Part shown: in pieces, positions 1 through 64,000 of the stretch | How positions within the stretch are numbered: position 1 is the stretch's first letter | How the letters are laid out: each line of letters starts with the position of its first letter | NCBI GenBank assembly: GCA_011390345.1 | Contig: JAABSP010000004.1 | Location: 1-64,000, forward strand | Direction: 5' to 3' | Length of the DNA stretch: 64,000 nt | DNA from: Desulfobacteraceae bacterium | Lineage (GTDB): Bacteria > Desulfobacterota > Desulfobacteria > Desulfobacterales > JAABSP01 | Position numbers and translations under genes: made by a program | Notes under the pieces: generated by a model | What the model was told of the DNA's origin: nothing | What the model saw: the letters and a program-made list of their open reading frames with translations, nothing else | Database searches by the model: none

Positions 1-728
<728 letters not shown>

Positions 729-3629
729 CTATCTGCCTTCGATACAACGATCTGCGACCTCGATGGGATGCAGGATCGGTTTATGACTCAATTCCTCCAT
801 CTGCATCCGGCAGGTGGGGCAGTCGGTGACGCCGTACTCCGCATCGGAATCGTTCAGCTTTTCGATCATCGGCGTTCCGATGGCAAGACTCAGATCATAG
901 TGCTCGGAACAGAGCCCCCATGTCCCGGACATGCCGCAGCAGTGGGAGTGGAGATCCGTGGCCCTGACCCCGGGAAAAAGCTTCAGCATCTCCAAAGAGG
1001 CTTCGGGCCCCGGCTGAACCTTGAGGTGGCACGGGTTGTGATAGGCCAGACTCATCCGACAATTTTCAATTTTCAGCCGATCCTGATGCGCCAGCACCAG
1101 GCGGCTGATGTGGATGAGCTTCTCCCGAACCGTGCTGATTCGCTTTTGATCCAGGAGATAGCCCCACTCCTGCATCAGGGAGAGCCCGCAGGAGGAGCAG
1201 GTGACAACCAGATGATCGACCTTTTTGAGGGTTTCCCCCCATCGGCTGAGGTTCCGCAGCACCTTTGTCCGGGCTTCTCCGGCCATCCCCTTTGCGATCA
1301 TGGGAAGACCGCAGCAGCCCTGCTCCGGCAGATGGACAGTCATACCCATCCCATTCAATACCCGGATCGCGGCCTCGCCGATCTCGGGCCGGATATAGCC
1401 CGCGTAGCATCCGGAGAAATAGAGAACTTCAATCCTCTGCTTATCTTCAGGCAGCTCCTTTTCAATCTTTTCCGATCCTTTCCGATTTTCCGGAAGGTTC
1501 AGCGGCTTGACCCGTTCAAAAAGGGATTTCGGAGAAAATTGGGCCAGACTCCGTCGCTCCGATATTCCCAGCAGCCGGTCAGCAGCCTTCCGGGCAAATC
1601 GGTTTTCCATCACCGGCTTCAGGTATTGGGAGATCTTCCGGGTCGTTCTGCCGGCCAGCTCCGGATCGGAGAGCATCCGATCCCGAATCTTGACGCCGAA
1701 CCGCCGCGCATACCGCGCCTTTGCCTCCATTGCCAGCTTGGGGATATTGACATTGGAAGGGCACTCTTTGTAGCAACTGCCGCAGGCCACACACCGATCC
1801 ATCACCGATTTCAGCGCCTTTTCATAGAGCTGGGCATCATCGAGGCGGCCGCTGATCAGCCCTCGCAGCAGATTGGCTTTGGCCTTGGGCGCGGCCGTCT
1901 CATCCCGGGTGAACTTATAGACCGGGCACATCCTTGTGGCCGTCGTAACTGTGGTGCATTTGGAGCAGCCGTGGCACTTTTCGATCTCGCGGCAGAAATT
2001 TTCGGGCCATTGCAGCATGCACTCCCCTGGATCACGGTTTTCATATTCAGCCCCGTAGCGGAGATTGTGCATCATCGAATCGGGATCGCTTCCGATCTTG
2101 ATATCGGGATTGAACCGGAAATCGGGATCGAAGATCGTCTTCACCCGAACGAAAAGATCGTAGATCTCGGGATAGCGGTGCTCGATATAGGGCGTTCGGA
2201 GCCGTCCGTCTCCGTGCTCCCCGGAGACTGAGCCCTTCAACCCCGAAACCAGTTCATAGACCTCGTCTGCCAGGATTTTGAGTTTTGCAACATCCGCCTG
2301 ATCTTTGAGATCGAGCAGGGGCCGGGTGTGAAGAAGCCCCTTTGCGATGTGGCCGTAGGTGACGAAGTGGACAGAGTGGCGGGCCATGATCTCGTAAATC
2401 CCCCTGAAATAGGGAACCAGACTCTCCGGGGGGACGGCAGCGTCTTCGATCAGGGCAAGGATTTTCTTCTGCCCCTTCAATTTATAGAGAATGGGAACTG
2501 CGGCCCTGCGAACTGCCCAGAACCGCGCCTTTTCCCCGGGGGTAAGGGCAAGATGAGTCTGTTGCGTCAATCCTTCCCTTGAAAGAAGCGCCTGAACGGA
2601 TCTTGCCTGCTCAACCGGAATATCAGGCTCGGCCCCGTCGAATTCCACAAGGATCACATTGTCGATCCCCGCGGGAATCTCCGCTGCCAGCCTCGGATCA
2701 TTCTCCCTTGCCAGGTCGAGCAGAGACCGATCCATGATCTCGATGCCCGACGGCCCCATGGGCAGGATCTTTCCCACAGCGGTTGCCGAAGCGATGATGT
2801 CATCGAAGAAGGCCACCACCAGGCTGTCATATTTCGGCTTCTCGATCAACTGGAAGGTCAGGCGCGTGACCACGCCCAGGGTTCCTTCCGCGCCGGCAAA
2901 GAGGCGCCGCAGATCGAGCCGCCCCTTCTGCACCATTCCCCGGAGATTGTATCCGGCCACATTGTAGCGCACCGGGGGATAGGCCCTTTCGATTTGATCC
3001 CGATTCTCGGAATAAAGATCGTAGAGTTCCTTCAATTCCGGAGACAGGGCTTCATAAGGCGTTCTTTCGATTTCCGAAAGTGTGACAATCTGCCCGTTGG
3101 AAAGCACGATTTCGGCATCGAGCACATAGTCGGCCACATTGCCGTATTTCACCGAATGCGCCCCGCTCGCGTTGGTCCCGAACATCCCGCCGAAGGAGGC
3201 ATATTCGCCGCTGGAGGGGTCAGGGGGAAAGAAGAGCCCCGTATCCCAAAGCCGCTCCTCCAGTTCGCCGAAGCGGTATCCCGGCTGGCAGGTGAACGTC
3301 TTGTTCTCTTCATCCAGATGAACCAGGCGGTTCATGTATTTGGTAAAGTCGATGATGATGCCGGGCCCGACTGCCGACCCGCAGAGGCCGCTGCCCGAGC
3401 CTCGGGGATGGATGGAAAGATCATTTGGTCCGGCAAACTCAACCGTTTTGACCACATCATCCGTCGATTTCGGATAGACGACAGCCGCCGGCTCTATTTC
3501 GAAGATGCTGCCGTCGGTGGAGAGCATCTGGCCCCAGAGATGGTCGGCATGGACTTGGCCGCGGATCTGGCTGGCCAGTTCATCAAAGCTTGGCCGCGGA
3601 TTGGAGGAGCATTGGCAGGCTTTTGTCAT
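729..3629 (-). CDS. FAD-linked oxidase with C-terminal Fe-S and CCG domains (D-lactate/glycolate dehydrogenase type)
   Basis: A 966-aa fusion. Residues about 30-220 form a PCMH-type FAD-binding domain (HPRGSGSGLCGSAVGPGIIID) and about 230-510 the FAD-oxidase C domain. These are followed by two ferredoxin-type clusters (CHGCSKCTTV and CVACGSCYKECPSN) and two cysteine-rich CCG domains (GCYAGY..GCCGLPM and CHLKVQ..HCCGMSGTWG), as in YdiJ and Dld-II proteins. The family oxidises 2-hydroxyacids such as D-lactate or glycolate at FAD and passes electrons through Fe-S clusters to a membrane or cytoplasmic acceptor. In lactate-oxidising sulfate reducers such proteins often act as lactate dehydrogenases, but no lactate permease or LldEFG genes are present here, so the substrate is not settled. 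It leads an apparent operon with the oxidoreductase at 1-683. Confidence 0.88.
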   Translation of the reverse strand: MTKACQCSSNPRPSFDELASQIRGQVHADHLWGQMLSTDGSIFEIEPAAVVYPKSTDDVVKTVEFAGPNDLSIHPRGSGSGLCGSAVGPGIIIDFTKYMNRLVHLDEENKTFTCQPGYRFGELEERLWDTGLFFPPDPSSGEYASFGGMFGTNASGAHSVKYGNVADYVLDAEIVLSNGQIVTLSEIERTPYEALSPELKELYDLYSENRDQIERAYPPVRYNVAGYNLRGMVQKGRLDLRRLFAGAEGTLGVVTRLTFQLIEKPKYDSLVVAFFDDIIASATAVGKILPMGPSGIEIMDRSLLDLARENDPRLAAEIPAGIDNVILVEFDGAEPDIPVEQARSVQALLSREGLTQQTHLALTPGEKARFWAVRRAAVPILYKLKGQKKILALIEDAAVPPESLVPYFRGIYEIMARHSVHFVTYGHIAKGLLHTRPLLDLKDQADVAKLKILADEVYELVSGLKGSVSGEHGDGRLRTPYIEHRYPEIYDLFVRVKTIFDPDFRFNPDIKIGSDPDSMMHNLRYGAEYENRDPGECMLQWPENFCREIEKCHGCSKCTTVTTATRMCPVYKFTRDETAAPKAKANLLRGLISGRLDDAQLYEKALKSVMDRCVACGSCYKECPSNVNIPKLAMEAKARYARRFGVKIRDRMLSDPELAGRTTRKISQYLKPVMENRFARKAADRLLGISERRSLAQFSPKSLFERVKPLNLPENRKGSEKIEKELPEDKQRIEVLYFSGCYAGYIRPEIGEAAIRVLNGMGMTVHLPEQGCCGLPMIAKGMAGEARTKVLRNLSRWGETLKKVDHLVVTCSSCGLSLMQEWGYLLDQKRISTVREKLIHISRLVLAHQDRLKIENCRMSLAYHNPCHLKVQPGPEASLEMLKLFPGVRATDLHSHCCGMSGTWGLCSEHYDLSLAIGTPMIEKLNDSDAEYGVTDCPTCRMQMEELSHKPILHPIEVADRCIEGR

Positions 3630-3705
3630 CCTTATTATTTTATCCTGTGGAAAAGATTCTGGAGGGCGCTAAGGAAATCGAAGCGGTTTCCAATGCCCGG
3701 ATCAA

Positions 3706-4881
3706 CTAATTCCACCTTCTCGGCGGCCGTTTGAAGATAACAGTAAACCGGCTCCGCAGGGTATCATCGATCAGATCCACCTCCACGTCGGCCTTTCGAC
3801 AGGCTTTCAGGATTCTGGGAATGCCGGTTCCCCTGCCGGTGTAACGGAAATCCGGGTCCCGCTCCAGCATGGAGAGAAGGATCGGATTTCGCTCGATATG
3901 GACTCCAAACCGGATGTTCTCCTGGGTGAGGGTGTTCGGCAGGGTTCCGGGGCTCGAGATTTCAAGCCTGTCGGTAAACATCTGGATGAAGATCGGCGAT
4001 GCAATGAAATAGTCCCGGTGGACAATGGCATTGGAAATGGCTTCATAGATGGCCGTCTCGGGAACCTCGATCTCACCGGGAATATTGAAATCCTCCCCCT
4101 TCTGGATCCGGTGAAGATTTCGGGTAATGAAGAAAGCCCCTTTTTGAAACTGATGGATCAATTGTCCCCCGATCTCCTCTTTGTCCCGAAAGCCTCCGGC
4201 CGAGACCTCTGTGCCGTCAAAATAGGTGGCACGGATCGAAAAATAGGGGCGGTACTGCTGGGGCGACTTGCCGAAGAGGAGCAGGCCCGCCAGGGTCAGA
4301 CCTTCTTCTCCCATCAGTTTCAGATTCTTCAACAGCTTCGGGATATCGATGCCGGCCCTTGCCACCTCTTCTGCATAATAGTGCTGATAATATTTTCCGA
4401 ATGCCTCCCGGTCCAATTCCTCAAGCCCCGCTTCGGTCTCCAGTTCATCGGCAAAAAGGTGTCTTGAAGACTGCATCAGACGGAAGAGTTCCTCCCGCGT
4501 AGCCCGGCGTTTGTCGGCTCCGTTTTTGACCCAGAACTGGCTCTTATTGACCGCGTAGGGCTTGTGCCGGCCTCTCGGCACCTCGATGGCCAGTACCCGT
4601 TGATCCCCATGCAGCAGAATATGGGTGCGCACAAAGAGCGGCGGGTCGATCTTTGCGGTGGTGGCATTGGAGATCCACTGGTTGAGCCCTTTTACCCTCT
4701 CCGAATCGATCCCCTTCACCTCTCCGCTGTCGGAAACGCCCACCAGGATGGTTCCGCCGTCGCTGTTGGCAAATGCACTGATCTCGACAGCAAGGTTGTC
4801 GATGCTCTGAAAACTCTCCTTGAACTGGTGTGCGGAATCCTCCCCTTTCAACAGAATCTCATTGAGTTGTGCATTATCCAT
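3706..4881 (-). CDS. AlbA_2 (Schlafen-type) domain ATP-binding protein, RecG-like transcriptional regulator family
   Basis: 391 aa. The N-terminal AlbA_2 domain (about 5-130) shows the usual signature HQFKESFQ, then AFANSDGGTILVGVSDSGEVKGI. The C-terminal half matches the HATPase_c_4 region (AISNAIVHRDYFIASPI, then DRLEISSPGTLP and YTGRGTGIPRI). Proteins of this design are annotated as putative transcriptional regulators or ATP-dependent helicase-related proteins, and some act in stress or defence; the biochemical role is unknown for most. The start lies 5 bp after the stop of the UbiB-like gene, so the two are probably translated from one message. Confidence 0.82.
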   Translation of the reverse strand: MDNAQLNEILLKGEDSAHQFKESFQSIDNLAVEISAFANSDGGTILVGVSDSGEVKGIDSERVKGLNQWISNATTAKIDPPLFVRTHILLHGDQRVLAIEVPRGRHKPYAVNKSQFWVKNGADKRRATREELFRLMQSSRHLFADELETEAGLEELDREAFGKYYQHYYAEEVARAGIDIPKLLKNLKLMGEEGLTLAGLLLFGKSPQQYRPYFSIRATYFDGTEVSAGGFRDKEEIGGQLIHQFQKGAFFITRNLHRIQKGEDFNIPGEIEVPETAIYEAISNAIVHRDYFIASPIFIQMFTDRLEISSPGTLPNTLTQENIRFGVHIERNPILLSMLERDPDFRYTGRGTGIPRILKACRKADVEVDLIDDTLRSRFTVIFKRPPRRWN

Positions 4882-4886
4882 GACGG

Positions 4887-6605
4887 CTATAGCTTTCCGG
4901 AGCGAATAATGGAAACAATCAGCCAGAGCCCCAGAATCGTGGCGATCACATAGCCGGAAACCCCGAGCAGTGCCGTGAGAGAAAGGCTTTGGGGTCCCAT
5001 GAAATAGAAGTAGAACTCCATCACCTTCTGGGAGGAGTTCAATATCAATGATGCGGCCATAATGGAGGCCGAGAGCACCAGCCCCACCGTGAACCGGTTG
5101 ACCCCTTTTTCGAACTGGTTCCGGAGATCCTCCATCCCGCTGTGGTTGAGGTTCATCCGGGTCTGGCCATTGGAGGCCTGCTGCAGGATGTCATGGAGAT
5201 ATTTGGGGGTCCGCTCCATGTAGCGCCGCAGGGTGCGCGCGTCCCGGCTCAGCTTGTTGAAGACCTTTCGCGCCTCGTATCCCCGCTGGATCAGCTTCTT
5301 TGCATAGGGCCGGGCCACCTCCAGCAGGCTCGCGTCGCTGCCCAGAATCTTGCCCAATCCCTCGGTCTGAATGAAAGTCTTGAAGAGCAGCATCAGGTTC
5401 CGGGGCATCCGTATGCGGTATTTCAGCACGAGCTGCATCACCTGATCATAGACATCCCGAACCGAGATGGTCTGTAAAGATCGCCCATAGAAGGGCTCGC
5501 TGATATCCATGAGATCCGTTCTAAAGGCTTCCAGATCCATGGTCCCCTCATCCAGCAGACCGATGTCCCAGAGCGCATCCATGACCATGTCGTAATCATG
5601 CTCGGCAAAGCCCAGAAAGATGTTCGCGATCCGGGTCATCATGGTCTCGTCCAGAAAGCCGGTGATGCCGAAATCGACCAGCCCCACCCTTCCGTTGTAC
5701 TTGACAATGGTGTTGCCGGGATGGGGGTCCGCGTGGAAATAGCCGAACTCCATGAGCTGCCGGGAGAAGGAGCGGAGCCCGATGAGCGCGATCTCCTTGG
5801 GGTCGATGCCGTTAGCCTTGATCTCCTCCACCTGATCCATCTTGATGCCCGCGATGAACTCCATCACCAGCACCGATTTAGTGGTGTATGCCCAATAGAC
5901 CTTGGGGATCTGGATCTCGTGGCTGTCCGCGAAGTAGTTGACGAACTTCTCGATGCTGCCGGCCTCGATCTGCATGTCGAGTTCTTTAAAAATTGTCCGC
6001 TCGAACTCGGCCACCAGATTGATGATGCCGAGTATCCGGGCCACCTCCGACATCCGCTCGAATTTCTCGCCGATATAATACATCAGCCGGATGTCCTCCC
6101 GGATCTTCTTCGCGATACCGGGTCGCACCACCTTGACCGCCACCTTCTCGCCGGTGAAAAGGGTGGCCCGATGCACCTGGGCAACCGATGCGGCCGCAAG
6201 CGCCTCTTCTGAAAACTGGGCAAAGATCGCAGACAAAGGGCGTCCGATGGCCGATTCGATCCCCATTTTGACCGCTTCGAAGGGGATGGGCGGAACACTG
6301 TCCTGAAGCTTTCGGAACTCTTCGATGTATTCCGGCGGGAACATGTCCGCGCGAACGCTCATGAGCTGGCCCAGCTTGATGAAACTTGGGCCCAGCTCTT
6401 CTAAAATCAGTCGGATGCGCCTCGGAGAGGGAAAGCCGGTCCTGACCAGGGAAAGCTTTTCCGCATGATCTTCGGCAAGCTTCCTCTCCTTTTTCGCAAA
6501 GAGCCGCTCCGCAAGATCCCCGTAGCCGTGGCGGACCAGCACCCTGGTAATCCCGCCGAACCGGCGCAGCCCCCGCACCCGAAAAACGCCTTTTGCCATG
6601 CCCAT
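4887..6605 (-). CDS. ubiB: ABC1/UbiB/AarF-family atypical kinase
   Basis: 572 aa, close to the length of UbiB proteins. It carries the family motifs LGPSFIKLGQLMSVRADMFPP, ALAAASVAQVHRATL (the alanine-rich loop that replaces the kinase P-loop), VAVKVVRPG (the lysine), MEFGYFHADPHPGNTIV (catalytic loop) and VGLVDFGITG (DFG). Two membrane segments close the chain (about 505-525 and 540-565). In aerobes UbiB supports ubiquinone synthesis; in this apparently anaerobic context it may serve menaquinone or another isoprenoid lipid, which is inference. An alternative ATG lies two codons downstream. It sits between a zinc-ribbon gene 15 bp upstream and the AlbA_2 gene 5 bp downstream. Confidence 0.9.
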   Translation of the reverse strand: MGMAKGVFRVRGLRRFGGITRVLVRHGYGDLAERLFAKKERKLAEDHAEKLSLVRTGFPSPRRIRLILEELGPSFIKLGQLMSVRADMFPPEYIEEFRKLQDSVPPIPFEAVKMGIESAIGRPLSAIFAQFSEEALAAASVAQVHRATLFTGEKVAVKVVRPGIAKKIREDIRLMYYIGEKFERMSEVARILGIINLVAEFERTIFKELDMQIEAGSIEKFVNYFADSHEIQIPKVYWAYTTKSVLVMEFIAGIKMDQVEEIKANGIDPKEIALIGLRSFSRQLMEFGYFHADPHPGNTIVKYNGRVGLVDFGITGFLDETMMTRIANIFLGFAEHDYDMVMDALWDIGLLDEGTMDLEAFRTDLMDISEPFYGRSLQTISVRDVYDQVMQLVLKYRIRMPRNLMLLFKTFIQTEGLGKILGSDASLLEVARPYAKKLIQRGYEARKVFNKLSRDARTLRRYMERTPKYLHDILQQASNGQTRMNLNHSGMEDLRNQFEKGVNRFTVGLVLSASIMAASLILNSSQKVMEFYFYFMGPQSLSLTALLGVSGYVIATILGLWLIVSIIRSGKL

Positions 6606-6620
6606 GCCCGTACTGCCTGC

Positions 6621-6872
6621 CTACTCAGGGCCCGCAGCCGATGGCGAAGGCTTGGTCTTCTCCCACTTTCTTTTAATCTCCTTGAGCTTGGATTCCTCTG
6701 CAACATACCGCTCCACATAACCGCACTCCCCGCAGACGTAGTTATCGAGGGCAGCCACGGAAGTGAGGCTCACAGGGATGGTATTGCTGCCGAAAGGCCC
6801 TGATTTGGGGAAGACTTCGGTTCCGATATAGACATCAAAAGACTGGCATTTGGGACATTTTCCGGTTTTCAT
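6621..6872 (-). CDS. Small zinc-ribbon protein
   Basis: 83 aa. Two CxxC knuckles (CPKC at 6-9 and CGEC at about 48-51) frame a short beta-rich domain, followed by a charged helix (EESKLKEIKRKWEKTK). Such short zinc ribbons occur widely without assigned function. A strong ribosome binding site (GAGGAGG) precedes the ATG. It is the first gene of the probable operon zinc ribbon - UbiB - AlbA_2, divergent from the XRE regulator gene. Confidence 0.78.
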   Translation of the reverse strand: MKTGKCPKCQSFDVYIGTEVFPKSGPFGSNTIPVSLTSVAALDNYVCGECGYVERYVAEESKLKEIKRKWEKTKPSPSAAGPE

Positions 6873-7010
6873 GGATGATCCTCCTCTTTGGATGAAAGAA
6901 CGCTTCCTTTCGTAAATGCGGCAAACAGTTAAAAGTATCCCCCAAAAGCCTCGGATCTGTCAATCGGGATCATGAAAAATCAAGGATATGGCGGATTGCA
7001 ATCGGAATTA

Positions 7011-7039
7011 TTGACAAGTAACCCATTATTAAGTTACAT
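7011..7039 (+). promoter_or_regulatory. Promoter and inverted repeat ahead of the XRE regulator gene
   Basis: A -35 box TTGACA (7011-7016) lies 17 bases from a fair -10 box TTACAT (7034-7039). Within the promoter, GTAAC (7018-7022) and GTTAC (7033-7037) form an inverted repeat with a 10-base spacer, placed where a repressor would block RNA polymerase. Autoregulation by the XRE protein is inferred. Confidence 0.6.
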
Positions 7040-7102
7040 TTGCGACATGGAAGGAGAGATCACCCCCGAACTGATTGCTACCTGAAAGATCGGTATGAGA
7101 AC

Positions 7103-7372
7103 ATGGATATCATCGAAAACGAGGATGACGAGCTGGTGGAAATCACCCGGAGCGACTGGTATCGAGATATTCGATCACAGATCACTCCCGGGGAGAACCT
7201 GCGCATCTACCGCAAGATGCACGGCCTCACCCAGGAGGCGCTGGGAAATAGGCTGGGCAATCTGACCCGCCAGAACATCTCGAACATGGAGCGGGGAAGC
7301 CGAGCCATCAGCAAGAGGGTTGCCAAAAAGCTCGCGGAGCAGTTCGATGTCTCCCTTGAAAAATTTTTGTGA
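7103..7372 (+). CDS. XRE-family helix-turn-helix regulator (HigA/antitoxin-like)
   Basis: 89 aa from the ATG at 7103. An acidic N-terminus (MDIIENEDDELVEI) leads to a helix-turn-helix of the Cro/C1 type: NLRIYRKMHGLTQEALGNRL, then LTRQNISNMERGSRAISKRVAKKLAEQFDV. The reading frame stays open back to a TTG at 7040, which would add 21 residues, but TTG 7040 abuts the -10 box and has no ribosome site. Such regulators often act as antitoxins, yet no toxin gene is adjacent. The last 110 bases are repeated at 24016-24125, so the 3' end appears to be a copy brought in by the inserted segment downstream; the native end would then be the distant copy. Confidence 0.8.
   Translation: MDIIENEDDELVEITRSDWYRDIRSQITPGENLRIYRKMHGLTQEALGNRLGNLTRQNISNMERGSRAISKRVAKKLAEQFDVSLEKFL
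7261..7370 (+). repeat. Left copy of 110-bp direct repeat (XRE gene 3' end)
   Basis: Identical to 24016-24125 except at 7354 and 7355 (108/110). It covers the C-terminal 36 codons of the XRE gene up to the first base of its stop codon; the stop is TGA here and TAA in the right copy. The match ends abruptly on both sides, so the two copies bracket the segment 7371-24015. Confidence 0.95.
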
Positions 7373-7380
7373 TGACGCAA

Positions 7381-7409
7381 TTGACTTATGGATATATTTA
7401 AGTCATAAT
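7381..7409 (+). promoter_or_regulatory. Promoter and palindromic operator for the VWA-ABC operon
   Basis: TTGACT (7381-7386), a 17-base spacer and CATAAT (7404-7409) form a good sigma-70 promoter. It is overlaid by a 7-bp inverted repeat, TGACTTA (7382-7388) and TAAGTCA (7399-7405), with a 10-base spacer like that of the repeat in the XRE promoter. The XRE protein is a natural candidate to bind it, but this is inference. Confidence 0.6.
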
Positions 7410-7472
7410 CATCCCCGCTGGGGTATGGATCATTCATCGTCAATACAGCTTGACTTGAAAGGAGATCTAAGC

Positions 7473-9566
7473 ATGATGCATCCAAAGAAAATGTGGTTGC
7501 CGTTCCTCTTGTTGGCTTTGTTTTCGTTTTTTTGCCTCCCCTCGGGTTTTGCCCAGGAGGAGAAACCAGAAAATCGTGTGCCGGTGAAGATTGAGGGAAA
7601 AAAGTTCCTGCCGTTGCGAGTTCTGGCTCGGCCCATGTCGAACATCTATAAAGAACGCGATGAAAACAGCGTCATCGTGGAAGAAAATGTTCCGGTCTTC
7701 CAGAATTATTTCGTCTATACCCGTCCGGATCACTCTATCTTGGACACCGAGGCCAAGGGATGGTATGAGGTGGGAAAAAATAACCGTGGGGATGTTCTGG
7801 GATGGATGAAGGCAGAAGACGTTATGGAATGGAAACAGACCATGTGTCTTTCTTACGAACACCCCATGGGGCGCAAGCCCGTTTTGATGTTCCGCGAAAT
7901 CGAGCCTCTGCGGGAAACGATCAACATGCCGCCGGAGGAACGGGAGAAAAAAGCCCTCGCCTTTTATGAGACGATCAAATCCCAAGAGATTCCTCCTGAT
8001 TTCCCAATCGTCTCCATGGAACCCGAAGCTGCTATTGACATCACCGAACAATTTTATCTTCTGCCTATTCTGGAACATACTGAAATCCAGATTCAGGGGC
8101 GGGAGGGGCGCTTGCTGAAGTTAGCCTCGGCGCCGAAAAGCGGTAGAGCGGCTGAACCGACTCCAGGTCCGGGGCCTGAACCACACCCGTTCAGGAATCC
8201 GGATACAGGCACCGGCGACCCCGCCCCTTTGAAAAAATTGAAGATGGATATCGTCTATGTGGTCGACATGACCGCGAGCATGCAGCCGTATATCGACGCC
8301 ACCCTCAAGACGATTCAGGAAATATCCCAGTCAATTACCGCTGACGCCGAGATCAAAAAAAGCGTCCGATTCGGACTCTGGGGATATCGGGATTCATTGG
8401 ATATTCCAGGCATTGAATTCGTCACTAAAAATTTCACCCCCCAGCTCCAGGAGGTGGATGAGTTCCAGAAGACCCTGGAAGAAGTCAAAGTGGTGAAAGT
8501 CGGCAGCCAGGGCTACGATGAAGACGTCTTCTCCGGTATGGACAAAGCCATGCGTGAGACGAAATGGACAGAGGAAGCCCTTCATTTTATCACCTTGCTG
8601 GGTGACGCCCCGGGACATGGGTCAGGGCACAAGTGGAATCTGTCAAAACAGAACGAAGAGACGTTGCGGGCATTTGCAGACGACAAAAAACTCTATATCT
8701 TCTCGGTTCACATCAAAGATAAGGACGCCAAAGGGTTCTGGGATACAGCGGAAACCCAGTTCCAAACCCTTTCCCAAAATAAGGGCATGCAGGGGAAACC
8801 CGGCTACTTTGGCGTGGATTCAAAAAACATGGATGCCTTTGCCATGGTATCCAATAAAATTGCCGAACAGTTAGTCGACCTCATGAAACAGGCCAAATCC
8901 GGATCTGTTGCCGCTCCTGCAGCAGCCCAGGCTTCCAGCACTTCTTTGCCGTCGAAGCCTTCTTCGGCTGAACCGGTTTCGGATTTTGTGCAAGAAGAGT
9001 CAAAAGTATCTGAAACAATAACAAATATTGGCTATGCCGCTCTGGTGGAGTGGATCGGCACTCAGAGAAAGGTGGAAGCGCCCAGGGACATCGTCGCCTG
9101 GGTGACGGACAAAGACCTGATCGACCCGGCCATTCAATCCCTGGATGTCCGGACCCTGGTGAACAAACGACAGTTGGATTCCCTGACCACGGTGCTCCAG
9201 AAGCTGTTGGAGGCCGGGAGCAAAGGATTGATGAGCGGCCAGAAGTTTTTTTCCGAGCTTCAATCGGTTTCAGGTCTTTCCGTGCGGGACATTGAAAAAA
9301 TCAAGATCGCCAAGACTTTCGCGGAAACCGGCCTGGTTCCGGAATTCCTCGATGGCCTGCCCTATCAGAGCCAGATCATGAGCATGAGCGACGATCTTTG
9401 GAACAGTTGGGGGCCCGACCAGCAGCAGACGTTTCTGGATAACCTCGATGCCAAGATTCAATACTATACCAATGTCCATGACACCCCCAAAGGGTGGGTG
9501 GCGTTGAACAAGGGCGATGATCCTGATGAACATGTCTACCCCTTGAGCCTGGATATGCTGCCGTAA
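7473..9566 (+). CDS. Secreted von Willebrand factor A domain protein
   Basis: 697 aa from the ATG at 7473, chosen for the preceding AAAGGAGA and because it gives a clean signal peptide (KKMWLPFLLLALFSFFCLPSGFA). Residues about 30-130 resemble an SH3-like segment. A VWA domain starts near 255: MDIVYVVDMTASMQPYIDAT carries a metal-site motif of DxTxS type (Asp265, Thr267, Ser269), and HFITLLGDAPGHGSGHKWNL carries the distal Asp. A C-terminal alpha-helical region of about 200 residues follows a Ser/Ala/Pro linker. VWA domains bind partner proteins through a divalent metal. It heads the plus operon with the ABC transporter, so a role as periplasmic partner or substrate receptor of that transporter is likely but not shown. 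Confidence 0.85.
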   Translation: MMHPKKMWLPFLLLALFSFFCLPSGFAQEEKPENRVPVKIEGKKFLPLRVLARPMSNIYKERDENSVIVEENVPVFQNYFVYTRPDHSILDTEAKGWYEVGKNNRGDVLGWMKAEDVMEWKQTMCLSYEHPMGRKPVLMFREIEPLRETINMPPEEREKKALAFYETIKSQEIPPDFPIVSMEPEAAIDITEQFYLLPILEHTEIQIQGREGRLLKLASAPKSGRAAEPTPGPGPEPHPFRNPDTGTGDPAPLKKLKMDIVYVVDMTASMQPYIDATLKTIQEISQSITADAEIKKSVRFGLWGYRDSLDIPGIEFVTKNFTPQLQEVDEFQKTLEEVKVVKVGSQGYDEDVFSGMDKAMRETKWTEEALHFITLLGDAPGHGSGHKWNLSKQNEETLRAFADDKKLYIFSVHIKDKDAKGFWDTAETQFQTLSQNKGMQGKPGYFGVDSKNMDAFAMVSNKIAEQLVDLMKQAKSGSVAAPAAAQASSTSLPSKPSSAEPVSDFVQEESKVSETITNIGYAALVEWIGTQRKVEAPRDIVAWVTDKDLIDPAIQSLDVRTLVNKRQLDSLTTVLQKLLEAGSKGLMSGQKFFSELQSVSGLSVRDIEKIKIAKTFAETGLVPEFLDGLPYQSQIMSMSDDLWNSWGPDQQQTFLDNLDAKIQYYTNVHDTPKGWVALNKGDDPDEHVYPLSLDMLP

Positions 9567-9576
9567 ACCATCTCGG

Positions 9577-9603
9577 AAGGGGGGCTTTGAGCCCCCCTTT
9601 TTT
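9577..9603 (+). terminator. Rho-independent terminator after the VWA gene
   Basis: A 10-bp perfect stem (AAGGGGGGCT / AGCCCCCCTT) with a TTG loop is followed by a run of T. It lies 10 bases after the VWA stop and 30 bases before the ABC ATPase, so it probably attenuates rather than separates the downstream genes, leaving VWA as the most abundant transcript. Confidence 0.85.
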
Positions 9604-9633
9604 CATTCACCGCGGCCGTAGGGGAACCAAGAC

Positions 9634-10386
9634 ATGACCTTAGAAGCGTCAGTGAATGGCGAGCCTTTTGTCTATCGGCTGAAAGACGTCGTGAAGATAA
9701 GAGAAAAAGGAGGGAATCGTTTTGAACTCCATATCCCTTGTTTTTCCATAGAGCCGGGACAATTTATTGCCATTGTGGGCGAAAGCGGATGCGGGAAAAG
9801 CACGCTTCTGGACATGCTGGGACTGGTCTTGAAGCCTACCCGCTGCCGGGACTTTCTCTTTTTCGATCCCCGAAAGCGCGGGGCTGTCGACATCATGGGC
9901 GCAGGCGAATCGAAACTCGCCGACATCCGGAAGGCCAGCATCGGCTATGTCCTGCAAACCGGCGGCCTGTTTCCTTTTCTAAACGTCCGGGACAACATCC
10001 AACTGCCCTGTCGCATCAACGAGCTTGTCGATTACAAAGATTATGTAAACAAGGTGGTCTCTCAACTCCGGATCGATGGGCATATGGATAAAAAACCCCA
10101 GCACCTCTCGGGCGGACAACGCCAACGTGCCGCCATTGCCAGGGCATTGGCCCACAAACCGTTTGTGGTATTGGCCGACGAGCCGACCGCGGCGGTGGAC
10201 AAACTGACCGCAGACGACATTTTGAAGCAGTTCAAATCCCTGACCCAGGAACTCGGGGTGACCCTTTTGATGGTGACCCATGACCTGAAACTCGTTGAAA
10301 ACGTGGTGGATCGGATGTTCACATTCCGGATAGAACCGGTTGAAGAGCAGCACACCCGTTCCTTTTGTTTTGAAATGGAGCGCTGA
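9634..10386 (+). CDS. ABC transporter ATPase of the LolD/MacB type
   Basis: 250 aa. Walker A GESGCGKST (about 50-58), Q-loop GYVLQTGGLFPF, signature LSGGQRQRAAIARAL and Walker B VVLADEPTAAVD are all intact. The short spacing and the paired FtsX-like permease place it with the type VII (MacB/LolCDE/FtsEX) family, which transmits force across the inner membrane rather than importing solutes. Its stop codon overlaps the permease start by one base (TGATG), indicating translational coupling. Confidence 0.92.
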   Translation: MTLEASVNGEPFVYRLKDVVKIREKGGNRFELHIPCFSIEPGQFIAIVGESGCGKSTLLDMLGLVLKPTRCRDFLFFDPRKRGAVDIMGAGESKLADIRKASIGYVLQTGGLFPFLNVRDNIQLPCRINELVDYKDYVNKVVSQLRIDGHMDKKPQHLSGGQRQRAAIARALAHKPFVVLADEPTAAVDKLTADDILKQFKSLTQELGVTLLMVTHDLKLVENVVDRMFTFRIEPVEEQHTRSFCFEMER

Positions 10387-12302
10387 TGAAAGGATCACCG
10401 CCGGAAAACAGTACCATGGCCGGGAAAAAAGGGAAAAAGGGCAATGTGGTGTTGGGCCTGAGTATTGCCGACATGAAGCATGAGTGGATTCTGACCGTTT
10501 GCATCATCCTGGCGATCACGGCGGTCCTTTCTCCTCTGCTGCTGCTTTTCGGTTTGAAATACGGCATCATCGACTGGGGACGATCCTACCTGAAAGAGGA
10601 TCCCCGGTACCGGGAGATCCGTCCTCTGGTCAGCCGGTCTTTTGAAAAGGATTGGTTTGAAGCCATCAGAGAGCAGTTGGACATCGAATTCATCGTCCCC
10701 ATGACCCGTCAGATCTCAGCGTCAGTCGACGCTCAGGTGGTGGAGGGCGGCCCTTCGGACCAACTGAACATCGTGCCCACGAACGACTATGATCCGCTGC
10801 TTCTGGAAAACGGCGCTCCCATCCCCGGATCGGGGGAATGCGTCCTGTCCCATTATGCCGCAGAAGCCATCGGCGCCCAGGCGGGCGATGCGCTTGGGAT
10901 CACCGCCAGCCGCATCATCGACAACCAGTACGAATTCGGGAAAACCACCTTCAAAGTGGCGGGGATTCTCTCGCCCCGGGCCGGCACATTAAAGGACATG
11001 TATGTACGTCTGGAGATTCTGGAAGCGGTGGAGAATTTCAAAGACGGCAGGGCCGTGCCGGAATTCGGATGGGAGGGGGCAGTTCCCAAAGCCTACCCTG
11101 TTTACAACGGCCTGATCGTCCTCCTGCCCGAGGCCTTGTCCAAGACCGAAGTGTTTCGGGTCTACAATCGTTCCGGGTTTACCAGGATTGAACCGTTGGA
11201 CAAGGAGACGTTGTTTCAAAAAACCGGTTTTCGGATCGATTCAGATGATATGATTTACCATTTGTTCACCCTGAGAAAACCGGTGGAGGAAAACGCCATC
11301 GACATCGTCGGCAACCGTCTCCGTGGAAGAGAGCCGGTCTTGATTCCTGTGATCGAGCCTGTCTCCGCTGAACTTCTCGATGAAAAGGGCGCGCTGCTCT
11401 CCCCCATATCCATTCAGGCCCTGACCCATGACCGAAAAACCGCAGAGGAGATCGGAATGAAACCATCTCCCTTTTGGGAGAATGCAGGAGATACCCCACC
11501 CGGAATCCTGAAGATCATGATCTCTTTGGAAATGGCTGAGGCCTCAAACGGTTCGTTTCAAGTTCGATTGAGGGCAGAGGATCGCACCCTCGTTTTCCCC
11601 GTCATCGCCGCAGCCGACCCGTTGGTGGATCAAAAGACCGCTTTTGTTCCTCCTGTTCTGGGGGGCGTATTGAACCTTTTTTTACAAAAAGAGATCGAGT
11701 ATGATGAAACACTCGGGCAGTTTGTGCTGGGCCGGCGTGGATATGCCGGGTTCCGGATGTATGCCCGATCCATTTACGATGTGGACGCGGTTCGAAAGCA
11801 TTTTGAAGCCCTGTCGATTCCTGTCAACACCCGGATAGCCGACATCCAGAAGGTGATGGATCTGGACCGGGGCATGTCGGTAATCTTCTGGCTGTTGGCA
11901 GTGGTGGCCATTGCCGGGAGCGTGGCCTCCCTTGTGGCCAGTCTTTACGCCTCTGTGGAACGAAAGAGAAAAGAGATCAGTATTCTTCGGCTCATCGGCC
12001 TGTCAGGATCAAAACTGTTCCGGTTCCCGGTTTATCAGGGTGTTTTGATCGGAACGGGCGGGTTCATCTGCTCCTACCTTCTGTTCCTGGCCTTTTCAGA
12101 ACTCATCAACACCGGCTTTCGATCCTATGCCGAAAAGATGCTCGGATTTCCCATGAAAGAAGGGGTCGATTTCTGCCGTCTTCCCGCCCTCCATGTGGCG
12201 GGCGTCCTGTTGTTTGTCTTAATCTTATCGACCATTGCCGCAACCATCGCGGCCATTCGCGCAACCCGCATAGATCCGGCGGACGCATTGAGAGACGAGT
12301 GA
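10386..12302 (+). CDS. MacB/FtsX-like ABC permease
   Basis: 638 aa. One membrane helix near 35-60 (ILTVCIILAITAVLSPLLLLF) is followed by a periplasmic domain of roughly 450 residues and three C-terminal helices (about 500-525, 550-575 and 605-630), ending in AAIRATRIDPADALRDE, a typical FtsX-domain terminus. This topology is that of type VII ABC transporters, which move lipoproteins, drive periplasmic MacA-like partners or activate peptidoglycan hydrolases. Neighbouring lipoproteins and an S41 protease suggest an envelope-maintenance or export task (inference). No MacA- or TolC-like partner is nearby. Confidence 0.88.
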   Translation: MKGSPPENSTMAGKKGKKGNVVLGLSIADMKHEWILTVCIILAITAVLSPLLLLFGLKYGIIDWGRSYLKEDPRYREIRPLVSRSFEKDWFEAIREQLDIEFIVPMTRQISASVDAQVVEGGPSDQLNIVPTNDYDPLLLENGAPIPGSGECVLSHYAAEAIGAQAGDALGITASRIIDNQYEFGKTTFKVAGILSPRAGTLKDMYVRLEILEAVENFKDGRAVPEFGWEGAVPKAYPVYNGLIVLLPEALSKTEVFRVYNRSGFTRIEPLDKETLFQKTGFRIDSDDMIYHLFTLRKPVEENAIDIVGNRLRGREPVLIPVIEPVSAELLDEKGALLSPISIQALTHDRKTAEEIGMKPSPFWENAGDTPPGILKIMISLEMAEASNGSFQVRLRAEDRTLVFPVIAAADPLVDQKTAFVPPVLGGVLNLFLQKEIEYDETLGQFVLGRRGYAGFRMYARSIYDVDAVRKHFEALSIPVNTRIADIQKVMDLDRGMSVIFWLLAVVAIAGSVASLVASLYASVERKRKEISILRLIGLSGSKLFRFPVYQGVLIGTGGFICSYLLFLAFSELINTGFRSYAEKMLGFPMKEGVDFCRLPALHVAGVLLFVLILSTIAATIAAIRATRIDPADALRDE

Positions 12303-12337
12303 TCCATTCGGAATCGGCGCGTCGGAGGGAGTTGAAA

Positions 12338-13897
12338 ATGATATTTCGCCATGGTTTCTGGATTTTTTTCATTTTTGCATTGCTGTTTTCCGATCTGGTT
12401 CATGCCAACCCCTACAACCCGCAGCCGCTTCCGGAGGATCTCGTTCTGCCAATGCCGTCCGGTGGCGAGATGGTATTTCGCCCCGTTTTTCTGGGGGTGG
12501 GCGGAGGCCCATTCGGATTGAAAAACTTCAAGGTCGGGGACAATATCGACAATTTCAAGGAATATCCCACGGATGTGACCATCGGCGGCTCATTTGTCGC
12601 GGCCAATCCCAATGGTCAGCCCGATTGGCTCTTTTACATGGGCAAATACGAGGTCACGGAACAGCAGTTCGACCTGGTAATGAACGCCCAATCCCCCCGA
12701 CAGGGGAAGATGCCGGTCAGGAACATCTCCTATTTCGACGTTCAGGATTTCACTCATCAATACAACCTCTGGCTGTATGAAAAGGCGCGCAGCCAGTTGC
12801 CATCCTTCGAGGGGACCCCTGGGTTTCTGAGGCTTCCCACAGAATTCGAATGGGAATTTGCGGCCCGGGGAGGAATCGCTGTGGATACTCAGTTCTTTTC
12901 CAAAACACCCTACGGATCGGAAAACCTGGCCCGTTATGAGTGGTTCGAGGGGCGGAAGTCCTCCTATGGCAAATGCAAGGAGATCGGCCTTCTCAAACCC
13001 AACCCATTGAAGATCCATGACATGCTCGGGAATGTCTCGGAGATGACCTCGTCTCTGTACAATATCGAATACTATCAGGGCCGCACCGGGGGATTGACCC
13101 TCAAGGGCGGCAATTTCTTCACACTGGAAAAAAACATTCGATCCTCATTGCGAAACGAGGTCCCTTTCTATGGCGACGATCTCAAGCCGAGCAGTCAGCC
13201 CACCCTCGGCTTTCGCTTGATCATTGCTTCTCAGGTCTTCACCCGAAAAGGCTATTCGGAAATCGCTGACGGATGGGAAGAATATAAGAAAACAACGCGA
13301 AACGTGCCCAAGCCGCCCTCTACCAGCACCCCTGTGGTCGTGACCCAGACGCAATATCAGTTAGAGGACGCCGTCAAAAGTCTGGACAAACTCGAAAAGA
13401 TGCTGACAGGCTCCGGGGCTGTTTCAGAGCCGGTCTCGGTGGAATTGACCCTTTTGAAAAAATCATTTTCCGATATCAGCTCCATTGTGCAAAAGGCGGA
13501 GTATGATTCCACCTATTCCTCGATCAAGAGTCTTACGGAATCGGCTTTTCTGGTGAGCAGCTTCCTGAAGGACCTCCCCGTCAAGGAAAAAGCCCTGGAA
13601 GCGGCTAAAAAACACGGCCGATCGGCCTATGTAGACGCATTCACCCGACAGGTGGAGGTCATTCAGGAAAATGTCGACACCGGTATCTCCAGTTGCATTT
13701 ACAACTTGGAACAACTGGAAAAATCCCAAAAGGAAACCGTAAAAATCGCTTTTGAAAATCACCGGAAATTCCTGGCCCGAAACGGGGCAGCTAAAGCCAT
13801 CCGCGTCTCAGAACTGATGCAGCACCATTATAAGACGTATATGGAGCGGCAGACTATCGACGACGCAGCATTGAAATCCGACCTGGAAAAGATATGA
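12338..13897 (+). CDS. Secreted SUMF1/FGE-fold protein with C-terminal coiled coil
   Basis: 519 aa from the ATG at 12338, which has GGAGGGAG upstream; an earlier GTG at 12299 overlaps the permease stop but would spoil the signal peptide (FRHGFWIFFIFALLFSDLVHA). The FGE/SUMF1 fold covers about 75-310: YMGKYEVTEQQFD, MPVRNISYFDVQDF, FLRLPTEFEWEFAARGG, IHDMLGNVSEMTSS, LKGGNFF and TLGFRLIIA. The cysteine pair of true formylglycine-generating enzymes is not apparent, so a structural or ligand-binding role is more likely than sulfatase activation. Residues about 340-519 are predicted helical coiled coil, like the small proteins on the other arm of the island. Confidence 0.85.
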   Translation: MIFRHGFWIFFIFALLFSDLVHANPYNPQPLPEDLVLPMPSGGEMVFRPVFLGVGGGPFGLKNFKVGDNIDNFKEYPTDVTIGGSFVAANPNGQPDWLFYMGKYEVTEQQFDLVMNAQSPRQGKMPVRNISYFDVQDFTHQYNLWLYEKARSQLPSFEGTPGFLRLPTEFEWEFAARGGIAVDTQFFSKTPYGSENLARYEWFEGRKSSYGKCKEIGLLKPNPLKIHDMLGNVSEMTSSLYNIEYYQGRTGGLTLKGGNFFTLEKNIRSSLRNEVPFYGDDLKPSSQPTLGFRLIIASQVFTRKGYSEIADGWEEYKKTTRNVPKPPSTSTPVVVTQTQYQLEDAVKSLDKLEKMLTGSGAVSEPVSVELTLLKKSFSDISSIVQKAEYDSTYSSIKSLTESAFLVSSFLKDLPVKEKALEAAKKHGRSAYVDAFTRQVEVIQENVDTGISSCIYNLEQLEKSQKETVKIAFENHRKFLARNGAAKAIRVSELMQHHYKTYMERQTIDDAALKSDLEKI

Positions 13898-13938
13898 AAC
13901 GGATGATCAACCGATTGGAAAAAAAGGAGGACATTGTT

Positions 13939-14598
13939 ATGAAAAAGGGAATTTGCTGTCTGTTGGTTCTGTTTTGGCTGGCCGGATGCGCCACTATGGA
14001 TGATCAGACCAAAACCAAGGCGCAGGGAGCCGGAATTGGCGCTGCTGGAGGGGCGATCCTAGGGGCGGGTCTTGGCTATCTGATAGATGGTGAAAAGGGT
14101 GCCCTTGCGGGCGCCGGTATCGGTGCCGCTGGCGGCGGTCTCGGCGGATACTTCTACGGCAACCATGTGGTAAATCAAAAACAGAAATATGCCGACAAGG
14201 AAGAGTGGCTGGATGCCTGCATCGCCCAGGCCGAGGCCGTCAATTCGCAAACCCGTACTTACAATGAGCAGTTGGAGCAGAATATCCGCGCGATTCGTCA
14301 GGAGGTCTCGGCTCTCAAAACAGAGCACCAAAGGAAAAGAAGCAAAACAGCAGCTTACCAAAAAAGAGAGAAAAATGTCCGCGCCATATATGAACAGGCT
14401 CAAGAGAATCTACAAAGAGCCCAGGCGGAAGTGGCGCTCCAGAAACAGGCTTTGGCGTCAGCTCGAAATGAGAGTGAAATATCCAGAAATAAAATCAAGC
14501 AAATGGAAACGGAGGTCGCCAGCCTGGAAAGGAGCGTTCAGGAGCTGGATCGAACGACGCAGCAGTTGGCCGGCAGCGTGAATCAGTTGCCCACATAA
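13939..14598 (+). CDS. Lipoprotein with glycine-zipper segment and coiled coil
   Basis: 219 aa from the ATG at 13939, preceded by AAGGAGG. The signal KKGICCLLVLFWLAGC ends in a lipobox (LAGC) with Ala at +2, which favours outer-membrane sorting. Residues about 30-85 are a glycine-zipper (GAGIGAAGGAILGAGLGYLI, repeated as GAGIGAAGGGLGGYFYG) that may insert in or along a membrane, as in OmpA-like or SmpA-type glycine-zipper lipoproteins. The remainder is a charged coiled coil. Part of the plus operon. Confidence 0.85.
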   Translation: MKKGICCLLVLFWLAGCATMDDQTKTKAQGAGIGAAGGAILGAGLGYLIDGEKGALAGAGIGAAGGGLGGYFYGNHVVNQKQKYADKEEWLDACIAQAEAVNSQTRTYNEQLEQNIRAIRQEVSALKTEHQRKRSKTAAYQKREKNVRAIYEQAQENLQRAQAEVALQKQALASARNESEISRNKIKQMETEVASLERSVQELDRTTQQLAGSVNQLPT

Positions 14599-14619
14599 AT
14601 CCAAAAAGGGGGATCGACC

Positions 14620-15126
14620 ATGGACGCCAAACATCTCTCAGCACTACTTGTGGCGCTTTTTTTACTCACCGGATGTACGACAACCGGAAATCCAAAAGAA
14701 GGCGGCATCTTTTGGAGTAAAGGTAAGGCGGATCAGCGTCTCATAGATAGAGAGCAGCAGGTCCAGAGGACAGAAGAAAAAAGCCGCATACTGACGGATC
14801 AAAAAAACCGACTCAATGAAGAAAAGCACGTCCAGACAGCCGCGTTGGAGCAAAGCCAAAAGGAATTGGCAAATCTGGATGCCCGTCTTTTGCACCTGGA
14901 AAGGAGCATCCAGTCCTATGAGACGAAAACTCATAAAAATCAGCAGGAACAAAAAGAGATTCAACAGAGGATAGGAGGGTTGCAAAGGGAAATTCAGCAG
15001 GCTCGCGCCCAGATGCAGCAGACGCAGGAGGTGAGCAGCGCCCAGAAGCGCAAGATGAAAGAACTTAACAAGGAACTGGAGTTCCTGCTGAACATGGCCG
15101 AAGCCTCGGGATTTCCGGTTCAGTAA
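14620..15126 (+). CDS. Coiled-coil lipoprotein
   Basis: 168 aa. Signal peptide with lipobox LLTGC (Cys at residue 19; Thr at +2), a short linker, then about 125 residues of near-continuous heptad-like coiled coil rich in Gln, Glu and Lys. Length and design recall Lpp-like or TolC-associated periplasmic struts, but no homologue is recognised. It lies 21 bp after the glycine-zipper lipoprotein. Confidence 0.8.
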   Translation: MDAKHLSALLVALFLLTGCTTTGNPKEGGIFWSKGKADQRLIDREQQVQRTEEKSRILTDQKNRLNEEKHVQTAALEQSQKELANLDARLLHLERSIQSYETKTHKNQQEQKEIQQRIGGLQREIQQARAQMQQTQEVSSAQKRKMKELNKELEFLLNMAEASGFPVQ

Positions 15127-15160
15127 TCCATCTTTGCCATATAAAATAGAGACAGTAGAA

Positions 15161-16783
15161 ATGCCACTCAATAAAGCGGCCAATGGCGTGGGAACGCCCC
15201 GCATAAAAGCGGGGCCTGATATCATTCCACCATGCGCCGGCAAGGACCGTCCGGACCCATTTGTAAAACAACGATATTCTCTTTATTTTTATATGCTCTT
15301 AGTTGGGCTGCTGTTTTTTTTCAAGCCGTCTCAGGCCTTCAGCGATCTCTTGCTGAAAACAGACAGCGTCGTTGACATCTATATCCAGGCGGTCAATGAA
15401 ATCACACGTCGATCAAAAGAGAATCTGGTTCCTGAAGCCATTGTCAAAGGATCGTTGAAGGCATATTTAAAAGACCTGGACCCTTATTCCGATTATCTTA
15501 CCCCGGAGGAGTACGCCGCTTTCAAAGAAGCTCAAAAGAGCCGGTATTCAGGGATCGGAATGGTGATTCACCAGAAAAAATCGGGGGAAGTGGTCTGCAT
15601 TCCCTATCCGGAAAGCAATGCTGAAAACGCAGGAGTGGAAAAAGGGGATGTGCTGCTGGAAGTGGATGGCCAACCGATCCATCAGCGTTCATTATACTAT
15701 CTGTCATCCAGGATTCGGGGGGAAGAGGGCACGTCTGTCCTCCTGACCGTGAAGGGGCATGAAGGGAAACAACGATCACTGAAGGTGGTCCGCGGGGATG
15801 TGCGCACAAAAACCATTGTATTCAAACGGCATCAACAGATCCCCTGCCTTCAGATCATCTCTTTCACCCCGGATACGGTGCGACAGATGTCATATCTCAT
15901 CCAGGGATTGGATGGGGACATGTCCTTGATCCTGGACTTGCGGGGAAATCCCGGCGGCGATCTGCATGCGGCACTGGATGCTGCCATGCTTTTCCTGGAA
16001 AAAGACCGTCATCTGCTGACCATTCATTACCGGGAGACGGAAAAGACCTACCAGAGTTCAACCCCTCCCCTCAGCCGGAAATCCTCTTTGTACATCTGGC
16101 AGGATGGGGATACGGCAAGCGCCGCAGAGGTGTTTATCGCAGCCCTCCTCCATAACCAGAGGGCCGCATCCATCGGCCAGACCACTTTCGGCAAAGGCAC
16201 GACCCAGGATGTGATCGAATTATCAGATGGCTCCGCCCTCATCCTGACCACAGGGCATTTGGAGATCGGGACCCACGTATTTTACGATTTGAAGGGCATC
16301 CGGCCGACATATCCGATTGCGTCCGAAAATCCGGATTTATCCCAATATATTTCTAAAACATCTGATTTGATAAAGGGTCGAGGCGGGAAGGCTGTTGTAT
16401 CTGTCGGCAGCAAAAAGACTCCGGAACCCGAAAAGCCGGTCCCAGCTTCACCGGCTCCGACGCCCTCTAAATCGCCCGAAAGAGAATACTGGCTGCAAGT
16501 GGCCTCCTTCAGGGCTCAAGACAAGGCCATCCGATTTATCGAAAAGCATGATCGGCAAGCTTTTTCCTTTTCAGTGGAGATCACCGGCGATATCCATGCA
16601 ATCGATCATCAGATCATCGAAGACCTTAGAAGCAGGAACATCCCGTTTTTTGTCAATGGTACCGAAAAAGACCGACTCTTTCGGGTCCTGGTGGGCTCTT
16701 ACCCAAGCCAGCAGATAGATGAACGCACACAGGAGACATTCAACAATATCAATCCCCGGATCTGGCGCTATCTGGAGGAATGA
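15161..16783 (+). CDS. S41 carboxyl-terminal processing protease with SPOR domain
   Basis: 540 aa if started at ATG 15161; a TTG at 15134 is also in frame and neither has a good ribosome site. A hydrophobic segment (about 40-58) precedes a CtpA-type catalytic region: RYSGIGMVI and a PDZ domain (about 125-195), LILDLRGNPGG, then DTASAAEVF with Ser320 and FGKGTTQ with Lys345, the 25-residue Ser/Lys spacing typical of Tsp/CtpA. A proline-rich linker leads to a C-terminal SPOR domain (about 460-540; YWLQVASFRAQDKA, FRVLVGSYPS), a fold that binds denuded peptidoglycan. The combination would tether a periplasmic protease at division or remodelling sites. The 3' end overlaps the convergent gene by 16 bp. 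Confidence 0.85.
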   Translation: MPLNKAANGVGTPRIKAGPDIIPPCAGKDRPDPFVKQRYSLYFYMLLVGLLFFFKPSQAFSDLLLKTDSVVDIYIQAVNEITRRSKENLVPEAIVKGSLKAYLKDLDPYSDYLTPEEYAAFKEAQKSRYSGIGMVIHQKKSGEVVCIPYPESNAENAGVEKGDVLLEVDGQPIHQRSLYYLSSRIRGEEGTSVLLTVKGHEGKQRSLKVVRGDVRTKTIVFKRHQQIPCLQIISFTPDTVRQMSYLIQGLDGDMSLILDLRGNPGGDLHAALDAAMLFLEKDRHLLTIHYRETEKTYQSSTPPLSRKSSLYIWQDGDTASAAEVFIAALLHNQRAASIGQTTFGKGTTQDVIELSDGSALILTTGHLEIGTHVFYDLKGIRPTYPIASENPDLSQYISKTSDLIKGRGGKAVVSVGSKKTPEPEKPVPASPAPTPSKSPEREYWLQVASFRAQDKAIRFIEKHDRQAFSFSVEITGDIHAIDHQIIEDLRSRNIPFFVNGTEKDRLFRVLVGSYPSQQIDERTQETFNNINPRIWRYLEE

Positions 16784-17616
16784 TCAGTGCCCATTCCTGA
16801 TGCAAAAAGCCTTTCCGGACCTTGTCGGACTTTCCAAATCCACAGTTGGATCAGCGCCAAAACCATGACGGACAAATGCAGGTTCTGCAGCCGGCCAGCC
16901 AGGAAGAAAAAATCCAATCCCGCCTGAAGACCTGAACAAAAAATCAGAAGCATGCCGCTGAGCAAAGGGGCTATGCGCCGAAGCCCCCCTACACGCGGCG
17001 GTGTTTTAAACACCCATATGCCCACGATGATGGCGCCGAGACTGTAGCTGAAAAGGGTCAACACGCCTCTGGGAGGACCGCTTTGAAATCCCTGAAAAAA
17101 AATATATACGGACAAGTAAATCACGACCACGACCGGGTAAACCCCGCTCTGTTCGCGCCCCATCGCCCTGGCGCACATCCATGCCGAAAGACAAAGTCCC
17201 GACATCCGGATAAAGGATTCCATGTACAGCACCAACCAGACGGATCGAACAGAGATCCATCGAAGAAAACCGGCAAGGATCGTCCAGTTGATCAAATAGA
17301 CAAAAGCGATCATGACCACGGCCGAATAAAACAGAGGGAAAAAGGGGATGCGGTGGGGTGAAGATTCAAAAGCCCTGACATAGATGACCATCCCGAGGCT
17401 CATGGGAATCGAGGCCATGATGAGAGAACGAACGACAAAAAGGGCAGATCCTGCAGCCGTGACATCGGATGGCAGGCCACTGGAAAGGATGATCAACAAT
17501 CCTCCGGCATAAAATAGACCGGCCTTGAGGGGTTGTGGAACGCGTTCTTGCCGCAGCCAGAGAAACAACGAGATTGACCACAAAAGGCCAAGGATATGAT
17601 GGGCATCCGGCGTCAT
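16768..17616 (-). CDS. Polytopic membrane protein of unknown family
   Basis: 282 aa with about eight hydrophobic helices and short loops. No recognisable active-site motif. It is the last gene of the minus operon and overlaps the TPR-like gene by 4 bases (ATGA), so it is translationally coupled. The C-terminal tail (KVRQGPERLFASGMGTDHSSR) is polar. Given its position after TolQ/ExbD-like genes it may be a membrane anchor or accessory subunit (inference). Confidence 0.75.
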   Translation of the reverse strand: MTPDAHHILGLLWSISLFLWLRQERVPQPLKAGLFYAGGLLIILSSGLPSDVTAAGSALFVVRSLIMASIPMSLGMVIYVRAFESSPHRIPFFPLFYSAVVMIAFVYLINWTILAGFLRWISVRSVWLVLYMESFIRMSGLCLSAWMCARAMGREQSGVYPVVVVIYLSVYIFFQGFQSGPPRGVLTLFSYSLGAIIVGIWVFKTPPRVGGLRRIAPLLSGMLLIFCSGLQAGLDFFFLAGRLQNLHLSVMVLALIQLWIWKVRQGPERLFASGMGTDHSSR

Positions 17617-18575
17617 GGAGTAATCATCGTATTCATACCATCCAGGAAATATCGGCTCTTCCGGACCACCAGACCCAGGGCAGGGTCATCAGGCGGAATT
17701 GCGGCCACACGGTTGAGAAGTTGTTTGGCTTGAAGATAATCCCCGGCATGAAAAAAACAGAAGCCAGCGGCAAAATCAACATACGCTGATTGCCCCCGAG
17801 ATTGAAGTTCCTGAGCCAGTTCGAAAAAATCCCGCCGATTCCGGGTGAGTTGTGTAATGGCGACCAGGCTGGTCAGCAGCCGGTCCAATAGAGATAATCG
17901 CTGTTCACGCCCCATGTTCCGCAGGCCAAGTGCGGAAGCCGACAGGCGGACGTTAACCCAATGAGCCTCGATAAAAGATTCATCCAATTCCAAAGCTTTC
18001 CGGATATGCGTCAAGGCGCCGGAACCATATCTTTCAGCTTCATCTGAAAGCGACAGCAGATAATAGGCGTCCGACAGCCAAGGCAGCGAAGATCCCGAGT
18101 ACAGCTCCAGCCCTTTTTCCGCAAAGTATCGGGGCTCCGCTTGCCGGTGGACGCGAAAAGCGGCCCTGCCAAGGCCAATGAACGCCCGATATCGAATCAG
18201 CCGCGGCAGGTCATTTCTTTCTGACAGCGCCAGGAGCCGGTTTTTCATATGGGTGTAATCGTTTGACATCCTCGCGAATTGAAACACCCGAACGATATCC
18301 GGACGTTTTTGCATGAAATCAGCCAACATCCCGGGATGACGCATGAAATAGTTGTCTCCCGCAGGTTTTATATGATCCATGCTTCCCTTTGTTTTCCCGG
18401 AAACGCCTTTGTAGCTCATCTGTTGACGATCGGACAACCATGTCTCGATGGGGATGGGCGGCGCTTTCCTTTCCATCATCACCGGCGGCGCAAACCAGAA
18501 GGCCCGGTCCGGTTCATGAGCAGAATCGGCGGCCATGGCCACCGATAGAAAGAGTCCGAGAATCATTTGCACCAC
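17613..18575 (-). CDS. Secreted TPR-like helical repeat protein
   Basis: 320 aa. A short signal peptide (MVQMILGLFLSVAMAA) is followed by a polar segment and then helical repeats with TPR character (LIRYRAFIGLGRAAFRVHRQ, ALTHIRKALELDESFIEAHW, YVDFAAGFCFFHAGDYLQA). TPR proteins scaffold complexes; this one probably stands in the periplasm. It is 21 bases downstream of the second ExbD-like gene and overlaps the next gene by 4 bases. Confidence 0.75.
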   Translation of the reverse strand: MVQMILGLFLSVAMAADSAHEPDRAFWFAPPVMMERKAPPIPIETWLSDRQQMSYKGVSGKTKGSMDHIKPAGDNYFMRHPGMLADFMQKRPDIVRVFQFARMSNDYTHMKNRLLALSERNDLPRLIRYRAFIGLGRAAFRVHRQAEPRYFAEKGLELYSGSSLPWLSDAYYLLSLSDEAERYGSGALTHIRKALELDESFIEAHWVNVRLSASALGLRNMGREQRLSLLDRLLTSLVAITQLTRNRRDFFELAQELQSRGQSAYVDFAAGFCFFHAGDYLQAKQLLNRVAAIPPDDPALGLVVRKSRYFLDGMNTMITP

Positions 18576-18596
18576 TGCCGGATTCCCCCCCTGCTT

Positions 18597-19271
18597 CTAC
18601 TGGTAATAATATTCATCCACATTGAATTGGGTCATGTGGCGATAGATAATGATCGGCTTTCGGGCATGGATCGTGGATATCCGAAATCGAAGCCCCGTAG
18701 CGGCAAGCTGCGCATGAATTTTTGAAAAAAGAGCCATTCCCGATGGATAAACGAAAAAACAGGGGACGGTATGCATTTCAGAGAGCTTTTGAACGTCATG
18801 GAAAAAAAGATCGATCCGGTCTTCGTCATAAAAAAGATCCTTCTGTTCTTTAAAATGCGCCCAGTTCACCTCATACTCCAGGTAATAGGAATCGATATCC
18901 CCGTTTATGCCAAAACCGGAAAAACGAAAAACACCGCCGGGCATCCTTATTGTTTGAATCGCTGAGGCGGTTTCGGCTGATTGATCTTCTAACGCATCAA
19001 TGGTCTCTGTCACATCCCATATTGCCATCTGATCATGGGCCACGATGTAAAACGCACTAAAGGGCGGAAACCATTCACGATGGGCTGCTCTGAATTCCAC
19101 CGGTGCGGGCTCTTCTGTGGCGGCTGATTCAAGACTTTTTGTCACTTGGTAGCCCATGGAAATGCTCGTGACAAGCAACACGACGATGAGTATCCCCAAA
19201 AGGTTGGAGATGACGTCGGATATCGCGTTCAGCCCCTGGGGGTCATCGGCTTCGGTGGCCATATGGGGCAT
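18597..19271 (-). CDS. ExbD/TolR-like protein 2
   Basis: 224 aa, one N-terminal membrane helix (about 15-42, AISDVISNLLGILIVVLLVT) with an Asp (D19) near its cytoplasmic end, as in ExbD/TolR/MotB rotors' ion-carrying subunit. The periplasmic part (about 45-224) has no OmpA-type peptidoglycan-binding motif. Its start lies inside the preceding ExbD-like gene (29-bp overlap; an in-frame ATG at 19262 would shorten this to 20). The adjacent pairing of two ExbD-like proteins with one TolQ-like protein is unusual. Confidence 0.75.
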   Translation of the reverse strand: MPHMATEADDPQGLNAISDVISNLLGILIVVLLVTSISMGYQVTKSLESAATEEPAPVEFRAAHREWFPPFSAFYIVAHDQMAIWDVTETIDALEDQSAETASAIQTIRMPGGVFRFSGFGINGDIDSYYLEYEVNWAHFKEQKDLFYDEDRIDLFFHDVQKLSEMHTVPCFFVYPSGMALFSKIHAQLAATGLRFRISTIHARKPIIIYRHMTQFNVDEYYYQ

Positions 19272-19758
19272 CCTTTTGCCATTTCAAGATGATCGGGGGC
19301 AGCTCGCCGGACTCTGCCAAAGGCCACAGCATGGTTTCCACATGAGGGGGAATGCGCTGCTCCCCATTTTCCATACGCTTTTTACCGATCGCTCGGATGG
19401 TCTTCATCAATCGGTCTTTTTCATGGAATGCCTCCGCATCAAAGGCCACCAGCAGGGGCAAAATATCTTCCCGCTGCCGGAGTCTTGCCTCTATAAACTG
19501 CGCAGCTTCATGGCTGTAAACCGCTATCCCCTGATGGTCGGCCTGGGTGAAGAAAAGATACGGGCTGTTGTCTGCACAAACAACTGCCATCTCCGCCGTG
19601 GGTGGGGGGATATTGATCTGCGTCTGGAGGATATGAATGATGGAGATGAGGATCAGAAAGATTCCCGCAGAGGAAAAAAGGATGTCAACCAACGGCAGCA
19701 TGGATACCGCCCCCGTGAGTTCGGGGTTGGAGGTCTTTTGATCCTTCCCGAAGATCAT
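19243..19758 (-). CDS. ExbD/TolR-like protein 1
   Basis: 171 aa. The single membrane helix (about 19-44) follows the ExbD pattern MLPLVDILFSSAGIFLILIS with a conserved-position Asp (D25) that would carry protons. The periplasmic domain is about 125 residues. It overlaps the TolQ/MotA-like gene by 4 bases (ATGA) and the second ExbD-like gene by up to 29, so the three are produced together, presumably in a fixed ratio. Confidence 0.82.
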   Translation of the reverse strand: MIFGKDQKTSNPELTGAVSMLPLVDILFSSAGIFLILISIIHILQTQINIPPPTAEMAVVCADNSPYLFFTQADHQGIAVYSHEAAQFIEARLRQREDILPLLVAFDAEAFHEKDRLMKTIRAIGKKRMENGEQRIPPHVETMLWPLAESGELPPIILKWQKDAPYGHRSR

Positions 19759-20579
19759 GAAGGGTCCGTTTGGGGAATAATCTTGTTGATGCGATCGATG
19801 AGCTTGAGATAGTAATCTTCCAACTGGGAATGGATCATCCGGTTCAAGATCAGGGTCGCGAACATGACCACCACTGTCAGAACAAGGCCAAGAAACGTAG
19901 TGTCAAAGGCAGTGGACAGACCGGAGAGCACTGCTTGCATACTCCCCTGGAGTGCGCCGCCCAACTGCTCCTGGGTGTTGGCTACCAGGCTGTTGAGACC
20001 TGCAATGGATCTTGAGATCCCCAGCACCGTGCCGATGAACCCCAGAATCGGCAACACCCAGACTCCGAATTGCAGAAAATAAAGATCCCGGGTCAACCGC
20101 TCCCGATGAATTTGAAGATATGCCTGGCACCATTTGAGCCCGTGATCCAGCCGAGGAATGGAGCCGACGGTTTTGGTGAACACGGCTGCCATCTCGCCTT
20201 CGTGTCGGCCGGAAAGGATGTAGGCCAGAGAATGTCGCCGGCCGAGCCCGCCTCCTGCCGGAGAGGGCCGAATGCGCCCTTCATGGTATTCCAGATCTTC
20301 CAGAAGCGACTCGAATTCGGCCTTGTCGGCTTTGAGTGCGAAGAATTGGATAGCATAATAGACGACCACTGCTGAAAAGGCTCCGAATATGATCAGACAA
20401 ACCGGATCCGAGATATACCTCAACAGATCCGCACGGCCCAGAATTCCTTGAGTGTCGCCTCCTTCGACATCCTTCAGTACAGAATGATAATAGATGATGC
20501 CTGAAATGAAGAGGCCGGTAAAAACGGAAAATACAAAAGGAGGATGGATCTTGAACGCTGACATCCGTTTGCCGTCCAT
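19755..20579 (-). CDS. MotA/TolQ/ExbB proton-channel family protein
   Basis: 274 aa. Two N-terminal membrane helices (about 13-32 and 55-78), a cytoplasmic stretch, then the MotA_ExbB domain helices: LPILGFIGTVLGISRSI (about 185-205) and LSGLSTAFDTTFLGLVLTVVVMF (about 230-255). The proline after the leucine and the TAFDTT segment are the conserved pore-lining features of TolQ/ExbB. Family members form a pentamer around an ExbD/TolR dimer and convert proton flow into force on periplasmic or outer-membrane partners. The presence of two downstream ExbD-like genes recalls the AglR-AglQ-AglS gliding motor of myxobacteria. Confidence 0.88.
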   Translation of the reverse strand: MDGKRMSAFKIHPPFVFSVFTGLFISGIIYYHSVLKDVEGGDTQGILGRADLLRYISDPVCLIIFGAFSAVVVYYAIQFFALKADKAEFESLLEDLEYHEGRIRPSPAGGGLGRRHSLAYILSGRHEGEMAAVFTKTVGSIPRLDHGLKWCQAYLQIHRERLTRDLYFLQFGVWVLPILGFIGTVLGISRSIAGLNSLVANTQEQLGGALQGSMQAVLSGLSTAFDTTFLGLVLTVVVMFATLILNRMIHSQLEDYYLKLIDRINKIIPQTDPS

Positions 20580-20626
20580 AAAATGATCCCTTTCATTGAA
20601 AAAATCGGATGAGAAGAGGAAATGCG

Positions 20627-21022
20627 CTATAAATCAGGTAAATTTTTTTCTTTTTCTCTGATTCTGCTCAATTTCTCCTTTGTTTTCTGAAGCAACAACT
20701 CCATCTCCTCCTGTTTTTGTTCAAAGCCCTCCTTCCGCTGTTGAACTTCCATCCGTTGTCGTTGAAGCGCCATGATGGCCTGGGGGGCAGTCTCCTCATC
20801 GATCCGTTTTTGAACAGCCGCCTCCTCTTCGGTCAATTGTCGAATGTTTTCCTGGATCAATGCCTCTGCTGTGCCGATCTCATCGATCAGGGTCTCGAGT
20901 TTATCAATGACATCGGCCAACGGCTGCCCTTGGCCAGCTAAACCTGTAGACGCGGCCAAGGCGATCATCCCTGAAAAAAAACAGAGCAAAAGTCGCGTTT
21001 TCCTCATTTGTCCGCCCATCAA
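20627..21022 (-). CDS. Secreted coiled-coil protein (131 aa)
   Basis: Signal peptide (RKTRLLLCFFSGMIALAASTGLAG) and then about 100 residues of coiled coil (DKLETLIDEI, then EEEAAVQKRIDEETA and QRRKEGFEQKQEE-like heptads). No family recognised. It begins 4 bases inside the preceding gene and lies 47 bases ahead of the TolQ-like gene. Smallest of four secreted helical proteins encoded in a row. Confidence 0.75.
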   Translation of the reverse strand: MMGGQMRKTRLLLCFFSGMIALAASTGLAGQGQPLADVIDKLETLIDEIGTAEALIQENIRQLTEEEAAVQKRIDEETAPQAIMALQRQRMEVQQRKEGFEQKQEEMELLLQKTKEKLSRIREKEKNLPDL

Positions 21023-21654
21023 CCCGGCGTTCCGGAAACGTCGGGGATCGCTTTGTTCAACTCGTTAAGATCCCGGTTAATCGATTCAAGCTCCTGGCCC
21101 AGTTCGCTCATGTGTCTGGTGATCTCATCATCCATGTTCAAAAGGCGAAGTTGTTTGAGCTTGTCTTTGCTCTCTCCCACCCAGACGATTTTGTCCTTCA
21201 AAACATCCCTCTGCTTGGTGACCATCTCCCTGAGATCCTCGTACATCCGGATACGGTTCTCCCATTCCTCGGATATCTTCATCCAGAACTTCTTGTCCTT
21301 GGTGCTCTGGACTTCGTCGATCTGCTTCTGGGCGTTGTCCTTATATCCGACAGCGATCTCCCTGTATCTCTCAAGATCCTTCATGGTGTCGGAATCCTCT
21401 GACAAGGAAGTGGAGAGGTTTTTCAGGTGGTTTTCAAATTCGGAAAACTCCTTCTCCACCAGATCTGCGCCTTTAATACCCTTTTTCAGGCTCTCGTTCA
21501 ACGCCTGGATGATGGATTGGGCCTTCCCAACGCTCTGTTTAAGATTGTCAAAGGCCTGATTGGCATCCTTTGTGCTTGAATCCTGTGCGGCAAGATCTGC
21601 CGTCGCCGACGACAACCCAATCAGCAGTGCAAACATCATTGTTCGGGCTCTCAT
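21019..21654 (-). CDS. Secreted coiled-coil protein, paralogue of the upstream gene
   Basis: 211 aa. Signal peptide ending LSSATADLAAQ, then a fully helical mature region. The block FENHLKNLSTSLSEDSDTMK aligns with VQELVSILSEDSDFIKNLRD of the neighbouring 214-aa protein, and both follow the same plan (QALNESL.. / DALQKIEEF..), so the two are tandem duplicates. Function unknown; likely periplasmic. Confidence 0.78.
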   Translation of the reverse strand: MRARTMMFALLIGLSSATADLAAQDSSTKDANQAFDNLKQSVGKAQSIIQALNESLKKGIKGADLVEKEFSEFENHLKNLSTSLSEDSDTMKDLERYREIAVGYKDNAQKQIDEVQSTKDKKFWMKISEEWENRIRMYEDLREMVTKQRDVLKDKIVWVGESKDKLKQLRLLNMDDEITRHMSELGQELESINRDLNELNKAIPDVSGTPG

Positions 21655-21685
21655 GTGAACTTCTCCTTTTTTTCAAAATAACAGA

Positions 21686-22330
21686 TTATTGAGGCATCCC
21701 TCCAGTGGTCTCTTCTCCATAATTTTCGATGAGATCATCCATCTCATTCAATGCGGATCGGATGGAATTGAAAGTCGTCCCGATCTGATCTTCCATCTCT
21801 TTCATGCGAAGATATCGGATGTTTTGCAGGATCTCCTGTTCCGCCGACTGCATCTCGATGCTTTTGGCCATGAGTTGTTTCCGGACGCTTCGGGCCTCCT
21901 CGATCTTCCGGCTCACGCGCTCGGCCCCTTCCCGGTTTTTCTTTGCCAGATTCTCGTGCTTTCTCTTTTTCAAAGGATCTTCCGCATCCTTTGCCAGATT
22001 CTCTTCATCCTTTCCGTAAGTGTCGTACATCACTTTGAAATCCCGTAGGTTCTTAATGAAATCCGAATCCTCGGAAAGAATGGATACCAGCTCCTGAACG
22101 CTGGTGATCAGATCGGTGAATTCGCTTTTGATTTCCTCAGGCTTCTGGAACTCCTGGTAGGAGACCATGAATTCCTCGATCTTTTGAAGCGCATCCTGAA
22201 CTGCCTGCTTGCTCTTCTGCAGACTATCTCCGTCGATACCAGCGCCTCTCTGTGCCCAAGCGCCGGCAGGAAACAAAAAAAAGAACCATAACACCGCAAT
22301 ACCACACATCCTCATCCTGTTGGCCTGCAT
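21686..22330 (-). CDS. Secreted coiled-coil protein with LSEDSD motif
   Basis: 214 aa from the ATG at 22330; an in-frame TTG at 22387 overlaps the preceding gene but would place 19 polar residues before the signal peptide (MRMCGIAVLWFFFLFPAGAWAQ). The mature part is helical and highly charged, with the LSEDSD block shared with the next gene. AAGGGGG stands upstream of the chosen start. No known family. Confidence 0.75.
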   Translation of the reverse strand: MQANRMRMCGIAVLWFFFLFPAGAWAQRGAGIDGDSLQKSKQAVQDALQKIEEFMVSYQEFQKPEEIKSEFTDLITSVQELVSILSEDSDFIKNLRDFKVMYDTYGKDEENLAKDAEDPLKKRKHENLAKKNREGAERVSRKIEEARSVRKQLMAKSIEMQSAEQEILQNIRYLRMKEMEDQIGTTFNSIRSALNEMDDLIENYGEETTGGMPQ

Positions 22331-22380
22331 CGGATATTTTCCCCCTTCTTTCTGCGCATCCGGGTTTGGTGAGATACCCT

Positions 22381-23712
22381 TCAGCAATCTTTGGACACCA
22401 TGATATCTTTGATGATCTGGTTTAAGGCCGACACCCTTTTAACCAGCTTATCGTATTCCAGGCGGATATTCTCAAGGCTGTTTTGCCGATAAACAATATC
22501 TCGTTGATTGTGCATGATATGGTAAAACGCTTTGTAACTCCCTTTTTCGAGCATTTTCTGCTTTTTTTTCTCAAATGACAATCCGATGATCTGGCCCAAT
22601 TGTTTCAACTCTTCCAGTTGGGCATCAATATTCTGATGAGCGATCTGATCGGCTTCGTCCATATACTTCCTCAGATCTCTGCAATGCATATCATCGGGAT
22701 CTTTTTTCATATAGGCATCGATCTTTTTCTCCTGTTTGATGAGATCTTTGTTGTTGTTCTCGAACATTGCCACCTGCTTTTCCCACCCCTCCAAAGATCC
22801 TTCGTTTTTGGAAATTTTATCGATGGCTGATTCATAATAGTCCGACAGCATACTCAGTTTGTAAGACAAAGAAATTTCGTCTAAAATCTGCCATTCATCC
22901 CCATCTCCGGAGTGATTTTGCTCGATTTCGAAAATTACCCGGGAACGGTTGATGATGTCATTGTAAAACGGTGCCATCTTCTCATGATCATATGCCACAT
23001 TATGGGCCAACAGCCGGATAGTCTCGGAATGGACGGCGCTGGCCTTATTGATGACTTCGTCGAGAAATGCCTTGCCTTCCATTTTCAGGCGTTTTTCCAA
23101 CTCCGCCAGAGTATCTCCATCTGTTTTTGCCATATCCGGCAGGTGTTCCAGTTCAAGAAGATGATGCGACAGCACCTGATCCATTCGGGTAAAGAGCGTT
23201 AGTCGGAAAAAGTCGGAATTTTCGTCGTCTTCGGCTGATGACATTTGATAATCGAACCATTCGATGAAGGGTTTGAAGGATTTTCTCCGAAAATCAAAGA
23301 AAGCATGTCCTATACTATCGGTTTTGATCCGGATGGTTTTAATGAGGATCTTTCGGCTCTCCTTGGCTAAAGGGTCTTCCGGAGGCGGACTCTTTGATTC
23401 TTCATCAAAATTATTCCTGACGCGGTGGAAACGTCGCTGGAGATCCGTAAAAAGCGTATTCAACTGATAATAGCGTTCAAAAGCTTTTGGAGATTCGATA
23501 TCTTTCAGCAGACTGTCGAGCTTTTTTTCTATCTCGTCGAACTGCCCCAGCAGGAGGCTGAATACGGATTTAGGCGGTGGTTTTTCCTCGACGGGTTTAT
23601 CCGCCGAAGCAGACATCAAAAGGAAAACAGATGAGGCCACGGCAATAGAAACCAGGGCAAAAAACGAAACAATTCTTTTAAAAAAATGAACGATCAGGGT
23701 TTTGTCTTTCAT
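22381..23712 (-). CDS. Secreted or membrane-anchored helical protein, first gene of the minus operon
   Basis: 443 aa. One N-terminal hydrophobic segment (IVSFFALVSIAVASSVFLLMSASA, about 13-36) could be a signal peptide or an anchor. The rest is long alpha-helical sequence with many Asp, Glu and Lys residues (FDEIEKKLDSLLKDIESPK, YYQLNTLFTDLQRRFHRVRN). No recognised domain. It has a GAGGGGA ribosome site and a promoter about 240 bases upstream, so it opens the operon that continues to the TolQ-like motor genes. Confidence 0.75.
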   Translation of the reverse strand: MKDKTLIVHFFKRIVSFFALVSIAVASSVFLLMSASADKPVEEKPPPKSVFSLLLGQFDEIEKKLDSLLKDIESPKAFERYYQLNTLFTDLQRRFHRVRNNFDEESKSPPPEDPLAKESRKILIKTIRIKTDSIGHAFFDFRRKSFKPFIEWFDYQMSSAEDDENSDFFRLTLFTRMDQVLSHHLLELEHLPDMAKTDGDTLAELEKRLKMEGKAFLDEVINKASAVHSETIRLLAHNVAYDHEKMAPFYNDIINRSRVIFEIEQNHSGDGDEWQILDEISLSYKLSMLSDYYESAIDKISKNEGSLEGWEKQVAMFENNNKDLIKQEKKIDAYMKKDPDDMHCRDLRKYMDEADQIAHQNIDAQLEELKQLGQIIGLSFEKKKQKMLEKGSYKAFYHIMHNQRDIVYRQNSLENIRLEYDKLVKRVSALNQIIKDIMVSKDC

Positions 23713-23949
23713 ATGCTTCCCCTCGCGCTAAAAAGGTTGCGGAAAGTCATGAGACAGGAGGCGCCATATGCAGCCCGAGGGCAAAAGATAAAAAACGGCG
23801 TTGAGGATTTCCGGCAAAGACCAATGCCGGGATCTTCCTGCTTCAGAGTCAGCCGGAAGCAGGTGGGCGATGGCTGCTTCTTCGTCCTTCGTAAGATCGG
23901 TAGTATAAGGTTTTCGTCCACTTTTGGAAATCTCCTTTCTGTTTTGGAC

Positions 23950-23978
23950 ATTTTATCCTAAAAAAATAATCATGGCAA
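23950..23978 (-). promoter_or_regulatory. Promoter of the minus-strand island operon
   Basis: Read on the minus strand: TTGCCA (23978-23973), 17 bases, TAAAAT (23955-23950), five of six matches at both boxes. It implies a 5' untranslated region of about 230 bases before the 443-aa gene. The stretch 23713-23949 holds no supportable gene. Confidence 0.65.
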
Positions 23979-24015
23979 GGGCCCCATAAAATTTGTCACT
24001 ATTTTTTAAATATTG

Positions 24016-24127
24016 TCTGACCCGCCAGAACATCTCGAACATGGAGCGGGGAAGCCGAGCCATCAGCAAGAGGGTTGCCAAAAAGCTCGCGGAGCAGTTC
24101 GATGTCTCTGTTGAAAAATTTTTGTAA
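24016..24127 (+). pseudogene. 3' fragment of the XRE regulator gene (right copy of the 110-bp repeat)
   Basis: 24016-24125 repeats 7261-7370 with two mismatches and ends in its own stop (TAA). It encodes only the C-terminal part of the helix-turn-helix domain (LTRQNISNMERGSRAISKRV onward, ending VSVEKFL) and has no start. Directly after it comes the promoter of the aromatic-acid operon, so this copy is probably the original 3' end of the regulator gene, cut off from its 5' part by the island. Confidence 0.92.
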
Positions 24128-24148
24128 AGAGGCGGCCCGAAAAATATC

Positions 24149-24177
24149 TTGACATTCTCTTTCCATTTCCATTAAAG
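24149..24177 (+). promoter_or_regulatory. Probable promoter of the DAHP synthase-aroB operon
   Basis: TTGACA (24149-24154) lies 17 bases from TTAAAG (24172-24177). The -10 box is weak, but the position fits a transcript that includes the leader peptide and attenuator that follow. Confidence 0.5.
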
Positions 24178-24222
24178 AGGTACAGGAAAGACGAGATCGA
24201 AAAGGAACCTAAGAAAGAGCAG

Positions 24223-24330
24223 ATGCATATAATGGAACAAAAGACCCTCTATTTCAGCTTTTTTAACTATTTCTGGTGCTGGCAGCACAGCACTCGCCTG
24301 GAGGGGTGTTCCGAACCAATGGCTGAATAG
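24223..24330 (+). CDS. Aromatic-rich leader peptide of the DAHP synthase operon
   Basis: A 35-codon frame from ATG 24223 (or 32 codons from ATG 24232, same frame). Its centre reads LYFSFFNYFWCW: two Tyr, four Phe and two Trp in twelve codons, far above chance. It stands between a promoter and a terminator hairpin ahead of the first enzyme of aromatic amino-acid synthesis. This is the design of classical ribosome-mediated attenuation (trp, phe and aro leaders): stalling at scarce Phe, Tyr or Trp codons would favour read-through. Seen directly: the codons and layout; regulation itself is inferred. Confidence 0.82.
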   Translation: MHIMEQKTLYFSFFNYFWCWQHSTRLEGCSEPMAE

Positions 24331-24350
24331 CATCATTTTTGTTCCAGTTT

Positions 24351-24400
24351 AAAAGGCCGTGATCGGGAAAATACCTCCCGGTTACGGCCTTTTTGTTTTT
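24351..24400 (+). terminator. Attenuator terminator before DAHP synthase
   Basis: AAAGGCCGT (24352-24360) pairs with ACGGCCTTT (24384-24392), with an inner CGGGA/TCCCG stem, followed by a T-rich run. It ends 47 bases before the DAHP synthase ATG. Upstream, TGGAACAAAA (24233-24242) is the exact complement of TTTTGTTCCA (24337-24346), a candidate for an alternative structure joining the leader-peptide start to the base of the terminator. Confidence 0.85.
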
Positions 24401-24446
24401 GATCGAACGTAAAACCTTAAAAAAACGATTTCAAAGGAGAGATGTC

Positions 24447-25460
24447 ATGCTGGTGGTCATGAGCAAGAATGCGACGGAAGAACAGGTCAATGCGGTTGTC
24501 AACGCGATCGAGGCCAGAGGATACGAGGCCCGTCCCATCCCGGGCGGGGATCGGGTCTCCATCGGGATTCTTCGGAATGAAGGGCCAGTTGACCCCTCTC
24601 CGATTCAGGGGATGGCCGGGGTCAAGGATCTGATCCCCGTGACCCGGCCCTACAAGCTTGTCAGCCGGGAGTTCAAGGCCGAGGATACGGTCATCAAGGT
24701 GCGGGATCTTGAGATCGGAAACGGTCATCTGACGATCATGGCCGGCCCATGCGCGATCGAAAGCGAAATCCAGGCCATGACCATCGCCAAACATGTGAAA
24801 AAGGCCGGGGCCCACATCTTCCGGGGCGGCGCGTTCAAGCCCCGAACCTCCCCCTACTCCTTTCAAGGGCTCGGGGAGGAGGGCTTGAAGATCATGGCAA
24901 AAGTCCGGGAGGAGACGGGACTGGCCGTGATCACGGAGGTGATGGATACGGAAAATGTGGATATCGTGGAGGAATATGTTGACATCATCCAGATCGGAAC
25001 CCGGAACATGCAGAACTTCAGCCTCCTGCGCCGGGCCGGCCATGCCAAAAAGCCGGTGATGCTCAAGCGGGGGATGTCAGCAACCGTTGAGGAGTGGCTC
25101 ATGGCCGCGGAATACCTTATGGAGGCCGGAAACACCGATATCATCTTATGTGAGCGGGGGGTGAGAACCTTTGTCAAACACAGCCGGAATACCCTGGATC
25201 TCTCAGCGATTCCCGTGGTCCTGCGGGAGAGCCATCTGCCCATCATTGTCGATCCGAGCCATGCGGCCGGGTTCCGGGATCAGGTCATCCCACTGAGCCG
25301 GGCAGCCGTTGCCGCAAGCGCGCACGGCCTGATGGTGGAGGTCCACCACGAGCCGGACAAGGCCATGAGCGACGGCTCCCAGTCCCTCTATCCGGAGCAG
25401 TTCGAAAATCTCTGCCGGCAGGTGAAGGCCATCTTCGATATCACCAAAAACAACTTTTAA
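24447..25460 (+). CDS. aroF: 3-deoxy-7-phosphoheptulonate synthase (DAHP synthase, type I-beta)
   Basis: 337 aa from the ATG at 24447 (AAAGGAGA six bases upstream); the frame is open further back but that part is the attenuator. An N-terminal ferredoxin-like regulatory domain (about 1-70) precedes the TIM barrel: IMAGPCAIESEIQAM, FRGGAFKPRTSPYSFQGLG, IQIGTRNMQNFSLLR, VMLKRGMSATVEEWL, ILCERGVRTF and IVDPSHAAGFRDQV. It condenses phosphoenolpyruvate with erythrose 4-phosphate, the first step of the shikimate pathway. The regulatory domain in related enzymes binds Phe or Tyr. It is followed by aroB. Confidence 0.95.
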   Translation: MLVVMSKNATEEQVNAVVNAIEARGYEARPIPGGDRVSIGILRNEGPVDPSPIQGMAGVKDLIPVTRPYKLVSREFKAEDTVIKVRDLEIGNGHLTIMAGPCAIESEIQAMTIAKHVKKAGAHIFRGGAFKPRTSPYSFQGLGEEGLKIMAKVREETGLAVITEVMDTENVDIVEEYVDIIQIGTRNMQNFSLLRRAGHAKKPVMLKRGMSATVEEWLMAAEYLMEAGNTDIILCERGVRTFVKHSRNTLDLSAIPVVLRESHLPIIVDPSHAAGFRDQVIPLSRAAVAASAHGLMVEVHHEPDKAMSDGSQSLYPEQFENLCRQVKAIFDITKNNF

Positions 25461-25506
25461 ACAGAACATCTCTGCCATTGAAAGGATTTCGGTTTTGAAG
25501 GAATTC

Positions 25507-26532
25507 ATGGTGAATGGAAGGATGGGCCGCTCCCGGATTCTGGTAGGGGAGCGGCTCGACAGTCTCAAGGATTATCTGCCGGTTCAAAGAAGCGTGATCA
25601 TCACCGACATCGAAGTGCAGCGCCTCTACGGAGATCGGTTTCCCCACTGTCCGGTCATCACATTGGGCCGGGGCGAGGGGATCAAGACCCTTGCCACGCT
25701 GGAGAACCTCTATGGCCAATTGATCGACATTGGCGCAGACCGCACCGGGTTCATTGTCGGAATCGGCGGCGGCATTGTCTGCGACATCACCGGCTTTGCC
25801 GCATCCACCTATCTGCGGGGGGTCGATTTCGGATTCGTCGCCACCACCCTGCTGGCCCAGGTGGACGCGAGCGTCGGCGGAAAGAACGGCGTCAATTTCA
25901 AAGGGTATAAAAATATGGTGGGGGTCTTCAACCAGCCCCTCTTTGTCATCTGCGACCCGGAAACATTGAAGAGCCTTCCCCCGGAGGAGATCCGCTGCGG
26001 CTTTGCCGAGATCATCAAACATGGGGCCATTGCCGATGCAGCGCTTTTCCGTTTCATGGAGGAGAATATCGAAAAGGCCCATGCCCTGGACCGGGAGGTC
26101 ATAGAACGGTTCGTCTCCGATTCGGTGAGGATCAAATCAGGGGTGGTCAACCGGGATGAGACCGAAAAGGGGGAGCGCAGGAAGCTCAATTTCGGCCATA
26201 CCTTGGGCCATGCCTTTGAAAAATGCACCGGCATCTCTCACGGAGAGGCGGTCGGGGCCGGTATGGCCGCTGCGGCCGATCTGTCGGTCCGGATGGGGCT
26301 TCTGCCAGAATCTCGGGCCCTTCGGCTGAAAGATCTGATCCGAGCCCTGGGGCTGCCGCTTTCCATACCCATTGAAAAAGAGCGGCTGAAAGCAGTTCTG
26401 CTGAAAGACAAGAAGCGGGAGGGGGATGGGATTCACTTTGTGCTGCTGACGGATCTGGGAAGTTCGATTGTACAAAAGATTGATGTTGCAGTACTGGACA
26501 CCTTTATCGATTCCATGTATAGTAGCGGATAA
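25507..26532 (+). CDS. aroB: 3-dehydroquinate synthase
   Basis: 341 aa from ATG 25507 behind GAAGGA; a TTG at 25495 would add four residues. NAD-binding and metal-site motifs are present: GIGGGIVCDITGFAASTYLRG, TTLLAQVDASVGGKNGVNF, GFAEIIKHG, and NFGHTLGHAFE with the zinc-binding His. It converts DAHP to 3-dehydroquinate, the second shikimate step, consistent with its place 46 bp after DAHP synthase under the same attenuator. Confidence 0.95.
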   Translation: MVNGRMGRSRILVGERLDSLKDYLPVQRSVIITDIEVQRLYGDRFPHCPVITLGRGEGIKTLATLENLYGQLIDIGADRTGFIVGIGGGIVCDITGFAASTYLRGVDFGFVATTLLAQVDASVGGKNGVNFKGYKNMVGVFNQPLFVICDPETLKSLPPEEIRCGFAEIIKHGAIADAALFRFMEENIEKAHALDREVIERFVSDSVRIKSGVVNRDETEKGERRKLNFGHTLGHAFEKCTGISHGEAVGAGMAAAADLSVRMGLLPESRALRLKDLIRALGLPLSIPIEKERLKAVLLKDKKREGDGIHFVLLTDLGSSIVQKIDVAVLDTFIDSMYSSG

Positions 26533-26587
26533 ATTTTTGGAGAGGTTTATGAGATGATCAACCCAATGAATTGAAAAGGCCGGCATC

Positions 26588-27049
26588 ATGGCAGAGAAGA
26601 AAGTCTTCATGGACAGTTCGAGCAAGGCCACCTTTATCTGTCCGAAATGTGACAAGGCAAAACGGGTGGATGTCTCAGAGTACCGGGATATTCAAAAAGC
26701 GGTCAAGGTCCGGTGCAGATGCACCTGCGGCCAATCCTACATGGTGATGCTGGAGCGCCGCTCCTTTTACCGGAAGTCGACCCGTCTGCCAGGTTATCTT
26801 CAGATGGGACAGGGGAGCCGGAAATGGGAGATCGAGGTGAGAGATCTCTCCCGAAGCGGGCTCCAGTGCGAACTGAAAGAGCAGGGAATCTCCATTCAAA
26901 AAGGGGATCGAGTGACTCTGGAGTTTCAGTTGCGCGATGATTCCTGGGTGAAAAGAGATTCGCTGATCCGGACACTCTCCCGGGAGGGCCGGGTTCTGGG
27001 TGTGGAGTTTGCCGTATCCCTGGAACTCTCACCGCTGGATGTGGCATAG
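26588..27049 (+). CDS. PilZ-domain protein with N-terminal zinc knuckle
   Basis: 153 aa. Cys pairs CPKC (18-21) and CRCTCG (about 44-49) form a zinc-ribbon-like N-terminus. The PilZ domain (about 57-150) has the two c-di-GMP-contact motifs: RRSFYRKSTR (RxxxR region) and DLSRSG (D/NxSxxG). It probably acts as a cyclic-di-GMP receptor. It follows aroB by 55 bp and may be read from the same transcript, though it has no link to aromatic synthesis. Confidence 0.85.
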   Translation: MAEKKVFMDSSSKATFICPKCDKAKRVDVSEYRDIQKAVKVRCRCTCGQSYMVMLERRSFYRKSTRLPGYLQMGQGSRKWEIEVRDLSRSGLQCELKEQGISIQKGDRVTLEFQLRDDSWVKRDSLIRTLSREGRVLGVEFAVSLELSPLDVA

Positions 27050-27064
27050 CAAAGGAGCTGTTCA

Positions 27065-27742
27065 ATGATTCATACCCCCTGGTTTGCGCGATCCCTGCCC
27101 TTTGGAATCTATTTGCTTTTTATCCTGATCAGGCAGGTTGCGGAAAAATATGCGCCCTCGCATCTGGCCGAATATACGGTTCCGGTTCTCTATCCGGTCG
27201 GTATCCTCTGTGTCGCGGCAGCCCTGATCTATTACTGGCGATCCTATGAGGAGCTTCGCCTGGAGAAGATCCGGACCCTGCCCCTGTTGGAAGCATCGGC
27301 CGCAGGCATCCTCGTCTTCCTCCTCTGGATCAATATGGAATGGGATTTTGCGGTGATGGGGGATGCAAAGGCGTATGATCCAACGGTTTTAGCGCCTGCG
27401 GCATTTTATGCGTTCATCGCGGTTCGGATGGCGGGGACGGCTGTCGTGGTCCCCATCTTCGAGGAACTCTTCTGGCGCTCCTTCATCATGCGGTATATCA
27501 TCGACCCGGACGATTTCACCCGGGTCCCAATCGGCGCATTCACCTGGCCGTCGTTTCTCATAACGGCGCTCCTCTTCGGCGCGGAACACCATCTTTGGCT
27601 GGCCGGCATTGTTGCGGGAATGATCTATGCCTTTCTTCTATACCGAACCCGTCATCTTTTCTACCCCATCCTCGCGCACGGGATCACCAACCTGCTGCTG
27701 GGGATCTATGTACTTTACACCGGAGCCTGGCGGTTCTGGTAA
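27065..27742 (+). CDS. CPBP-family intramembrane metalloprotease
   Basis: 225 aa with six or more membrane helices. The CPBP/Abi motifs are EELFWRSF (motif 1, the catalytic glutamates), FGAEHHLWLAGIVAG (motif 2) and ILAHGITNLLLG (motif 3). The overall length and the WRSF form resemble the CAAX-protease-related group found near exosortase systems, but no exosortase or PEP-CTERM protein is visible here. Substrate unknown. Confidence 0.85.
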   Translation: MIHTPWFARSLPFGIYLLFILIRQVAEKYAPSHLAEYTVPVLYPVGILCVAAALIYYWRSYEELRLEKIRTLPLLEASAAGILVFLLWINMEWDFAVMGDAKAYDPTVLAPAAFYAFIAVRMAGTAVVVPIFEELFWRSFIMRYIIDPDDFTRVPIGAFTWPSFLITALLFGAEHHLWLAGIVAGMIYAFLLYRTRHLFYPILAHGITNLLLGIYVLYTGAWRFW

Positions 27743-27784
27743 TCATCTTTATTACAAAGAGACTTTTATTACAAACGAGTGATC

Positions 27785-28126
27785 ATGCGAGATGATATTG
27801 ACGTAAAATATTTCAGGCAGCAGTTGGAAAAACGCCTGGATGAGATTACCGCCGGTCAAAAACCGGTAGAGCCCGTGGATTTGGACCAGGCACGGGTCGG
27901 CCGTCTGACGCGAATGGATGCCATGCAGCAGCAGGCCATGACGCAGGCCGCGGCACGCCTCCTTTCACTGGAGAAACAGCGCATCCGCACAGCCCTCGAC
28001 CGGATGGCATCGGGCGATTACGGCTATTGCATCGGGTGCGAAGAAGAGATTGCCGAGGGGCGGCTCCGCGCGGACCCGAGCCATTTAACCTGCATCGCCT
28101 GCGCCAGAGCAGCAGACCCAAGGTGA
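27785..28126 (+). CDS. DksA/TraR-type C4 zinc-finger protein
   Basis: 113 aa from ATG 27785 (GTG 27779 is also in frame). An N-terminal coiled coil (FRQQLEKRLDEI, then LEKQRIRTALDRM) leads to a zinc finger with CIGC and CIAC separated by the usual loop. DksA-family proteins bind RNA polymerase's secondary channel; this short form, with the acidic tip not obvious, may be a DksA-like accessory factor. Confidence 0.85.
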   Translation: MRDDIDVKYFRQQLEKRLDEITAGQKPVEPVDLDQARVGRLTRMDAMQQQAMTQAAARLLSLEKQRIRTALDRMASGDYGYCIGCEEEIAEGRLRADPSHLTCIACARAADPR

Positions 28127-28199
28127 TTCGACAAAAACCGGGGGTCTCGACGGGCGACTCGATCTGAGGGCCTGCATCGGCAAGCCATCGATTGCTGCT

Positions 28200-29738
28200 T
28201 TAAAGGGGTTTCGATTCGAAGGCCTTGTAGGGCTCGCCCTTTTTATGTCCGTAGAGATAGAACCGGAGGTTGCACTCTCCGCCTGTCTCCAGTGTCTCCA
28301 TCTCGACAATTCCCATATTGAGCTGGCCCAAGGGATTTTGCTGCCGGCGGTCGATCCCCTTCAGAAGGCGCACCTTTGCCCGCAGCTCGCTGTCATCGGT
28401 CGCGATCTCCCGGTTGATCTTGATCAGAAAGGTGGAGGCGTGGCGGATCAGTCCGCCGGTCGCGTGGGTGATGCCGCTGGAGATGATCTGGTAGAATCCC
28501 GGGCCATCCGGCTTCCACTCCATCCTGTGGACGCAGCCGATGTGGATGTCGCCGCTCAGCAATACAACCTTCTGGTCCGGATGCTTCTGCTGGTGCTCGT
28601 GGAGGATTTTGAAGAAGCGGTCCCGGTCCCGGATGTGAGCCCCCGAAGACCAGCGGTCCGCGAAGTCCTCCGGGGAGTGGGGCAGTTTCACCGCTATTTT
28701 GGCCAGGATCTTGGGCAGATGAACCACCGGTACGCTTAGTACGATAAAAAGCACCTTTTGGTCTGCATTCTCTGCCAGAAAGTGCTGAAAATCGGCCTGC
28801 TGCCGACTGTCGTAGAGCTGCCCCCCTTTTCCGGCCCTTCGGGCCGATCGGAGGTCCATGACAAAGGTGGCTGTATTGCCGTAGCAAAAGCCGTAGTGGA
28901 AGGAGTCCGGGAGCTGATTGGATGCGCTCATCTTCGATCCCTGATAATCCTGGTAGGCCAGGCGGGCACCCTGGGAGAGCCGCTGCCATTCCGGATTCTT
29001 GTGCTCGGGGACCGAGCCCCAGTTGTCCACGATGTCGTGGTCGTCTAGAATCGGATAACAGGGGTACTCTGCATTCAGGGTCTTCCACTCCGGAACGCTG
29101 AAGAAATGGCGGTAGTGGCGGTGAAACATCTGCCGGATCTCTGCCGGGGAGCAGTCGAGGATCCTCTTCCGGCCCGGGGGGGCCACCGCATTGAAATGGT
29201 TCGAGCCAAAGAGGGAGAGGTTGGGCGGGTAGTCCGAATACATCTGGTCCCCTACCATCATCACATACTTCGTGTTGTGCTCCCGCAGTGTCTCGAGCAC
29301 GGCCTGAAGCATCTGCCGGGATTTAGGATTGGCCACGCCCTTTTCCGTAAAGGGCTGATGGCAGCTCATGATGGCAACGGAAAACTTCGAGGGGGTACCC
29401 TCGGGGCCTCGGGGCCGGGTTTCAAAGCCGCCTTCGCCGATGATGGAATTGTCGGCCTTCCGGAAGATGCGGAACCTGTAGCGCCGCAGGGGATCGAGGT
29501 GCGGTTGATCCAAAGCGTTTGGGATCTTCAGGCTGCAGGTGTTGTCGGTATCGTTCTCCTCGGGCAGGTATATCTCGGTCTGGGCCATCGCGTCCGGGTC
29601 CGATTCGGGCCACCACCGGATCATGATCTCTCCGGCCTTTTCCGCGCGGAGCCAGATTCTTGCGGAATCGGCATCCACCGCGCCGACGCCCACCATATCC
29701 TTCAACTCTTCGTTTTGAAATGTATACGGCTTTCCCAT
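28200..29738 (-). CDS. PhoD-like alkaline phosphatase-type metallophosphoesterase
   Basis: 512 aa. An N-terminal fibronectin-like domain (about 10-105) precedes the PhoD metallophosphatase core: MMVGDQMYSDYPPN, YPCYPILDDHDIVDNWGS, VLFIVLSVPVVHLP and VVLLSGDIHIGCVHRME, which supply the Asp, Asn and His metal ligands. No signal peptide is visible, so this member is probably cytoplasmic, unlike secreted PhoD. Substrate unknown. It stands alone between convergent and divergent neighbours. Confidence 0.87.
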   Translation of the reverse strand: MGKPYTFQNEELKDMVGVGAVDADSARIWLRAEKAGEIMIRWWPESDPDAMAQTEIYLPEENDTDNTCSLKIPNALDQPHLDPLRRYRFRIFRKADNSIIGEGGFETRPRGPEGTPSKFSVAIMSCHQPFTEKGVANPKSRQMLQAVLETLREHNTKYVMMVGDQMYSDYPPNLSLFGSNHFNAVAPPGRKRILDCSPAEIRQMFHRHYRHFFSVPEWKTLNAEYPCYPILDDHDIVDNWGSVPEHKNPEWQRLSQGARLAYQDYQGSKMSASNQLPDSFHYGFCYGNTATFVMDLRSARRAGKGGQLYDSRQQADFQHFLAENADQKVLFIVLSVPVVHLPKILAKIAVKLPHSPEDFADRWSSGAHIRDRDRFFKILHEHQQKHPDQKVVLLSGDIHIGCVHRMEWKPDGPGFYQIISSGITHATGGLIRHASTFLIKINREIATDDSELRAKVRLLKGIDRRQQNPLGQLNMGIVEMETLETGGECNLRFYLYGHKKGEPYKAFESKPL

Positions 29739-29859
29739 AATAGCCCTATGATCTCATAAAGCCCCCTTAAAAGTCAAAATCTAATTTGGGATCAATCCAT
29801 AAATACCGGAAAATGGCCCTCTTTTCAAAGGATCAGCGCTAAGGTGATTTTCCGGAATA

Positions 29860-30987
29860 TCATTGACGCCATGACTTCATGATCGCGGTGTAGATCTCCA
29901 GCGCATCTTCTAGTTTAGAAACGCTGCAGGATTCGTTCACCTTGTGAGCCTGGGAGGGCTCTCCGGGCCCTAAAATCAGTGTGGGCGGCGCATTCATGGC
30001 GCTTCGCAGGGCCGATGCATCGGTAAAATAGGTTACGCCCCGGGGCTCGGGCCGCTCTTTCCACATCTTCTCCAGAATGTCGAAAACTGAGACAACCCAC
30101 GGGTCATCCGGGTCGGTCCATACGCTCTGTGCGCCGTTGAGCAGGCGCAGGGTCGCCTTCTCCCCCAACTCCGCCTTCAGGTTTCGGCAGATCCCGTCGA
30201 TACCCTGGTCCGGAAGGGTGCGCAGATCGATTCCGGCCACGGCCTTCTCCGCAACGATGTTGACGGCCGTGCCGGCCCGAAGAGTTCCTACGTTCAATGT
30301 GGGGGAACCGAGCACCGGATGGGGCGCCACAGCAAAGGAATGTTCCTTCAGTTTCAATACCGCCTCGGCCATGAGATAGATCGCGTTCACCCCCTGTTCC
30401 GGCATCGAGCCGTGGGCCGCAACCCCATTGGTCTCCACCTCCAGCCAGAACGCGCCCTTATGGCCCAGCATGGGATAGTTGTCCGTAGGCTCGCCGACCA
30501 CCAGCGCACCGGCCTGCGGCAGGACGTTTCCCATCCTCTTCTGGCGATCCGCAAGATCCAGGGCCCCGCTGCAGCCGGTCTCTTCGCCCGCGGTCAGGGC
30601 CAGCACGATATCCCCCTCCCCTTCCGGTTCTTCAGCCATCTGCAGCGCAGCGATGACCATCGCGGCAACCCCGCCCTTCATGTCCGATGCCCCCCTGCCA
30701 TAGAGCCGGTCCCCCTCGATCTCCCCTTTGAAGGGATCGACCCGCCAGGGACTCTCCCCAATGGGAACCGTGTCGATATGGCCCGAAAAGCAGATGGGCC
30801 GCTTTGTCCCTTTTCCCTTCAATGTCGCCACCAGGCTGGTGCGCATATCATCGAATTCATGATAGGCGATGGTATAACCGCCGCGTTCCAGCAATTCCCC
30901 TAAAAAACGGGCGATCTCCCGCTCGTTGCCGGGAGGGTTGGCGGATGGCATGGCGATCAGCTTTCGGGTCAGTTCTACCGGTGTCAT
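29860..30987 (-). CDS. M20-family metallopeptidase (ArgE/DapE type)
   Basis: 375 aa. Zinc-site motifs: CFSGHIDTVPIG (His, Asp), LYGRGASDMKGGVAAM (bridging Asp), ALTAGEETGCSGA (catalytic Glu-Glu) and a late His in GEPSQAHKVNES. The central dimerisation domain shows GVAAHGSMPEQGVNAI. Members deacylate or cleave small amides such as N-acetylornithine, succinyl-diaminopimelate or dipeptides; this sequence does not decide which. Divergent from the sigma-54 activator, across a region carrying that activator's likely binding sites. Confidence 0.88.
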   Translation of the reverse strand: MTPVELTRKLIAMPSANPPGNEREIARFLGELLERGGYTIAYHEFDDMRTSLVATLKGKGTKRPICFSGHIDTVPIGESPWRVDPFKGEIEGDRLYGRGASDMKGGVAAMVIAALQMAEEPEGEGDIVLALTAGEETGCSGALDLADRQKRMGNVLPQAGALVVGEPTDNYPMLGHKGAFWLEVETNGVAAHGSMPEQGVNAIYLMAEAVLKLKEHSFAVAPHPVLGSPTLNVGTLRAGTAVNIVAEKAVAGIDLRTLPDQGIDGICRNLKAELGEKATLRLLNGAQSVWTDPDDPWVVSVFDILEKMWKERPEPRGVTYFTDASALRSAMNAPPTLILGPGEPSQAHKVNESCSVSKLEDALEIYTAIMKSWRQ

Positions 30988-31153
30988 GGAATCTTTCCTC
31001 TATCCTTTCCTGATGCGGTTGTTCCTGAATCCAGTTGTTCCTGAATGCAATTGTTGTCGATTTCGACCGCAGCCTACCATAAAGATCCGTTTTTTGCACC
31101 TATATTCCGCGTTGAGGCCCCAAAGGCTTCTCCGCCCTTTTTTGTTGCAGAGA

Positions 31154-31317
31154 TGTTTCAGGTGTTTCATCCGTTGCAACCCTGCAACAGGTTTCAGTCT
31201 AAACAGAGGGATATCGGTCCGATCACCCGCGTATTTCCCGTCATTTGCACGGTTTTTGCATGGAATCCTCTTCTGGGTTTCATCTTCTGTTTCACCGGAA
31301 ACAAGGGTGAAACAGAA
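31154..31317. promoter_or_regulatory. TGTTTCA-type site cluster between M20 peptidase and sigma-54 activator genes
   Basis: A perfect 12-bp inverted repeat, TTCTGTTTCACC (31285-31296) and GGTGAAACAGAA (31306-31317), lies 39 bases before the activator start. Single TGTTTCA elements occur at 31154 and 31164, and GTTGCA-ACCC-TGCAAC (31173-31188) is another inverted repeat. The same TGTTTCAC element recurs ahead of the NuoE operon, pointing to one regulator, probably the adjacent activator. Otherwise nothing else was seen in 30988-31355. Confidence 0.65.
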
Positions 31318-31355
31318 TCCGCATAAACCGAAAAGGAGGCATCCGTAAAATATTT

Positions 31356-32711
31356 ATGAATACCGACAATATCCAGACCCGTCTCCCCGGTTCCATCGGC
31401 GCGCTCAACTACAGAACCCTATTCGACGACCTGCCCGAAGGGGTCTTCACCATCGACATGAACTGGCGGATCACCGCATTCAACCGCTCCGCAGAGAAGA
31501 TCACCGGATACGGAAAAAAGGATGTATTGGGCCGCCACTGCTGGGAGATCTTCCGCACCGATATCTGCCGCCGCTCCTGCCCCCTGGCTACGGCCCTGGA
31601 GACCAGAGAGTCCCGGCTGGATCAGGAGGTGAATGCGGTGGACCGCAAGGGCTGCCCCCAACTGCTGCTGGTCAACGTGAGCGTGCTGAAGAACTCGGAC
31701 GGAAGGGTCATCGGCGCGGTGGAGACCTTCCGCCCCCCGGACCCGGGCCCGCCTAAGATCCCGGGCAGAAGCCAGGCCGATGCTTATTCCGGCATCATCG
31801 GCAGAAGCCCGGTCATGCAGGAACTCTTCACCCGGCTGCCGGACATCGCCAAAAGCGACGCGAATGTACTCATCACCGGCGAGAGCGGAACCGGCAAGGA
31901 TCTCATGGCAAAGACCCTGCACGAACTCTCCCCCAGAAGAAACGAGCCCTTTATGGCCGTCAACTGCGCGGCACTGGCTGAATCCCTGCTGGAATCGGAG
32001 CTGTTCGGGCACGAGAAGGGCGCGTTTACGGGTGCGGACAGGGCCCGGCCCGGCCGTTTCGAACTGGCGGCCGGCGGAACCCTCTTTCTCGATGAGATCG
32101 GCGAGTTGAAACCGCAGCTCCAGGTGAAGCTTCTCCGGGTGCTGGAAGGGCGGACCTTCGAGCGGGTGGGGGGAACAAAACCCATTCCCCTGAAGGCGCG
32201 GATTATCAGCGCGACGAATCAGAATCTGGAACAGGCACTTGCCCAAGGAAATTTCCGGCAGGATCTCTATTACCGGCTCCATACGGTTCCCCTGATCCTG
32301 CCCCCGCTGCGGGATCGGACCGAGGATATCGGGCCCCTGGTGGATCATTTCATCCATAAGTTCAACGCGCTCTACGGCAAGCGGGTCCGCTCCGTTGATC
32401 CCAAGGTGATTCAAATCTTTGCCCGATACCCGTGGCCCGGAAACGTCCGGGAGCTGGAACGGTGCATCGAACACGCCTTTGTCTTCGTCAAAGGCCCCGT
32501 AATCTTCTCCCGTTACCTGCCGGAGCTGACCGCGTTTCACCCCGCGCCCACCCCTGTCGAAAAAAGCATCACCTCCTCCCCGGCGACCGATGAGAAGAAC
32601 ATCCGCTGGGCCCTCTCCCAGACCGGCGGCAAGCGAAAAGAGGCCGCAGAACTCCTCGGCATCAGCCGCACCTCCATGTGGCGGCGGATGAAGGCCCTAG
32701 GCATGATCTGA
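31356..32711 (+). CDS. Sigma-54-dependent activator with PAS sensor domain
   Basis: 451 aa. A PAS domain (about 18-130) contains three cysteines in the run HCWEIFRTDICRRSCPLATA (Cys62, Cys71, Cys75), which could hold a redox or metal centre. The AAA+ domain (about 145-380) has Walker A GESGTGKD, the sigma-54-contact loop GAFTGAD, and Walker B LFLDEIGEL. The C-terminal Fis-type helix-turn-helix reads RKEAAELLGISRTSMWRRMK. There is no receiver domain, so it senses its signal directly. It sits next to a -24/-12 promoter driving an electron-transfer operon. Confidence 0.92.
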   Translation: MNTDNIQTRLPGSIGALNYRTLFDDLPEGVFTIDMNWRITAFNRSAEKITGYGKKDVLGRHCWEIFRTDICRRSCPLATALETRESRLDQEVNAVDRKGCPQLLLVNVSVLKNSDGRVIGAVETFRPPDPGPPKIPGRSQADAYSGIIGRSPVMQELFTRLPDIAKSDANVLITGESGTGKDLMAKTLHELSPRRNEPFMAVNCAALAESLLESELFGHEKGAFTGADRARPGRFELAAGGTLFLDEIGELKPQLQVKLLRVLEGRTFERVGGTKPIPLKARIISATNQNLEQALAQGNFRQDLYYRLHTVPLILPPLRDRTEDIGPLVDHFIHKFNALYGKRVRSVDPKVIQIFARYPWPGNVRELERCIEHAFVFVKGPVIFSRYLPELTAFHPAPTPVEKSITSSPATDEKNIRWALSQTGGKRKEAAELLGISRTSMWRRMKALGMI

Positions 32712-32753
32712 TCTGATCCTGATCTGATCCTGGTCTGTATCTGATTTTGATCT
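32704..32753 (+). repeat. CTGATC-rich short direct repeats after the activator gene
   Basis: Several imperfect copies of CTGATC/CTGTATC lie in tandem immediately after the activator stop codon. They are AT/GC balanced and unlike neighbouring sequence; no function is evident. Confidence 0.5.
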
Positions 32754-32763
32754 GTTCCCCCCT

Positions 32764-32858
32764 GAAACGCTCTCATGTTTCACCCCCGTTTCAACCATGT
32801 TTCACCGCCCCTTTCTCTGAAACATTGAAACGGGGTGGAACAGACCTCCGAAACAGAA
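32764..32858 (+). promoter_or_regulatory. Upstream activator sites of the NuoE-HdrA operon
   Basis: Six to seven copies of one element in both orientations: TGTTTCACC at 32776 and 32798, GTTTCAACC at 32788, TGAAACA at 32818, TGAAAC at 32826, GGTGGAACAGA near 32834 and GAAACAGAA at 32850. They end about 33 bases before the -24 box, the usual distance range for enhancer sites of a sigma-54 activator. Confidence 0.72.
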
Positions 32859-32890
32859 TTTATTTCTTATAAATCAAGTGTTTAACTTCA

Positions 32891-32906
32891 TGGCACGCCA
32901 TTTGCT
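32891..32906 (+). promoter_or_regulatory. Sigma-54 (-24/-12) promoter of the NuoE-HdrA operon
   Basis: TGGCAC (32891-32896), five bases, TTGCT (32902-32906): a full match to the TGGCAC-N5-TTGCW consensus with the required 10-base spacing between GG and GC. It lies about 135 bases before the NuoE-like ATG. Confidence 0.85.
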
Positions 32907-33040
32907 ATAAGGTAATGTCGTAAGCATGAGCACGAGGATCGAACCCAGGATCGAACACCAGAATCAAACAATTGAACCGAAACATTTTACAAAATTATAA
33001 ATCATCACAATTTCAAATCATCACAAGGAGGCAACCATTC

Positions 33041-33529
33041 ATGAATCCCGTCGGAACAAACCTGGAAGAGATTATGGACCGTTATCCGGGCGAGCCCGAA
33101 TATCTGATTTTTCTGCTGCAGGACATCCAGTCGAGCTACGGCTACATCTCCCCGGAATCGATGCAGAGGGTCTGCGACCGCACAGGGGTTCCCCTGACCC
33201 GGGCATATTCGGTCGCAACTTTTTATCAGTCCTTCCGGCTCGATCCGAAGGGGGAGCATGAGATCAAGGTCTGTCTGGGAACCGCATGCCACCTCAAGGG
33301 GGGGCAGCGGCTGGTGGATGAGCTGGAACGGCGCCTCCATGTCGAGGCCGGCGGCACCACAGAGGATATGCGCTTCACCCTCAATACCGTCAACTGCTTG
33401 GGCGCGTGCGCGATCTCTCCAGTGATGGTGGTGGACGATGAGTACCATCCTTCCATGTCGGTAAAGAAGATGGACAGGGAACTGAAACGGCTGCGCCATG
33501 AAGGGGAGAAGGAGGTCGGAAATGTCTGA
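33041..33529 (+). CDS. NuoE-like [2Fe-2S] subunit
   Basis: 162 aa from ATG 33041, behind AAGGAGG. The thioredoxin-like [2Fe-2S] fold has its ligands in KVCLGTACHLKGG and VNCLGACAISP. Such subunits pair with NuoF-like flavoproteins in complex I, NAD-linked hydrogenases (HndA, HydC) and formate dehydrogenases. First gene of the sigma-54-driven operon; it overlaps the NuoF-like gene by 8 bases. Confidence 0.93.
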   Translation: MNPVGTNLEEIMDRYPGEPEYLIFLLQDIQSSYGYISPESMQRVCDRTGVPLTRAYSVATFYQSFRLDPKGEHEIKVCLGTACHLKGGQRLVDELERRLHVEAGGTTEDMRFTLNTVNCLGACAISPVMVVDDEYHPSMSVKKMDRELKRLRHEGEKEVGNV

Positions 33530-35423
33530 TTCGACGGCTGCGAAACTGCAAACTCCCTGGCGGCTGACCTCTCCCGGGGATCTGGAAACCCTTCGAAACG
33601 ATATCATCGAAAGCCAGGACCCGAACCGGCCCACCATCGTGGTCTGCCACGGAAACGGATGTCTGGCCGGCGGCGGTGCGAAGGTCGCGGAAGCCTTCCG
33701 GCAGGGGCTTTCTGATGCCGGGATCAACGCCAAACTGATGCCCGGCGTCAAGACCACCGGCTGCCAGGGGCTCTGCTCCCGGGGCCCCCTGGTGACGATA
33801 CAGCCACACGGCTTCTGCTATCAGCGGGTTCAGCCGGGGGATGCTGCCGAGATAATCGAAAAGAGCGTTATGGCAACAGAGCCGGTGGAGCGGCTCATGC
33901 ACAGGGATACCAAGACCGGAGAGGTCTTCCACACCGAAGAAGAGATCCCCTTCTACCGGCTCCAGGAGCGGCGGGTGATCCAAAAGATCGGCAAGATCGA
34001 CCCTACCGACATCACCGACGCGATCGCGACCGGAGCATATTCGTCGCTTGCCAAGGTTCTTTCCACCATGACGCCACAAGAGGTGGTTCTGGAGATGGAG
34101 AAATCGGGCCTCCGGGGCCGGGGCGGCGCAGGATTTCCCACGGGCCGGAAATGGCGCTCCGCGCTCCAGGCCATCGAGAAGAAGGGCCGTCCCGTCTATG
34201 TGGTGGTCAACGGCGACGAAGGGGACCCGGGAGCATTCATGGACGGCGCGATCATGGAGGGGGACCCCCATGCTGTCCTGGAAGGGCTCATCATCGGCGC
34301 ATATGCTCTGGGCGCGGAAAAGGGGTATCTCTATGTAAGGGCAGAATACCCGATGGCGATCAAGCATCTTGAGATGGCCATGGCACAGGCCCGATCCTAC
34401 GGTCTGATGGGCGAAAACATCTTGAATTCCGGCTTCAGCTTTGATGCGAGAATCAACCGGGGCGCCGGCGCATTTGTCTGCGGCGAATCGACCGCACTCT
34501 TCACCTCCATCGAAGGCAAGGCCGGCAACCCCCGGCCCAAATACGTCCGCTCCGTGGAAGAGGGGCTATGGGGCCGGCCCACAGTACTCAACAATGTGGA
34601 GACCTGGGCCAACATCCCCCTGATCATGGGGATGGGCGGCGAGGAATACGCGAAGATCGGGGTTCCCCATTCCACAGGAACCAAGGTCTTCTGCCTGGTG
34701 GGAAAGGTGGAGAACGTGGGTCTGGTGGAGGTTCCCATGGGAACCCCCATGACCCGGATCGTCGAAGATATCGGCGGCGGGGTCGGGGGCGGCAAGCCCT
34801 TCAAGGCGGTGCAGACCGGGGGCCCCTCGGGCGGCTGCATCCCCTACAGCCTCAAAGATACGCCTGTCGATTTCGACTCCCTCACAAAGGTCGGCTCCAT
34901 GATGGGATCGGGCGCGATGATAGTCATGGACGAGACCGACTGCGTGGTGGATGTGGGCCGCTACTTTCTCAAGTTCCTGGAGGAGGAGTCCTGCGGAAAG
35001 TGCATCCCCTGCCGGCTGGGCCTCTCCCGGATGCGCGAGATCCTGGACAACTTCTCACAAGGCAAGGGGAGCGCTGCCGACATCGAGGATCTGACGAGCC
35101 TTTCCAATGCATTGAAGGACGGCGCGCTCTGCGCACTGGGCAGCAGCGCACCCAACCCGGTATTGACCACGATCCGGTATTTCAAAGACGAGTATCTGGC
35201 ACATGTGGAAGATCATAAATGTCCGGCCGGGGTCTGCAAGAGCCTGATCACCTTCGCGATAGACCCGGAGAAATGTAACGGATGCATGTCCTGCGCCCGG
35301 AACTGCCCGGCCGAGTGTATCACCGGAAAGAAGAAGGAGCCCCATGCCATTGACGCGTCTCAGTGTCTGCGCTGCGGCATCTGTCTGGAAACCTGCAAGT
35401 TCGACGCGATTTTCGTGAGCTGA
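33522..35423 (+). CDS. NuoF-like NADH-binding flavoprotein with extra ferredoxin domains
   Basis: 633 aa from ATG 33522. Order of parts: an N-terminal thioredoxin-like [2Fe-2S] domain (CHGNGCLAGGG, then CQGLCSRGPLVTI), the FMN/NADH domain (GRGGAGFPTGRKW and NGDEGDPGAFMDGAIMEGDP), an SLBB segment, the [4Fe-4S] site SCGKCIPCRLG, and two C-terminal ferredoxin clusters (CNGCMSCARNCPAECI and CLRCGICLETCKFDAI). This layout matches HndC/HydB-type electron-bifurcating diaphorase subunits rather than plain complex I. It would exchange electrons between NAD(H) and the Fe-S chain. Confidence 0.93.
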   Translation: MSDSTAAKLQTPWRLTSPGDLETLRNDIIESQDPNRPTIVVCHGNGCLAGGGAKVAEAFRQGLSDAGINAKLMPGVKTTGCQGLCSRGPLVTIQPHGFCYQRVQPGDAAEIIEKSVMATEPVERLMHRDTKTGEVFHTEEEIPFYRLQERRVIQKIGKIDPTDITDAIATGAYSSLAKVLSTMTPQEVVLEMEKSGLRGRGGAGFPTGRKWRSALQAIEKKGRPVYVVVNGDEGDPGAFMDGAIMEGDPHAVLEGLIIGAYALGAEKGYLYVRAEYPMAIKHLEMAMAQARSYGLMGENILNSGFSFDARINRGAGAFVCGESTALFTSIEGKAGNPRPKYVRSVEEGLWGRPTVLNNVETWANIPLIMGMGGEEYAKIGVPHSTGTKVFCLVGKVENVGLVEVPMGTPMTRIVEDIGGGVGGGKPFKAVQTGGPSGGCIPYSLKDTPVDFDSLTKVGSMMGSGAMIVMDETDCVVDVGRYFLKFLEEESCGKCIPCRLGLSRMREILDNFSQGKGSAADIEDLTSLSNALKDGALCALGSSAPNPVLTTIRYFKDEYLAHVEDHKCPAGVCKSLITFAIDPEKCNGCMSCARNCPAECITGKKKEPHAIDASQCLRCGICLETCKFDAIFVS

Positions 35424-35460
35424 TCCATCGAGCCAAACCGAGAAAAAAAGGAAAAAGATC

Positions 35461-36072
35461 ATGGAAAAAATAACCTTTCAGATCAACGACCGCGAGGTAG
35501 AGGCCAGGCCCGGATGGACCGTTCTGGAGACCGCAAGGGAATACGGGATCGAGATCCCGACCCTCTGCTTTCACGAGGCGGTTCTCCCCAGCGGCGCGTG
35601 CCGGCTCTGCATGGTGGAAATCAAAGACGGGGACTGGTCAAAATTAGTCGCCTCCTGCATCTATCCGGCAGCAAAGGGGATCAACGTCTATACCGAGACC
35701 GAACGGGTGAGCAATGTCCGCCGATGGATCTTCGAGATGCTCCTCGCGCAGGTTCCGGCAAGCCCGGAGATCGCGGATCTGGCGGCCCGCTACGGTGTGA
35801 CCAGGACCCGCTTCCCTGTAAAAGACCCTGAGGAGATGTGCATGCTCTGCGGCCTGTGTCAGCGGGTCTGCGAGGAGGTGGTGGGATTGTCGGCCATCTC
35901 GACCGTGGACAGGGGGGTTCACAAGAGAGTGGGCGCGCCCTTTCTCAGGCCCTCGGATGTCTGTGTCGCGTGCGGCTGCTGTGTGAACATCTGCCCCACC
36001 GGCGCAATGCGGGCCCTCTTCGATTCAATTCGGGGAGAGACCAAAACCACTTTGACCCAGTTGACCGCTTAA
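35461..36072 (+). CDS. NuoG/HoxU-like ferredoxin subunit
   Basis: 203 aa. An N-terminal [2Fe-2S] domain (IEIPTLCFHE, SGACRLCMVEI) and two [4Fe-4S] motifs (CMLCGLCQRVCEE and CVACGCCVNICPTGA). The molybdopterin-type C-terminus of NuoG is absent, so it resembles HoxU or the short N-terminal module of NuoG/HndD. It lies between the NuoF- and HdrA-like genes and would relay electrons between them. Confidence 0.9.
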   Translation: MEKITFQINDREVEARPGWTVLETAREYGIEIPTLCFHEAVLPSGACRLCMVEIKDGDWSKLVASCIYPAAKGINVYTETERVSNVRRWIFEMLLAQVPASPEIADLAARYGVTRTRFPVKDPEEMCMLCGLCQRVCEEVVGLSAISTVDRGVHKRVGAPFLRPSDVCVACGCCVNICPTGAMRALFDSIRGETKTTLTQLTA

Positions 36073-36103
36073 ACGGCCCAAGGTCTTTTGAAAGGAGAAT
36101 ATT

Positions 36104-38539
36104 ATGAACATGAACAGCTCAAGAATCGGAGTATTTGTCTGCCGCTGCGGCGATAAGATCGAGCCGCTGGTGGATCTTGAAAGCCTTGGGTCACAGATCA
36201 GCGGGATTCCTGATGTGGTGACCTGCCGGACCCTCAACTATCCCTGCACCCGGCCCGGCATGGAGGAGATCATATCCGAAGTCGCGAAAAACCGGCTGGA
36301 CCGGCTGGTGATCGCGGGTTGCGAGGGCCGCCTCATGCTGAAGAAATTCGAGACCGAACTGGAAAAGATGGGGCTGCTGAAAGGTCAGATCGACATGGTC
36401 AACGTCCGTGGGCATGTGGCATCTGTATCGGATCTGCCGCCCCAGGAGAAGGCCCAAAAGGCGGCAAAGCTGATCCGGGCATCGGCCGCCGAGCTTTCTG
36501 CACTCATTCCCACGCCTCAGGCCATCTCAAACCTGACCGGCCCCGTGATGATCGTCGGGGGTGGGATATCGGCCTACATGGCGGCAAAGGAGCTGGATCA
36601 AAACGGTATCGACTTCATGCTGTCGGCCCCGACCCATGATCCGAACGAGGTGATCCGCAGGCTCCATCTGGCCTATCCCGGAGAGCGGGAATCCCATGAC
36701 CGGGTCAAGAAGCTGGCCGTGGAAGTGGTGCAAAGTCCCCACGGAACCCTGCTGCCCCCGGGAGAGCTGACGGGTCTGTCGGGCGTCACCGGCGACTATG
36801 CACTCACCTTCCGGGACAAGGAGACCGGAGAATCCCGCACCTACCGGGCAGGGCTGATCATCGCCTGCATCGATGCGGAGCTACATCCTTCGGGCCCATC
36901 CTTCGGCCATGACGGCGAGACCGTTCTACAGCAGTCCGATCTGGAGGAGTATATCTGGACACGGGGCGCGCCCAGGGGAAGGGTTCTCTTCTGGGTAAGC
37001 GACTACGAGACGGGGCAGGAGGAGTTTGCAAAGCTTTCGGCAAAGGGCGCATGGAACATGGCCCGCCACATCCGGAGCTGCTCCCCTCAAAGCCACGCCA
37101 TGATCCTCTATGATCAGCGGATGGAGATCCCCCTGAACGCGGGAGAGCGGGCTTTGAACCGGGCACTGGGCATCGAATGGATTCCCTGCGACAAGGCGGT
37201 TCGGCCCACGGTTCAGGACCGGCAGATCACCTTCTGCGGCACCAACGACCATTTGGAGCACGATATAGAATGGGACCTGCTGGTGATCTCGCCGGAGCGG
37301 GCCCTGGGCGGGGAAGGACTCAGGACCGCGGAGGTGCTGGGGCTGGTTCACAAGCACGACCGGTTCCTCACAGGGCATCATGCAAGAGTCCGTCCCGAGA
37401 TGGTCGGAAAGGAGGAGAGCTACCTCGCGGGCAGCGGCCGGTATCCTTGTGATCTTGACGAGGCGCTGGCACAGGGCCGAAGGGCCGCGCTCAAGAGCAT
37501 CGATATGCTGAAAAAGGCCGAAAATCACGAACTCCATGTGCCCCGGGTGGTCTGCGTAGTGGACCCGGACAAGTGCATCGGCTGCGGCCAGTGCCAGGAA
37601 CTCTGCGACTGCGGCGGGATCGGCGTCGAGATCGGCCCCGGCGGGGGGCTGCCCCGGATGGTGGACCCATTGGTCTGCACCGGCGGCGGAACCTGCGCGG
37701 CAGCATGTCCCTATCACGCGCTGACCCTGCAGAACAACAGCAATGATCAGCGGGAGGCCAGAATTGCGGCGCTGTCGAGCCACCTGGGGCCCGATGAGGT
37801 GGTGGCATTCGCCTGCGCATGGGGAGGATTGCCGGCCGCGGATATCGCGGGAAAGATGGGGATGAAGTACGATCCCAATGTCCATATCCTCGGGATTCCC
37901 TGCGTGGGACAGCTCGACCCGAGCGTCATGGCCAGGGCATTTCTGGAGGGCGCGCCGGGCCTCCTTCTGGTCGGATGCCTGCCCGAGGAGTGCCACCACT
38001 CCTTTGGCGTGGATCATTCCTGGAGCCGGGTCAGTCTCATCAAGAAGCTGCTCTCCCTTTCCGGGTTCGACAAAAGGCGGATCGCGCTGGCCCATGCGGA
38101 TCTGAACAGGCCAGAGGCATTTATCCGGACTGTGGAGAGCTTCTCCCACGCGATCAAAACCCTGGGGCCCATCGAGCGGACTCCGAACAACCTGAGCAAG
38201 CTCAAGACGCTCTACAACATGGCAAGGGACAACAGCCGGGTGCGCCACCTGCTCTCTGCCGGGCTGCGCAGGCCCTGGGAGGATGTCTACCGCGGGGATC
38301 AGCGCCACGCGCTGGAATACGACCGGGATTTCACCGCAGTTCTGGTGGAAGAGTATATGCAGCAGCGCCTCATCGATGTGATGCAGAACGAGCGGCGGCC
38401 CCTGCGGATCAACGAGCTGGCAACGGCCCTTCACGAGGATGAGCGGCGGGTGGCCTCATGCCTGATGGGGATGGTTTCGGACGGGATGCTCCACTTCAGC
38501 CACAAGGAGCGGGAGGCCTATTACGCGCTGAACAACTGA
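36104..38539 (+). CDS. HdrA-like protein fused to an MvhD-like domain
   Basis: 811 aa. The N-terminus (VFVCRCGDKI, NYPCTRPGMEEI, VIAGCEGRLM) and the segment SYLAGSGRYPCDLDEALAQG are HdrA features. The dinucleotide motif GGGISAYMAAKEL is present, but the acidic residue expected at the end of the next strand is not seen (FMLSAPTHDP). Two [4Fe-4S] motifs follow (CIGCGQCQELCDCGG, CTGGGTCAAACPYHAL), then an MvhD-like domain (about 565-700; FACAWGGLPAADIAG, GIPCVGQLDP, VGCLPEECHHSFG), and a C-terminal stretch with winged-helix character (about 765-811). HdrA proteins bifurcate or confurcate electrons at FAD. No HdrB/HdrC or hydrogenase gene is in the operon, so the external partner is unknown. Confidence 0.9.
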   Translation: MNMNSSRIGVFVCRCGDKIEPLVDLESLGSQISGIPDVVTCRTLNYPCTRPGMEEIISEVAKNRLDRLVIAGCEGRLMLKKFETELEKMGLLKGQIDMVNVRGHVASVSDLPPQEKAQKAAKLIRASAAELSALIPTPQAISNLTGPVMIVGGGISAYMAAKELDQNGIDFMLSAPTHDPNEVIRRLHLAYPGERESHDRVKKLAVEVVQSPHGTLLPPGELTGLSGVTGDYALTFRDKETGESRTYRAGLIIACIDAELHPSGPSFGHDGETVLQQSDLEEYIWTRGAPRGRVLFWVSDYETGQEEFAKLSAKGAWNMARHIRSCSPQSHAMILYDQRMEIPLNAGERALNRALGIEWIPCDKAVRPTVQDRQITFCGTNDHLEHDIEWDLLVISPERALGGEGLRTAEVLGLVHKHDRFLTGHHARVRPEMVGKEESYLAGSGRYPCDLDEALAQGRRAALKSIDMLKKAENHELHVPRVVCVVDPDKCIGCGQCQELCDCGGIGVEIGPGGGLPRMVDPLVCTGGGTCAAACPYHALTLQNNSNDQREARIAALSSHLGPDEVVAFACAWGGLPAADIAGKMGMKYDPNVHILGIPCVGQLDPSVMARAFLEGAPGLLLVGCLPEECHHSFGVDHSWSRVSLIKKLLSLSGFDKRRIALAHADLNRPEAFIRTVESFSHAIKTLGPIERTPNNLSKLKTLYNMARDNSRVRHLLSAGLRRPWEDVYRGDQRHALEYDRDFTAVLVEEYMQQRLIDVMQNERRPLRINELATALHEDERRVASCLMGMVSDGMLHFSHKEREAYYALNN

Positions 38540-38570
38540 TTCAAACCGTTTAAAAAACTCGCCTCTTCAA

Positions 38571-38604
38571 GGCGGAGTCGGCTGAACGGCCGGCCCCGCC
38601 TTTT
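38571..38604 (+). terminator. Terminator after the HdrA gene
   Basis: GGCGGAGTCGGC (38571-38582) pairs with GCCGGCCCCGCC (38589-38600) with one G-U pair and one mismatch, followed by TTTT. It ends the NuoE-HdrA operon 32 bases after the stop codon. Confidence 0.75.
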
Positions 38605-38659
38605 CTCTGCGGCAGATCTGCTGCAGAGGCTAATATCCTGCAGGAGAGAATCTTCACTC

Positions 38660-38687
38660 TTGACCTCATATATAATTATGGTATATC
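38660..38687 (+). promoter_or_regulatory. Promoter of the brnTA pair
   Basis: TTGACC (38660-38665) and TATATC (38682-38687) are 16 bases apart, in an AT-rich patch containing ATATA and TATAT arms that could be the BrnA operator. The predicted transcript start is only a few bases before the brnT ATG. Confidence 0.5.
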
Positions 38688-38699
38688 TTCTATGTCGAT

Positions 38700-38963
38700 A
38701 TGGTATTTGAATTCGATGAACAGAAGAGCCGGATCAACAGGAAAAAGCATGGGATCGATTTCATCGAAGCGCAATCATTGTGGAATGATCCTTTTCGAAT
38801 TGAAATTCCGGCAAAAACCGTTGATGAAAAGCGTTTTCTGGTGATCGGAAAAATTGATGGCAGACACTGGTCGTCGATTATAACATACAGGAACCAAAAC
38901 GTCAGAATCATTTCGGTTCGTCGTTGCCGGAAAGAGGAAATCAGAATTTATGAAAGCGGATGA
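38700..38963 (+). CDS. brnT: BrnT-family toxin (type II toxin-antitoxin)
   Basis: 87 aa. The BrnT/DUF497 pattern is clear: FEFDEQKSRINRKKHGIDF near the start, and a beta-rich end with RIISVRRCRKEEIRIYE. BrnT folds like RelE-type RNases and stops growth until bound by BrnA. No ribosome site is apparent. The gene overlaps brnA by 14 bases, the usual arrangement. Confidence 0.9.
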   Translation: MVFEFDEQKSRINRKKHGIDFIEAQSLWNDPFRIEIPAKTVDEKRFLVIGKIDGRHWSSIITYRNQNVRIISVRRCRKEEIRIYESG

Positions 38964-39189
38964 CTTCGACAAAAAGTTTGATTCCGGAGAGGATATCGAG
39001 GCGTTTCTCGATATTTCAAAGGCCAGAAGGCCCGGTCTGGAGCAGAAAAGAGTCAATGTGGACTTTCCCATGTGGATGATTCATCGGCTGGATAGGGAAT
39101 CAAAACGATTGGGCTTGCCCCGGCAATCCATCATCAAGATCTGGATCGCCGAAAGATTGAAAGAGATTTCCGAATCCCCCATGATTTGA
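38950..39189 (+). CDS. brnA: BrnA-family antitoxin
   Basis: 79 aa. N-terminal acidic region (DFDKKFDSGEDIEAFLDISKA) and a ribbon-helix-helix-type C-terminus (KRVNVDFPMWMIHRLDRESKRLGLPRQSIIKIWIAERL, given here only as landmarks KRVNVDFP and RQSIIKIW). BrnA neutralises BrnT and represses the shared promoter. Confidence 0.88.
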   Translation: MKADDFDKKFDSGEDIEAFLDISKARRPGLEQKRVNVDFPMWMIHRLDRESKRLGLPRQSIIKIWIAERLKEISESPMI

Positions 39190-39320
39190 ACTGTGAGATC
39201 TTTCCCTCTCCGATTTCCGACAATCAGGTTCAAAAATCCATGCACTCTTTTTCCTCTTCCTCAATCAGCCTGACGCTCTTTATGTAAGATCTTCCCTGTC
39301 TCCAATCCCGCGTTGTTTTC

Positions 39321-39348
39321 TTGACAGATCCCAACAGATTCGTTTAAA
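39321..39348 (+). promoter_or_regulatory. Promoter of the amino-acid ABC genes
   Basis: TTGACA (39321-39326), 16 bases, TTTAAA (39343-39348). Between this and the start, CCTTG (39364-39368) can pair with CAAGG (39379-39383) and would cover part of the Shine-Dalgarno sequence. The rest of 39190-39320 shows no gene. Confidence 0.5.
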
Positions 39349-39394
39349 AGATTAGACTTGGATAACCTTGTAATTTTTACCAAGGAGGTTTGTA

Positions 39395-40222
39395 TTGAGA
39401 CACCGATGGTTCATAGCAGCGTTAATCTCCATTTCCTGTATGGCTTTTGCAGGGAATCTCCATGCACAGGATCTGCGTCAGAAGCTTTCCGCGGAGAGCA
39501 CCCTGGAGGGGGTCCTACAGCGGGGAATTCTTCGGGTGGGGATGTCCACCTTTGTCCCCTGGGCCATGAAGGACAAGACCGGGGAGCTGATAGGATTTGA
39601 GATCGATGTGGCCCGGCGCCTGGCAGAAGACATGGAGGTGAAGGTCGAGTTCGTGCCCACTAAATGGGCCGGGATCATCCCAGCACTGTTGACCGGAAAA
39701 TTCGACGTGATCATCGGCGGCATGGGCATCCGGCCCAACCGGAACCTCAAGGTCAATTTCTCCATTCCCTATGATCACACCGGCATGTCGATGACAGCGC
39801 ACAGGGAGAAGGCAAAGGGTTTCGATTCTCTGGAGGATTTCAACACCACCGATGTGGTCATCGCAGTCCGCCTCGGCTCCACCGCGGCCACCGCGGCCCA
39901 AAGATACATGCCCCGAGCCAATCTCCGGATGTTCGACGATGAATCCCAGGCATATCAGGAGCTGATCAACGGCAAGGCCCATGCGGTGATCGGCAATGCT
40001 CCCACCCCGGCCTTCTATGCCCTTAAATACCCGGACAAGCTCTTTCTTCCCCTGGCCGAGAACTTCACGCAGGAGCCGATCGGATTTGCCATCCGCAAGG
40101 GGGATTTCGATACCCTCAATTTCCTGAACAACTGGATTCGGGTGGTGACGGCCGAAGGCTGGCTCAAAGAGCGGAAAGCTTACTGGTTCGAGACCCGGGA
40201 CTGGGAAAACCGGATTCAATAG
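39395..40222 (+). CDS. Amino-acid ABC transporter substrate-binding protein
   Basis: 275 aa, starting at TTG 39395, fixed by AAGGAGG six bases upstream and by the signal peptide (RHRWFIAALISISCMAFAGNLHA). SBP_bac_3 motifs: GILRVGMSTFVPWAMKD, GFEIDVARRLAEDM, VPTKWAGIIPALLTGKFDVIIGGMGI and VAVRLGSTAATAA-like strand. It would bind a polar amino acid in the periplasm for the permease encoded 10 bp downstream. Confidence 0.92.
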   Translation: MRHRWFIAALISISCMAFAGNLHAQDLRQKLSAESTLEGVLQRGILRVGMSTFVPWAMKDKTGELIGFEIDVARRLAEDMEVKVEFVPTKWAGIIPALLTGKFDVIIGGMGIRPNRNLKVNFSIPYDHTGMSMTAHREKAKGFDSLEDFNTTDVVIAVRLGSTAATAAQRYMPRANLRMFDDESQAYQELINGKAHAVIGNAPTPAFYALKYPDKLFLPLAENFTQEPIGFAIRKGDFDTLNFLNNWIRVVTAEGWLKERKAYWFETRDWENRIQ

Positions 40223-40232
40223 CTTAAACCGC

Positions 40233-41132
40233 GTGAATCCCCGCCGCTTCCATATCTCCTCCCTCGATCTCGTCATCGGTCTCCTCCTCTGTGCCGGCGG
40301 GATCTATATTGGGGTCGTCATCCATGAGGGCATCGACTACGACTGGAACTGGGGGGTTATCCCCCAGTTCCTTTTCCGGTATGATACGGAGCTGGGGGAA
40401 TGGGTTCCCAATCTGCTGATGGAGGGCTTCTTCACCACCATCCGCCTCAGCTTCTGGGGAACCTTGCTGGCTCTGCTCATCGGCGTCTTCATGGGCTTTC
40501 TGCGGGTAAGCGGCCGCCTTTTCCGAAGGCTTCTGGGCGGCGCATATGTGGAATTCATCCGGAACATCCCGCCGCTGGTGCTCATCTTCATCTTCTACTA
40601 TTTCATCAGCAGCCAGATCATGCCCCTCTTCGACCCGGACGCCTTCATTCGGGAACTCTCTCCGGGGACCCAGAAGGTCATCGCGTTTTTCTTCGCGCCG
40701 GCCCAGCGGTTTTCCGCGTTTCTTTCAGCGCTGGTCACCCTTGCCCTTTTCGAAGGAGCCTACATCACCGAAATCGTCCGCTCCGGGATTCAGTCGGTGG
40801 AAAAGGGGCAGTGGGAGTCATCTGCCGCGCTGGGGCTCTCCTGGCATCAACAGATGCGCCATGTGATCGGCCCCCAGGCGGGCCGGATCATCCTGCCGCC
40901 CCTGGCCGGACAGTTCATCTCGACCATCAAGGATTCGGCCATCGTATCGGTCATCTCCATCCAGGAGCTGACCTTTCAGGGGATGGAACTGATGGCCGCA
41001 ACCTATCTCACCTTCGAGGTCTGGATCACGGTGACGGCTCTCTATCTGGTGCTGACCCTCTCCTGCTCCCTTGCGGTCTCCCGGCTGGAAACCGTCATGG
41101 CCCGTAGGGCCGCGGCCAGAAGAGGCGCCTGA
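40233..41132 (+). CDS. Polar amino-acid ABC transporter permease
   Basis: 299 aa from a GTG start. A HisMQ-type permease: TTIRLSFWGTLLALLIGVFMG, YVEFIRNIPPLVLIFIFYY, the long EAA loop (ITEIVRSGIQSVEKGQWESSAALG) and STIKDSAIVSVISIQEL. The stretch between the third and fourth helices is longer than usual (LFDPDAFIRELSPGTQ..). Neither the ATPase nor a second permease is encoded in this cluster, so it must use subunits from elsewhere. Confidence 0.92.
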   Translation: MNPRRFHISSLDLVIGLLLCAGGIYIGVVIHEGIDYDWNWGVIPQFLFRYDTELGEWVPNLLMEGFFTTIRLSFWGTLLALLIGVFMGFLRVSGRLFRRLLGGAYVEFIRNIPPLVLIFIFYYFISSQIMPLFDPDAFIRELSPGTQKVIAFFFAPAQRFSAFLSALVTLALFEGAYITEIVRSGIQSVEKGQWESSAALGLSWHQQMRHVIGPQAGRIILPPLAGQFISTIKDSAIVSVISIQELTFQGMELMAATYLTFEVWITVTALYLVLTLSCSLAVSRLETVMARRAAARRGA

Positions 41133-41133
41133 A

Positions 41134-41700
41134 ATGATCCGATCCCGACTTTTCAGCATTCTGCTTTTGATCGGAATGGTAACGATCCTCAGCAACTGCA
41201 GCGTTCTTCCACCCCGGGAAACGAGCAGCATTGTCCTTCCGGCCGGACGGCCCTGCCCCCCCCTTTACGGGCCCGATGCCCAATTCTATCGCCATTATTC
41301 ACGGAAATGGGGCATCTGCCTCGATGGCACCGAAAATCCACAGCTCATCACCACAGTGGATCGATGGCTCGGAACCCGATACAAATACGGCGGCTGCTCC
41401 CGACGGGGGGTGGACTGTTCCTGCCTGGTCAAATCGATCTACCGGGAGGTCTACGGTATAGAACTGAAACGGACATCTGCGGATATCTTTCATCAGGATC
41501 TCACCCCCATCAACACCCGGAGGCTGCGGGAGGGGGATATCCTCTCCTTCAAAACCCGGGGCAACCGGATCTCCCATATCGGCATCTATCTCAAAGACGG
41601 CAAGTTCGTTCACGCCAGCCAATCAAAAGGCGTTATGATCAACGACATCCATGAGCCCTATTACCGAAAGCGATTCTACGGCGCGGGGCGCTATCTGTAA
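41134..41700 (+). CDS. NlpC/P60-family lipoprotein 1
   Basis: 188 aa from ATG 41134, one base after the permease stop. Lipobox LSNC at about 22-25. The NlpC/P60 peptidase core has the catalytic Cys in GGCSRRGVDCSCLV and the His in GNRISHIGIYL, with a third polar position in FVHASQ. Such enzymes cut D-Glu-diaminopimelate bonds in peptidoglycan stem peptides. A closely similar gene follows. Confidence 0.9.
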   Translation: MIRSRLFSILLLIGMVTILSNCSVLPPRETSSIVLPAGRPCPPLYGPDAQFYRHYSRKWGICLDGTENPQLITTVDRWLGTRYKYGGCSRRGVDCSCLVKSIYREVYGIELKRTSADIFHQDLTPINTRRLREGDILSFKTRGNRISHIGIYLKDGKFVHASQSKGVMINDIHEPYYRKRFYGAGRYL

Positions 41701-41729
41701 GGTTTGCAACTAGGAGGAAAAGATAATAG

Positions 41730-42545
41730 ATGATATCCAAATCCTTTCACCGGTATCTGTCGATTTTTTTGACGCTCGGCCTCTGCGCCTGCACAGGGGC
41801 CTCATCTCTCAAGCTGTCCGATTCCGCGCGCTCCTTCGGGGCCGCTGCAGAGAACAAGTTTCTCTTCACTCGGCCCGACATTCCCCGGTATTCCCCTCCT
41901 AAAAATCGGGTCCATCTCGATGAAAACATCGAATTCTCAACAGAAAAAAGCCCCGCTGTGATCCTGACGCCGATGAACGCGATGGGTCCCGAGATCGATG
42001 AGACGCCCCAGGAGTTCATGAAAAGGCTGCAGGACCGGTTTGACTTCAAGGAAATCCGGGCAAGGGCGACCCCAGTGCTCCAGAGCCTCACCTTTCAGGT
42101 CAAATACTCCTCCCGCCTCGGCCTTCCCCTGGAGGGGCATGAAAACCGCTCTTTAATCCTTGCGGTGGATGAGTGGCTCGGAACCCCCTATAAGTGGGGC
42201 GGCTGCACCAAAAACGGCGTGGACTGCTCCTGTTTTGTGCGGGATGTCTATCGGAAGGTCTACGGCATCGAGCTGAAGCGCACCTCCCGGGCCATGTACT
42301 ATGAGGATCTTATTCCCATCGGAAAGAGAAGCCTGCAGGAGGGGGACATCCTCTTCTTCAAGACCCGGGGCAACCGGATCTCCCATGTGGGAATTTTCCT
42401 GAAAGATGACAAATTCGCCCATGCCAGCCTGAGCGACGGCGTGACCATCAGCGATCTCAATCATCCCTATTATCAGAAACGCTTCTGCGCCGGTGGCAGG
42501 GTGGAGGGAATCCGGGTTAGCATGAAGGGCAGTATCTCCCGCTGA
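41730..42545 (+). CDS. NlpC/P60-family lipoprotein 2
   Basis: 271 aa. Signal peptide with cysteine-containing lipobox (LGLCAC), an N-terminal extension of about 130 residues with no known fold, then an NlpC/P60 domain: WGGCTKNGVDCSCFV and GNRISHVGIFL. The catalytic domains of this and the preceding protein share long identical blocks (GNRISH, KTRGNR, YGIELKRTS), indicating a tandem duplication. The two genes are 29 bp apart. Confidence 0.9.
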   Translation: MISKSFHRYLSIFLTLGLCACTGASSLKLSDSARSFGAAAENKFLFTRPDIPRYSPPKNRVHLDENIEFSTEKSPAVILTPMNAMGPEIDETPQEFMKRLQDRFDFKEIRARATPVLQSLTFQVKYSSRLGLPLEGHENRSLILAVDEWLGTPYKWGGCTKNGVDCSCFVRDVYRKVYGIELKRTSRAMYYEDLIPIGKRSLQEGDILFFKTRGNRISHVGIFLKDDKFAHASLSDGVTISDLNHPYYQKRFCAGGRVEGIRVSMKGSISR

Positions 42546-42551
42546 TATTCG

Positions 42552-44342
42552 ATGTTCTTTAAAAGAGCTTTTCGGAAGAGATCCAAAATGGAGTTCTCCC
42601 CCTGGATTATTATGGGCGCGGCCGGGATTCTGATGGTCGTTGTGCTGGTTCTGGCCCTGGGGAACATCCATAGGGAAAAGCGGTATATGTCTCAGTTTTT
42701 GAGCGAAAAGGGCGCTGCCCTGATCCGGGCCGTGGAGGCCGGCGCGAGAACCGGCATGATGGGGATGATGTGGGGAGAGCGTCAGGTGCAGCGCCTGATC
42801 GAGGAGACGGCCGACTATCCACATATCCATTTTCTGGCCGTCACCGACCGAACCGGCAGATTCATCGCCCACAGCGACCGGACAAAAATCGGCGCGCTTC
42901 TTTCGGAATCGATTTCCGCCCAAGCCCTCTCACCCGGAACCCGGGAGCAATGGTTTCTGACCGACCCGGATGACCGGCCCCAGACATTTGTGGTCTATCG
43001 AACCTTCCGGCCCATGACCCGGCGCGGCGGCCATCACATGGCCAGGGGTCGGAGCCGGGGAATGCCCCACATGCAGAACAACCCCTTCTATTCGGACCCG
43101 CCGGACCAATCCACAGAACGGATCATCTTTGTGGGCCTCGATATCGCCCCGTTCGAGGATGCCCGAAAGGTGGACATGCGAAACACTATCGTCCTCTCGG
43201 CAGTTCTGCTGCTGCTGGGCTTTGCCGGTTTTCTCTCCCTCTTCTGGGTCGAAGGATACCGGAGAACCCGGCAGATGCTGCAGGATACCAGCGCATTTGC
43301 CCGGGAGGTTGTGGAGAGCCTTCCGGTGGGGCTGATCGCGACGGACCGGGCCGGAAACATCGCGTTCTTCAATCCTGCAGCAGAAAAGATCACAGCTCTT
43401 TTGCCGGAAAAAATGATCGGAAAGACCCCCGAAGCTGTCATGTCGATCCCCTTGTGCGGCCTGATGCCCCTTCTGGAAAAGAGTGAACCGGTGCTGGAAA
43501 GGGAGATGGAGTGCCGATTTGCCGGTGGGAAGAGCATTCCCCTCAGCGTCAGCGCCAGCCGGATCGTCAATGAGGAGGGAGATCTTGTCGGCAATATCCT
43601 GATCCTGAGAGATCTGGGGGAGGTTCGGCGGCTTCAGGAGGAGATCCGCAGAAAGGAGAAGCTTGCCGCCATCGGAGGGCTTGCGGCTGGTGTGGCCCAT
43701 GAGATCCGGAATCCTTTGAGTTCCATCAAGGGGCTTGCGGCCTATTTCGGCAGCAAATTTCATGAGGGCTCCGATGACCGGGAGGCCGCGGAAGTAATGG
43801 GACGGGAAGCGGACCGGCTCAACCGGGCCGTGAGCGAACTCCTGGAGTTTGCCCGCCCCTCGGAGCTTCATCTCCGGCCAACCGATATCAAAGAGGTCGC
43901 AGCCCATGCCCTTCGCCTCATCCGTCAGGATGCGGAGACCAAGGGAATAGAGATCCAACTGGAATCCTCTTCAGAAAAGCTTCCGCAGGCCATGATCGAT
44001 CCGGATCGGATCTCCCAGTGCCTCCTCAATCTCTACCTCAATGCGGTGGAAGAGATGGCCGAGGGAGGAATTATGAAGGTGGAAACCGCTTCTGCAGAGG
44101 AGAAGAACCGAGTCATCCTTCAGATCTCCGATACTGGCCCGGGGATTGCCAAAGATGACCTGAAGAAGATCTTCGATCCCTACTTCACCACCAAACCCTC
44201 GGGAACGGGGCTGGGGCTTGCCATTGTCCACAAGATCGTCGAGTCCCACCGGGGAAGCATCCAGGTGGAGAGCGAAGCCGGAACCGGGACCCGATTTATC
44301 CTTTCCCTGCCGATTCATCCGGAAGGACCAGCCGCGCTATGA
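42552..44342 (+). CDS. ZraS-like membrane sensor histidine kinase
   Basis: 596 aa. Two membrane helices (about 17-37 and 213-233) enclose a periplasmic sensor domain whose later part is rich in His, Met and Arg (RRGGHHMARGRSRGMPHM), suggestive of metal binding. A PAS domain (about 250-355), HisKA with GVAHEIRNPLSSIKG and HATPase (DTGPGIAKDDLKKIF, GTGLGLAIVHKI) follow. The pair with the sigma-54 response regulator is of the ZraSR/HydHG type, which senses zinc or envelope stress in enterobacteria. Start overlaps nothing; 6 bp after the NlpC/P60 gene. Confidence 0.9.
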   Translation: MFFKRAFRKRSKMEFSPWIIMGAAGILMVVVLVLALGNIHREKRYMSQFLSEKGAALIRAVEAGARTGMMGMMWGERQVQRLIEETADYPHIHFLAVTDRTGRFIAHSDRTKIGALLSESISAQALSPGTREQWFLTDPDDRPQTFVVYRTFRPMTRRGGHHMARGRSRGMPHMQNNPFYSDPPDQSTERIIFVGLDIAPFEDARKVDMRNTIVLSAVLLLLGFAGFLSLFWVEGYRRTRQMLQDTSAFAREVVESLPVGLIATDRAGNIAFFNPAAEKITALLPEKMIGKTPEAVMSIPLCGLMPLLEKSEPVLEREMECRFAGGKSIPLSVSASRIVNEEGDLVGNILILRDLGEVRRLQEEIRRKEKLAAIGGLAAGVAHEIRNPLSSIKGLAAYFGSKFHEGSDDREAAEVMGREADRLNRAVSELLEFARPSELHLRPTDIKEVAAHALRLIRQDAETKGIEIQLESSSEKLPQAMIDPDRISQCLLNLYLNAVEEMAEGGIMKVETASAEEKNRVILQISDTGPGIAKDDLKKIFDPYFTTKPSGTGLGLAIVHKIVESHRGSIQVESEAGTGTRFILSLPIHPEGPAAL

Positions 44343-45721
44343 ACAAAAAAAACCCAAAGATTCTGGTGGTGGATGACGATCCGGGTCATCGCACCACATT
44401 GAAGACCCTGCTCAAAAGCTGGGGATATGAAATCGAGACCGCAGCAGATGGTGCAGAGGCCGTCTCTCTGGTCAAGGAGAAGCCCTTTGACCTGATCCTG
44501 ATGGATGTCAGGATGGCAAAGATGGGAGGGATCGAGGCCATTGGACATATCCGGGAGTACAATCCCGCGATTCCTATTCTGATCATGACCGCCTACTCTT
44601 CGGTGGAATCGGCCGTTGAGGCCATCAAATCCGGGGCATATGATTATCTGACCAAGCCCCTCGATTTCGAGGTGCTCGGTCTCACCCTGGAGCGGGCTCT
44701 GGAGCATGCCGGGCTCAGAGAGGAGAACAGATCCCTCAAAGACCAGCTCCGGGGAGAGGTAAAGCTTCAGAACATCATCGGCAAGAGCCCGGCCATGAAA
44801 GCGCTCATCGATATGGTCGGGGCCGTTGCCCCGTCCGAGGCCACAGTGCTCATCACCGGCGAGAGCGGAACCGGAAAGGAGCTGATCGCCCGGTGCGTCC
44901 ACGCGAACAGCGGCCGCAGCGACAAACCCCTGGTGACGGTCAACTGTGCGGCCCTTGCGGAATCGATTCTGGAGTCGGAACTCTTCGGCCATGAAAAAGG
45001 CGCGTTTACGGGCGCGGACCGGCGCCGGGAGGGCCGTTTTATGCAGGCGGACCGCGGCACCATCTTCCTGGATGAGATCGCTGAGATGTCGCCCATGATG
45101 CAGGCCAAGCTGCTCCGGGTGATTCAGGAGGGTGAGATCCAGCGGGTCGGCAGCGACAAGCCCCTGATCGTGGATGTGCGGATACTGGCCGCGACAAACC
45201 GGGAACTGGAGGCTGAAGTGGAGGCCGGGAGGTTTCGGGAGGATCTCTATTACCGCCTCAATGTCGTAACCCTCCAGATCCCGCGGCTTCGAAACCGGCT
45301 GGACGATATCCCCCTGCTGGCCCACCATTTCATGGAGGTCTACGGAAAGAAGAACCGTAAACCGGTGAAAGGGTTTACGCCGTATGCCATGGATCTGCTC
45401 CTCCGGTATCCTTGGCCCGGAAATGTCCGGGAGCTGGAAAATGGCGTGGAGCGGGCCGTGATTCTGCTGCCGGGGGAATATATTTCGGAAAAAGAGCTTC
45501 CCCTTTCCATCTCCCGAATCGATGCGGAAGAGAATCGGGTCCAGAAGGGAACTGCTCCACCTGCAATGAGTGCCGGCCGCGGCTCATTGGAAGAGATCGA
45601 AAAGGAGGCGATTCTGGCAGCATTGAATATCGCTGAAGGGAACAAGAGCCAAGCCGCGAGAACTTTGGGCATCAGCCGGAAAACCCTGCACAACAAAATC
45701 AGGAATTACGGAATTGGATAA
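44339..45721 (+). CDS. NtrC-type sigma-54 response regulator (ZraR-like)
   Basis: 460 aa. Receiver domain (about 5-120; VDDDPGHRTT, phospho-acceptor Asp in LILMDVRMAK, and Lys in YLTKPL), AAA+ domain (GESGTGKEL, GAFTGAD, IFLDEIAEM) and a Fis-type helix-turn-helix (KSQAARTLGISRKTLHNKI). It overlaps the kinase gene by 4 bases (ATGA). Likely targets include envelope genes nearby, but no -24/-12 element was found next to them. Confidence 0.93.
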   Translation: MNKKNPKILVVDDDPGHRTTLKTLLKSWGYEIETAADGAEAVSLVKEKPFDLILMDVRMAKMGGIEAIGHIREYNPAIPILIMTAYSSVESAVEAIKSGAYDYLTKPLDFEVLGLTLERALEHAGLREENRSLKDQLRGEVKLQNIIGKSPAMKALIDMVGAVAPSEATVLITGESGTGKELIARCVHANSGRSDKPLVTVNCAALAESILESELFGHEKGAFTGADRRREGRFMQADRGTIFLDEIAEMSPMMQAKLLRVIQEGEIQRVGSDKPLIVDVRILAATNRELEAEVEAGRFREDLYYRLNVVTLQIPRLRNRLDDIPLLAHHFMEVYGKKNRKPVKGFTPYAMDLLLRYPWPGNVRELENGVERAVILLPGEYISEKELPLSISRIDAEENRVQKGTAPPAMSAGRGSLEEIEKEAILAALNIAEGNKSQAARTLGISRKTLHNKIRNYGIG

Positions 45722-45777
45722 AACCCGGGCTGGATCAGCAGAACTGACATATCGATGAATGATAGGCCGATCTTGAA

Positions 45778-45806
45778 TTGACAATTCCTTTCAAATGGTG
45801 TATATG
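45778..45806 (+). promoter_or_regulatory. Promoter of the M23 peptidase gene
   Basis: TTGACA (45778-45783), 17 bases, TATATG (45801-45806). The transcript would begin near 45813 and carry a 125-base leader with the hairpin below. Confidence 0.65.
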
Positions 45807-45838
45807 TCTGTCTTTGAAAAATGAGAACTGAATCGACA

Positions 45839-45903
45839 TTCAGGCCATGGGCTTTTGGCGGCTGCACATAAAAAATACTGCTGCCCCATGCTCATGGCCT
45901 GAA
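45839..45903 (+). promoter_or_regulatory. Long inverted repeat in the M23 peptidase leader
   Basis: TTCAGGCCATG (45839-45849) is the exact reverse complement of CATGGCCTGAA (45893-45903). Inside, GGCGGC can pair with GCTGCC. No T-run follows, so it is not a terminator. A 16-codon frame (45820-45870) overlaps the 5' arm. Possible RNA thermometer, protein-binding or attenuation element; function unknown. Confidence 0.55.
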
Positions 45904-45937
45904 CCGTCTCAATCAACAAAAATGGAAGATATCATAT

Positions 45938-47254
45938 ATGTCAAGAATCAATCGGTATATCTTCAGCATCACCTTTATGCTGCTCGCTTTTCCATCCTCC
46001 TGCGGCCTATTTCACTTTGAAAATAATCTGCTGGCCTATTCGCCCCCTGCCAAACCGGTCCGAAAACCGGTTATCCCGCTTCCGACCGCACTCGATACCC
46101 AGGATACCACCGTGATTCGAAAGGCGGTTCAGCCGGGAGACAGTATCTCAAAAATTCTGAAGAGCTATGGGACTCCCTACTCCCGCATCCATGAGGTGAT
46201 CGGCAAATCCCAAGGGATCTTCGATGTCCGGCGGATTCGTCCGGGAAAGCTCTATTACATTGTCAAAGATGCCAAAAAGAAAAAGGATTTTCCGGTCCGA
46301 TTTTTCGTATATGAGCGGTCGTTGCAGGAGAGCGTTGTCTTTGACATGGACGAGCCGGTAAGGGTCTACATCTCCAGGAAACCGATTGAAACGAGAACCC
46401 GAACCGCAGAAGGGCGGATAGAATCCTCACTCTGGCAGGCATTCGATGATCAGGGGCTGCCGGAAGCGCTGGTCTCCCGCATCACCGGGATCTTTGCCTG
46501 GGAGATCGATTTTCGGCTCCTCAATACCGGAGATCAATTCAGCGTAATCTATGAGGAGGAGCATATCAACAATAATCCGGTGGGCATCGGAGGGGTGAAA
46601 GCTGTTCGGCTCACCTGTGCGGGTAAGGATTATTACGCCTTTGCCTTCCGCAAGAATGACAAAGAATCGATCGCCTACTACAATGATAAAGGACAGAATC
46701 TCCAGAAAGCATTCTTAAAGGCCCCGCTCAAATACACACGGGTCAGCTCTGGATTCTCCCGCAGCCGGCTGCATCCGATTCTCAATGTCTACAGACCCCA
46801 TCTGGCCATCGATTATGCAGCCCCTGCGGGGACCCCGGTGATGAGCGTCGGTGACGGCCGGGTAGCCAGGATCGCGTACAGCCGTTCCGCGGGAAAATAC
46901 ATAGAAATTCACCATGGTTCCAAATACCGCTCCCGGTATATCCATCTTTCCCGATATGCTGATGGAATCAAAGTCGGGATGAAGGTCGAGGGGGGAGATT
47001 GTATCGGCTATGTGGGCAGCACGGGCCTTGCTACGGGGCCGCATCTCGATTTTCGGTTCTGGGAGGAGGGACGAGCGGTCGATTATTCCGATATGGAGCT
47101 GCCGAATGGCGATCCGGTAGGCTGGAGATCCCTTCCCCGATTCAATCGCTATATTGCGGGTCTGAAGCGGCAGCTTAACGAAGGGAGCCCATCTTTTGCT
47201 GCACAAGTTTCTCTTCCTTCAGAAGGTAATGACCGGCCGCAGATCATCAACTAA
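45938..47254 (+). CDS. M23-family peptidoglycan endopeptidase
   Basis: 438 aa. A signal-like hydrophobic N-terminus (about 8-27), a LysM/OapA-like region (AVQPGDSISKILKSYGTPYS), and a C-terminal LytM/M23 domain with zinc motifs RPHLAIDYAAPAGTPVM (HxxxD) and GPHLDFRFWEEG (HxH region variant HLDF). Both metal motifs are intact, so it is probably an active hydrolase like MepM. Together with the two NlpC/P60 lipoproteins it adds a third cell-wall hydrolase to this stretch. Confidence 0.9.
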   Translation: MSRINRYIFSITFMLLAFPSSCGLFHFENNLLAYSPPAKPVRKPVIPLPTALDTQDTTVIRKAVQPGDSISKILKSYGTPYSRIHEVIGKSQGIFDVRRIRPGKLYYIVKDAKKKKDFPVRFFVYERSLQESVVFDMDEPVRVYISRKPIETRTRTAEGRIESSLWQAFDDQGLPEALVSRITGIFAWEIDFRLLNTGDQFSVIYEEEHINNNPVGIGGVKAVRLTCAGKDYYAFAFRKNDKESIAYYNDKGQNLQKAFLKAPLKYTRVSSGFSRSRLHPILNVYRPHLAIDYAAPAGTPVMSVGDGRVARIAYSRSAGKYIEIHHGSKYRSRYIHLSRYADGIKVGMKVEGGDCIGYVGSTGLATGPHLDFRFWEEGRAVDYSDMELPNGDPVGWRSLPRFNRYIAGLKRQLNEGSPSFAAQVSLPSEGNDRPQIIN

Positions 47255-47274
47255 TGCGTTCCCAAGAGATCTTT

Positions 47275-50200
47275 TCAGCGCAGACAGCCCTCCTTTTCAG
47301 CATCGGGACAGGGGATCGGATTTGAAAGGATTCCGGAAAAGGGCAGCGGAGCAATTTCCCGTCCTTGTACAATGAAACGGCTGATATCCCCTTCACCAGT
47401 GCGAGCGGTGCAGGGATCTGTCAGCCATTTCGCGGCATCCAGAAAATTGGCCGGAAGCACCGTCAGGCTGCCGGTCATATCCACTTCCGGAGATTCAATA
47501 TTCACCATCCCGTCGATGCCGAGGTGCGAAGAGGCGTCGACCGCGCTGTCGGGCGATGAGAGGAAATAGTCGCTGCTGATCCGGATATTGCCGCCGGTTC
47601 CCTCCCATGCCCTGGCGATGATCCGGCTCCGGTTCAGGATAACGAATTCCGGCTTTTGAATGATGATATCGCCGCCGTTGCCCTCGCCGTACTGGACGCT
47701 GGTGGTGATCCGGCCGTCCAGGAGATAGAGCCGGTCATCGACTGCGATCTCCATCGCGCCGCCCCCGGCCTTCTCCGCAGAGGTGGATATCTGGCCGTTT
47801 TCCATAAGTGTCAGGTTGCCGGCGCTGATCCTGATCTCTCCTGCATCCCCGGCTGGAGCTTCCTTTTTTTCAGAAGAGGAATATATCCCGCTGATGAAGG
47901 TATCCGGGGCCTCGGGATTTCCCTCCTCGAATTCCTGCTGGCTTTCCAGGGGTGGAGCCGACGGAGTGCTGCTGCCGGATATCCGGATATTTTCCGATGC
48001 CCGGACTTCGATGCTGCCGCTTTTGCCGGGGCCCAGGGTGCTGCTGGTGATCCGGCCGCCGTCCGACAGGGTCAGGTCTCGGGTCTCAAGTTGAATACTC
48101 CCCCCTTTTCCGGCCGACTCCCCCTCCCCTTCGGACCTTGCAAAGATGCCGCTGGAGAAGCCGTCCCGGTTCTGGCCGTGGGGGTTGCCGCCGGTCAGAA
48201 CCATCTCATCGGCGGTAATCTTTATCAATCCGCCGTCCCCGGTTCCGCGGGTGCCGGCCGTGACCCCTGCCCCGCCGGAGAAGCGGAGGGACTGGGCCTG
48301 AATCTCGATGTTGCCGGCCTCTTTGGCATACTCCTCGGTGCTGAGCGCGGAGGTGTAGATCCGGCTGGCAAAGCCGTCGCGGTCCGTTCCGGAAAAATCG
48401 ACCGAGCGGGCGCTGATCCGCACATCACCGCCCCGGCCACCGCCGTCTGAAGTGTTGCCGATCCATCCGCCGTCGGCAAAGATCAGCGTTCCGGTTTGGA
48501 TGGCCACATCTCCCCCGCGTCCGGCATCTTCATCAGAACCGTCGGCTCTTGCGATGATCCCGCTGCCCTGGCCGTCTTCATCATAACCGGTAAACCGAAC
48601 CGAATCCGCAGCTCGAATCGAGACATCTCCGCCGCGGCCAGTGCCAAAGGTGGAGCTGTCTATGAGTGCGCCGTCCGCTAAGGAGAGATCGCCGGTTTCA
48701 ATGGCCACATTCCCGGCATCCCTGGAATAGCTGGTCTCTGCACTGACGAGGATGCGGGAGCCGAGGCCGTCGCCGTCGTTTCCGGAAAGCCGGGTCCAAC
48801 CCGGTGCGGTGATGGTAACCGCCCCGCCCCCTCCGCCGCCGTAGGATGCGCTTTCGATGACCGAGCCGTCCCCCAGCGCGAAATTTCTTGTTTGGATGGC
48901 GATGTTTCCGGCATCCCCGGCCTCATCATATTCCTCCCCTTCGGCACGGGTGTAGATACCGCTGCCCTGGCCGTATTCATCGGTTCCCGAGAATCGAACA
49001 GATGAAGCCGTCTCCACGGTCACATCTCCGCCCCGGCCTCCGCCGTAGGAGGAGGAGCCGATCTGCGCGCCGTCCGTCAGTTCAAGCTGATCCCCTTCCA
49101 GATGGATGATCCCGGCATCGCCTGCATCCGCGTCCCACCCTTCGGTGCTGGCCAGTACACTGCTGCCGCCGCCTGCAATTGCGATCCTCAGCCCCTTGAG
49201 CCGGATAGAGCCCGCGTCTCCGCCGCCCCAGGTTGCGCTGGTGATGACCCCTCCCTCCGCAACGGTTATATCGGGAGCCTCCAGACGGATCTCTCCCGAA
49301 TCTCCGCTATCATAATCCTCCCCCAGAGAACTCGAGGAGAGGCCGCTGGAACGCATCTCCCCGGAAGGGGCATCGGGATTTTCGCCGGAGATGAGAATCG
49401 AATCCCCTGCGGTCAGGGTTACGCTCCCCCCCCTGCCGGGCCCCCCGGTGCTCGCGGTGACGCCGCCGCCGTCGGTAAAGGAGATAGATCCGGCATTGAT
49501 TTCGATATTTCCCGCATCCCCGGCATCTTCATCCTCACCGAGCGCGGAGGTGTAGATCCGGCCCGCATAGCCGTTTGCATCCGTGCCCGAAAACCGGACC
49601 GCGCCTGCTCCCCCGATGGTCACATTTCCGCCGCTTCCGGGGCCGTCTGAGGTGTTGCCGATCCAGCCGCCGTCGGTCAGGGTCAGATCCCCGGTTTCAA
49701 TAAGGATATCTCCGCCGTCTCCGGCATCTTCATCGGGGCCGTCGGCCCGGGCGATCATCCCGCTCCCCTGTCCGCTCCCGTCGAAACCGGAAAGGGAGAC
49801 CAGGCTGTTGGCCCGGATGGTGATATCTCCGCCCCTGCCGGGGCCGAAGGTGGAGGTGTCGATGAGTGCGCCGTCCGTCATCTCCAGCGCTTCGGCCTCG
49901 ATCTGGATGGCGCCCGCGTCCTTGGCGTAATCGGTCTCCGCGCTCGTATTGATCCGGCTTCCGCTTCCCCGCTCTGATGTGCCGGAGAGGCCTACCACTG
50001 AGAGGGCCTTCAGGGTGATATCTCCGCCGCGCCCGCCGCCAAAGGAAGCAGCCTCCAGCACCGCGCCGTCATCGAGATGGATTCGATCGGCCTCGATATG
50101 AATATCCCCGGCATCTCCGGCCTCTTCATATTCCTCTCCGGAGGCCCCGGTTCGAATCCCCGCGGTTCCGCCGAAGGAATCGCTGCCCGAAAAGAATATC

Positions 50201-51114
50201 CCCTCTGAAGCCTGGATGGATACGGACGCGGCATCTCCGTTTCCGTAGCTCTCGGCATAGATGCTCCCGCCGTTTGTAAAATCCGCGCTTCTGGCCTTAA
50301 TATCCACCTTGCCGCCGTCCGTGTCGCCTTCGGTCTCGGCCCAGAGGGCGCCGCCATCCACAACCAGTTCTCCGCCCCGGATGTAGATCGATCCCGCCCC
50401 TTCGCCGCTCACATCGATCCGGCCCCCCACAAGGTCGATCCGCTCCCCTGCGGAAAGCTTCACTTCTCCCTCGCCGGCCTGCAGACCTCCCCGGATCTCG
50501 ATGCGGCCGGCTTCGATGCCGATCTTTTCTCCGGTCGGAACCGATAACTCGCCGTCAACCCTTACCAAAGCCGAAGCCGAAGCCGACCCCTCCCCCAGAA
50601 AGCCGAAATCGGCCGGGGGAGCAGTCGAAAGGAATTCCCCCTGAACCGGTTCGGCATAGAACCGATCAATCTCCCCCAGCTTCAGATGATCTGCGGTGGA
50701 GGCGTAAAATGATCCCGTAAGATCGAGCCCTGCATTGGGGCCGAAAACCATGCCGGCCGGATTGAGCAGGTAAAGATTCGCACCCGGAACCGTGGATCGG
50801 AGAATGCCGTCTATCGAGGAGACGGCTCCGTCCGTGACCCGTCCGATGATATTTCCCACGGAATCGGGACCGCTGAAGGTCGCGCTCCCGCCGGTCTCCA
50901 CAGAGAACTTTCCGAAGCTGTGGAAGAGGTTGGCCCCGGCCTGCCGTCCCATCTCGGCAGATATCTCGTAATCGGGCCCCGGCAATGTCCCGGCCTGTCC
51001 CATAGAGCCGTCCAGCGTTACCTGTCCATGAAGGATCGGGGAGAAAATGATCTGCGGTATGAAAGCGATTGCAAAAAGGAGAAGCCGAATCATCCGATGC
51101 ACCCTTATTGTCAT
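47275..51114 (-). CDS. Filamentous-haemagglutinin-type TpsA exoprotein with nested repeats
   Basis: 1279 aa. A signal peptide (IRLLLFAIAFIPQIIFSPILHG) is followed by a TPS secretion domain (about 28-170) with the conserved motifs FSVETGGSATFSG, NIIGRVTDG, LYLLNPAGMVFGPNA and LTGSFYAST. The passenger, about 200-1200, consists of Gly/Asp-rich beta-helix repeats (pattern DAGDAGxIxIxAxxLxLxDG). Such proteins cross the outer membrane through a TpsB (ShlB/FhaC) partner and act as adhesins or toxins. No TpsB gene lies nearby. It ends 20 bp from the convergent M23 gene. Confidence 0.9.
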   Translation of the reverse strand: MTIRVHRMIRLLLFAIAFIPQIIFSPILHGQVTLDGSMGQAGTLPGPDYEISAEMGRQAGANLFHSFGKFSVETGGSATFSGPDSVGNIIGRVTDGAVSSIDGILRSTVPGANLYLLNPAGMVFGPNAGLDLTGSFYASTADHLKLGEIDRFYAEPVQGEFLSTAPPADFGFLGEGSASASALVRVDGELSVPTGEKIGIEAGRIEIRGGLQAGEGEVKLSAGERIDLVGGRIDVSGEGAGSIYIRGGELVVDGGALWAETEGDTDGGKVDIKARSADFTNGGSIYAESYGNGDAASVSIQASEGIFFSGSDSFGGTAGIRTGASGEEYEEAGDAGDIHIEADRIHLDDGAVLEAASFGGGRGGDITLKALSVVGLSGTSERGSGSRINTSAETDYAKDAGAIQIEAEALEMTDGALIDTSTFGPGRGGDITIRANSLVSLSGFDGSGQGSGMIARADGPDEDAGDGGDILIETGDLTLTDGGWIGNTSDGPGSGGNVTIGGAGAVRFSGTDANGYAGRIYTSALGEDEDAGDAGNIEINAGSISFTDGGGVTASTGGPGRGGSVTLTAGDSILISGENPDAPSGEMRSSGLSSSSLGEDYDSGDSGEIRLEAPDITVAEGGVITSATWGGGDAGSIRLKGLRIAIAGGGSSVLASTEGWDADAGDAGIIHLEGDQLELTDGAQIGSSSYGGGRGGDVTVETASSVRFSGTDEYGQGSGIYTRAEGEEYDEAGDAGNIAIQTRNFALGDGSVIESASYGGGGGGAVTITAPGWTRLSGNDGDGLGSRILVSAETSYSRDAGNVAIETGDLSLADGALIDSSTFGTGRGGDVSIRAADSVRFTGYDEDGQGSGIIARADGSDEDAGRGGDVAIQTGTLIFADGGWIGNTSDGGGRGGDVRISARSVDFSGTDRDGFASRIYTSALSTEEYAKEAGNIEIQAQSLRFSGGAGVTAGTRGTGDGGLIKITADEMVLTGGNPHGQNRDGFSSGIFARSEGEGESAGKGGSIQLETRDLTLSDGGRITSSTLGPGKSGSIEVRASENIRISGSSTPSAPPLESQQEFEEGNPEAPDTFISGIYSSSEKKEAPAGDAGEIRISAGNLTLMENGQISTSAEKAGGGAMEIAVDDRLYLLDGRITTSVQYGEGNGGDIIIQKPEFVILNRSRIIARAWEGTGGNIRISSDYFLSSPDSAVDASSHLGIDGMVNIESPEVDMTGSLTVLPANFLDAAKWLTDPCTARTGEGDISRFIVQGREIAPLPFSGILSNPIPCPDAEKEGCLR

Positions 51115-51154
51115 ATTGTCATGCCGATTTGATTTTATATCTTTGACTTGCGCT

Positions 51155-51952
51155 TCATTCCCCTCTGAAGTTCTTGTTCTGCCAGTTCAGAATGGAAATG
51201 TTTGCGGCCTTGAACTTCCCGTCCTCCTGGCGGATCAGGTCGAACTCCAGGATGGTCTCGCTGGCCTTGAGGTTTGCAAAGGTATCGTTGTCGATGGAGG
51301 GCTCGAACTCATTGATGTGGCAGAAGACATCGGTCTGAATGTCGTGGATCCCCAGACCGGTCCTAAGCGAAATAAAGCCGAATCCCCGCTCCTCATAGAG
51401 GGCATACATCACCCCCCGGGTCCGTTCCCGATCCCGCTCTCCGTAGGGGACGGGAATAAGGCCCGGAACGAGAAAGCCGGAGAAGAAATAGTCCACCTCC
51501 CGCTTCAGATCGTGGCTGGTGTTGGCAAAGGAGACCAGATCCACACGCTTTCCCCGGTTCTGCAGGGCACGGACCAGGCGCAGGAAATCCCCGTCCCCGC
51601 TGCCGAGGAGGATATAGTCGAGGTTGTCAGACTGCACCATTGCATCCACAGCGAGGTCTAGATCCGCGTTTGCCTTTAAAATAATGTCTCCGGACTCATC
51701 CCGATACCGTTTGACGATCTTGAGCACCAGATGGAACCCGTTCCGCCGGATCGCGTTCCGGTACTCCTCGTTTCGGCGCCTGAAATCATAGTCGCTCGCC
51801 TCCCGCTCCAGATCCCGGGCCAGATACGCGTTGGCCCGAAGCACCGTCGCATTCTGCGCCTTCACCAGATCGGTGAGCACATTGTAGCGCATTCCCCAGC
51901 CGCCATTGCGGCTTAAATTCTCGATATCCATAAAAATTCCGGCTTTCAGCAT
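51155..51952 (-). CDS. NYN-domain nuclease fused to a cold-shock-like domain
   Basis: 265 aa. The N-terminal NYN/LabA domain (about 1-160) has acidic active-site positions in FMDIENLSR, ADLDLAVDAM and LLGSGDGDFLRLVRAL, typical of PIN-like RNases. The C-terminal part (about 175-258; GVMYALYEERGFGFISL, DVFCHINEF, ETILEFDL) matches an OB-fold cold-shock domain, which binds RNA or single-stranded DNA. The combination implies a nuclease with its own nucleic-acid-binding module. It lies upstream of the TpsA gene on the same strand (40 bp). Confidence 0.85.
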   Translation of the reverse strand: MLKAGIFMDIENLSRNGGWGMRYNVLTDLVKAQNATVLRANAYLARDLEREASDYDFRRRNEEYRNAIRRNGFHLVLKIVKRYRDESGDIILKANADLDLAVDAMVQSDNLDYILLGSGDGDFLRLVRALQNRGKRVDLVSFANTSHDLKREVDYFFSGFLVPGLIPVPYGERDRERTRGVMYALYEERGFGFISLRTGLGIHDIQTDVFCHINEFEPSIDNDTFANLKASETILEFDLIRQEDGKFKAANISILNWQNKNFRGE

Positions 51953-52131
51953 TCTCTTCCTTTCAAGAGCCTCATCCTCTTTCCCCTTTATTATCCGAAT
52001 ACTATTATAAGACTACTATTATCCGACTACCTTATTTACCTTATTCCTATTCCCTTATGTAGCACAAGAAAAAATCTGCCGAGAAAAAGCTTTTTCCTCC
52101 GGACCTTGATCCCGGGCCCATTCGATCTATA

Positions 52132-52170
52132 TTTTATCAAAGCATCTTAATTTTATCAAAAGCACCTTAA
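52132..52170 (+). repeat. Tandem 19-20-bp repeat upstream of the SpoIIAA-like gene
   Basis: TTTTATCAAAGCATCTTAA (52132-52150) is followed directly by TTTTATCAAAAGCACCTTAA (52151-52170). It lies 59 bases before the ATG, where it could be an operator pair or part of the promoter. An ACTATTAT direct repeat also occurs around 52001-52022. The rest of 51953-52228 shows nothing further. Confidence 0.6.
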
Positions 52171-52228
52171 AAATGTTTGCTCGAAAATCTATCCCAACCG
52201 CATCACATGCCCATAAGGAGGAACTTTC

Positions 52229-52591
52229 ATGTATGAGAAAATCAGAGCCCTGGACGGCAATTTTGTAGGGTACCGGATCACCGGAACCCTGTCGAAGAAG
52301 GAGATGAAAACGATCTCCGAGGATATTGAAAAGGGGATCGCAGCCAGGGGAAAGGTTCGGCTGATGATCGTGGTGGAGCCCTACTCGGATATCACCATCG
52401 GCGCGGATGCGCTCTATGAAAACCTCAAGTTCGTCATGCCCTATACCGACAGGATCGAGAAGCTGGCCCTGGTGAGCCAGGATGCGTCCGAGAAGACCTA
52501 CATGGCGATCTTCGGCCTCTTCTCCGGCATTGAGATCGAACATTTCGACCGGAGCCGGTATGAAGCAGCCCTCCAGTGGATCGGGAAATAG
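52229..52591 (+). CDS. SpoIIAA-like STAS-fold protein
   Basis: 120 aa, preceded by AAGGAGG. It matches the SpoIIAA-like/STAS fold (DUF3478) seen in MMJJ-type proteins: GYRITGTLSKKEMKTI, VRLMIVVEPYSDITIGAD, and EKLALVSQDASEKTYMAIFG. Its role is not established; members may bind lipids or act in membrane or stress physiology. A short AAGCCCT/AGGGCTT hairpin follows the stop. Confidence 0.85.
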   Translation: MYEKIRALDGNFVGYRITGTLSKKEMKTISEDIEKGIAARGKVRLMIVVEPYSDITIGADALYENLKFVMPYTDRIEKLALVSQDASEKTYMAIFGLFSGIEIEHFDRSRYEAALQWIGK

Positions 52592-52594
52592 AAA

Positions 52595-52611
52595 AAGCCC
52601 TTTGAGGGCTT
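52595..52611. terminator. Weak hairpin after the SpoIIAA-like gene
   Basis: AAGCCCT/AGGGCTT with a TTG loop directly behind the stop codon. On the plus strand no T-run follows. The remaining 52612-52925 holds no supportable gene; a poor promoter (TTGATT 52838, TAACAC 52861) and a CGGTCA/TGACCG hairpin lie just before the Dabb gene. Confidence 0.4.
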
Positions 52612-52925
52612 CATGGAGCTTTTGATCCATCCTTTTGAATCTCTCGGTAAAGGCCCTGTCTTCTTCGGATTCGGGGCCTCATCAAACCGATGGAAATCCC
52701 CTCCCGAATGCGGCCCGGTTCTTCTGCCATCCTTTCCGTTTCATCCTCTCCTTTTTATCCTCACCTCTGCTGCAGGAGTGCATCCTGTAAAACATGAACT
52801 ATTTTTGTTTTTCATGCAAGAGGATTTCGGAAAAAACTTGATTTTCCGCCCATATCCATTTAACACTACAGGTGTCGGTCAATGATCCATGACCGGTATA
52901 GAATCTAATTAAAGGAGGTAATGCG

Positions 52926-53225
52926 ATGCTCGTTCACACGGTACTTTTTTGGCTGAGGGAAGACCTGACGGAAGAGGAGTTCAAAGAATTCCGCAGGGGT
53001 CTGGAGCCCCTGAGAAGCATCGTCTACACCAAGGCGGCCTATGTGGGCACGCCGGCCAGGACAGAGGAGAGACCCACCATCGACAACACCTACAGCGTGG
53101 CGATTACGCTGATTTTCGAAAACATCGCAGACCATGACAGCTATCAGATTCATCCGATGCACAAGGCATTTTTGAATCGTTTCAAAACCTACTGGACAAA
53201 GGTACTCATCTACGACTTCGATTAG
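52926..53225 (+). CDS. Dabb (stress-responsive A/B barrel) domain protein
   Basis: 99 aa, nearly the whole dimeric alpha/beta-barrel domain: MLVHTVLFWLREDLTEEEF, SIVYTKAAYVGTPA, and HDSYQIHPMHKAFL with the conserved HPxH. An AAGGAGG precedes the ATG. Dabb proteins are small dimers, some with monooxygenase-like or cyclase activity; no substrate is implied here. Confidence 0.9.
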   Translation: MLVHTVLFWLREDLTEEEFKEFRRGLEPLRSIVYTKAAYVGTPARTEERPTIDNTYSVAITLIFENIADHDSYQIHPMHKAFLNRFKTYWTKVLIYDFD

Positions 53226-53290
53226 ACGAACATCCCATCCGGTAAAGAATCAGCAAACCTTCCAACCGAAAAGGTGGTCAAAAAAAATTT

Positions 53291-54964
53291 ATGGCATCCG
53301 TACCCTCAAATTTCATCCGAAACATCATCCAGCGGGATCAGAAATATTACAAACATTTCGGCCGGGTGGCCACCCGGTTTCCGCCGGAGCCAAATGGCTA
53401 TCTCCATCTGGGTCATGCCAAATCGATCTGCTTGAACTTCGGCCTGGCCGCGGAGTTCGGCGGAACCTGCAACCTCCGGTATGACGATACCAACCCGGCC
53501 AGGGAGGAGCTGGAGTATGTGGAGTCGATCAAAGCCGATGTCCGCTGGCTCGGCTTTGACTGGGAGGGTAGAGAGTACTATGCCTCCGACTATTTCGAGC
53601 AGCTCTACGATTTTGCGGTTCAACTGATCCAGGAGGGGAAAGCCTATGTGGACTCCCTGAGCGCGGAAGAGATCCGGGAGCACCGGGGAACCCTGACGGA
53701 GCCGGGGAAGGAGAGCCCCTGCCGGAACCGGTCCGTGGAGGAGAATCTCGACCTCTTCCGAAGGATGCGAGACGGCGAGTTCGAAGACGGTGCGCATGTA
53801 CTCAGGGCAAAGATCGACATGGCCTCCGGCAACATGAACCTGCGGGACCCGACGATCTACCGCATCCGAAAGGTGGCGCACCACCGAACCGGAGACCAGT
53901 GGTGCATCTATCCCATGTACGACTACACCCACTGCATTTCCGATTCCCTGGAGGGGATCACCCACTCCCTCTGCACACTGGAGTTCGAGGATCACCGGCC
54001 CCTCTACGACTGGGTGCTGGATGAACTCGCTGTCTATCATCCGCGGCAGATCGAGTTCGCACGGCTCAACCTGAGCTTTACCGTATTGAGCAAGCGGAAG
54101 CTGATCCGGCTGGTGACGGAAGGCCATGTTAGCGGCTGGGACGATCCCCGGATGCCGACCATCCAGGGGGTGCGCCGAAGGGGATATCCGGCCGGAGCCA
54201 TCAGGACCTTCTGCGACCGGATCGGCGTGGCCAAAAGAGACAGCGTTGTCGATTTCGCGCTGCTGGAACACTGCGTCCGGGAGGATCTCAACAGAACCGC
54301 CCCGCGGGTCATGGGGGTGCTGCGGCCATTGAAGGTGGTCATCGAAAACTATCCCCAAGGGGAGAGCGAAGAGCTGGAGGCCATCAACAACCCCGAGGAT
54401 GAAGGGATGGGAATCCGGAAGGTCCCCTTTTCAAGGGAGCTTTACATCGAGCAGGACGACTTCATGGAGAACCCGCCCAAAAAATTCTTCCGGCTCGCGC
54501 CGGGCCGGGAGGTGCGGCTGCGGTATGCCTACTTCATCACCTGCAGGGATGTGATCCGGGATGAGAACGGCGAGATCACCGAGCTTCGCTGCACCTATGA
54601 TCCGGAAACCCGGGGCGGGGACGCGCCCGACGGCCGCAAGGTCAAGGCGACCCTCCACTGGGTTTCGGCCCCCCATGCCGCGGATGCCGAGGTGCGCCTC
54701 TACGACCGCCTCTTCAACACCGAAAGCCCCGGGGCCGGAAAGGGGGATTTCATCGAGCATATCAACTCCGATTCCCTGGAGGTCCTGACCGGCTGCAAGC
54801 TGGAGCCATCCCTTGCCGATGCTGCGCCCGAGAGCCGCTGCCAGTTCGAGCGGCTCGGATACTTCTGCGCGGATCTGCGGGACTGCCGGCCGGACCGGCT
54901 CGTCTTCAACCGGACCGTGCCGCTGCGGGACCCGTGGGCCAAGATCGCCAAGAAGAAGAAATAG
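53291..54964 (+). CDS. glnS: Glutaminyl-tRNA synthetase
   Basis: 557 aa, the normal bacterial length. Class I signature [17 protein letters not shown] (HLGH) and KMSKS-type loop [11 protein letters not shown]; the acceptor-binding domain has [16 protein letters not shown], followed by the C-terminal anticodon-binding beta-barrels. It charges tRNA-Gln directly with glutamine. It has its own terminator downstream. Confidence 0.96.
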
Positions 54965-54995
54965 CGGCAGATATTTTAACCAAAGGATCAAATTC

Positions 54996-55044
54996 AAGCG
55001 GCGGAAAGGATCGAAAAAAAGATCCCGACCGCCGCTTTTGTTTT
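54996..55044 (+). terminator. Terminator after glnS
   Basis: AAGCGGCGG (54996-55004) pairs with CCGCCGCTT (55029-55037) with an inner GGATC/GATCC stem, followed by TTTTGTTTT. A strong bidirectional-looking hairpin between the convergent glnS and DsbA-like genes. Confidence 0.9.
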
Positions 55045-55073
55045 CCTGGCCGATTGACTATATTTTTGAGATG

Positions 55074-55853
55074 TTATTCTGTGCTTTTCTCCTCGGCCTC
55101 GGCCAGCAGCCGGTCCACGATCTCAGAGAAATAGGCCAGGGGCCTTGCCCCGCTCGTCTTGACCCCATTGATCAGAAAGGAAGGGGTTCCCTTGAAGCCG
55201 AGGGCTTCGGCATCGGCAATGTCGAGGGCCACCTGGGCTTCGATCTCCTCCGAGATCAGGTCCCGGTTGAATCGTTCCATGTCCAGCTTCAGATCCTTTG
55301 CAATCTCCACCAACTGATCCTGGCCCAGCTTAGGCGAAGCGGCAAAGAGGCGGTCGTGATACTCCCAGAATTTTCCCTGGTTCCCGGCCGCAAGGGCAGC
55401 CTTTGCCGCGGGCATGGCATTCTCGTGCATCTCCAGGGGCTTGTTCTTGAAGACCAACCGGATATTCTCCGGATACTTCTTCAGCAACTCCTCCATTGTC
55501 AGGGAGGCCCGGACGCAGTAGGGGCACTCGAAATCGGTATATTCGACGATCGTAATGACCGCATCCTCCTCTTTGAGCGGGCCCTTGACCGGATTGTGGC
55601 TCCGGATCTCGTCCTCGGCCCGGGGGCCTTTCAGGCTGCTTTCCAGGTCCTGATTCTGCTTTTTCTGCCTGAGTTCCACCACATACGCGTTGATGGTCTC
55701 ATACAGCAGCTCGGGATTTTCCCGGATGACCTCTTTGATCAGCTCCCGAAGCTTCTCCTCATCCAGGGTCAGGGTGACATCTTCTGCCGTAACCGTCATG
55801 GCCGGCATCAATAGAAACAGGGTCAGCAAAAGGGTGTAAAGAATTCTTTTCAT
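55074..55853 (-). CDS. DsbA-family thioredoxin-fold protein
   Basis: 259 aa from ATG 55853 (GGAG six bases upstream; a GTG four codons earlier is less likely). Signal peptide KRILYTLLLTLFLLMPAMTVTA, a helical N-terminal region (EEKLRELIKEVIRENPEL), then the DsbA fold with active-site CPYC in YTDFECPYCVRAS and the cis-Pro loop KGTPSFLING. The layout matches BdbD/DsbG-like periplasmic thiol oxidoreductases. No DsbB partner is adjacent. Confidence 0.92.
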   Translation of the reverse strand: MKRILYTLLLTLFLLMPAMTVTAEDVTLTLDEEKLRELIKEVIRENPELLYETINAYVVELRQKKQNQDLESSLKGPRAEDEIRSHNPVKGPLKEEDAVITIVEYTDFECPYCVRASLTMEELLKKYPENIRLVFKNKPLEMHENAMPAAKAALAAGNQGKFWEYHDRLFAASPKLGQDQLVEIAKDLKLDMERFNRDLISEEIEAQVALDIADAEALGFKGTPSFLINGVKTSGARPLAYFSEIVDRLLAEAEEKSTE

Positions 55854-55914
55854 ACTGATCTCCACTTTAAATGTTTTAATTTTTTACGAATAACCCAAAA
55901 ACTTTTGTTTCGGC

Positions 55915-56295
55915 TCAGTCTCGCTCGATATCTCCGGTGGAATCGATATGAAAACCCTCATATTCGTAATCCTCCACATAAAAGGTTCCGGATACATCGG
56001 TCGGATCCTGTCCATTATCTCTGTAGATGGCCAGATAATAGGGGCCGTCGGGCACATCATCGAATTCACTACAGGTATCGGCCAGATAATACCATTTTTC
56101 AAGGGTGAACTGGCCCATGATCTCATGATTGTCCGCATCAAAGAGTTTTACCCGATACTCCTTATTGTCCCCGTTGCAGACTGTAATCACATTCCCCTCA
56201 TCCTCGTCATTTTCACATCCGACGGTCATAAAGGCAAGGGAGAAGATGCAGAGCAGGATCAGAAACCGGGTCGCGGAACTTTTTCTGGATTTCAA
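55915..56295 (-). CDS. Small lipoprotein of unknown function
   Basis: 126 aa. Lipobox MTVGC (Cys at residue 27) after a typical signal peptide; acidic mature region with a beta-rich pattern (EYRVKLFDADNHEIMGQFTLEKWYY..). Two further cysteines (VTVCNGD and DTCSEFD) could form a disulfide. No family recognised. Confidence 0.8.
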   Translation of the reverse strand: MKSRKSSATRFLILLCIFSLAFMTVGCENDEDEGNVITVCNGDNKEYRVKLFDADNHEIMGQFTLEKWYYLADTCSEFDDVPDGPYYLAIYRDNGQDPTDVSGTFYVEDYEYEGFHIDSTGDIERD

Positions 56296-56340
56296 AACCT
56301 TTTCCTCCTTTTGCAGATCATTCTTGGTCCGGAGACATCC

Positions 56341-57282
56341 CTATTCTTTCGATTCCGAACCCGAATCCGATTCCGATTTTGAACCCGATTTTGAATCGGG
56401 CCAGCAGTGGACAAAGATTTTTGCCGCGATTCTGGCTGCGGTAAACTCCGACACCTGAGAATCCGGAATTTTGGAAAGCTCCGTGATATCTGCGGCAACG
56501 ACCCTTCGCCGCTTTCCAACGGCCTTGATCAGTGAGACAACCTGCCGATAGGTAAGACCCCCCGGCTCCGGGGTTCCGGTTCCGGGAACGACCGAAGGGT
56601 CCAGGCCGTCGAGATCGACCGAGAGATAGACATTCTCCGGAAGCCTCTCCACTACCTGTTCAATCCAACTGTTCTCCCCCGGGGAAAGGTCGTGGGCCCA
56701 GAAGGGTTCGATCCCTTTTCTCCTGATCACCTCGATCTCCTCCTGTGCCACGGCCCGGATTCCAACCGGAACTACAGGAAGCCCCAGATCTTCTATCACG
56801 CGGCGCATGACGCAGGCATGGTTGAAGCGGCTGCCGTTCCACTCCTCCCGAAGATCCAGGTGCGCGTCGACCTGCAGCACTCCAAGATTTTCAAAGGCAT
56901 CTGCCGCGGCCATGATGGGACCGATGGAGATGGAATGATCCCCGCCCAGGCAGAGCAGCCGCTTTCTTTGAGAAAGGATATCGGCTGCAATCCCTTTCAT
57001 CTCCATTACTGCGTTTTCCGGCTCTCCGTCCGGATAACAGGGAGAGGCCGTATGGATCTTCAGATCGGCCCAGCATATCAGGGTCTCCTCGTCCAGAGCT
57101 TCGAGCTGGGTCGATGCATTGAGCAGATGAAAAGGGCCGTCAGATGCCCCGAGCCCATAGGAGAGCGCCTTCTCATAGGGCAGCGGCATCACCACGATAT
57201 CGGCCTGGGCCAATTCCCATTCCCGCACCTCTTGGCCGCCGAACCGGACAAATGACCGGACAATGGATCGGTTTATCTCCAT
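56341..57282 (-). CDS. speB: Agmatinase
   Basis: 313 aa. Ureohydrolase Mn-site motifs: LGGDHSISIG, VDAHLDLRE, and SVDLDGLDPSVVPGTGTPEPGG. It hydrolyses agmatine to putrescine and urea. Its start overlaps the arginine decarboxylase stop by one base (TAATG), so the two form a two-step putrescine pathway. The C-terminus ends in a Ser/Asp/Glu/Lys tail (DSKSGSKSESDSGSESKE) not typical of the family and encoded by tandem hexamer-like DNA. Confidence 0.93.
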   Translation of the reverse strand: MEINRSIVRSFVRFGGQEVREWELAQADIVVMPLPYEKALSYGLGASDGPFHLLNASTQLEALDEETLICWADLKIHTASPCYPDGEPENAVMEMKGIAADILSQRKRLLCLGGDHSISIGPIMAAADAFENLGVLQVDAHLDLREEWNGSRFNHACVMRRVIEDLGLPVVPVGIRAVAQEEIEVIRRKGIEPFWAHDLSPGENSWIEQVVERLPENVYLSVDLDGLDPSVVPGTGTPEPGGLTYRQVVSLIKAVGKRRRVVAADITELSKIPDSQVSEFTAARIAAKIFVHCWPDSKSGSKSESDSGSESKE

Positions 57283-57851
57283 TATTTCACGAAGACCGCA
57301 GCCGCCAGCACCGTGGTCCAGAGGTTCCCCTCGGCTCCCAGCGCGGCCTGGCTGATGTGCTGGGATTCGACGATCTTCCCCGACATCTGATAGACCTGGC
57401 GCCGTTCGTCATAATCCTTGTCCGGGTCGAACTCGATTCCTAAAGTATTGGCCAGCATGGACGCGGCCAGATCCTCGGCATACTCCCCGGCCTCCAGCTC
57501 GGTCTGGCCAAAGCCGTGGTGCTCTGAAAGATAGCCATACCGGGCGTTTTCGGACGGCAGGGCCAGGCCGATGCTCGCGACCAGGCGCCTTCCCGGCTCC
57601 TTGCTCTGCTCCCTGGCCATGACGCAGTGGGTTATCTCGCCGGGCTCCAGGCGGGTGAGCCCTTCTTCTACCGAAATGATCCGGCAGTGAGGGGGAAAGA
57701 TGGAGGATACGGTCACCAGGTTGAGATGCGCAATGCCCGCGCCCCGGAGGGCATACTCGAATGAGGAGAGCCGCTCCTTGTTGGTGCCGACGCCTTTTAC
57801 GAAAAACATGTATCGGGGTACATACACGATTCCATTCTCCTTGCATGACAA
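57282..57851 (-). CDS. pdaD: Pyruvoyl-dependent arginine decarboxylase
   Basis: 189 aa. Characteristic features: an N-terminal [20 protein letters not shown], the self-cleavage site [11 protein letters not shown] (Ser-Ser, giving the pyruvoyl group), and [13 protein letters not shown]. It converts arginine to agmatine, which the agmatinase encoded next turns into putrescine. Start ATG 57851; the promoter region was not resolved. Confidence 0.92.
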
Positions 57852-58002
57852 TAATGATTCTTACAAAACAATCCGAACACTAGACAGTATACCATAAAAA
57901 GGGGGATGGGGAGATGAAAAACCGCGGGGATAATGGGATATACGCCAAAAAATCAGGCCGACCCGCTGTAACGAATCGACCTGATGATAATCTGCTTTTG
58001 TA

Positions 58003-58079
58003 TGGTCGGGAAGACTGGATTTGAACCAGCGACCCCAGCGTCCCGAACGCTGTGCTCTACCAGGCTGAGCCACTTCCCG
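58003..58079 (-). tRNA. tRNA-Pro (CGG)
   Basis: 77 bases on the minus strand fold into a full cloverleaf: acceptor CGGGAAG/CTTCCCG, D-arm with AGCCTGGTAGAGC, anticodon loop TTCGGGA (anticodon CGG), T-arm GGTTCAAATCC, and encoded CCA. The plus-strand context shows no repeat of its 3' end nearby. Confidence 0.95.
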
Positions 58080-58118
58080 ACACTCGTTTGCGTACTTTAC
58101 GCGATTCAGAGGAAGATG

Positions 58119-58217
58119 TCAATAAAAAAAGGTGTAGCAGTCATACCGGTTCAGGCCGTCTAACGTCCCGATCCAGATAAATCCGGCAGAGTCCTGCCGT
58201 CGGAAACAAGAGACAGA
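58119..58217 (-). pseudogene. Relic of a two-component sensor beta-propeller (Reg_prop) gene
   Basis: The minus-strand frame reads QDSAGFIWIGTLDGLNRYDC then a stop: a full first blade of the Reg_prop repeat (consensus-like QDSxGFIWIGTxxGLNRYDG), with Gly changed to Cys. Nothing before it in the same frame makes a gene and it meets the antiporter 3' end. It appears to be the leftover of a hybrid sensor gene next to the tRNA. Confidence 0.6.
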
Positions 58218-58221
58218 TGCC

Positions 58222-59445
58222 TCAGATCCCCTTCTCGCCCCTGAGTCCCCGCCGGGCCGGGCCGGGCCCGCTTCTGGCCGGTTTCTCCTCCTGCAGAGGT
58301 TTTTTCCGGTATAAGATCCGGAACAGAAAAGGGCCCACAAAGCAGGTGACCAGCGCCAGCAGAACAATGGAATCCTTCATGGCCGGGGTGATCAGCTTAT
58401 TCTCCAGCCCGATGGCCGCGGCCGCGATGATGAGCGAGAGCCGGGAGGAGAGGAGAAAGCCGACCTGCAGGGCCTCCCGAAGGGAAGATCCCCGAAAGAT
58501 GAGCAACAGCGCCGGGGCCAGCTTGACCAGCAGGGCAAATCCGAGCAGTTCCAGGGTAAAGATCAGTTGCTCCGGGTTCATCACATTGGAGAGATCGAAC
58601 TGCATCCCCACATGGATGAAGAAGAAGGGGATGAGAAAGCCAAACCCCATTCCCGAAAGTTTCCCCTCCAGCAGGTGCTTCTCCCGAAAGACAAAGGAGA
58701 GGAGGGCTCCCCCCATAAATGCCCCAAGCACCGGCTCCAGATGCACCATCTCCGAGAGCGCCACCAACAGGAAAAGAAGCGCCATAGAGAAACGAACCCC
58801 GATCTCCTGGGCATCGGATTGAATCCCCAGCACCTTTTCGGCCTGCCCCGGATACCACCAGACCCAGAGCCTTCCCAGACGCAGCAGCAGCGCAAACCCG
58901 GCAAAAAGAATCACCGGCAGCACAAAGTTCCAACTGACCCCGTTCTGAAGCCAGAGGAGAAAGAAAGTGATGCCGAAGAGAGTGAGAAAATCGGCCAGTG
59001 TCGATGCGATGAGAATATCTTGTCCCATCTGTGTGGTATTGAGACCCGCCTCTCGCAGGGTGGGCATCACCAGCCCCAATGAGGTGGTGGAGAGAACCAG
59101 TGCGATGAACATTCCCCGGTTCAATAAAACCGCACTGAGAAGGGAGAGGCCAAAGGTGATCCCGAAAAAAAGGAACTGAAAGAGAATCTGGCCCCGGCTC
59201 TGCTTTCTCAGCATCTGAAAGTTGATCTCCATGCCGGCCTGGAACATGAGCAGCAGAAAGCCCAGATCCGCCAGAAAGGAGAGCCACTCCCCCGTAAACT
59301 TGAAGTGGAGCACGCTCTTGCCGAGGATCACGCCGAAGAGGATCTCGGCCACCACCGAGGGAATGCGCAATATCCGGCTGATCCCCGGCAGCACCAGAAT
59401 CGCCAGGGAGATCACCAGAAGAGAGTATTTATGAACTTCTTCCAC
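58222..59445 (-). CDS. CPA2-family cation/proton antiporter (KefB-type membrane part)
   Basis: 407 aa, about 11-12 membrane helices. CPA2 features: GISRILRIPSVVAEILFGVILG at the start, the GLNTTQMGQDILIASTLADFLTLFG region, and PFFFIHVGMQFDL. The cytoplasmic RCK domain of KefB is missing, but an RCK-containing protein is encoded immediately upstream (9 bp). It would exchange K+ or Na+ for H+. C-terminus has a Pro/Arg-rich tail. Confidence 0.9.
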   Translation of the reverse strand: MEEVHKYSLLVISLAILVLPGISRILRIPSVVAEILFGVILGKSVLHFKFTGEWLSFLADLGFLLLMFQAGMEINFQMLRKQSRGQILFQFLFFGITFGLSLLSAVLLNRGMFIALVLSTTSLGLVMPTLREAGLNTTQMGQDILIASTLADFLTLFGITFFLLWLQNGVSWNFVLPVILFAGFALLLRLGRLWVWWYPGQAEKVLGIQSDAQEIGVRFSMALLFLLVALSEMVHLEPVLGAFMGGALLSFVFREKHLLEGKLSGMGFGFLIPFFFIHVGMQFDLSNVMNPEQLIFTLELLGFALLVKLAPALLLIFRGSSLREALQVGFLLSSRLSLIIAAAAIGLENKLITPAMKDSIVLLALVTCFVGPFLFRILYRKKPLQEEKPARSGPGPARRGLRGEKGI

Positions 59446-59454
59446 ACCGATCTC

Positions 59455-60864
59455 CTATGCAGTGAGGATCAGCACCGAACAGGAGACCCGTTCTGCGATC
59501 AGTTCCCCAACATGGGGCGTGAGGAACTCCTTCTCCTTACTGGTGCTTCCCATGACCATGAGATCATACTCATCGGCCAGTATTTTCAGCTCTCTGACCG
59601 GGTTTCCCTCCAGAAGAATCTCCCCCACATTGACCTTGTGGATATGGGCATGCTCTCTTGCCCGGTGAAAGATCGTGTCTGCTGAAAGGCTTTCTTCGCT
59701 GTGGATGAAATCCGGGGACCGGACAAAGACCACGTCCACTTCTCCCCGGAGCTGTTCTGCAATATCGATGGCGATGTCCAGGGCATAGGCGGACATGTCG
59801 GAGCCATTGAAGGGGACGAAGATCCGCTTGTAGGGATGGGAGTGCTTGGCGATCAGCATCGGTACAGGCAGAGAATTGGCCAGATCGATGATCTCGGGCC
59901 GGGTCAGGGATTTAAAAAGGGATTTTTCAAAGGGTCGGATAATGACCAGGCCCATGCTCTGCTCCTTGCTCAGATCGGAGATGGTCTCCATGGGCCGCTC
60001 TCCTGCCTCACGAGCCCGGATCTCTACCCGGCCGGACCAGGTATTGAGCCGGTCCGCGACATCCCGATGCTCTCTGCTGTGGAGAAGAGTGACATGGCCC
60101 GCCCGGGTATTGGCGGCAAGGTACATGGTCTCCTTGAGGGTTTCCTCTACCTTTTGGTCCCTTGGATCATGAAGCAGCAGGATTCCCCGGCCAAAGGAGA
60201 GGGGAAAGGGGAGATGTCTTGATGCGATGAGGGAGCAGACCTCTTTGAAGAAATCGCGCTGTCCGATCAGCACCAGCCGATCACCCTTCTCGATCAGGTC
60301 GTGGGGCCGGGGAAAGGTGAGGCAGCCGTTCTTGAAGATCCCCACCACCCGCCAGTCCGGATTCTCAAAAGAGGCCACGGAAAGCCCCACCACCCAGTTG
60401 GTTCGGGAGACATCCATCTCCACGATCTCTCCTCTGGTGTGGCAGATGGAATTGATGTTGATCCGGGGGTCCTGAAGATAATGGTAGATCACCTTTCCCA
60501 CCATGTTGGCAGGGAGGATGGTTCTCACCCCCAGCTCTGAAAAGAGGGGCTCCTTTTCCGGATCACCCACCAGCGCCAGAATCTGCATGACATTCTCTTC
60601 ATGGGCGCATCGTGCAATGGCAAGATTGACACTGTCGTCGTCCGTCAGCGCCAGAACGAATTTGGCCTCGGAAATTCCGGCCTTGTCCAGCACCACAGGG
60701 CTCGATGCATCCCCTTCGATGGTCTGGTAGATGATCGGATACCGGTTGACCATTGCCGAAAGCCGGCTCGCAACCGGATCGATGAGAACGATGTTCCAGT
60801 TTTCGCCGAGCCGCCCCACCAGATCCCGGGAGTATTTTCCTGCACCGCACAAGATTGTTTTCAT
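59455..60864 (-). CDS. RCK (TrkA_N/TrkA_C) protein fused to universal stress protein domains
   Basis: 469 aa. TrkA_N Rossmann domain (about 1-130; ILCGAGKYSRDLVGRL, a GxGxxS variant of the usual GxGxxG), TrkA_C (about 145-215), then a USP-like pair with the C-terminal USP showing RIFVPFNGSDMSAYALDIAI and DLMVMGSTSKEKEFL. It probably gates the antiporter encoded 9 bp downstream in response to nucleotides, adding a nucleotide-binding USP input. This composition is uncommon. Confidence 0.87.
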   Translation of the reverse strand: MKTILCGAGKYSRDLVGRLGENWNIVLIDPVASRLSAMVNRYPIIYQTIEGDASSPVVLDKAGISEAKFVLALTDDDSVNLAIARCAHEENVMQILALVGDPEKEPLFSELGVRTILPANMVGKVIYHYLQDPRININSICHTRGEIVEMDVSRTNWVVGLSVASFENPDWRVVGIFKNGCLTFPRPHDLIEKGDRLVLIGQRDFFKEVCSLIASRHLPFPLSFGRGILLLHDPRDQKVEETLKETMYLAANTRAGHVTLLHSREHRDVADRLNTWSGRVEIRAREAGERPMETISDLSKEQSMGLVIIRPFEKSLFKSLTRPEIIDLANSLPVPMLIAKHSHPYKRIFVPFNGSDMSAYALDIAIDIAEQLRGEVDVVFVRSPDFIHSEESLSADTIFHRAREHAHIHKVNVGEILLEGNPVRELKILADEYDLMVMGSTSKEKEFLTPHVGELIAERVSCSVLILTA

Positions 60865-60921
60865 AATCGTTTAGACCTTTATCTTTCCCTGAGGGCTTTC
60901 ATCCATTTCTACCCTTTCATT

Positions 60922-63375
60922 CTACCCTTTCACAGATCGGCCGCCCTGCAGAGCCCTCCGGAGGGCCGGAGCCAGATCCTCCAGCACCACCGGCTTGATC
61001 AGTATCTCCCGAACCCCCGCGGCTCTGGCCTTCTCCATATGCTCCACATTTCCGAATCCGGTGCAGAGCACCACCGGGAGATTGGTTTTGCTGGAGGTCG
61101 CCTTTTTCACCAGATCGAGACCGGTCATCTTCGGCATGGTCATGTCCGTCATCAGCAGACTGAAAGTATCGGGATTTTCCTGCAGGGCTTTCAATGCACT
61201 CTCTCCGTCGGCAAAAGGCGTCACCTGGTACCCGAGGCGTACCAGCATCTTCTCCATCACTTCCAGCACCGTCTCCTCGTCATCCACCAGAAGGATATGC
61301 TCCCCTTTTCCCCAGAAATTCTCCAGGGGTTCGGGAGGTTTGCCCACCGGAACCGTCTCTGCAGTGGGCAGATAGACGGAAAAGCAGCTTCCGCTGCCGG
61401 GCTCGCTCTCCACCAGGATGTGGCCGCCATGCTCCCGGACAATGCCGTAGACCACGGCCAGACCCATACCGGTTCCCTCTCCGGAAGGCTTTGTGGTGAA
61501 ATAGGGCTCGAAGATATGCTCGACAACCGATTTTTCGATACCGCTCCCGGTATCCCTCACCTGAAGGCAGAGACAGGGGAAGCGGATCTCTACTGCGGGC
61601 GAGGATCGAATCTCTTCGGCAGCGGACAATTCTCTCAAGGAGATCTCAAGCAGTCCCCCTTTTTCCGTCATGGCATGGTAGGCGTTGGTGCAGAGGTTCA
61701 TCACCACCTGATGGATCTGGGTCGGGTCCGCACAGGTGGGCGGAGCCTCAGGGTCGATCTCATACCGCACCTCGATGGTAGAGGGAAGACTGGCCTGGAT
61801 CAGCTTCACCGCCTCCTTGACGATGGGCTGAATCTGCAGGGGCTTTTTGTCCTGCTCTTTCCGCCGGCTGAAGGTTAGGATCTGCCCCACCAGGTCTCTG
61901 GCCCGGATCGCAGCCGTGAAGATCTTTTCCAGATTGGGCCGGACTTCTGCATCAGGAGGAAGGGCCGAAAGGCTCAATTCCGTCAGGCCGATGATGGGAA
62001 AAAGGATGTTGTTGAAGTCGTGCGCGATCCCTCCGGCCAGGGTTCCGATGGCCTCCATCTTCTGGGACTGGCGGAGCTGCGCCTCCATCTTCTCCCGCTC
62101 CTTCTCCATCCGCTGCCGCTCGGCCAATTCCTTCTGCGCAAGGGTATAGAGCTGGGCATTGTCCAGTGCAATGGCCGCAAGCTCGGAAAAGCGCTGAAGC
62201 ACCTCCACATCGTTCTCCCCAAAGCGCTTTACCGGGTCCGTATGGGCAAGCCCGATGACCCCTCCCTCCATATATGCCCCGGAGCGGATAGGGACGACCA
62301 TCACCGATCTCATCTGGTCGAAGAGGGATATGTCCATTCTCCCGGGCCAGTGGTTGTAGTCCTCGACATAGCGGGGCTGTCCCGAAGACCAGACCCGGCC
62401 CGCAAGCCCCTCTCCGATCTCCACCTGAAAGCCGATCTGATCGGCAAATATGCCGAAACCGGCATGGATGATCAATGCATCTTTTTTCGGATCATAGATG
62501 TGAAGAAAAGCCTCGGTCGCGCCCGTCAGCCGGGCGGCCCGGGTCACCATTGCCTGGAAGAGATCATTGAGATCCAGACGGCTGATGAGGCCGATGGCCG
62601 TCTCATGGAGGGCCTTCATATACTCGGTCTGCCGGCGCTGCTCCTCTGCCGCGGCTCTCCGTTCGGCAAGGCTCCGCTCGAACTCCGTCAGCAGGTGATT
62701 CGTGGTATGGGCAAGCAGTCCCAGCTCATCATGGGCATGGCTTTTGGGAATCTTCAAGAGCTTTTCCGCAGGCTGCGCGGGGTTGACGCCCGAGAGCTGA
62801 CGGACCATTCGCAGCAGCGCCCGGGTGATGGTGGCATAGAAGATTAAACCGAGAATTCCGGCCAGAACCACTGCCCGCACCACCTCTGTGACCAGAACCA
62901 CATGAGCCCGCCGGATGAAGTTGGCCGCGATCCGGTCCGCATCCACCACCACCAGAATATGGCCCAGGGAGTCCCCGCCGTTTCGCAGGACCAGGGGAGA
63001 TTCGTACCGGAGGTCATCTTTGAAAATCAGCTTTGTCAGCCATCCCATCCCTTCTTTTTCAGGTTCGATCCGGCGGCGGTCCGCAAGCACCCTTCCGAAA
63101 TCGTCCACCACCCGGGCATGGACAATAGGGCCATAGGCCAGAAGGCCATTGACGATCCGGAAAGCCAGGGATTTGTCCAGATCATAGGCAGCCTGAACCG
63201 CCGGCTCCTGAACCGTTCGAATGACCTGCTGTACCGTGAGATCGATCTGCTCCCTCTCCTCGAGAAGATCAAGTCCGATCTGCACGGAACTGAAGATCAG
63301 CCCGACCGCAAGACCCGCTAGGATCGTAATGATGGCCTCCCGGCCCGAAAGTCGATGCCAGAACCTGACGCGCAT
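60922..63375 (-). CDS. Hybrid sensor histidine kinase with GAF domain and C-terminal receiver
   Basis: 817 aa. Two membrane helices (about 15-35 and 165-185) around a periplasmic sensor, a HAMP-like region (about 190-245), GAF domain (about 255-410), HisKA with GGIAHDFNNILFPIIG, HATPase (DTGSGIEKSVVEHIF, GTGMGLAVVYGIV), and a receiver (about 690-810; DDEETVLEVMEKML, phospho-acceptor in LLMTDMTMPK). No output domain, so it likely feeds a separate regulator. Position on the minus strand after the RCK-USP gene (57 bp) does not prove linkage. Confidence 0.92.
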   Translation of the reverse strand: MRVRFWHRLSGREAIITILAGLAVGLIFSSVQIGLDLLEEREQIDLTVQQVIRTVQEPAVQAAYDLDKSLAFRIVNGLLAYGPIVHARVVDDFGRVLADRRRIEPEKEGMGWLTKLIFKDDLRYESPLVLRNGGDSLGHILVVVDADRIAANFIRRAHVVLVTEVVRAVVLAGILGLIFYATITRALLRMVRQLSGVNPAQPAEKLLKIPKSHAHDELGLLAHTTNHLLTEFERSLAERRAAAEEQRRQTEYMKALHETAIGLISRLDLNDLFQAMVTRAARLTGATEAFLHIYDPKKDALIIHAGFGIFADQIGFQVEIGEGLAGRVWSSGQPRYVEDYNHWPGRMDISLFDQMRSVMVVPIRSGAYMEGGVIGLAHTDPVKRFGENDVEVLQRFSELAAIALDNAQLYTLAQKELAERQRMEKEREKMEAQLRQSQKMEAIGTLAGGIAHDFNNILFPIIGLTELSLSALPPDAEVRPNLEKIFTAAIRARDLVGQILTFSRRKEQDKKPLQIQPIVKEAVKLIQASLPSTIEVRYEIDPEAPPTCADPTQIHQVVMNLCTNAYHAMTEKGGLLEISLRELSAAEEIRSSPAVEIRFPCLCLQVRDTGSGIEKSVVEHIFEPYFTTKPSGEGTGMGLAVVYGIVREHGGHILVESEPGSGSCFSVYLPTAETVPVGKPPEPLENFWGKGEHILLVDDEETVLEVMEKMLVRLGYQVTPFADGESALKALQENPDTFSLLMTDMTMPKMTGLDLVKKATSSKTNLPVVLCTGFGNVEHMEKARAAGVREILIKPVVLEDLAPALRRALQGGRSVKG

Positions 63376-63386
63376 GAAAATCTCTT

Positions 63387-63905
63387 CTATTCCGGAAGGG
63401 GAATCTCCCGATGTTCGGAGGCCAGTTTCAGATAGACATGGGCCGGAATCTCCAGAGCCTCGATGATCTCTTCATCCATCTCCTTTTTGAGCACGGCCGG
63501 GGTTCCGGCCACGAGATGGCGGGGGCCCACTTCCTGATTCTCCCGCACCACCGCGCCGGCCCCAACAATGGAGCCGGTCCTGATATGTGCGCCATTGAGT
63601 ACCACTGAACTGATCCCGATCAGGCAGTTATCCTCAATGGTGCAGCCGTGAACCACGGCATTGTGGCCCACGGTCACATTCGCGCCGATGATCGCTGGCT
63701 TTCCCGGGTCCGCATGGATTGTGCTGTTGTCCTGGATGTTGGAATTCTTCCCGATTCTGATCGGGGCCTCATCCCCCCGGATCACCGTGCCGTACCAGAC
63801 GCTCACATTGTCGCCCAGTTCCACGTCTCCGATGACCATGGCCGTGGGCGCGATAAAGACATTCTCCCCCAGCAAGGGGTTTTTTCCTTTATACTCCAGA
63901 ATCAT
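63387..63905 (-). CDS. Gamma-carbonic-anhydrase-like hexapeptide-repeat protein
   Basis: 172 aa. Left-handed beta-helix with hexapeptide repeats (FIAPTAMVIGDVELGDNVSVW). Metal-ligand His residues are visible in STIHADP and TVGHNAVVHGC, as in YrdA/PaaY-type gamma carbonic anhydrase-like trimers. Reaction not shown. It stands 11 bp before the hybrid kinase. Confidence 0.9.
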   Translation of the reverse strand: MILEYKGKNPLLGENVFIAPTAMVIGDVELGDNVSVWYGTVIRGDEAPIRIGKNSNIQDNSTIHADPGKPAIIGANVTVGHNAVVHGCTIEDNCLIGISSVVLNGAHIRTGSIVGAGAVVRENQEVGPRHLVAGTPAVLKKEMDEEIIEALEIPAHVYLKLASEHREIPLPE

Positions 63906-63962
63906 TCAATCTCCTTATTATTAGCTTTTCCGGTTTTTAGCCTTTCCGGCTTTTGTAATTTT

Positions 63963-64000
63963 CTACTTCCGCCCCATCTTTTTCAGCTCCCGCAGAATCT
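63963..64000 (-). CDS. C-terminal end of a further gene, cut by the window edge
   Basis: An open minus-strand frame enters from the right and ends with ILRELKKMGRK and a TAG at 63963. Twelve codons are too few to identify it. Its spacing (57 bp before the carbonic-anhydrase-like start) fits the same operon. Confidence 0.45.
   Translation of the reverse strand, partial: ILRELKKMGRK

Follow-up and report, generated by a model that had tools for sequence, protein, structure and literature searches.

A divergent MotA/TolQ/ExbB-type channel with two unlike single-helix partners, encoded in a nine-gene run of a Desulfobacteraceae bacterium

Within the stretch of 64,000 nucleotides that we analysed (contig JAABSP010000004.1 of a Desulfobacteraceae bacterium; hereafter the window), three overlapping genes on the minus strand encode a channel protein of the MotA/TolQ/ExbB superfamily and two different single-helix, Asp-containing partner proteins, here called D1 and D2. 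Judged from their sequences, these genes appear to specify a genuine, divergent and orphan representative of the two-partner ion motors, a class that has so far been poorly described. We give roughly even weight to a fuller reading, namely that the products form an ion-driven inner-membrane motor of a non-canonical class within the MotA/TolQ/ExbB superfamily, with D1 and D2 as the axle and with output passing to the coiled-coil and TPR proteins that the operon also encodes.

The motor genes lie in a run of nine genes on the same strand, reading from position 23712 to 16768, with intergenic gaps of no more than about 50 bases. The run opens with a secreted helix-rich protein of 443 aa (22381..23712), which has an N-terminal hydrophobic signal-like segment and matched no Pfam family. 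It is followed by three secreted coiled-coil proteins, of 233 aa as called (21686..22387), 211 aa (21019..21654; from the list of open reading frames and the Pfam search) and 131 aa (20627..21022; weak, sub-cut-off similarity to DUF3450 and Mce4_CUP1). The 233-aa protein was called from a TTG, and an ATG 19 codons inside the reading frame is the likelier start. Then come the genes for the 274-aa channel protein (19755..20579), D1 (171 aa, 19243..19758) and D2 (224 aa as called, 18597..19271), and downstream of these a 320-aa TPR-like protein with a signal-like N-terminus (17613..18575; TPR families below cut-off) and a 282-aa polytopic membrane protein with at least six hydrophobic segments (16768..17616), which closes the run and had no match in Pfam or NCBIfam. 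The overlaps of 4 and 29 bases described in the initial annotation hold for the three motor genes as called, except that the second probably measures 20 bases, making D2 221 aa long, because the second ATG of D2 (19262) is preceded by a better-placed, well-spaced Shine-Dalgarno sequence, AAAGGA (AAAAGGATGCCCCATATG). The four successive secreted helix-rich or coiled-coil proteins encoded at 20627-23712 (minus strand), none with a confident family assignment, are possibly periplasmic levers of the motor.

The 274-aa channel protein passed the Pfam MotA_ExbB model (PF01618) with 38.8 bits against a cut-off of 22.9 (E 9e-10). It has four hydrophobic segments, with GFIGTVLG in TM3 and GLSTAFDTT in TM4, and alignment with TolQ places threonines at both of the TolQ-type positions, in the TM3 GTV motif and in TM4, in keeping with membership of the superfamily. 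The TM4 sequence is close to that of channels linked to GAP1 genes (GLSVAFDTT); the kinase-linked channels have SLGVAFNST instead, and TolQ a sequence of the GISEALIAT type. Among 389 genomes of the class, the best matches to the window channel were channels of these linked kinds (E about 1e-13), the GAP1-linked ones being the closest (blastp E 1e-15 to 1e-13); ZorA models also matched it weakly (E 7e-6), and a scan of the genome contigs with the ExbB peptide found nothing. In a tree, the group containing the window channel was split, with support of 100/99, from the TolQ and ExbB proteins found in the same lineage. We treat this placement as only indicative, since the branch of the window ExbB is very long and similarity to that protein was the basis on which rows were picked. 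We suggest that the non-canonical class to which the window motor would belong is distinct from TolQR and ExbBD. Most of its members have GFIGTVxG in TM3 and a GLSxAF(D/N)(T/S)T-like TM4 in the channel, together with partner helices of the pattern D-x6-G, and many of its loci encode two non-identical partners.

Both partners have a single hydrophobic helix, scoring 2.5 on the Kyte-Doolittle scale, and in each an Asp lies close to the cytoplasmic (N-terminal) end: Asp25 of D1 in PLVDILFSSAG and Asp19 of D2 in AISDVISNLLG. D1 scored 15.6 bits with Pfam ExbD (PF02472), below the cut-off of 25.4, and its residues 10-129 could be aligned colinearly with classical ExbD/TolR over 116 columns, the hhalign alignment being weak (probability 44%, pairwise E 2e-4). 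A PDB sequence search with D1 returned TolR helix matches only, and these were weak (E 0.1). D2 had no Pfam match, no homologue in the 389 genomes of the class or in 395 of the phylum, and nothing useful in a PDB sequence search. The initial annotation had described D2 as ExbD-like; this did not hold, since hhalign aligned only 27 residues, at the helix, and neither Pfam nor hhalign detected ExbD homology in the periplasmic domain beyond it. No similarity between D1 and D2 was detected, which rules out D2 as a recent duplicate of D1, and we conclude from the sequences that the two are of different lineages. Single-sequence AlphaFold models of D1 and D2 were unreliable (pLDDT 40 and 47).

To score the helices we used a profile trained on 25 partner segments, all taken from loci outside the window, and compared the result with 583 other genes. 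The D2 helix ranked first, with 12.8 bits against 4.9 for the next gene, and was equalled by 0 of 2000 shuffles; this rank is strong yet not fully independent, because the pattern by which the training segments were selected had been devised with knowledge of the window helices. The D1 helix ranked fourth of 583 with a weak 3.3 bits (17 of 2000 shuffles), and classical TolR/ExbD helices scored below zero. Lying directly behind a non-canonical ExbB, both proteins thus carry helices that fit the D-x6-G profile of the non-canonical partner class. As the D2 helix fits that class better than any of the 583 other genes, we conclude that D2 is probably an axle-type subunit. Despite the orphan domain, it is the helix that counts for motor membership, and the helix scores strongly. 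The C-terminus of D2 (residues 148-195) matched that of GAP1-type partners weakly (hhalign, pairwise E 0.006), which hints at a common terminal domain.

The proposal that one MotA/TolQ/ExbB channel is encoded with two different single-helix Asp partners, neither of which carries an OmpA domain, was borne out by the Pfam searches and by the Asp25 and Asp19 helices, and a heteromeric axle is therefore plausible, as had been suggested. The significance of the channel match, the tandem Asp-helix genes behind the channel and the first rank of the D2 helix among 583 argue against a chance arrangement. The gliding motor AglR-AglQ-AglS had, however, been taken as the sole familiar case of two partners, and this presumed rarity is wrong: we examined 20 related Desulfobacterota loci, selected because they surround matches to the window channel, and counted two D-x6-G partners behind a single channel in 12, a lone partner in five and no partner in three, and exbD pairs have been published in four genera. 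Tandem exbD1 and exbD2 genes occur in Xanthomonas and Flavobacterium (PMC3551730), Riemerella has exbB2-exbD21-exbD22-tonB2 (PMC4446302) and Stenotrophomonas has exbB1-exbD1a-exbD1b (PMC11002078). All of these resemble the window in having one ExbB with a tandem exbD pair, but their ExbDs are canonical and accompanied by TonB, whereas TonB is absent here and D2 is no duplicate of D1. The layout itself is thus not unusual; what is new is that an orphan partner is encoded within an operon of nine genes whose products include four secreted coiled-coil proteins and a TPR protein. We regard the window copy as an unusual and so far unique version, tied to secreted coiled-coil proteins.

The surveyed loci fall into two kinds of cassette. 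GAP1-N2 (GTPase-associated) cassettes, in which an ExbB-like channel goes with two coiled-coil Asp partners (L033, L034, L036 and L038), share with the window the TM4 sequence AFDTT and two unlike D-x6-G partners downstream, but differ in that the partners are coiled coil after the helix and in being linked to GAP1-N2 genes, with no secreted coiled-coil genes; a limited literature search found no paper describing this link between GAP1-N2 and ExbB. The second kind combines a Ser/Thr kinase, FGE/PEGA proteins, an ExbB-like channel and FHA proteins, mostly with two vWA-like single-TM Asp partners (L039-L045, L048 and L051). Here L040-L044 and L048 likewise have one channel and two partners with D-x6-G helices, but the partners carry vWA-like domains, TM4 reads AFNST and genes for a kinase and FHA proteins are present.

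Convergent with the motor operon, on the plus strand, genes at 7320..16783 encode a vWA protein, an ABC ATPase, an FtsX-like permease, an FGE/SUMF1 protein, a Gly-zipper lipoprotein, a coiled-coil lipoprotein and an S41 protease with a PDZ and a borderline SPOR domain (15134-16783). We found the same set of genes together in seven other genomes, with the permease 36-54% identical and the G132 copy cut by contig ends; no ExbB match lay within the flanks fetched there, one contig being short. The first four products matched, in order, the PpkA ectodomain, TagT, TagS and TagR of a Pseudomonas mangrovi T6SS locus (blastp E 3e-82, 7e-50, 1e-30 and 3e-44), so that the neighbour is a homologue of the T6SS TagQRST/PpkA module; no kinase domain was found in its PpkA-like vWA protein. 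TagQRST is an envelope sensor of T6SS threonine phosphorylation, and contig C40 of the genome carries a T6SS cluster. The module is probably outside the motor. The SPOR protease had been put forward as a possible receiver of the motor's force, and it is a poor candidate because its vWA-TagT-TagS-TagR-like module occurs elsewhere without the motor; the link between motor and protease amounts to adjacency. We rejected a single conserved cassette of motor and SPOR/S41/FGE genes on the same ground, the module recurring with no ExbB match in the flanks fetched. In two family members, the orthologue of the DAHP-synthase gene to the right of the window locus has neither motor nor module alongside. 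A scan of the genome contigs with an FGE profile gave mostly generic FGE proteins, and the top matches included the Pseudomonas mangrovi TagTSR locus.

In the mechanism that we propose, a pentamer of the 274-aa protein would enclose an axle of two helices, most likely one from D1 and one from D2; a heteromeric 5:1:1 complex is plausible. The axle Asp residues would take up and release ions in alternation at the conserved TM3 and TM4 threonines, and this cycle would turn pentamer and axle against each other. D1 would contribute an ExbD/TolR-like periplasmic domain and D2 a different, lineage-specific one. Motion would pass to other products of the motor's own operon, the secreted coiled-coil proteins and the TPR protein, rather than to the SPOR protease, and the biological output may be force transmission or sensing in the envelope. 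In favour of the motor reading we count the MotA_ExbB match, the channel threonines and AFDTT motif, the tree split at 100/99, the helix ranks of D2 and D1, the colinear alignment of D1, the 12 two-partner loci, the tightness of the nine-gene run and the conservation of the Tag-like module without the motor. Against it we count the lack of D2 homologues, ExbD homology of D2 confined to the helix, the sub-cut-off score of D1, the unreliable AlphaFold models, the long ExbB branch and a comparison set chosen by similarity.

To our knowledge the solved 5:2 motors, MotAB, ExbBD, TolQR and GldLM, all have two identical axle chains. Rather than one heteromeric motor, the window genes might encode two alternative homodimeric motors on one pentamer, five ExbB with two D1 and five ExbB with two D2, having different periplasmic outputs. 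We consider this rather unlikely. In Xanthomonas, iron uptake proceeds without exbD2, which pectate-lyase induction and the hypersensitive response both require (PMC3551730), as separate outputs would predict, and whether AglQ and AglS form hetero- or homodimers has been left open (PMC9389320), a question for which a compact operon with two non-duplicate partners is a good test case. However, the overlap of the D1 and D2 genes suggests coupled production, and unlike partner pairs recur in unrelated cassettes, so that a fixed pair of D1 and D2 fits somewhat better.

D2 could also be an adaptor rather than part of the axle, joining D1 and ExbB to the coiled-coil proteins from the gene position that TonB occupies in DUF3450-TtpC-ExbB-ExbD-TonB-TPR operons. 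That ExbD homology of D2 is confined to the helix, that the genes are ordered similarly to those of the TtpC-type set on contig C36 of this genome and that the 131-aa upstream protein has a weak DUF3450 match would all suit such a role. We nevertheless judge it quite improbable, as the D2 helix has the Asp-x6-G pattern and its score of 12.8 bits was the highest of the 583, and as we know of no TonB helix that has this Asp. A still wider proposal would make the motor and the Tag-like module one envelope-sensing machine, the motor driving or being gated by the vWA/TagT/TagS/TagR-like complex and perhaps controlling the T6SS of the genome. The two operons are adjacent and convergent, the kinase-type ExbB cassettes of relatives also join FGE, vWA partners, a Ser/Thr kinase and FHA, and a T6SS cluster is present; however, the seven related genomes carry the module without an ExbB match in the flanks fetched (one contig short) and TssB went undetected in three of them, and we think this proposal very improbable.

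Returning to the motor with a D1-D2 axle, a described counterpart in layout is the Myxococcus gliding motor AglR-AglQ-AglS, which likewise pairs a single channel with two Asp partners of one TM segment each (PMC9389320); it differs in that AglQ and AglS are MotB/TolR homologues with TolR-like peptidoglycan-binding domains, and no Glt genes were recognised in the window. The TonB2-type system with TtpC and DUF3450 (contig C36, L050) is similar in its operon of coiled-coil protein, ExbB, ExbD and TPR protein, but has a canonical ExbD and TonB and lies at a separate locus. The survey suggests that there are many two-partner motors, tied to GAP1, kinase/FHA, FGE and vWA proteins, for which the literature searched described no function. 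With more doubt than belief, we raise the idea that Desulfobacterota have a large class of ion motors in which the axle is obligately heterodimeric. Its two single-helix proteins would differ from each other, and each would bring a separate periplasmic effector domain, be it a coiled coil, vWA, ExbD-like or orphan. If so, one pentamer would drive or gate two different outputs, and the window motor would be a reduced form of the class, in which one partner has an ExbD-like domain and the other an orphan domain.

D1 and D2 matched no PADLOC model and lack an OmpA domain, which sets the motor apart from Zorya, and the PADLOC models gave no convincing membership of any defence system. Nor does the motor operon contain tolA, tolB or pal. 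Replacement of Tol-Pal by the motor was ruled out: the apparent absence of TolQ, TolR and TolB, which three family members have, is an assembly gap, since contig C92 ends inside tolB beside pal, cpoB and ruvCAB. A family search alone would, at this contig end, falsely suggest that Tol is missing; pal, cpoB and the truncated tolB of this genome are found there (L192), with ruvCAB alongside. The vWA/TagT/TagS/TagR homologues at 7320-13897 (plus strand), kinase-less and followed by two lipoproteins and the S41 protease, are kept across Desulfobacterota, including in genomes with no detectable TssB.

Follow-up and report, generated by a model that had tools for sequence, protein, structure and literature searches.

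The HdrA-MvhD fusion analyzed here is encoded directly downstream of the genes for BfuC, BfuB and BfuA, and the sequence evidence tilts on balance toward a soluble four-subunit complex of the Bfu type, in which the fusion would be a non-bifurcating relay to an acceptor encoded elsewhere. The residues by which the fusion departs from textbook HdrA and MvhD are a fixed, conserved character, far beyond chance; because identical changes occur in 52/52 aligned relatives, the altered sites are not decay. These shared alterations suggest a known kind of energy-coupling machine that has been adapted to another electron partner. Throughout, the window is the whole stretch of DNA analyzed (64,000 nucleotides, positions 1 to 64,000 of contig JAABSP010000004.1 of a Desulfobacteraceae bacterium).

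Gene block and promoter region

Five genes on the + strand form a block (31356-38539), encoding a PAS/sigma-54/Fis regulator, BfuC, BfuB, BfuA and the HdrA-MvhD fusion, with the following features.

31356-32711, + strand: PAS - sigma-54 activator - Fis-type HTH regulator, first gene of the block (Pfam)
32762-32856, no strand assigned: cluster of GTTTCA / TGAAAC repeats (seen directly in the sequence)
32891-32906, + strand: TGGCACGCCATTTGCT, match to a -24/-12 sigma-54-type promoter (pattern scan)
32972-33529, + strand: BfuC, NuoE-like, thioredoxin-like [2Fe-2S] protein (Pfam PF01257, E = 6.4e-48; NCBIfam HoxE/NuoE)
33498-35423, + strand: BfuB, NuoF-like; [2Fe-2S] domain at the N terminus, two-[4Fe-4S] domain at the C terminus; proposed site of bifurcation (Pfam, structure relatives, B2 ligands)
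35461-36072, + strand: BfuA, like the N-terminal part of NuoG, one [2Fe-2S] and two [4Fe-4S] (Pfam; 12 ligand Cys invariant)
36104-38539, + strand: HdrA-MvhD-tail fusion, 811 aa (open frame, Pfam, profile alignment)

The first-pass annotation had called an HdrA-MvhD fusion without partner genes. The fusion was confirmed (open frame 36104-38539, 811 aa); the absence of partners was wrong, with BfuC, BfuB and BfuA directly upstream of the fusion gene. HdrB, HdrC, hydrogenase and formate dehydrogenase genes, said there to be lacking from the operon, were indeed not found by Pfam within the five-gene block.

The promoter match was scored against the -24/-12 sigma-54 consensus. It sits between the regulator and BfuC, 3' of the GTTTCA/TGAAAC repeat cluster, and the repeats are likely activator binding sites. 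A -24/-12 scan upstream of BfuC gave a site in the window and in 6/38 relatives, for which the start positions used were rough; elsewhere the operon may start before the regulator. Of the 39 loci for which 5200 nt or more of sequence is available on the upstream side, 35 have a homologue of the regulator there, in the same orientation.

Family sample and fixed residue changes

Relatives were collected by a class search of 389 genomes, 33 of which gave a fusion match with an E-value of 1e-100 or better, and by a phylum search of 395 genomes, 49 of which gave one at E = 1e-60 or better (25 of these at E = 1e-100 or better). Two partial matches of the class search (G317, G368) were left out of the alignment, as were the full-length G578 and G697 and the fragments G390, G434, G469 and G498 of the phylum search; weaker phylum matches (26-29% identity, many frame-broken) were taken as ordinary HdrA and set aside. 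The 52 aligned sequences, 35-100% identical, comprise the window protein, 31 first-round loci and 20 second-round loci, and since some rows are near-identical, the counts below are of sequences and not of independent events.

Residue 574, the fourth position of the MvhD CxWC motif, was Gly in 39, Ala in 8, Ser in 5 and Cys in 0 of the 52 aligned sequences, and residue 528 was Gly in 49, Glu in 2, Asp in 1 and Cys in 0. The FAD acidic position 175 held Asp in 3/52 and Glu in 0/52 and is Ala in the window protein (A175), which confirms the reported absence of the acidic ribose-binding residue after GGGISA. Invariant in 52/52 were Cys491, 494, 497, 501, 525, 535, 571, 600, 625 and 630, together with Gly152 and Gly154 of the GxG motif. 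Cys531 was kept in 50/52, Cys449 in 51/52 (Lys in one relative) and Cys503, which has no counterpart in M. thermolithotrophicus HdrA, in 49/52. The full-length matches of both searches were without internal stops.

HdrA part of the fusion

The domains and altered sites of the fusion are as follows.

36104-36529, + strand: HdrA N-terminal domain (hhalign)
36536-37543, + strand: flavin-type (TrxR-like) domain; GxG present, acidic residue and GGR motif altered, cluster Cys and inserted ferredoxin domain absent
37055-37057, + strand: Asn318, in place of the N5 Lys (alignment)
37448-37450, + strand: Cys449, near-invariant (Cys in 51/52)
37547-37738, + strand: C-terminal ferredoxin domain; second motif CTGGGTC without its second Cys; extra Cys503
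37685-37687, + strand: Gly528, at the second-Cys position of the second C-terminal ferredoxin motif (alignment)
37784-38173, + strand: MvhD (FlpD) domain (PF02662, E = 1.3e-32; Cys571, 600, 625 and 630 present)
37814-37825, + strand: CAWG motif, codons TGC GCA TGG GGA (sequence)
38174-38536, + strand: C-terminal tail, homologous to the BamF winged-helix tail (alignment)

A 32-row family profile aligned end to end with M. thermolithotrophicus HdrA (5odc chain A) in hhalign (E = 1.6e-58, 25% identity), with a single 71-residue gap at HdrA's inserted two-[4Fe-4S] ferredoxin domain; the gap region was equally short in 52/52 sequences, and the inserted domain is thus absent from all. In the N-terminal domain, Cys13, 15, 48 and 73 of the fusion aligned with Cys11, 13, 46 and 71 of that HdrA (hhalign), and each was Cys in 51/51 rows covering the position. 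Cys 386, 399, 403 and 404 of M. thermolithotrophicus HdrA, which belong to the flavin-domain cluster, had no counterparts in the fusion. The inserted ferredoxin domain, the flavin-domain cluster Cys and one C-terminal ferredoxin Cys, all gone, are changes additional to those recorded earlier.

According to PMC9430772 and PMC12054007, E356 and K409 are the markers of the bifurcating HdrA flavin. The E356 position is Glu281 in the window protein and was Glu in 45/52 and Asp in 5/52, and the position of K409 (the N5 lysine) is Asn318 in the window protein and was Lys in 4/52 and Arg in 8/52. Having lost the N5 lysine, the insert on which ferredoxin docks and the cluster of the flavin domain, the HdrA part is predicted not to bifurcate; in the four relatives with Lys and the eight with Arg at the K409 position, bifurcation might still occur. 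PMC9430772 also reports that HdrA domains termed bifurcating can be insert-less: the C-terminal parts of Sporomusa and Moorella HdrA likewise lack the insert, and one of them keeps E and K. These counts (K409 in 4/52, insert in 0/52, acidic residue missing) support the earlier proposal of a departure from the textbook complex at either the flavin site or the acceptor. FAD binding may have been lost from the fusion altogether, which would count against the relay route proposed below.

Judged by the usual ferredoxin ligand pattern, all ligands of the first cluster of the C-terminal ferredoxin are present. At the second site there are three Cys and the extra Cys503, so that a [3Fe-4S] or a re-ligated [4Fe-4S] cluster is possible there.

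MvhD motif and C-terminal tail

The MvhD motif reads CAWG (codons TGC GCA TGG GGA), as annotated, and a loss of [2Fe-2S] ligation had been read from it. As a control set, 35 other MvhD domains from the source genome and relatives were used. These have five conserved Cys positions: residues 571, 600 and 630 were Cys in 35/35, residue 625 was Cys in 20 and selenocysteine in 15, and residue 574 was Cys in 32, selenocysteine in 1 and another residue in 2. With selenocysteine counted as Cys, positions 571, 600, 625 and 630 never varied, in 52/52 family rows vs. 35/35 control FlpD domains. Because only residue 574 is lost and these four of five Cys remain, a broken [2Fe-2S] cluster is not established and the reading of ligand loss does not follow; the four Cys would be enough for a [2Fe-2S] cluster, and the MvhD site need not be dead. 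The Gly codons at residue 574 were GGC in 23, GGT in 8, GGA in 5 and GGG in 3, and with GGA codons not in excess, a recent derivation of CAWG from a selenocysteine codon was unsupported.

The tail was compared with BamF. Outside the family, an MvhD gene closely precedes BfuB in nine loci (L180-L188), and 20 kb from one of these genomes encodes AFOR, an FeS protein, a CCG protein, HdrA, MvhD, BfuC, BfuB and BfuA; because this gene order fits the Bam subunits named in PMC13101534 and PMC9304861, this type of cluster was taken as Bam-type. The MvhD (BamF) of these loci carries CHWU in 9/9, with selenocysteine at the position of the fusion's Gly, and a tail of ~120 residues, and one BamF tail matches winged-helix Pfam models (HTH_5). 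The MvhD domain plus tail of the family aligned with BamF over its whole length (hhalign, 232 columns, E = 1.2e-23), and the family tail alone aligned with the BamF tail at E = 1.2e-4 (probability 55%). The fusion tail in the window had no Pfam match. An AlphaFold run with the window protein and two relatives gave a poor model (pTM 0.35), and the tail alone (pTM 0.42) was modeled too poorly to display a winged helix; as the tail model is too weak, the winged-helix assignment rests on BamF homology, by which the annotated winged-helix-like tail is supported. The tail is largely absent in 5/52 rows, one of which (L018) is cut by a contig end.

Bfu core upstream of the fusion

Of the 52 loci examined, 42 have at least 3300 nt of upstream sequence, and in 42/42 of these the fusion gene is immediately preceded by BfuC, BfuB and BfuA in the same orientation; the BfuC gene adjoins BfuB in 42/42 loci with flank. 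The NuoF domain and the N-terminal [2Fe-2S] and C-terminal two-[4Fe-4S] domains are all present in BfuB. Among solved structures its best match is HydB of a bifurcating hydrogenase (8a6t, E about 1e-212), with 7q4v and 7t2r (bifurcating hydrogenase subunits B) also among the top matches. The B2-cluster ligands in the window are H569, C482, C575 and C580, and the His and three Cys were found in 42/42 BfuB. According to PMC9304861, the B2-cluster His is absent from non-bifurcating homologues and serves as a Bfu criterion, and the fifth B2 ligand is Cys or Thr in Bfu enzymes; as the fifth ligand here is mostly Ser (Ser 36, Ala 3, Thr 2, Gly 1 of 42), the B2 cluster of this BfuB may differ. Judged by its sequence, the NuoF-like protein encoded upstream is a complete bifurcating BfuB, and NADH therefore need not be split at HdrA.

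In a BfuB tree of 68 rows, the BfuB of these loci formed one clade of 42 rows (support 100/99), sister with weak support (76/82) to HdrA- and MvhD-associated BfuB. The 12 ligand Cys of BfuA were invariant in 49/49. The window BfuA has three clusters only and no PF10588 (Pfam), and an extra subunit is present, in agreement with a Type 2 Bfu; the three clusters would map to A1, A2 and A4. The source genome (4.79 Mb, 97% complete) has two more loci of the BfuB-like kind, and some of its small contigs carry parts of a complex I-type set.

Downstream neighbors

No fixed downstream partner was found across the loci, most of which are without NfnAB-like or HdrABC-like neighbors. NfnA/NfnB-like genes lie directly downstream in 5 loci (L042, L043, L044, L072, L075), HdrABC-like genes flank the block in L066, L068 and L070 and are found farther away in L059, and HdrB/HdrC-like genes are near 5/52 loci (L059, L066, L068, L070, L123). 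The NfnA/NfnB-like and HdrABC-like neighbors are the best leads to the acceptor. That the protein might be a docking hub for several dehydrogenases, as first suggested, found no direct support, given one fixed partner set (BfuCBA, 42/42 loci); because the downstream neighbors differ by lineage (NfnAB-like or HdrABC-like), a variable acceptor is still conceivable.

Proposed mechanism and alternatives

In the mechanism that we propose, genes 32972-38539 would encode one soluble Bfu-type complex, as their order suggests, with the fused HdrA-MvhD protein probably as a non-bifurcating fourth subunit. In BfuB, electrons of NADH and reduced ferredoxin would be exchanged at the FMN and the B2 cluster. 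Mid-potential electrons would pass from BfuA to the MvhD domain, cross the HdrA part by way of its C-terminal ferredoxin, its flavin domain and its N-terminal [4Fe-4S] cluster, and reach an external acceptor, or take the same path in reverse. The HdrA part would serve as a one-lane relay or adaptor without bifurcation, the acceptor would be encoded outside the block, and the fusion would descend from, or together with, the HdrA/MvhD-tail pair of Bam-like complexes. More tentatively, and at appreciably less than even chance, the block may represent an unrecognized Bfu class, widespread in one phylum, in which HdrA, once a bifurcating subunit, has become a one-lane outlet, the C-terminal ferredoxin holds a converted cluster ([3Fe-4S], or [4Fe-4S] with Cys503 as shifted ligand), the flavin is uncrossed or missing, and the third substrate is new to the Bfu list.

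It is unlikely that the fusion itself catalyzes the reaction of a small third substrate (a quinone, a disulfide, NADP or the like) by means of Cys449 and the altered flavin site. The block has no further conserved enzyme gene as a neighbor, Cys449 (51/52) lies in a segment aligned to the C-terminal FAD motif of HdrA, and PMC9304861 lists 17 Bfu clades without a known third substrate, all of which would suit such a site; however, no substrate-site homology was found for the fusion, one relative has Lys at 449, and some lineages have NfnAB-like or HdrABC-like neighbors.

Tandem bifurcation, which PMC9304861 proposes for Bam, would have BfuABC merge the electrons of NADH and ferredoxin and the HdrA flavin split them again. 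The parts list equals BamEFGHI, E356 is largely kept and GxG is found in 52/52, but K409 is replaced in 48/52, the inserted ferredoxin domain, which is the textbook low-potential exit of HdrA, is gone in 52/52, and the flavin-domain Cys 386, 399, 403 and 404 are without counterparts, which leaves this scheme improbable for the block.

A third proposal, for which we see little chance, casts the fusion as a redox sensor: it would signal the state of the NADH and ferredoxin pools to the sigma-54 PAS regulator encoded next to it, and the winged-helix tail would be its regulatory part. The regulator upstream in 35/39 loci, the -24/-12 promoter between regulator and BfuC, and the tail itself fit this idea; against it, BamF, part of a metabolic enzyme, carries an equal tail, the tail is largely gone in 5/52 rows (one of them, L018, through a contig end), and sigma-54 regulators commonly control neighboring catabolic operons. 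Finally, the several missing textbook residues might suggest a sequencing artefact or a copy decaying in the manner of a pseudogene, but either is barely credible with the changes shared by 52/52 phylum-wide relatives, the remaining Cys nearly invariant and the full-length matches without internal stops.

The fusion is a natural experiment on HdrA, and its comparison with BamE and textbook HdrA would separate the sites needed for bifurcation from those needed for wiring only. The block also offers a well-delimited set of four genes in which to look for the third substrate of an enzyme of the Bfu type, in Desulfobacterales-like hosts that matter in anaerobic carbon and sulfur turnover.

Comparison with known systems

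With HdrA2 / type Ia HdrA the fusion shares the order of HdrA then MvhD domain (NF040770, E = 4.6e-86, far below its cut-off); unlike these, it has no insert and no K409, carries an added tail, and lies in a block without HdrB/HdrC. Another HdrA-MvhD fusion (G000:C41, locus L005), which we take to be QmoB of the Qmo complex, reads CEND and is also without Cys at the fourth CxWC position, but differs from the block's fusion in locus and sequence.

The 'nuoEFGmvhD' units of the sulfate reducer Desulfotignum phosphitoxidans, as given in the available part of its genome paper (PMC4046663), have the gene order of the block; they are likened by name only, and cofactor sites are not described in that part. 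No description of the altered HdrA/MvhD sites was found in the open-licence literature in the portions available, including PMC2702500, PMC13343851, PMC6129605, PMC5736913, PMC6019823, PMC5109826 and PMC12142623. The block resembles the Type 2 Bfu (HydABC) enzymes of PMC9304861 in the FeS domains at both ends of BfuB and its B2 His, in BfuC, in a three-cluster BfuA and in having an extra subunit; the only HdrA-bearing member described in the portion of that paper available is Bam-Bfu, whereas the extra subunit of the block is a fused, altered HdrA-MvhD.

With Bam (class II benzoyl-CoA reductase), BfuCBA corresponds to BamGHI, and HdrA with the winged-helix-tailed MvhD corresponds to BamE and BamF. 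In contrast to Bam, the block is without BamB (the tungsten enzyme), BamC and BamD, none of which was found in the block or among nine other window proteins scanned; its HdrA and MvhD are fused and placed after BfuA, its HdrA is short and altered, and the fusion has Gly where BamF has the selenocysteine of CHWU (9/9 loci). Because of the Bam-type gene order and the BamF alignment, the block looks like a Bam-like electron-transfer half without the tungsten part, and the subunits BamE-I, which form the electron-transfer half of that class II enzyme, are its closest described relative.

In-frame TGA codons in MvhD proteins

Among 35 ordinary MvhD genes from the bacterium's own genome and its relatives, an in-frame TGA was found at the position equivalent to residue 625 of the HdrA-MvhD protein in 15, and at the fourth CxWC position (residue 574) in one. 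The loci concerned include L001, L002 and L004 (own genome) and L145-L173 (relatives), and, as read from sequence, the TGA codons are consistent with selenocysteine. For the MvhD proteins resembling BamF, the MvhD subunit of class II benzoyl-CoA reductase, the motif was CHWU (U = TGA) at all nine loci encoding one just upstream of BfuB (L180-L188); a C-terminal tail was also present, and winged-helix models matched it where scanned.

Additional copies and Bfu loci

Two HdrA-MvhD gene copies per genome were found in G277, G517, G573, G675 and G711. The second copy in the f77 genomes was only ~35% identical to that of the window, with the same altered sites kept. The own genome (G000) also encodes a second BfuB:

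C13:15116-16957, second BfuB (locus L139), 51% identical

Genes nearby code for a protein with a DRTGG domain and for a histidine kinase of the hybrid type, and the locus is possibly sensory or of a different Bfu type.

Other genes in the window

38700-38990, small ORF, presumably resembling a BrnT-type toxin
41071-42545, two similar NlpC/P60-type proteins, side by side (only the second with a Pfam match shown)
47275-51114 (-), protein of 1279 residues containing a TPS (two-partner secretion) domain

Another reading starts closely 3' of the small ORF, and the arrangement looks like a toxin-antitoxin pair.

B2 cluster of BfuB

The fifth ligand position of the B2 [2Fe-2S] cluster was Ser in 36/42 BfuB rows, including that of the window (33498-35423). 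HdrA-MvhD-linked BfuB, mostly Ser at this position of the unusual cluster, differs here from other Bfu enzymes, for which PMC9304861 gives Cys or Thr.
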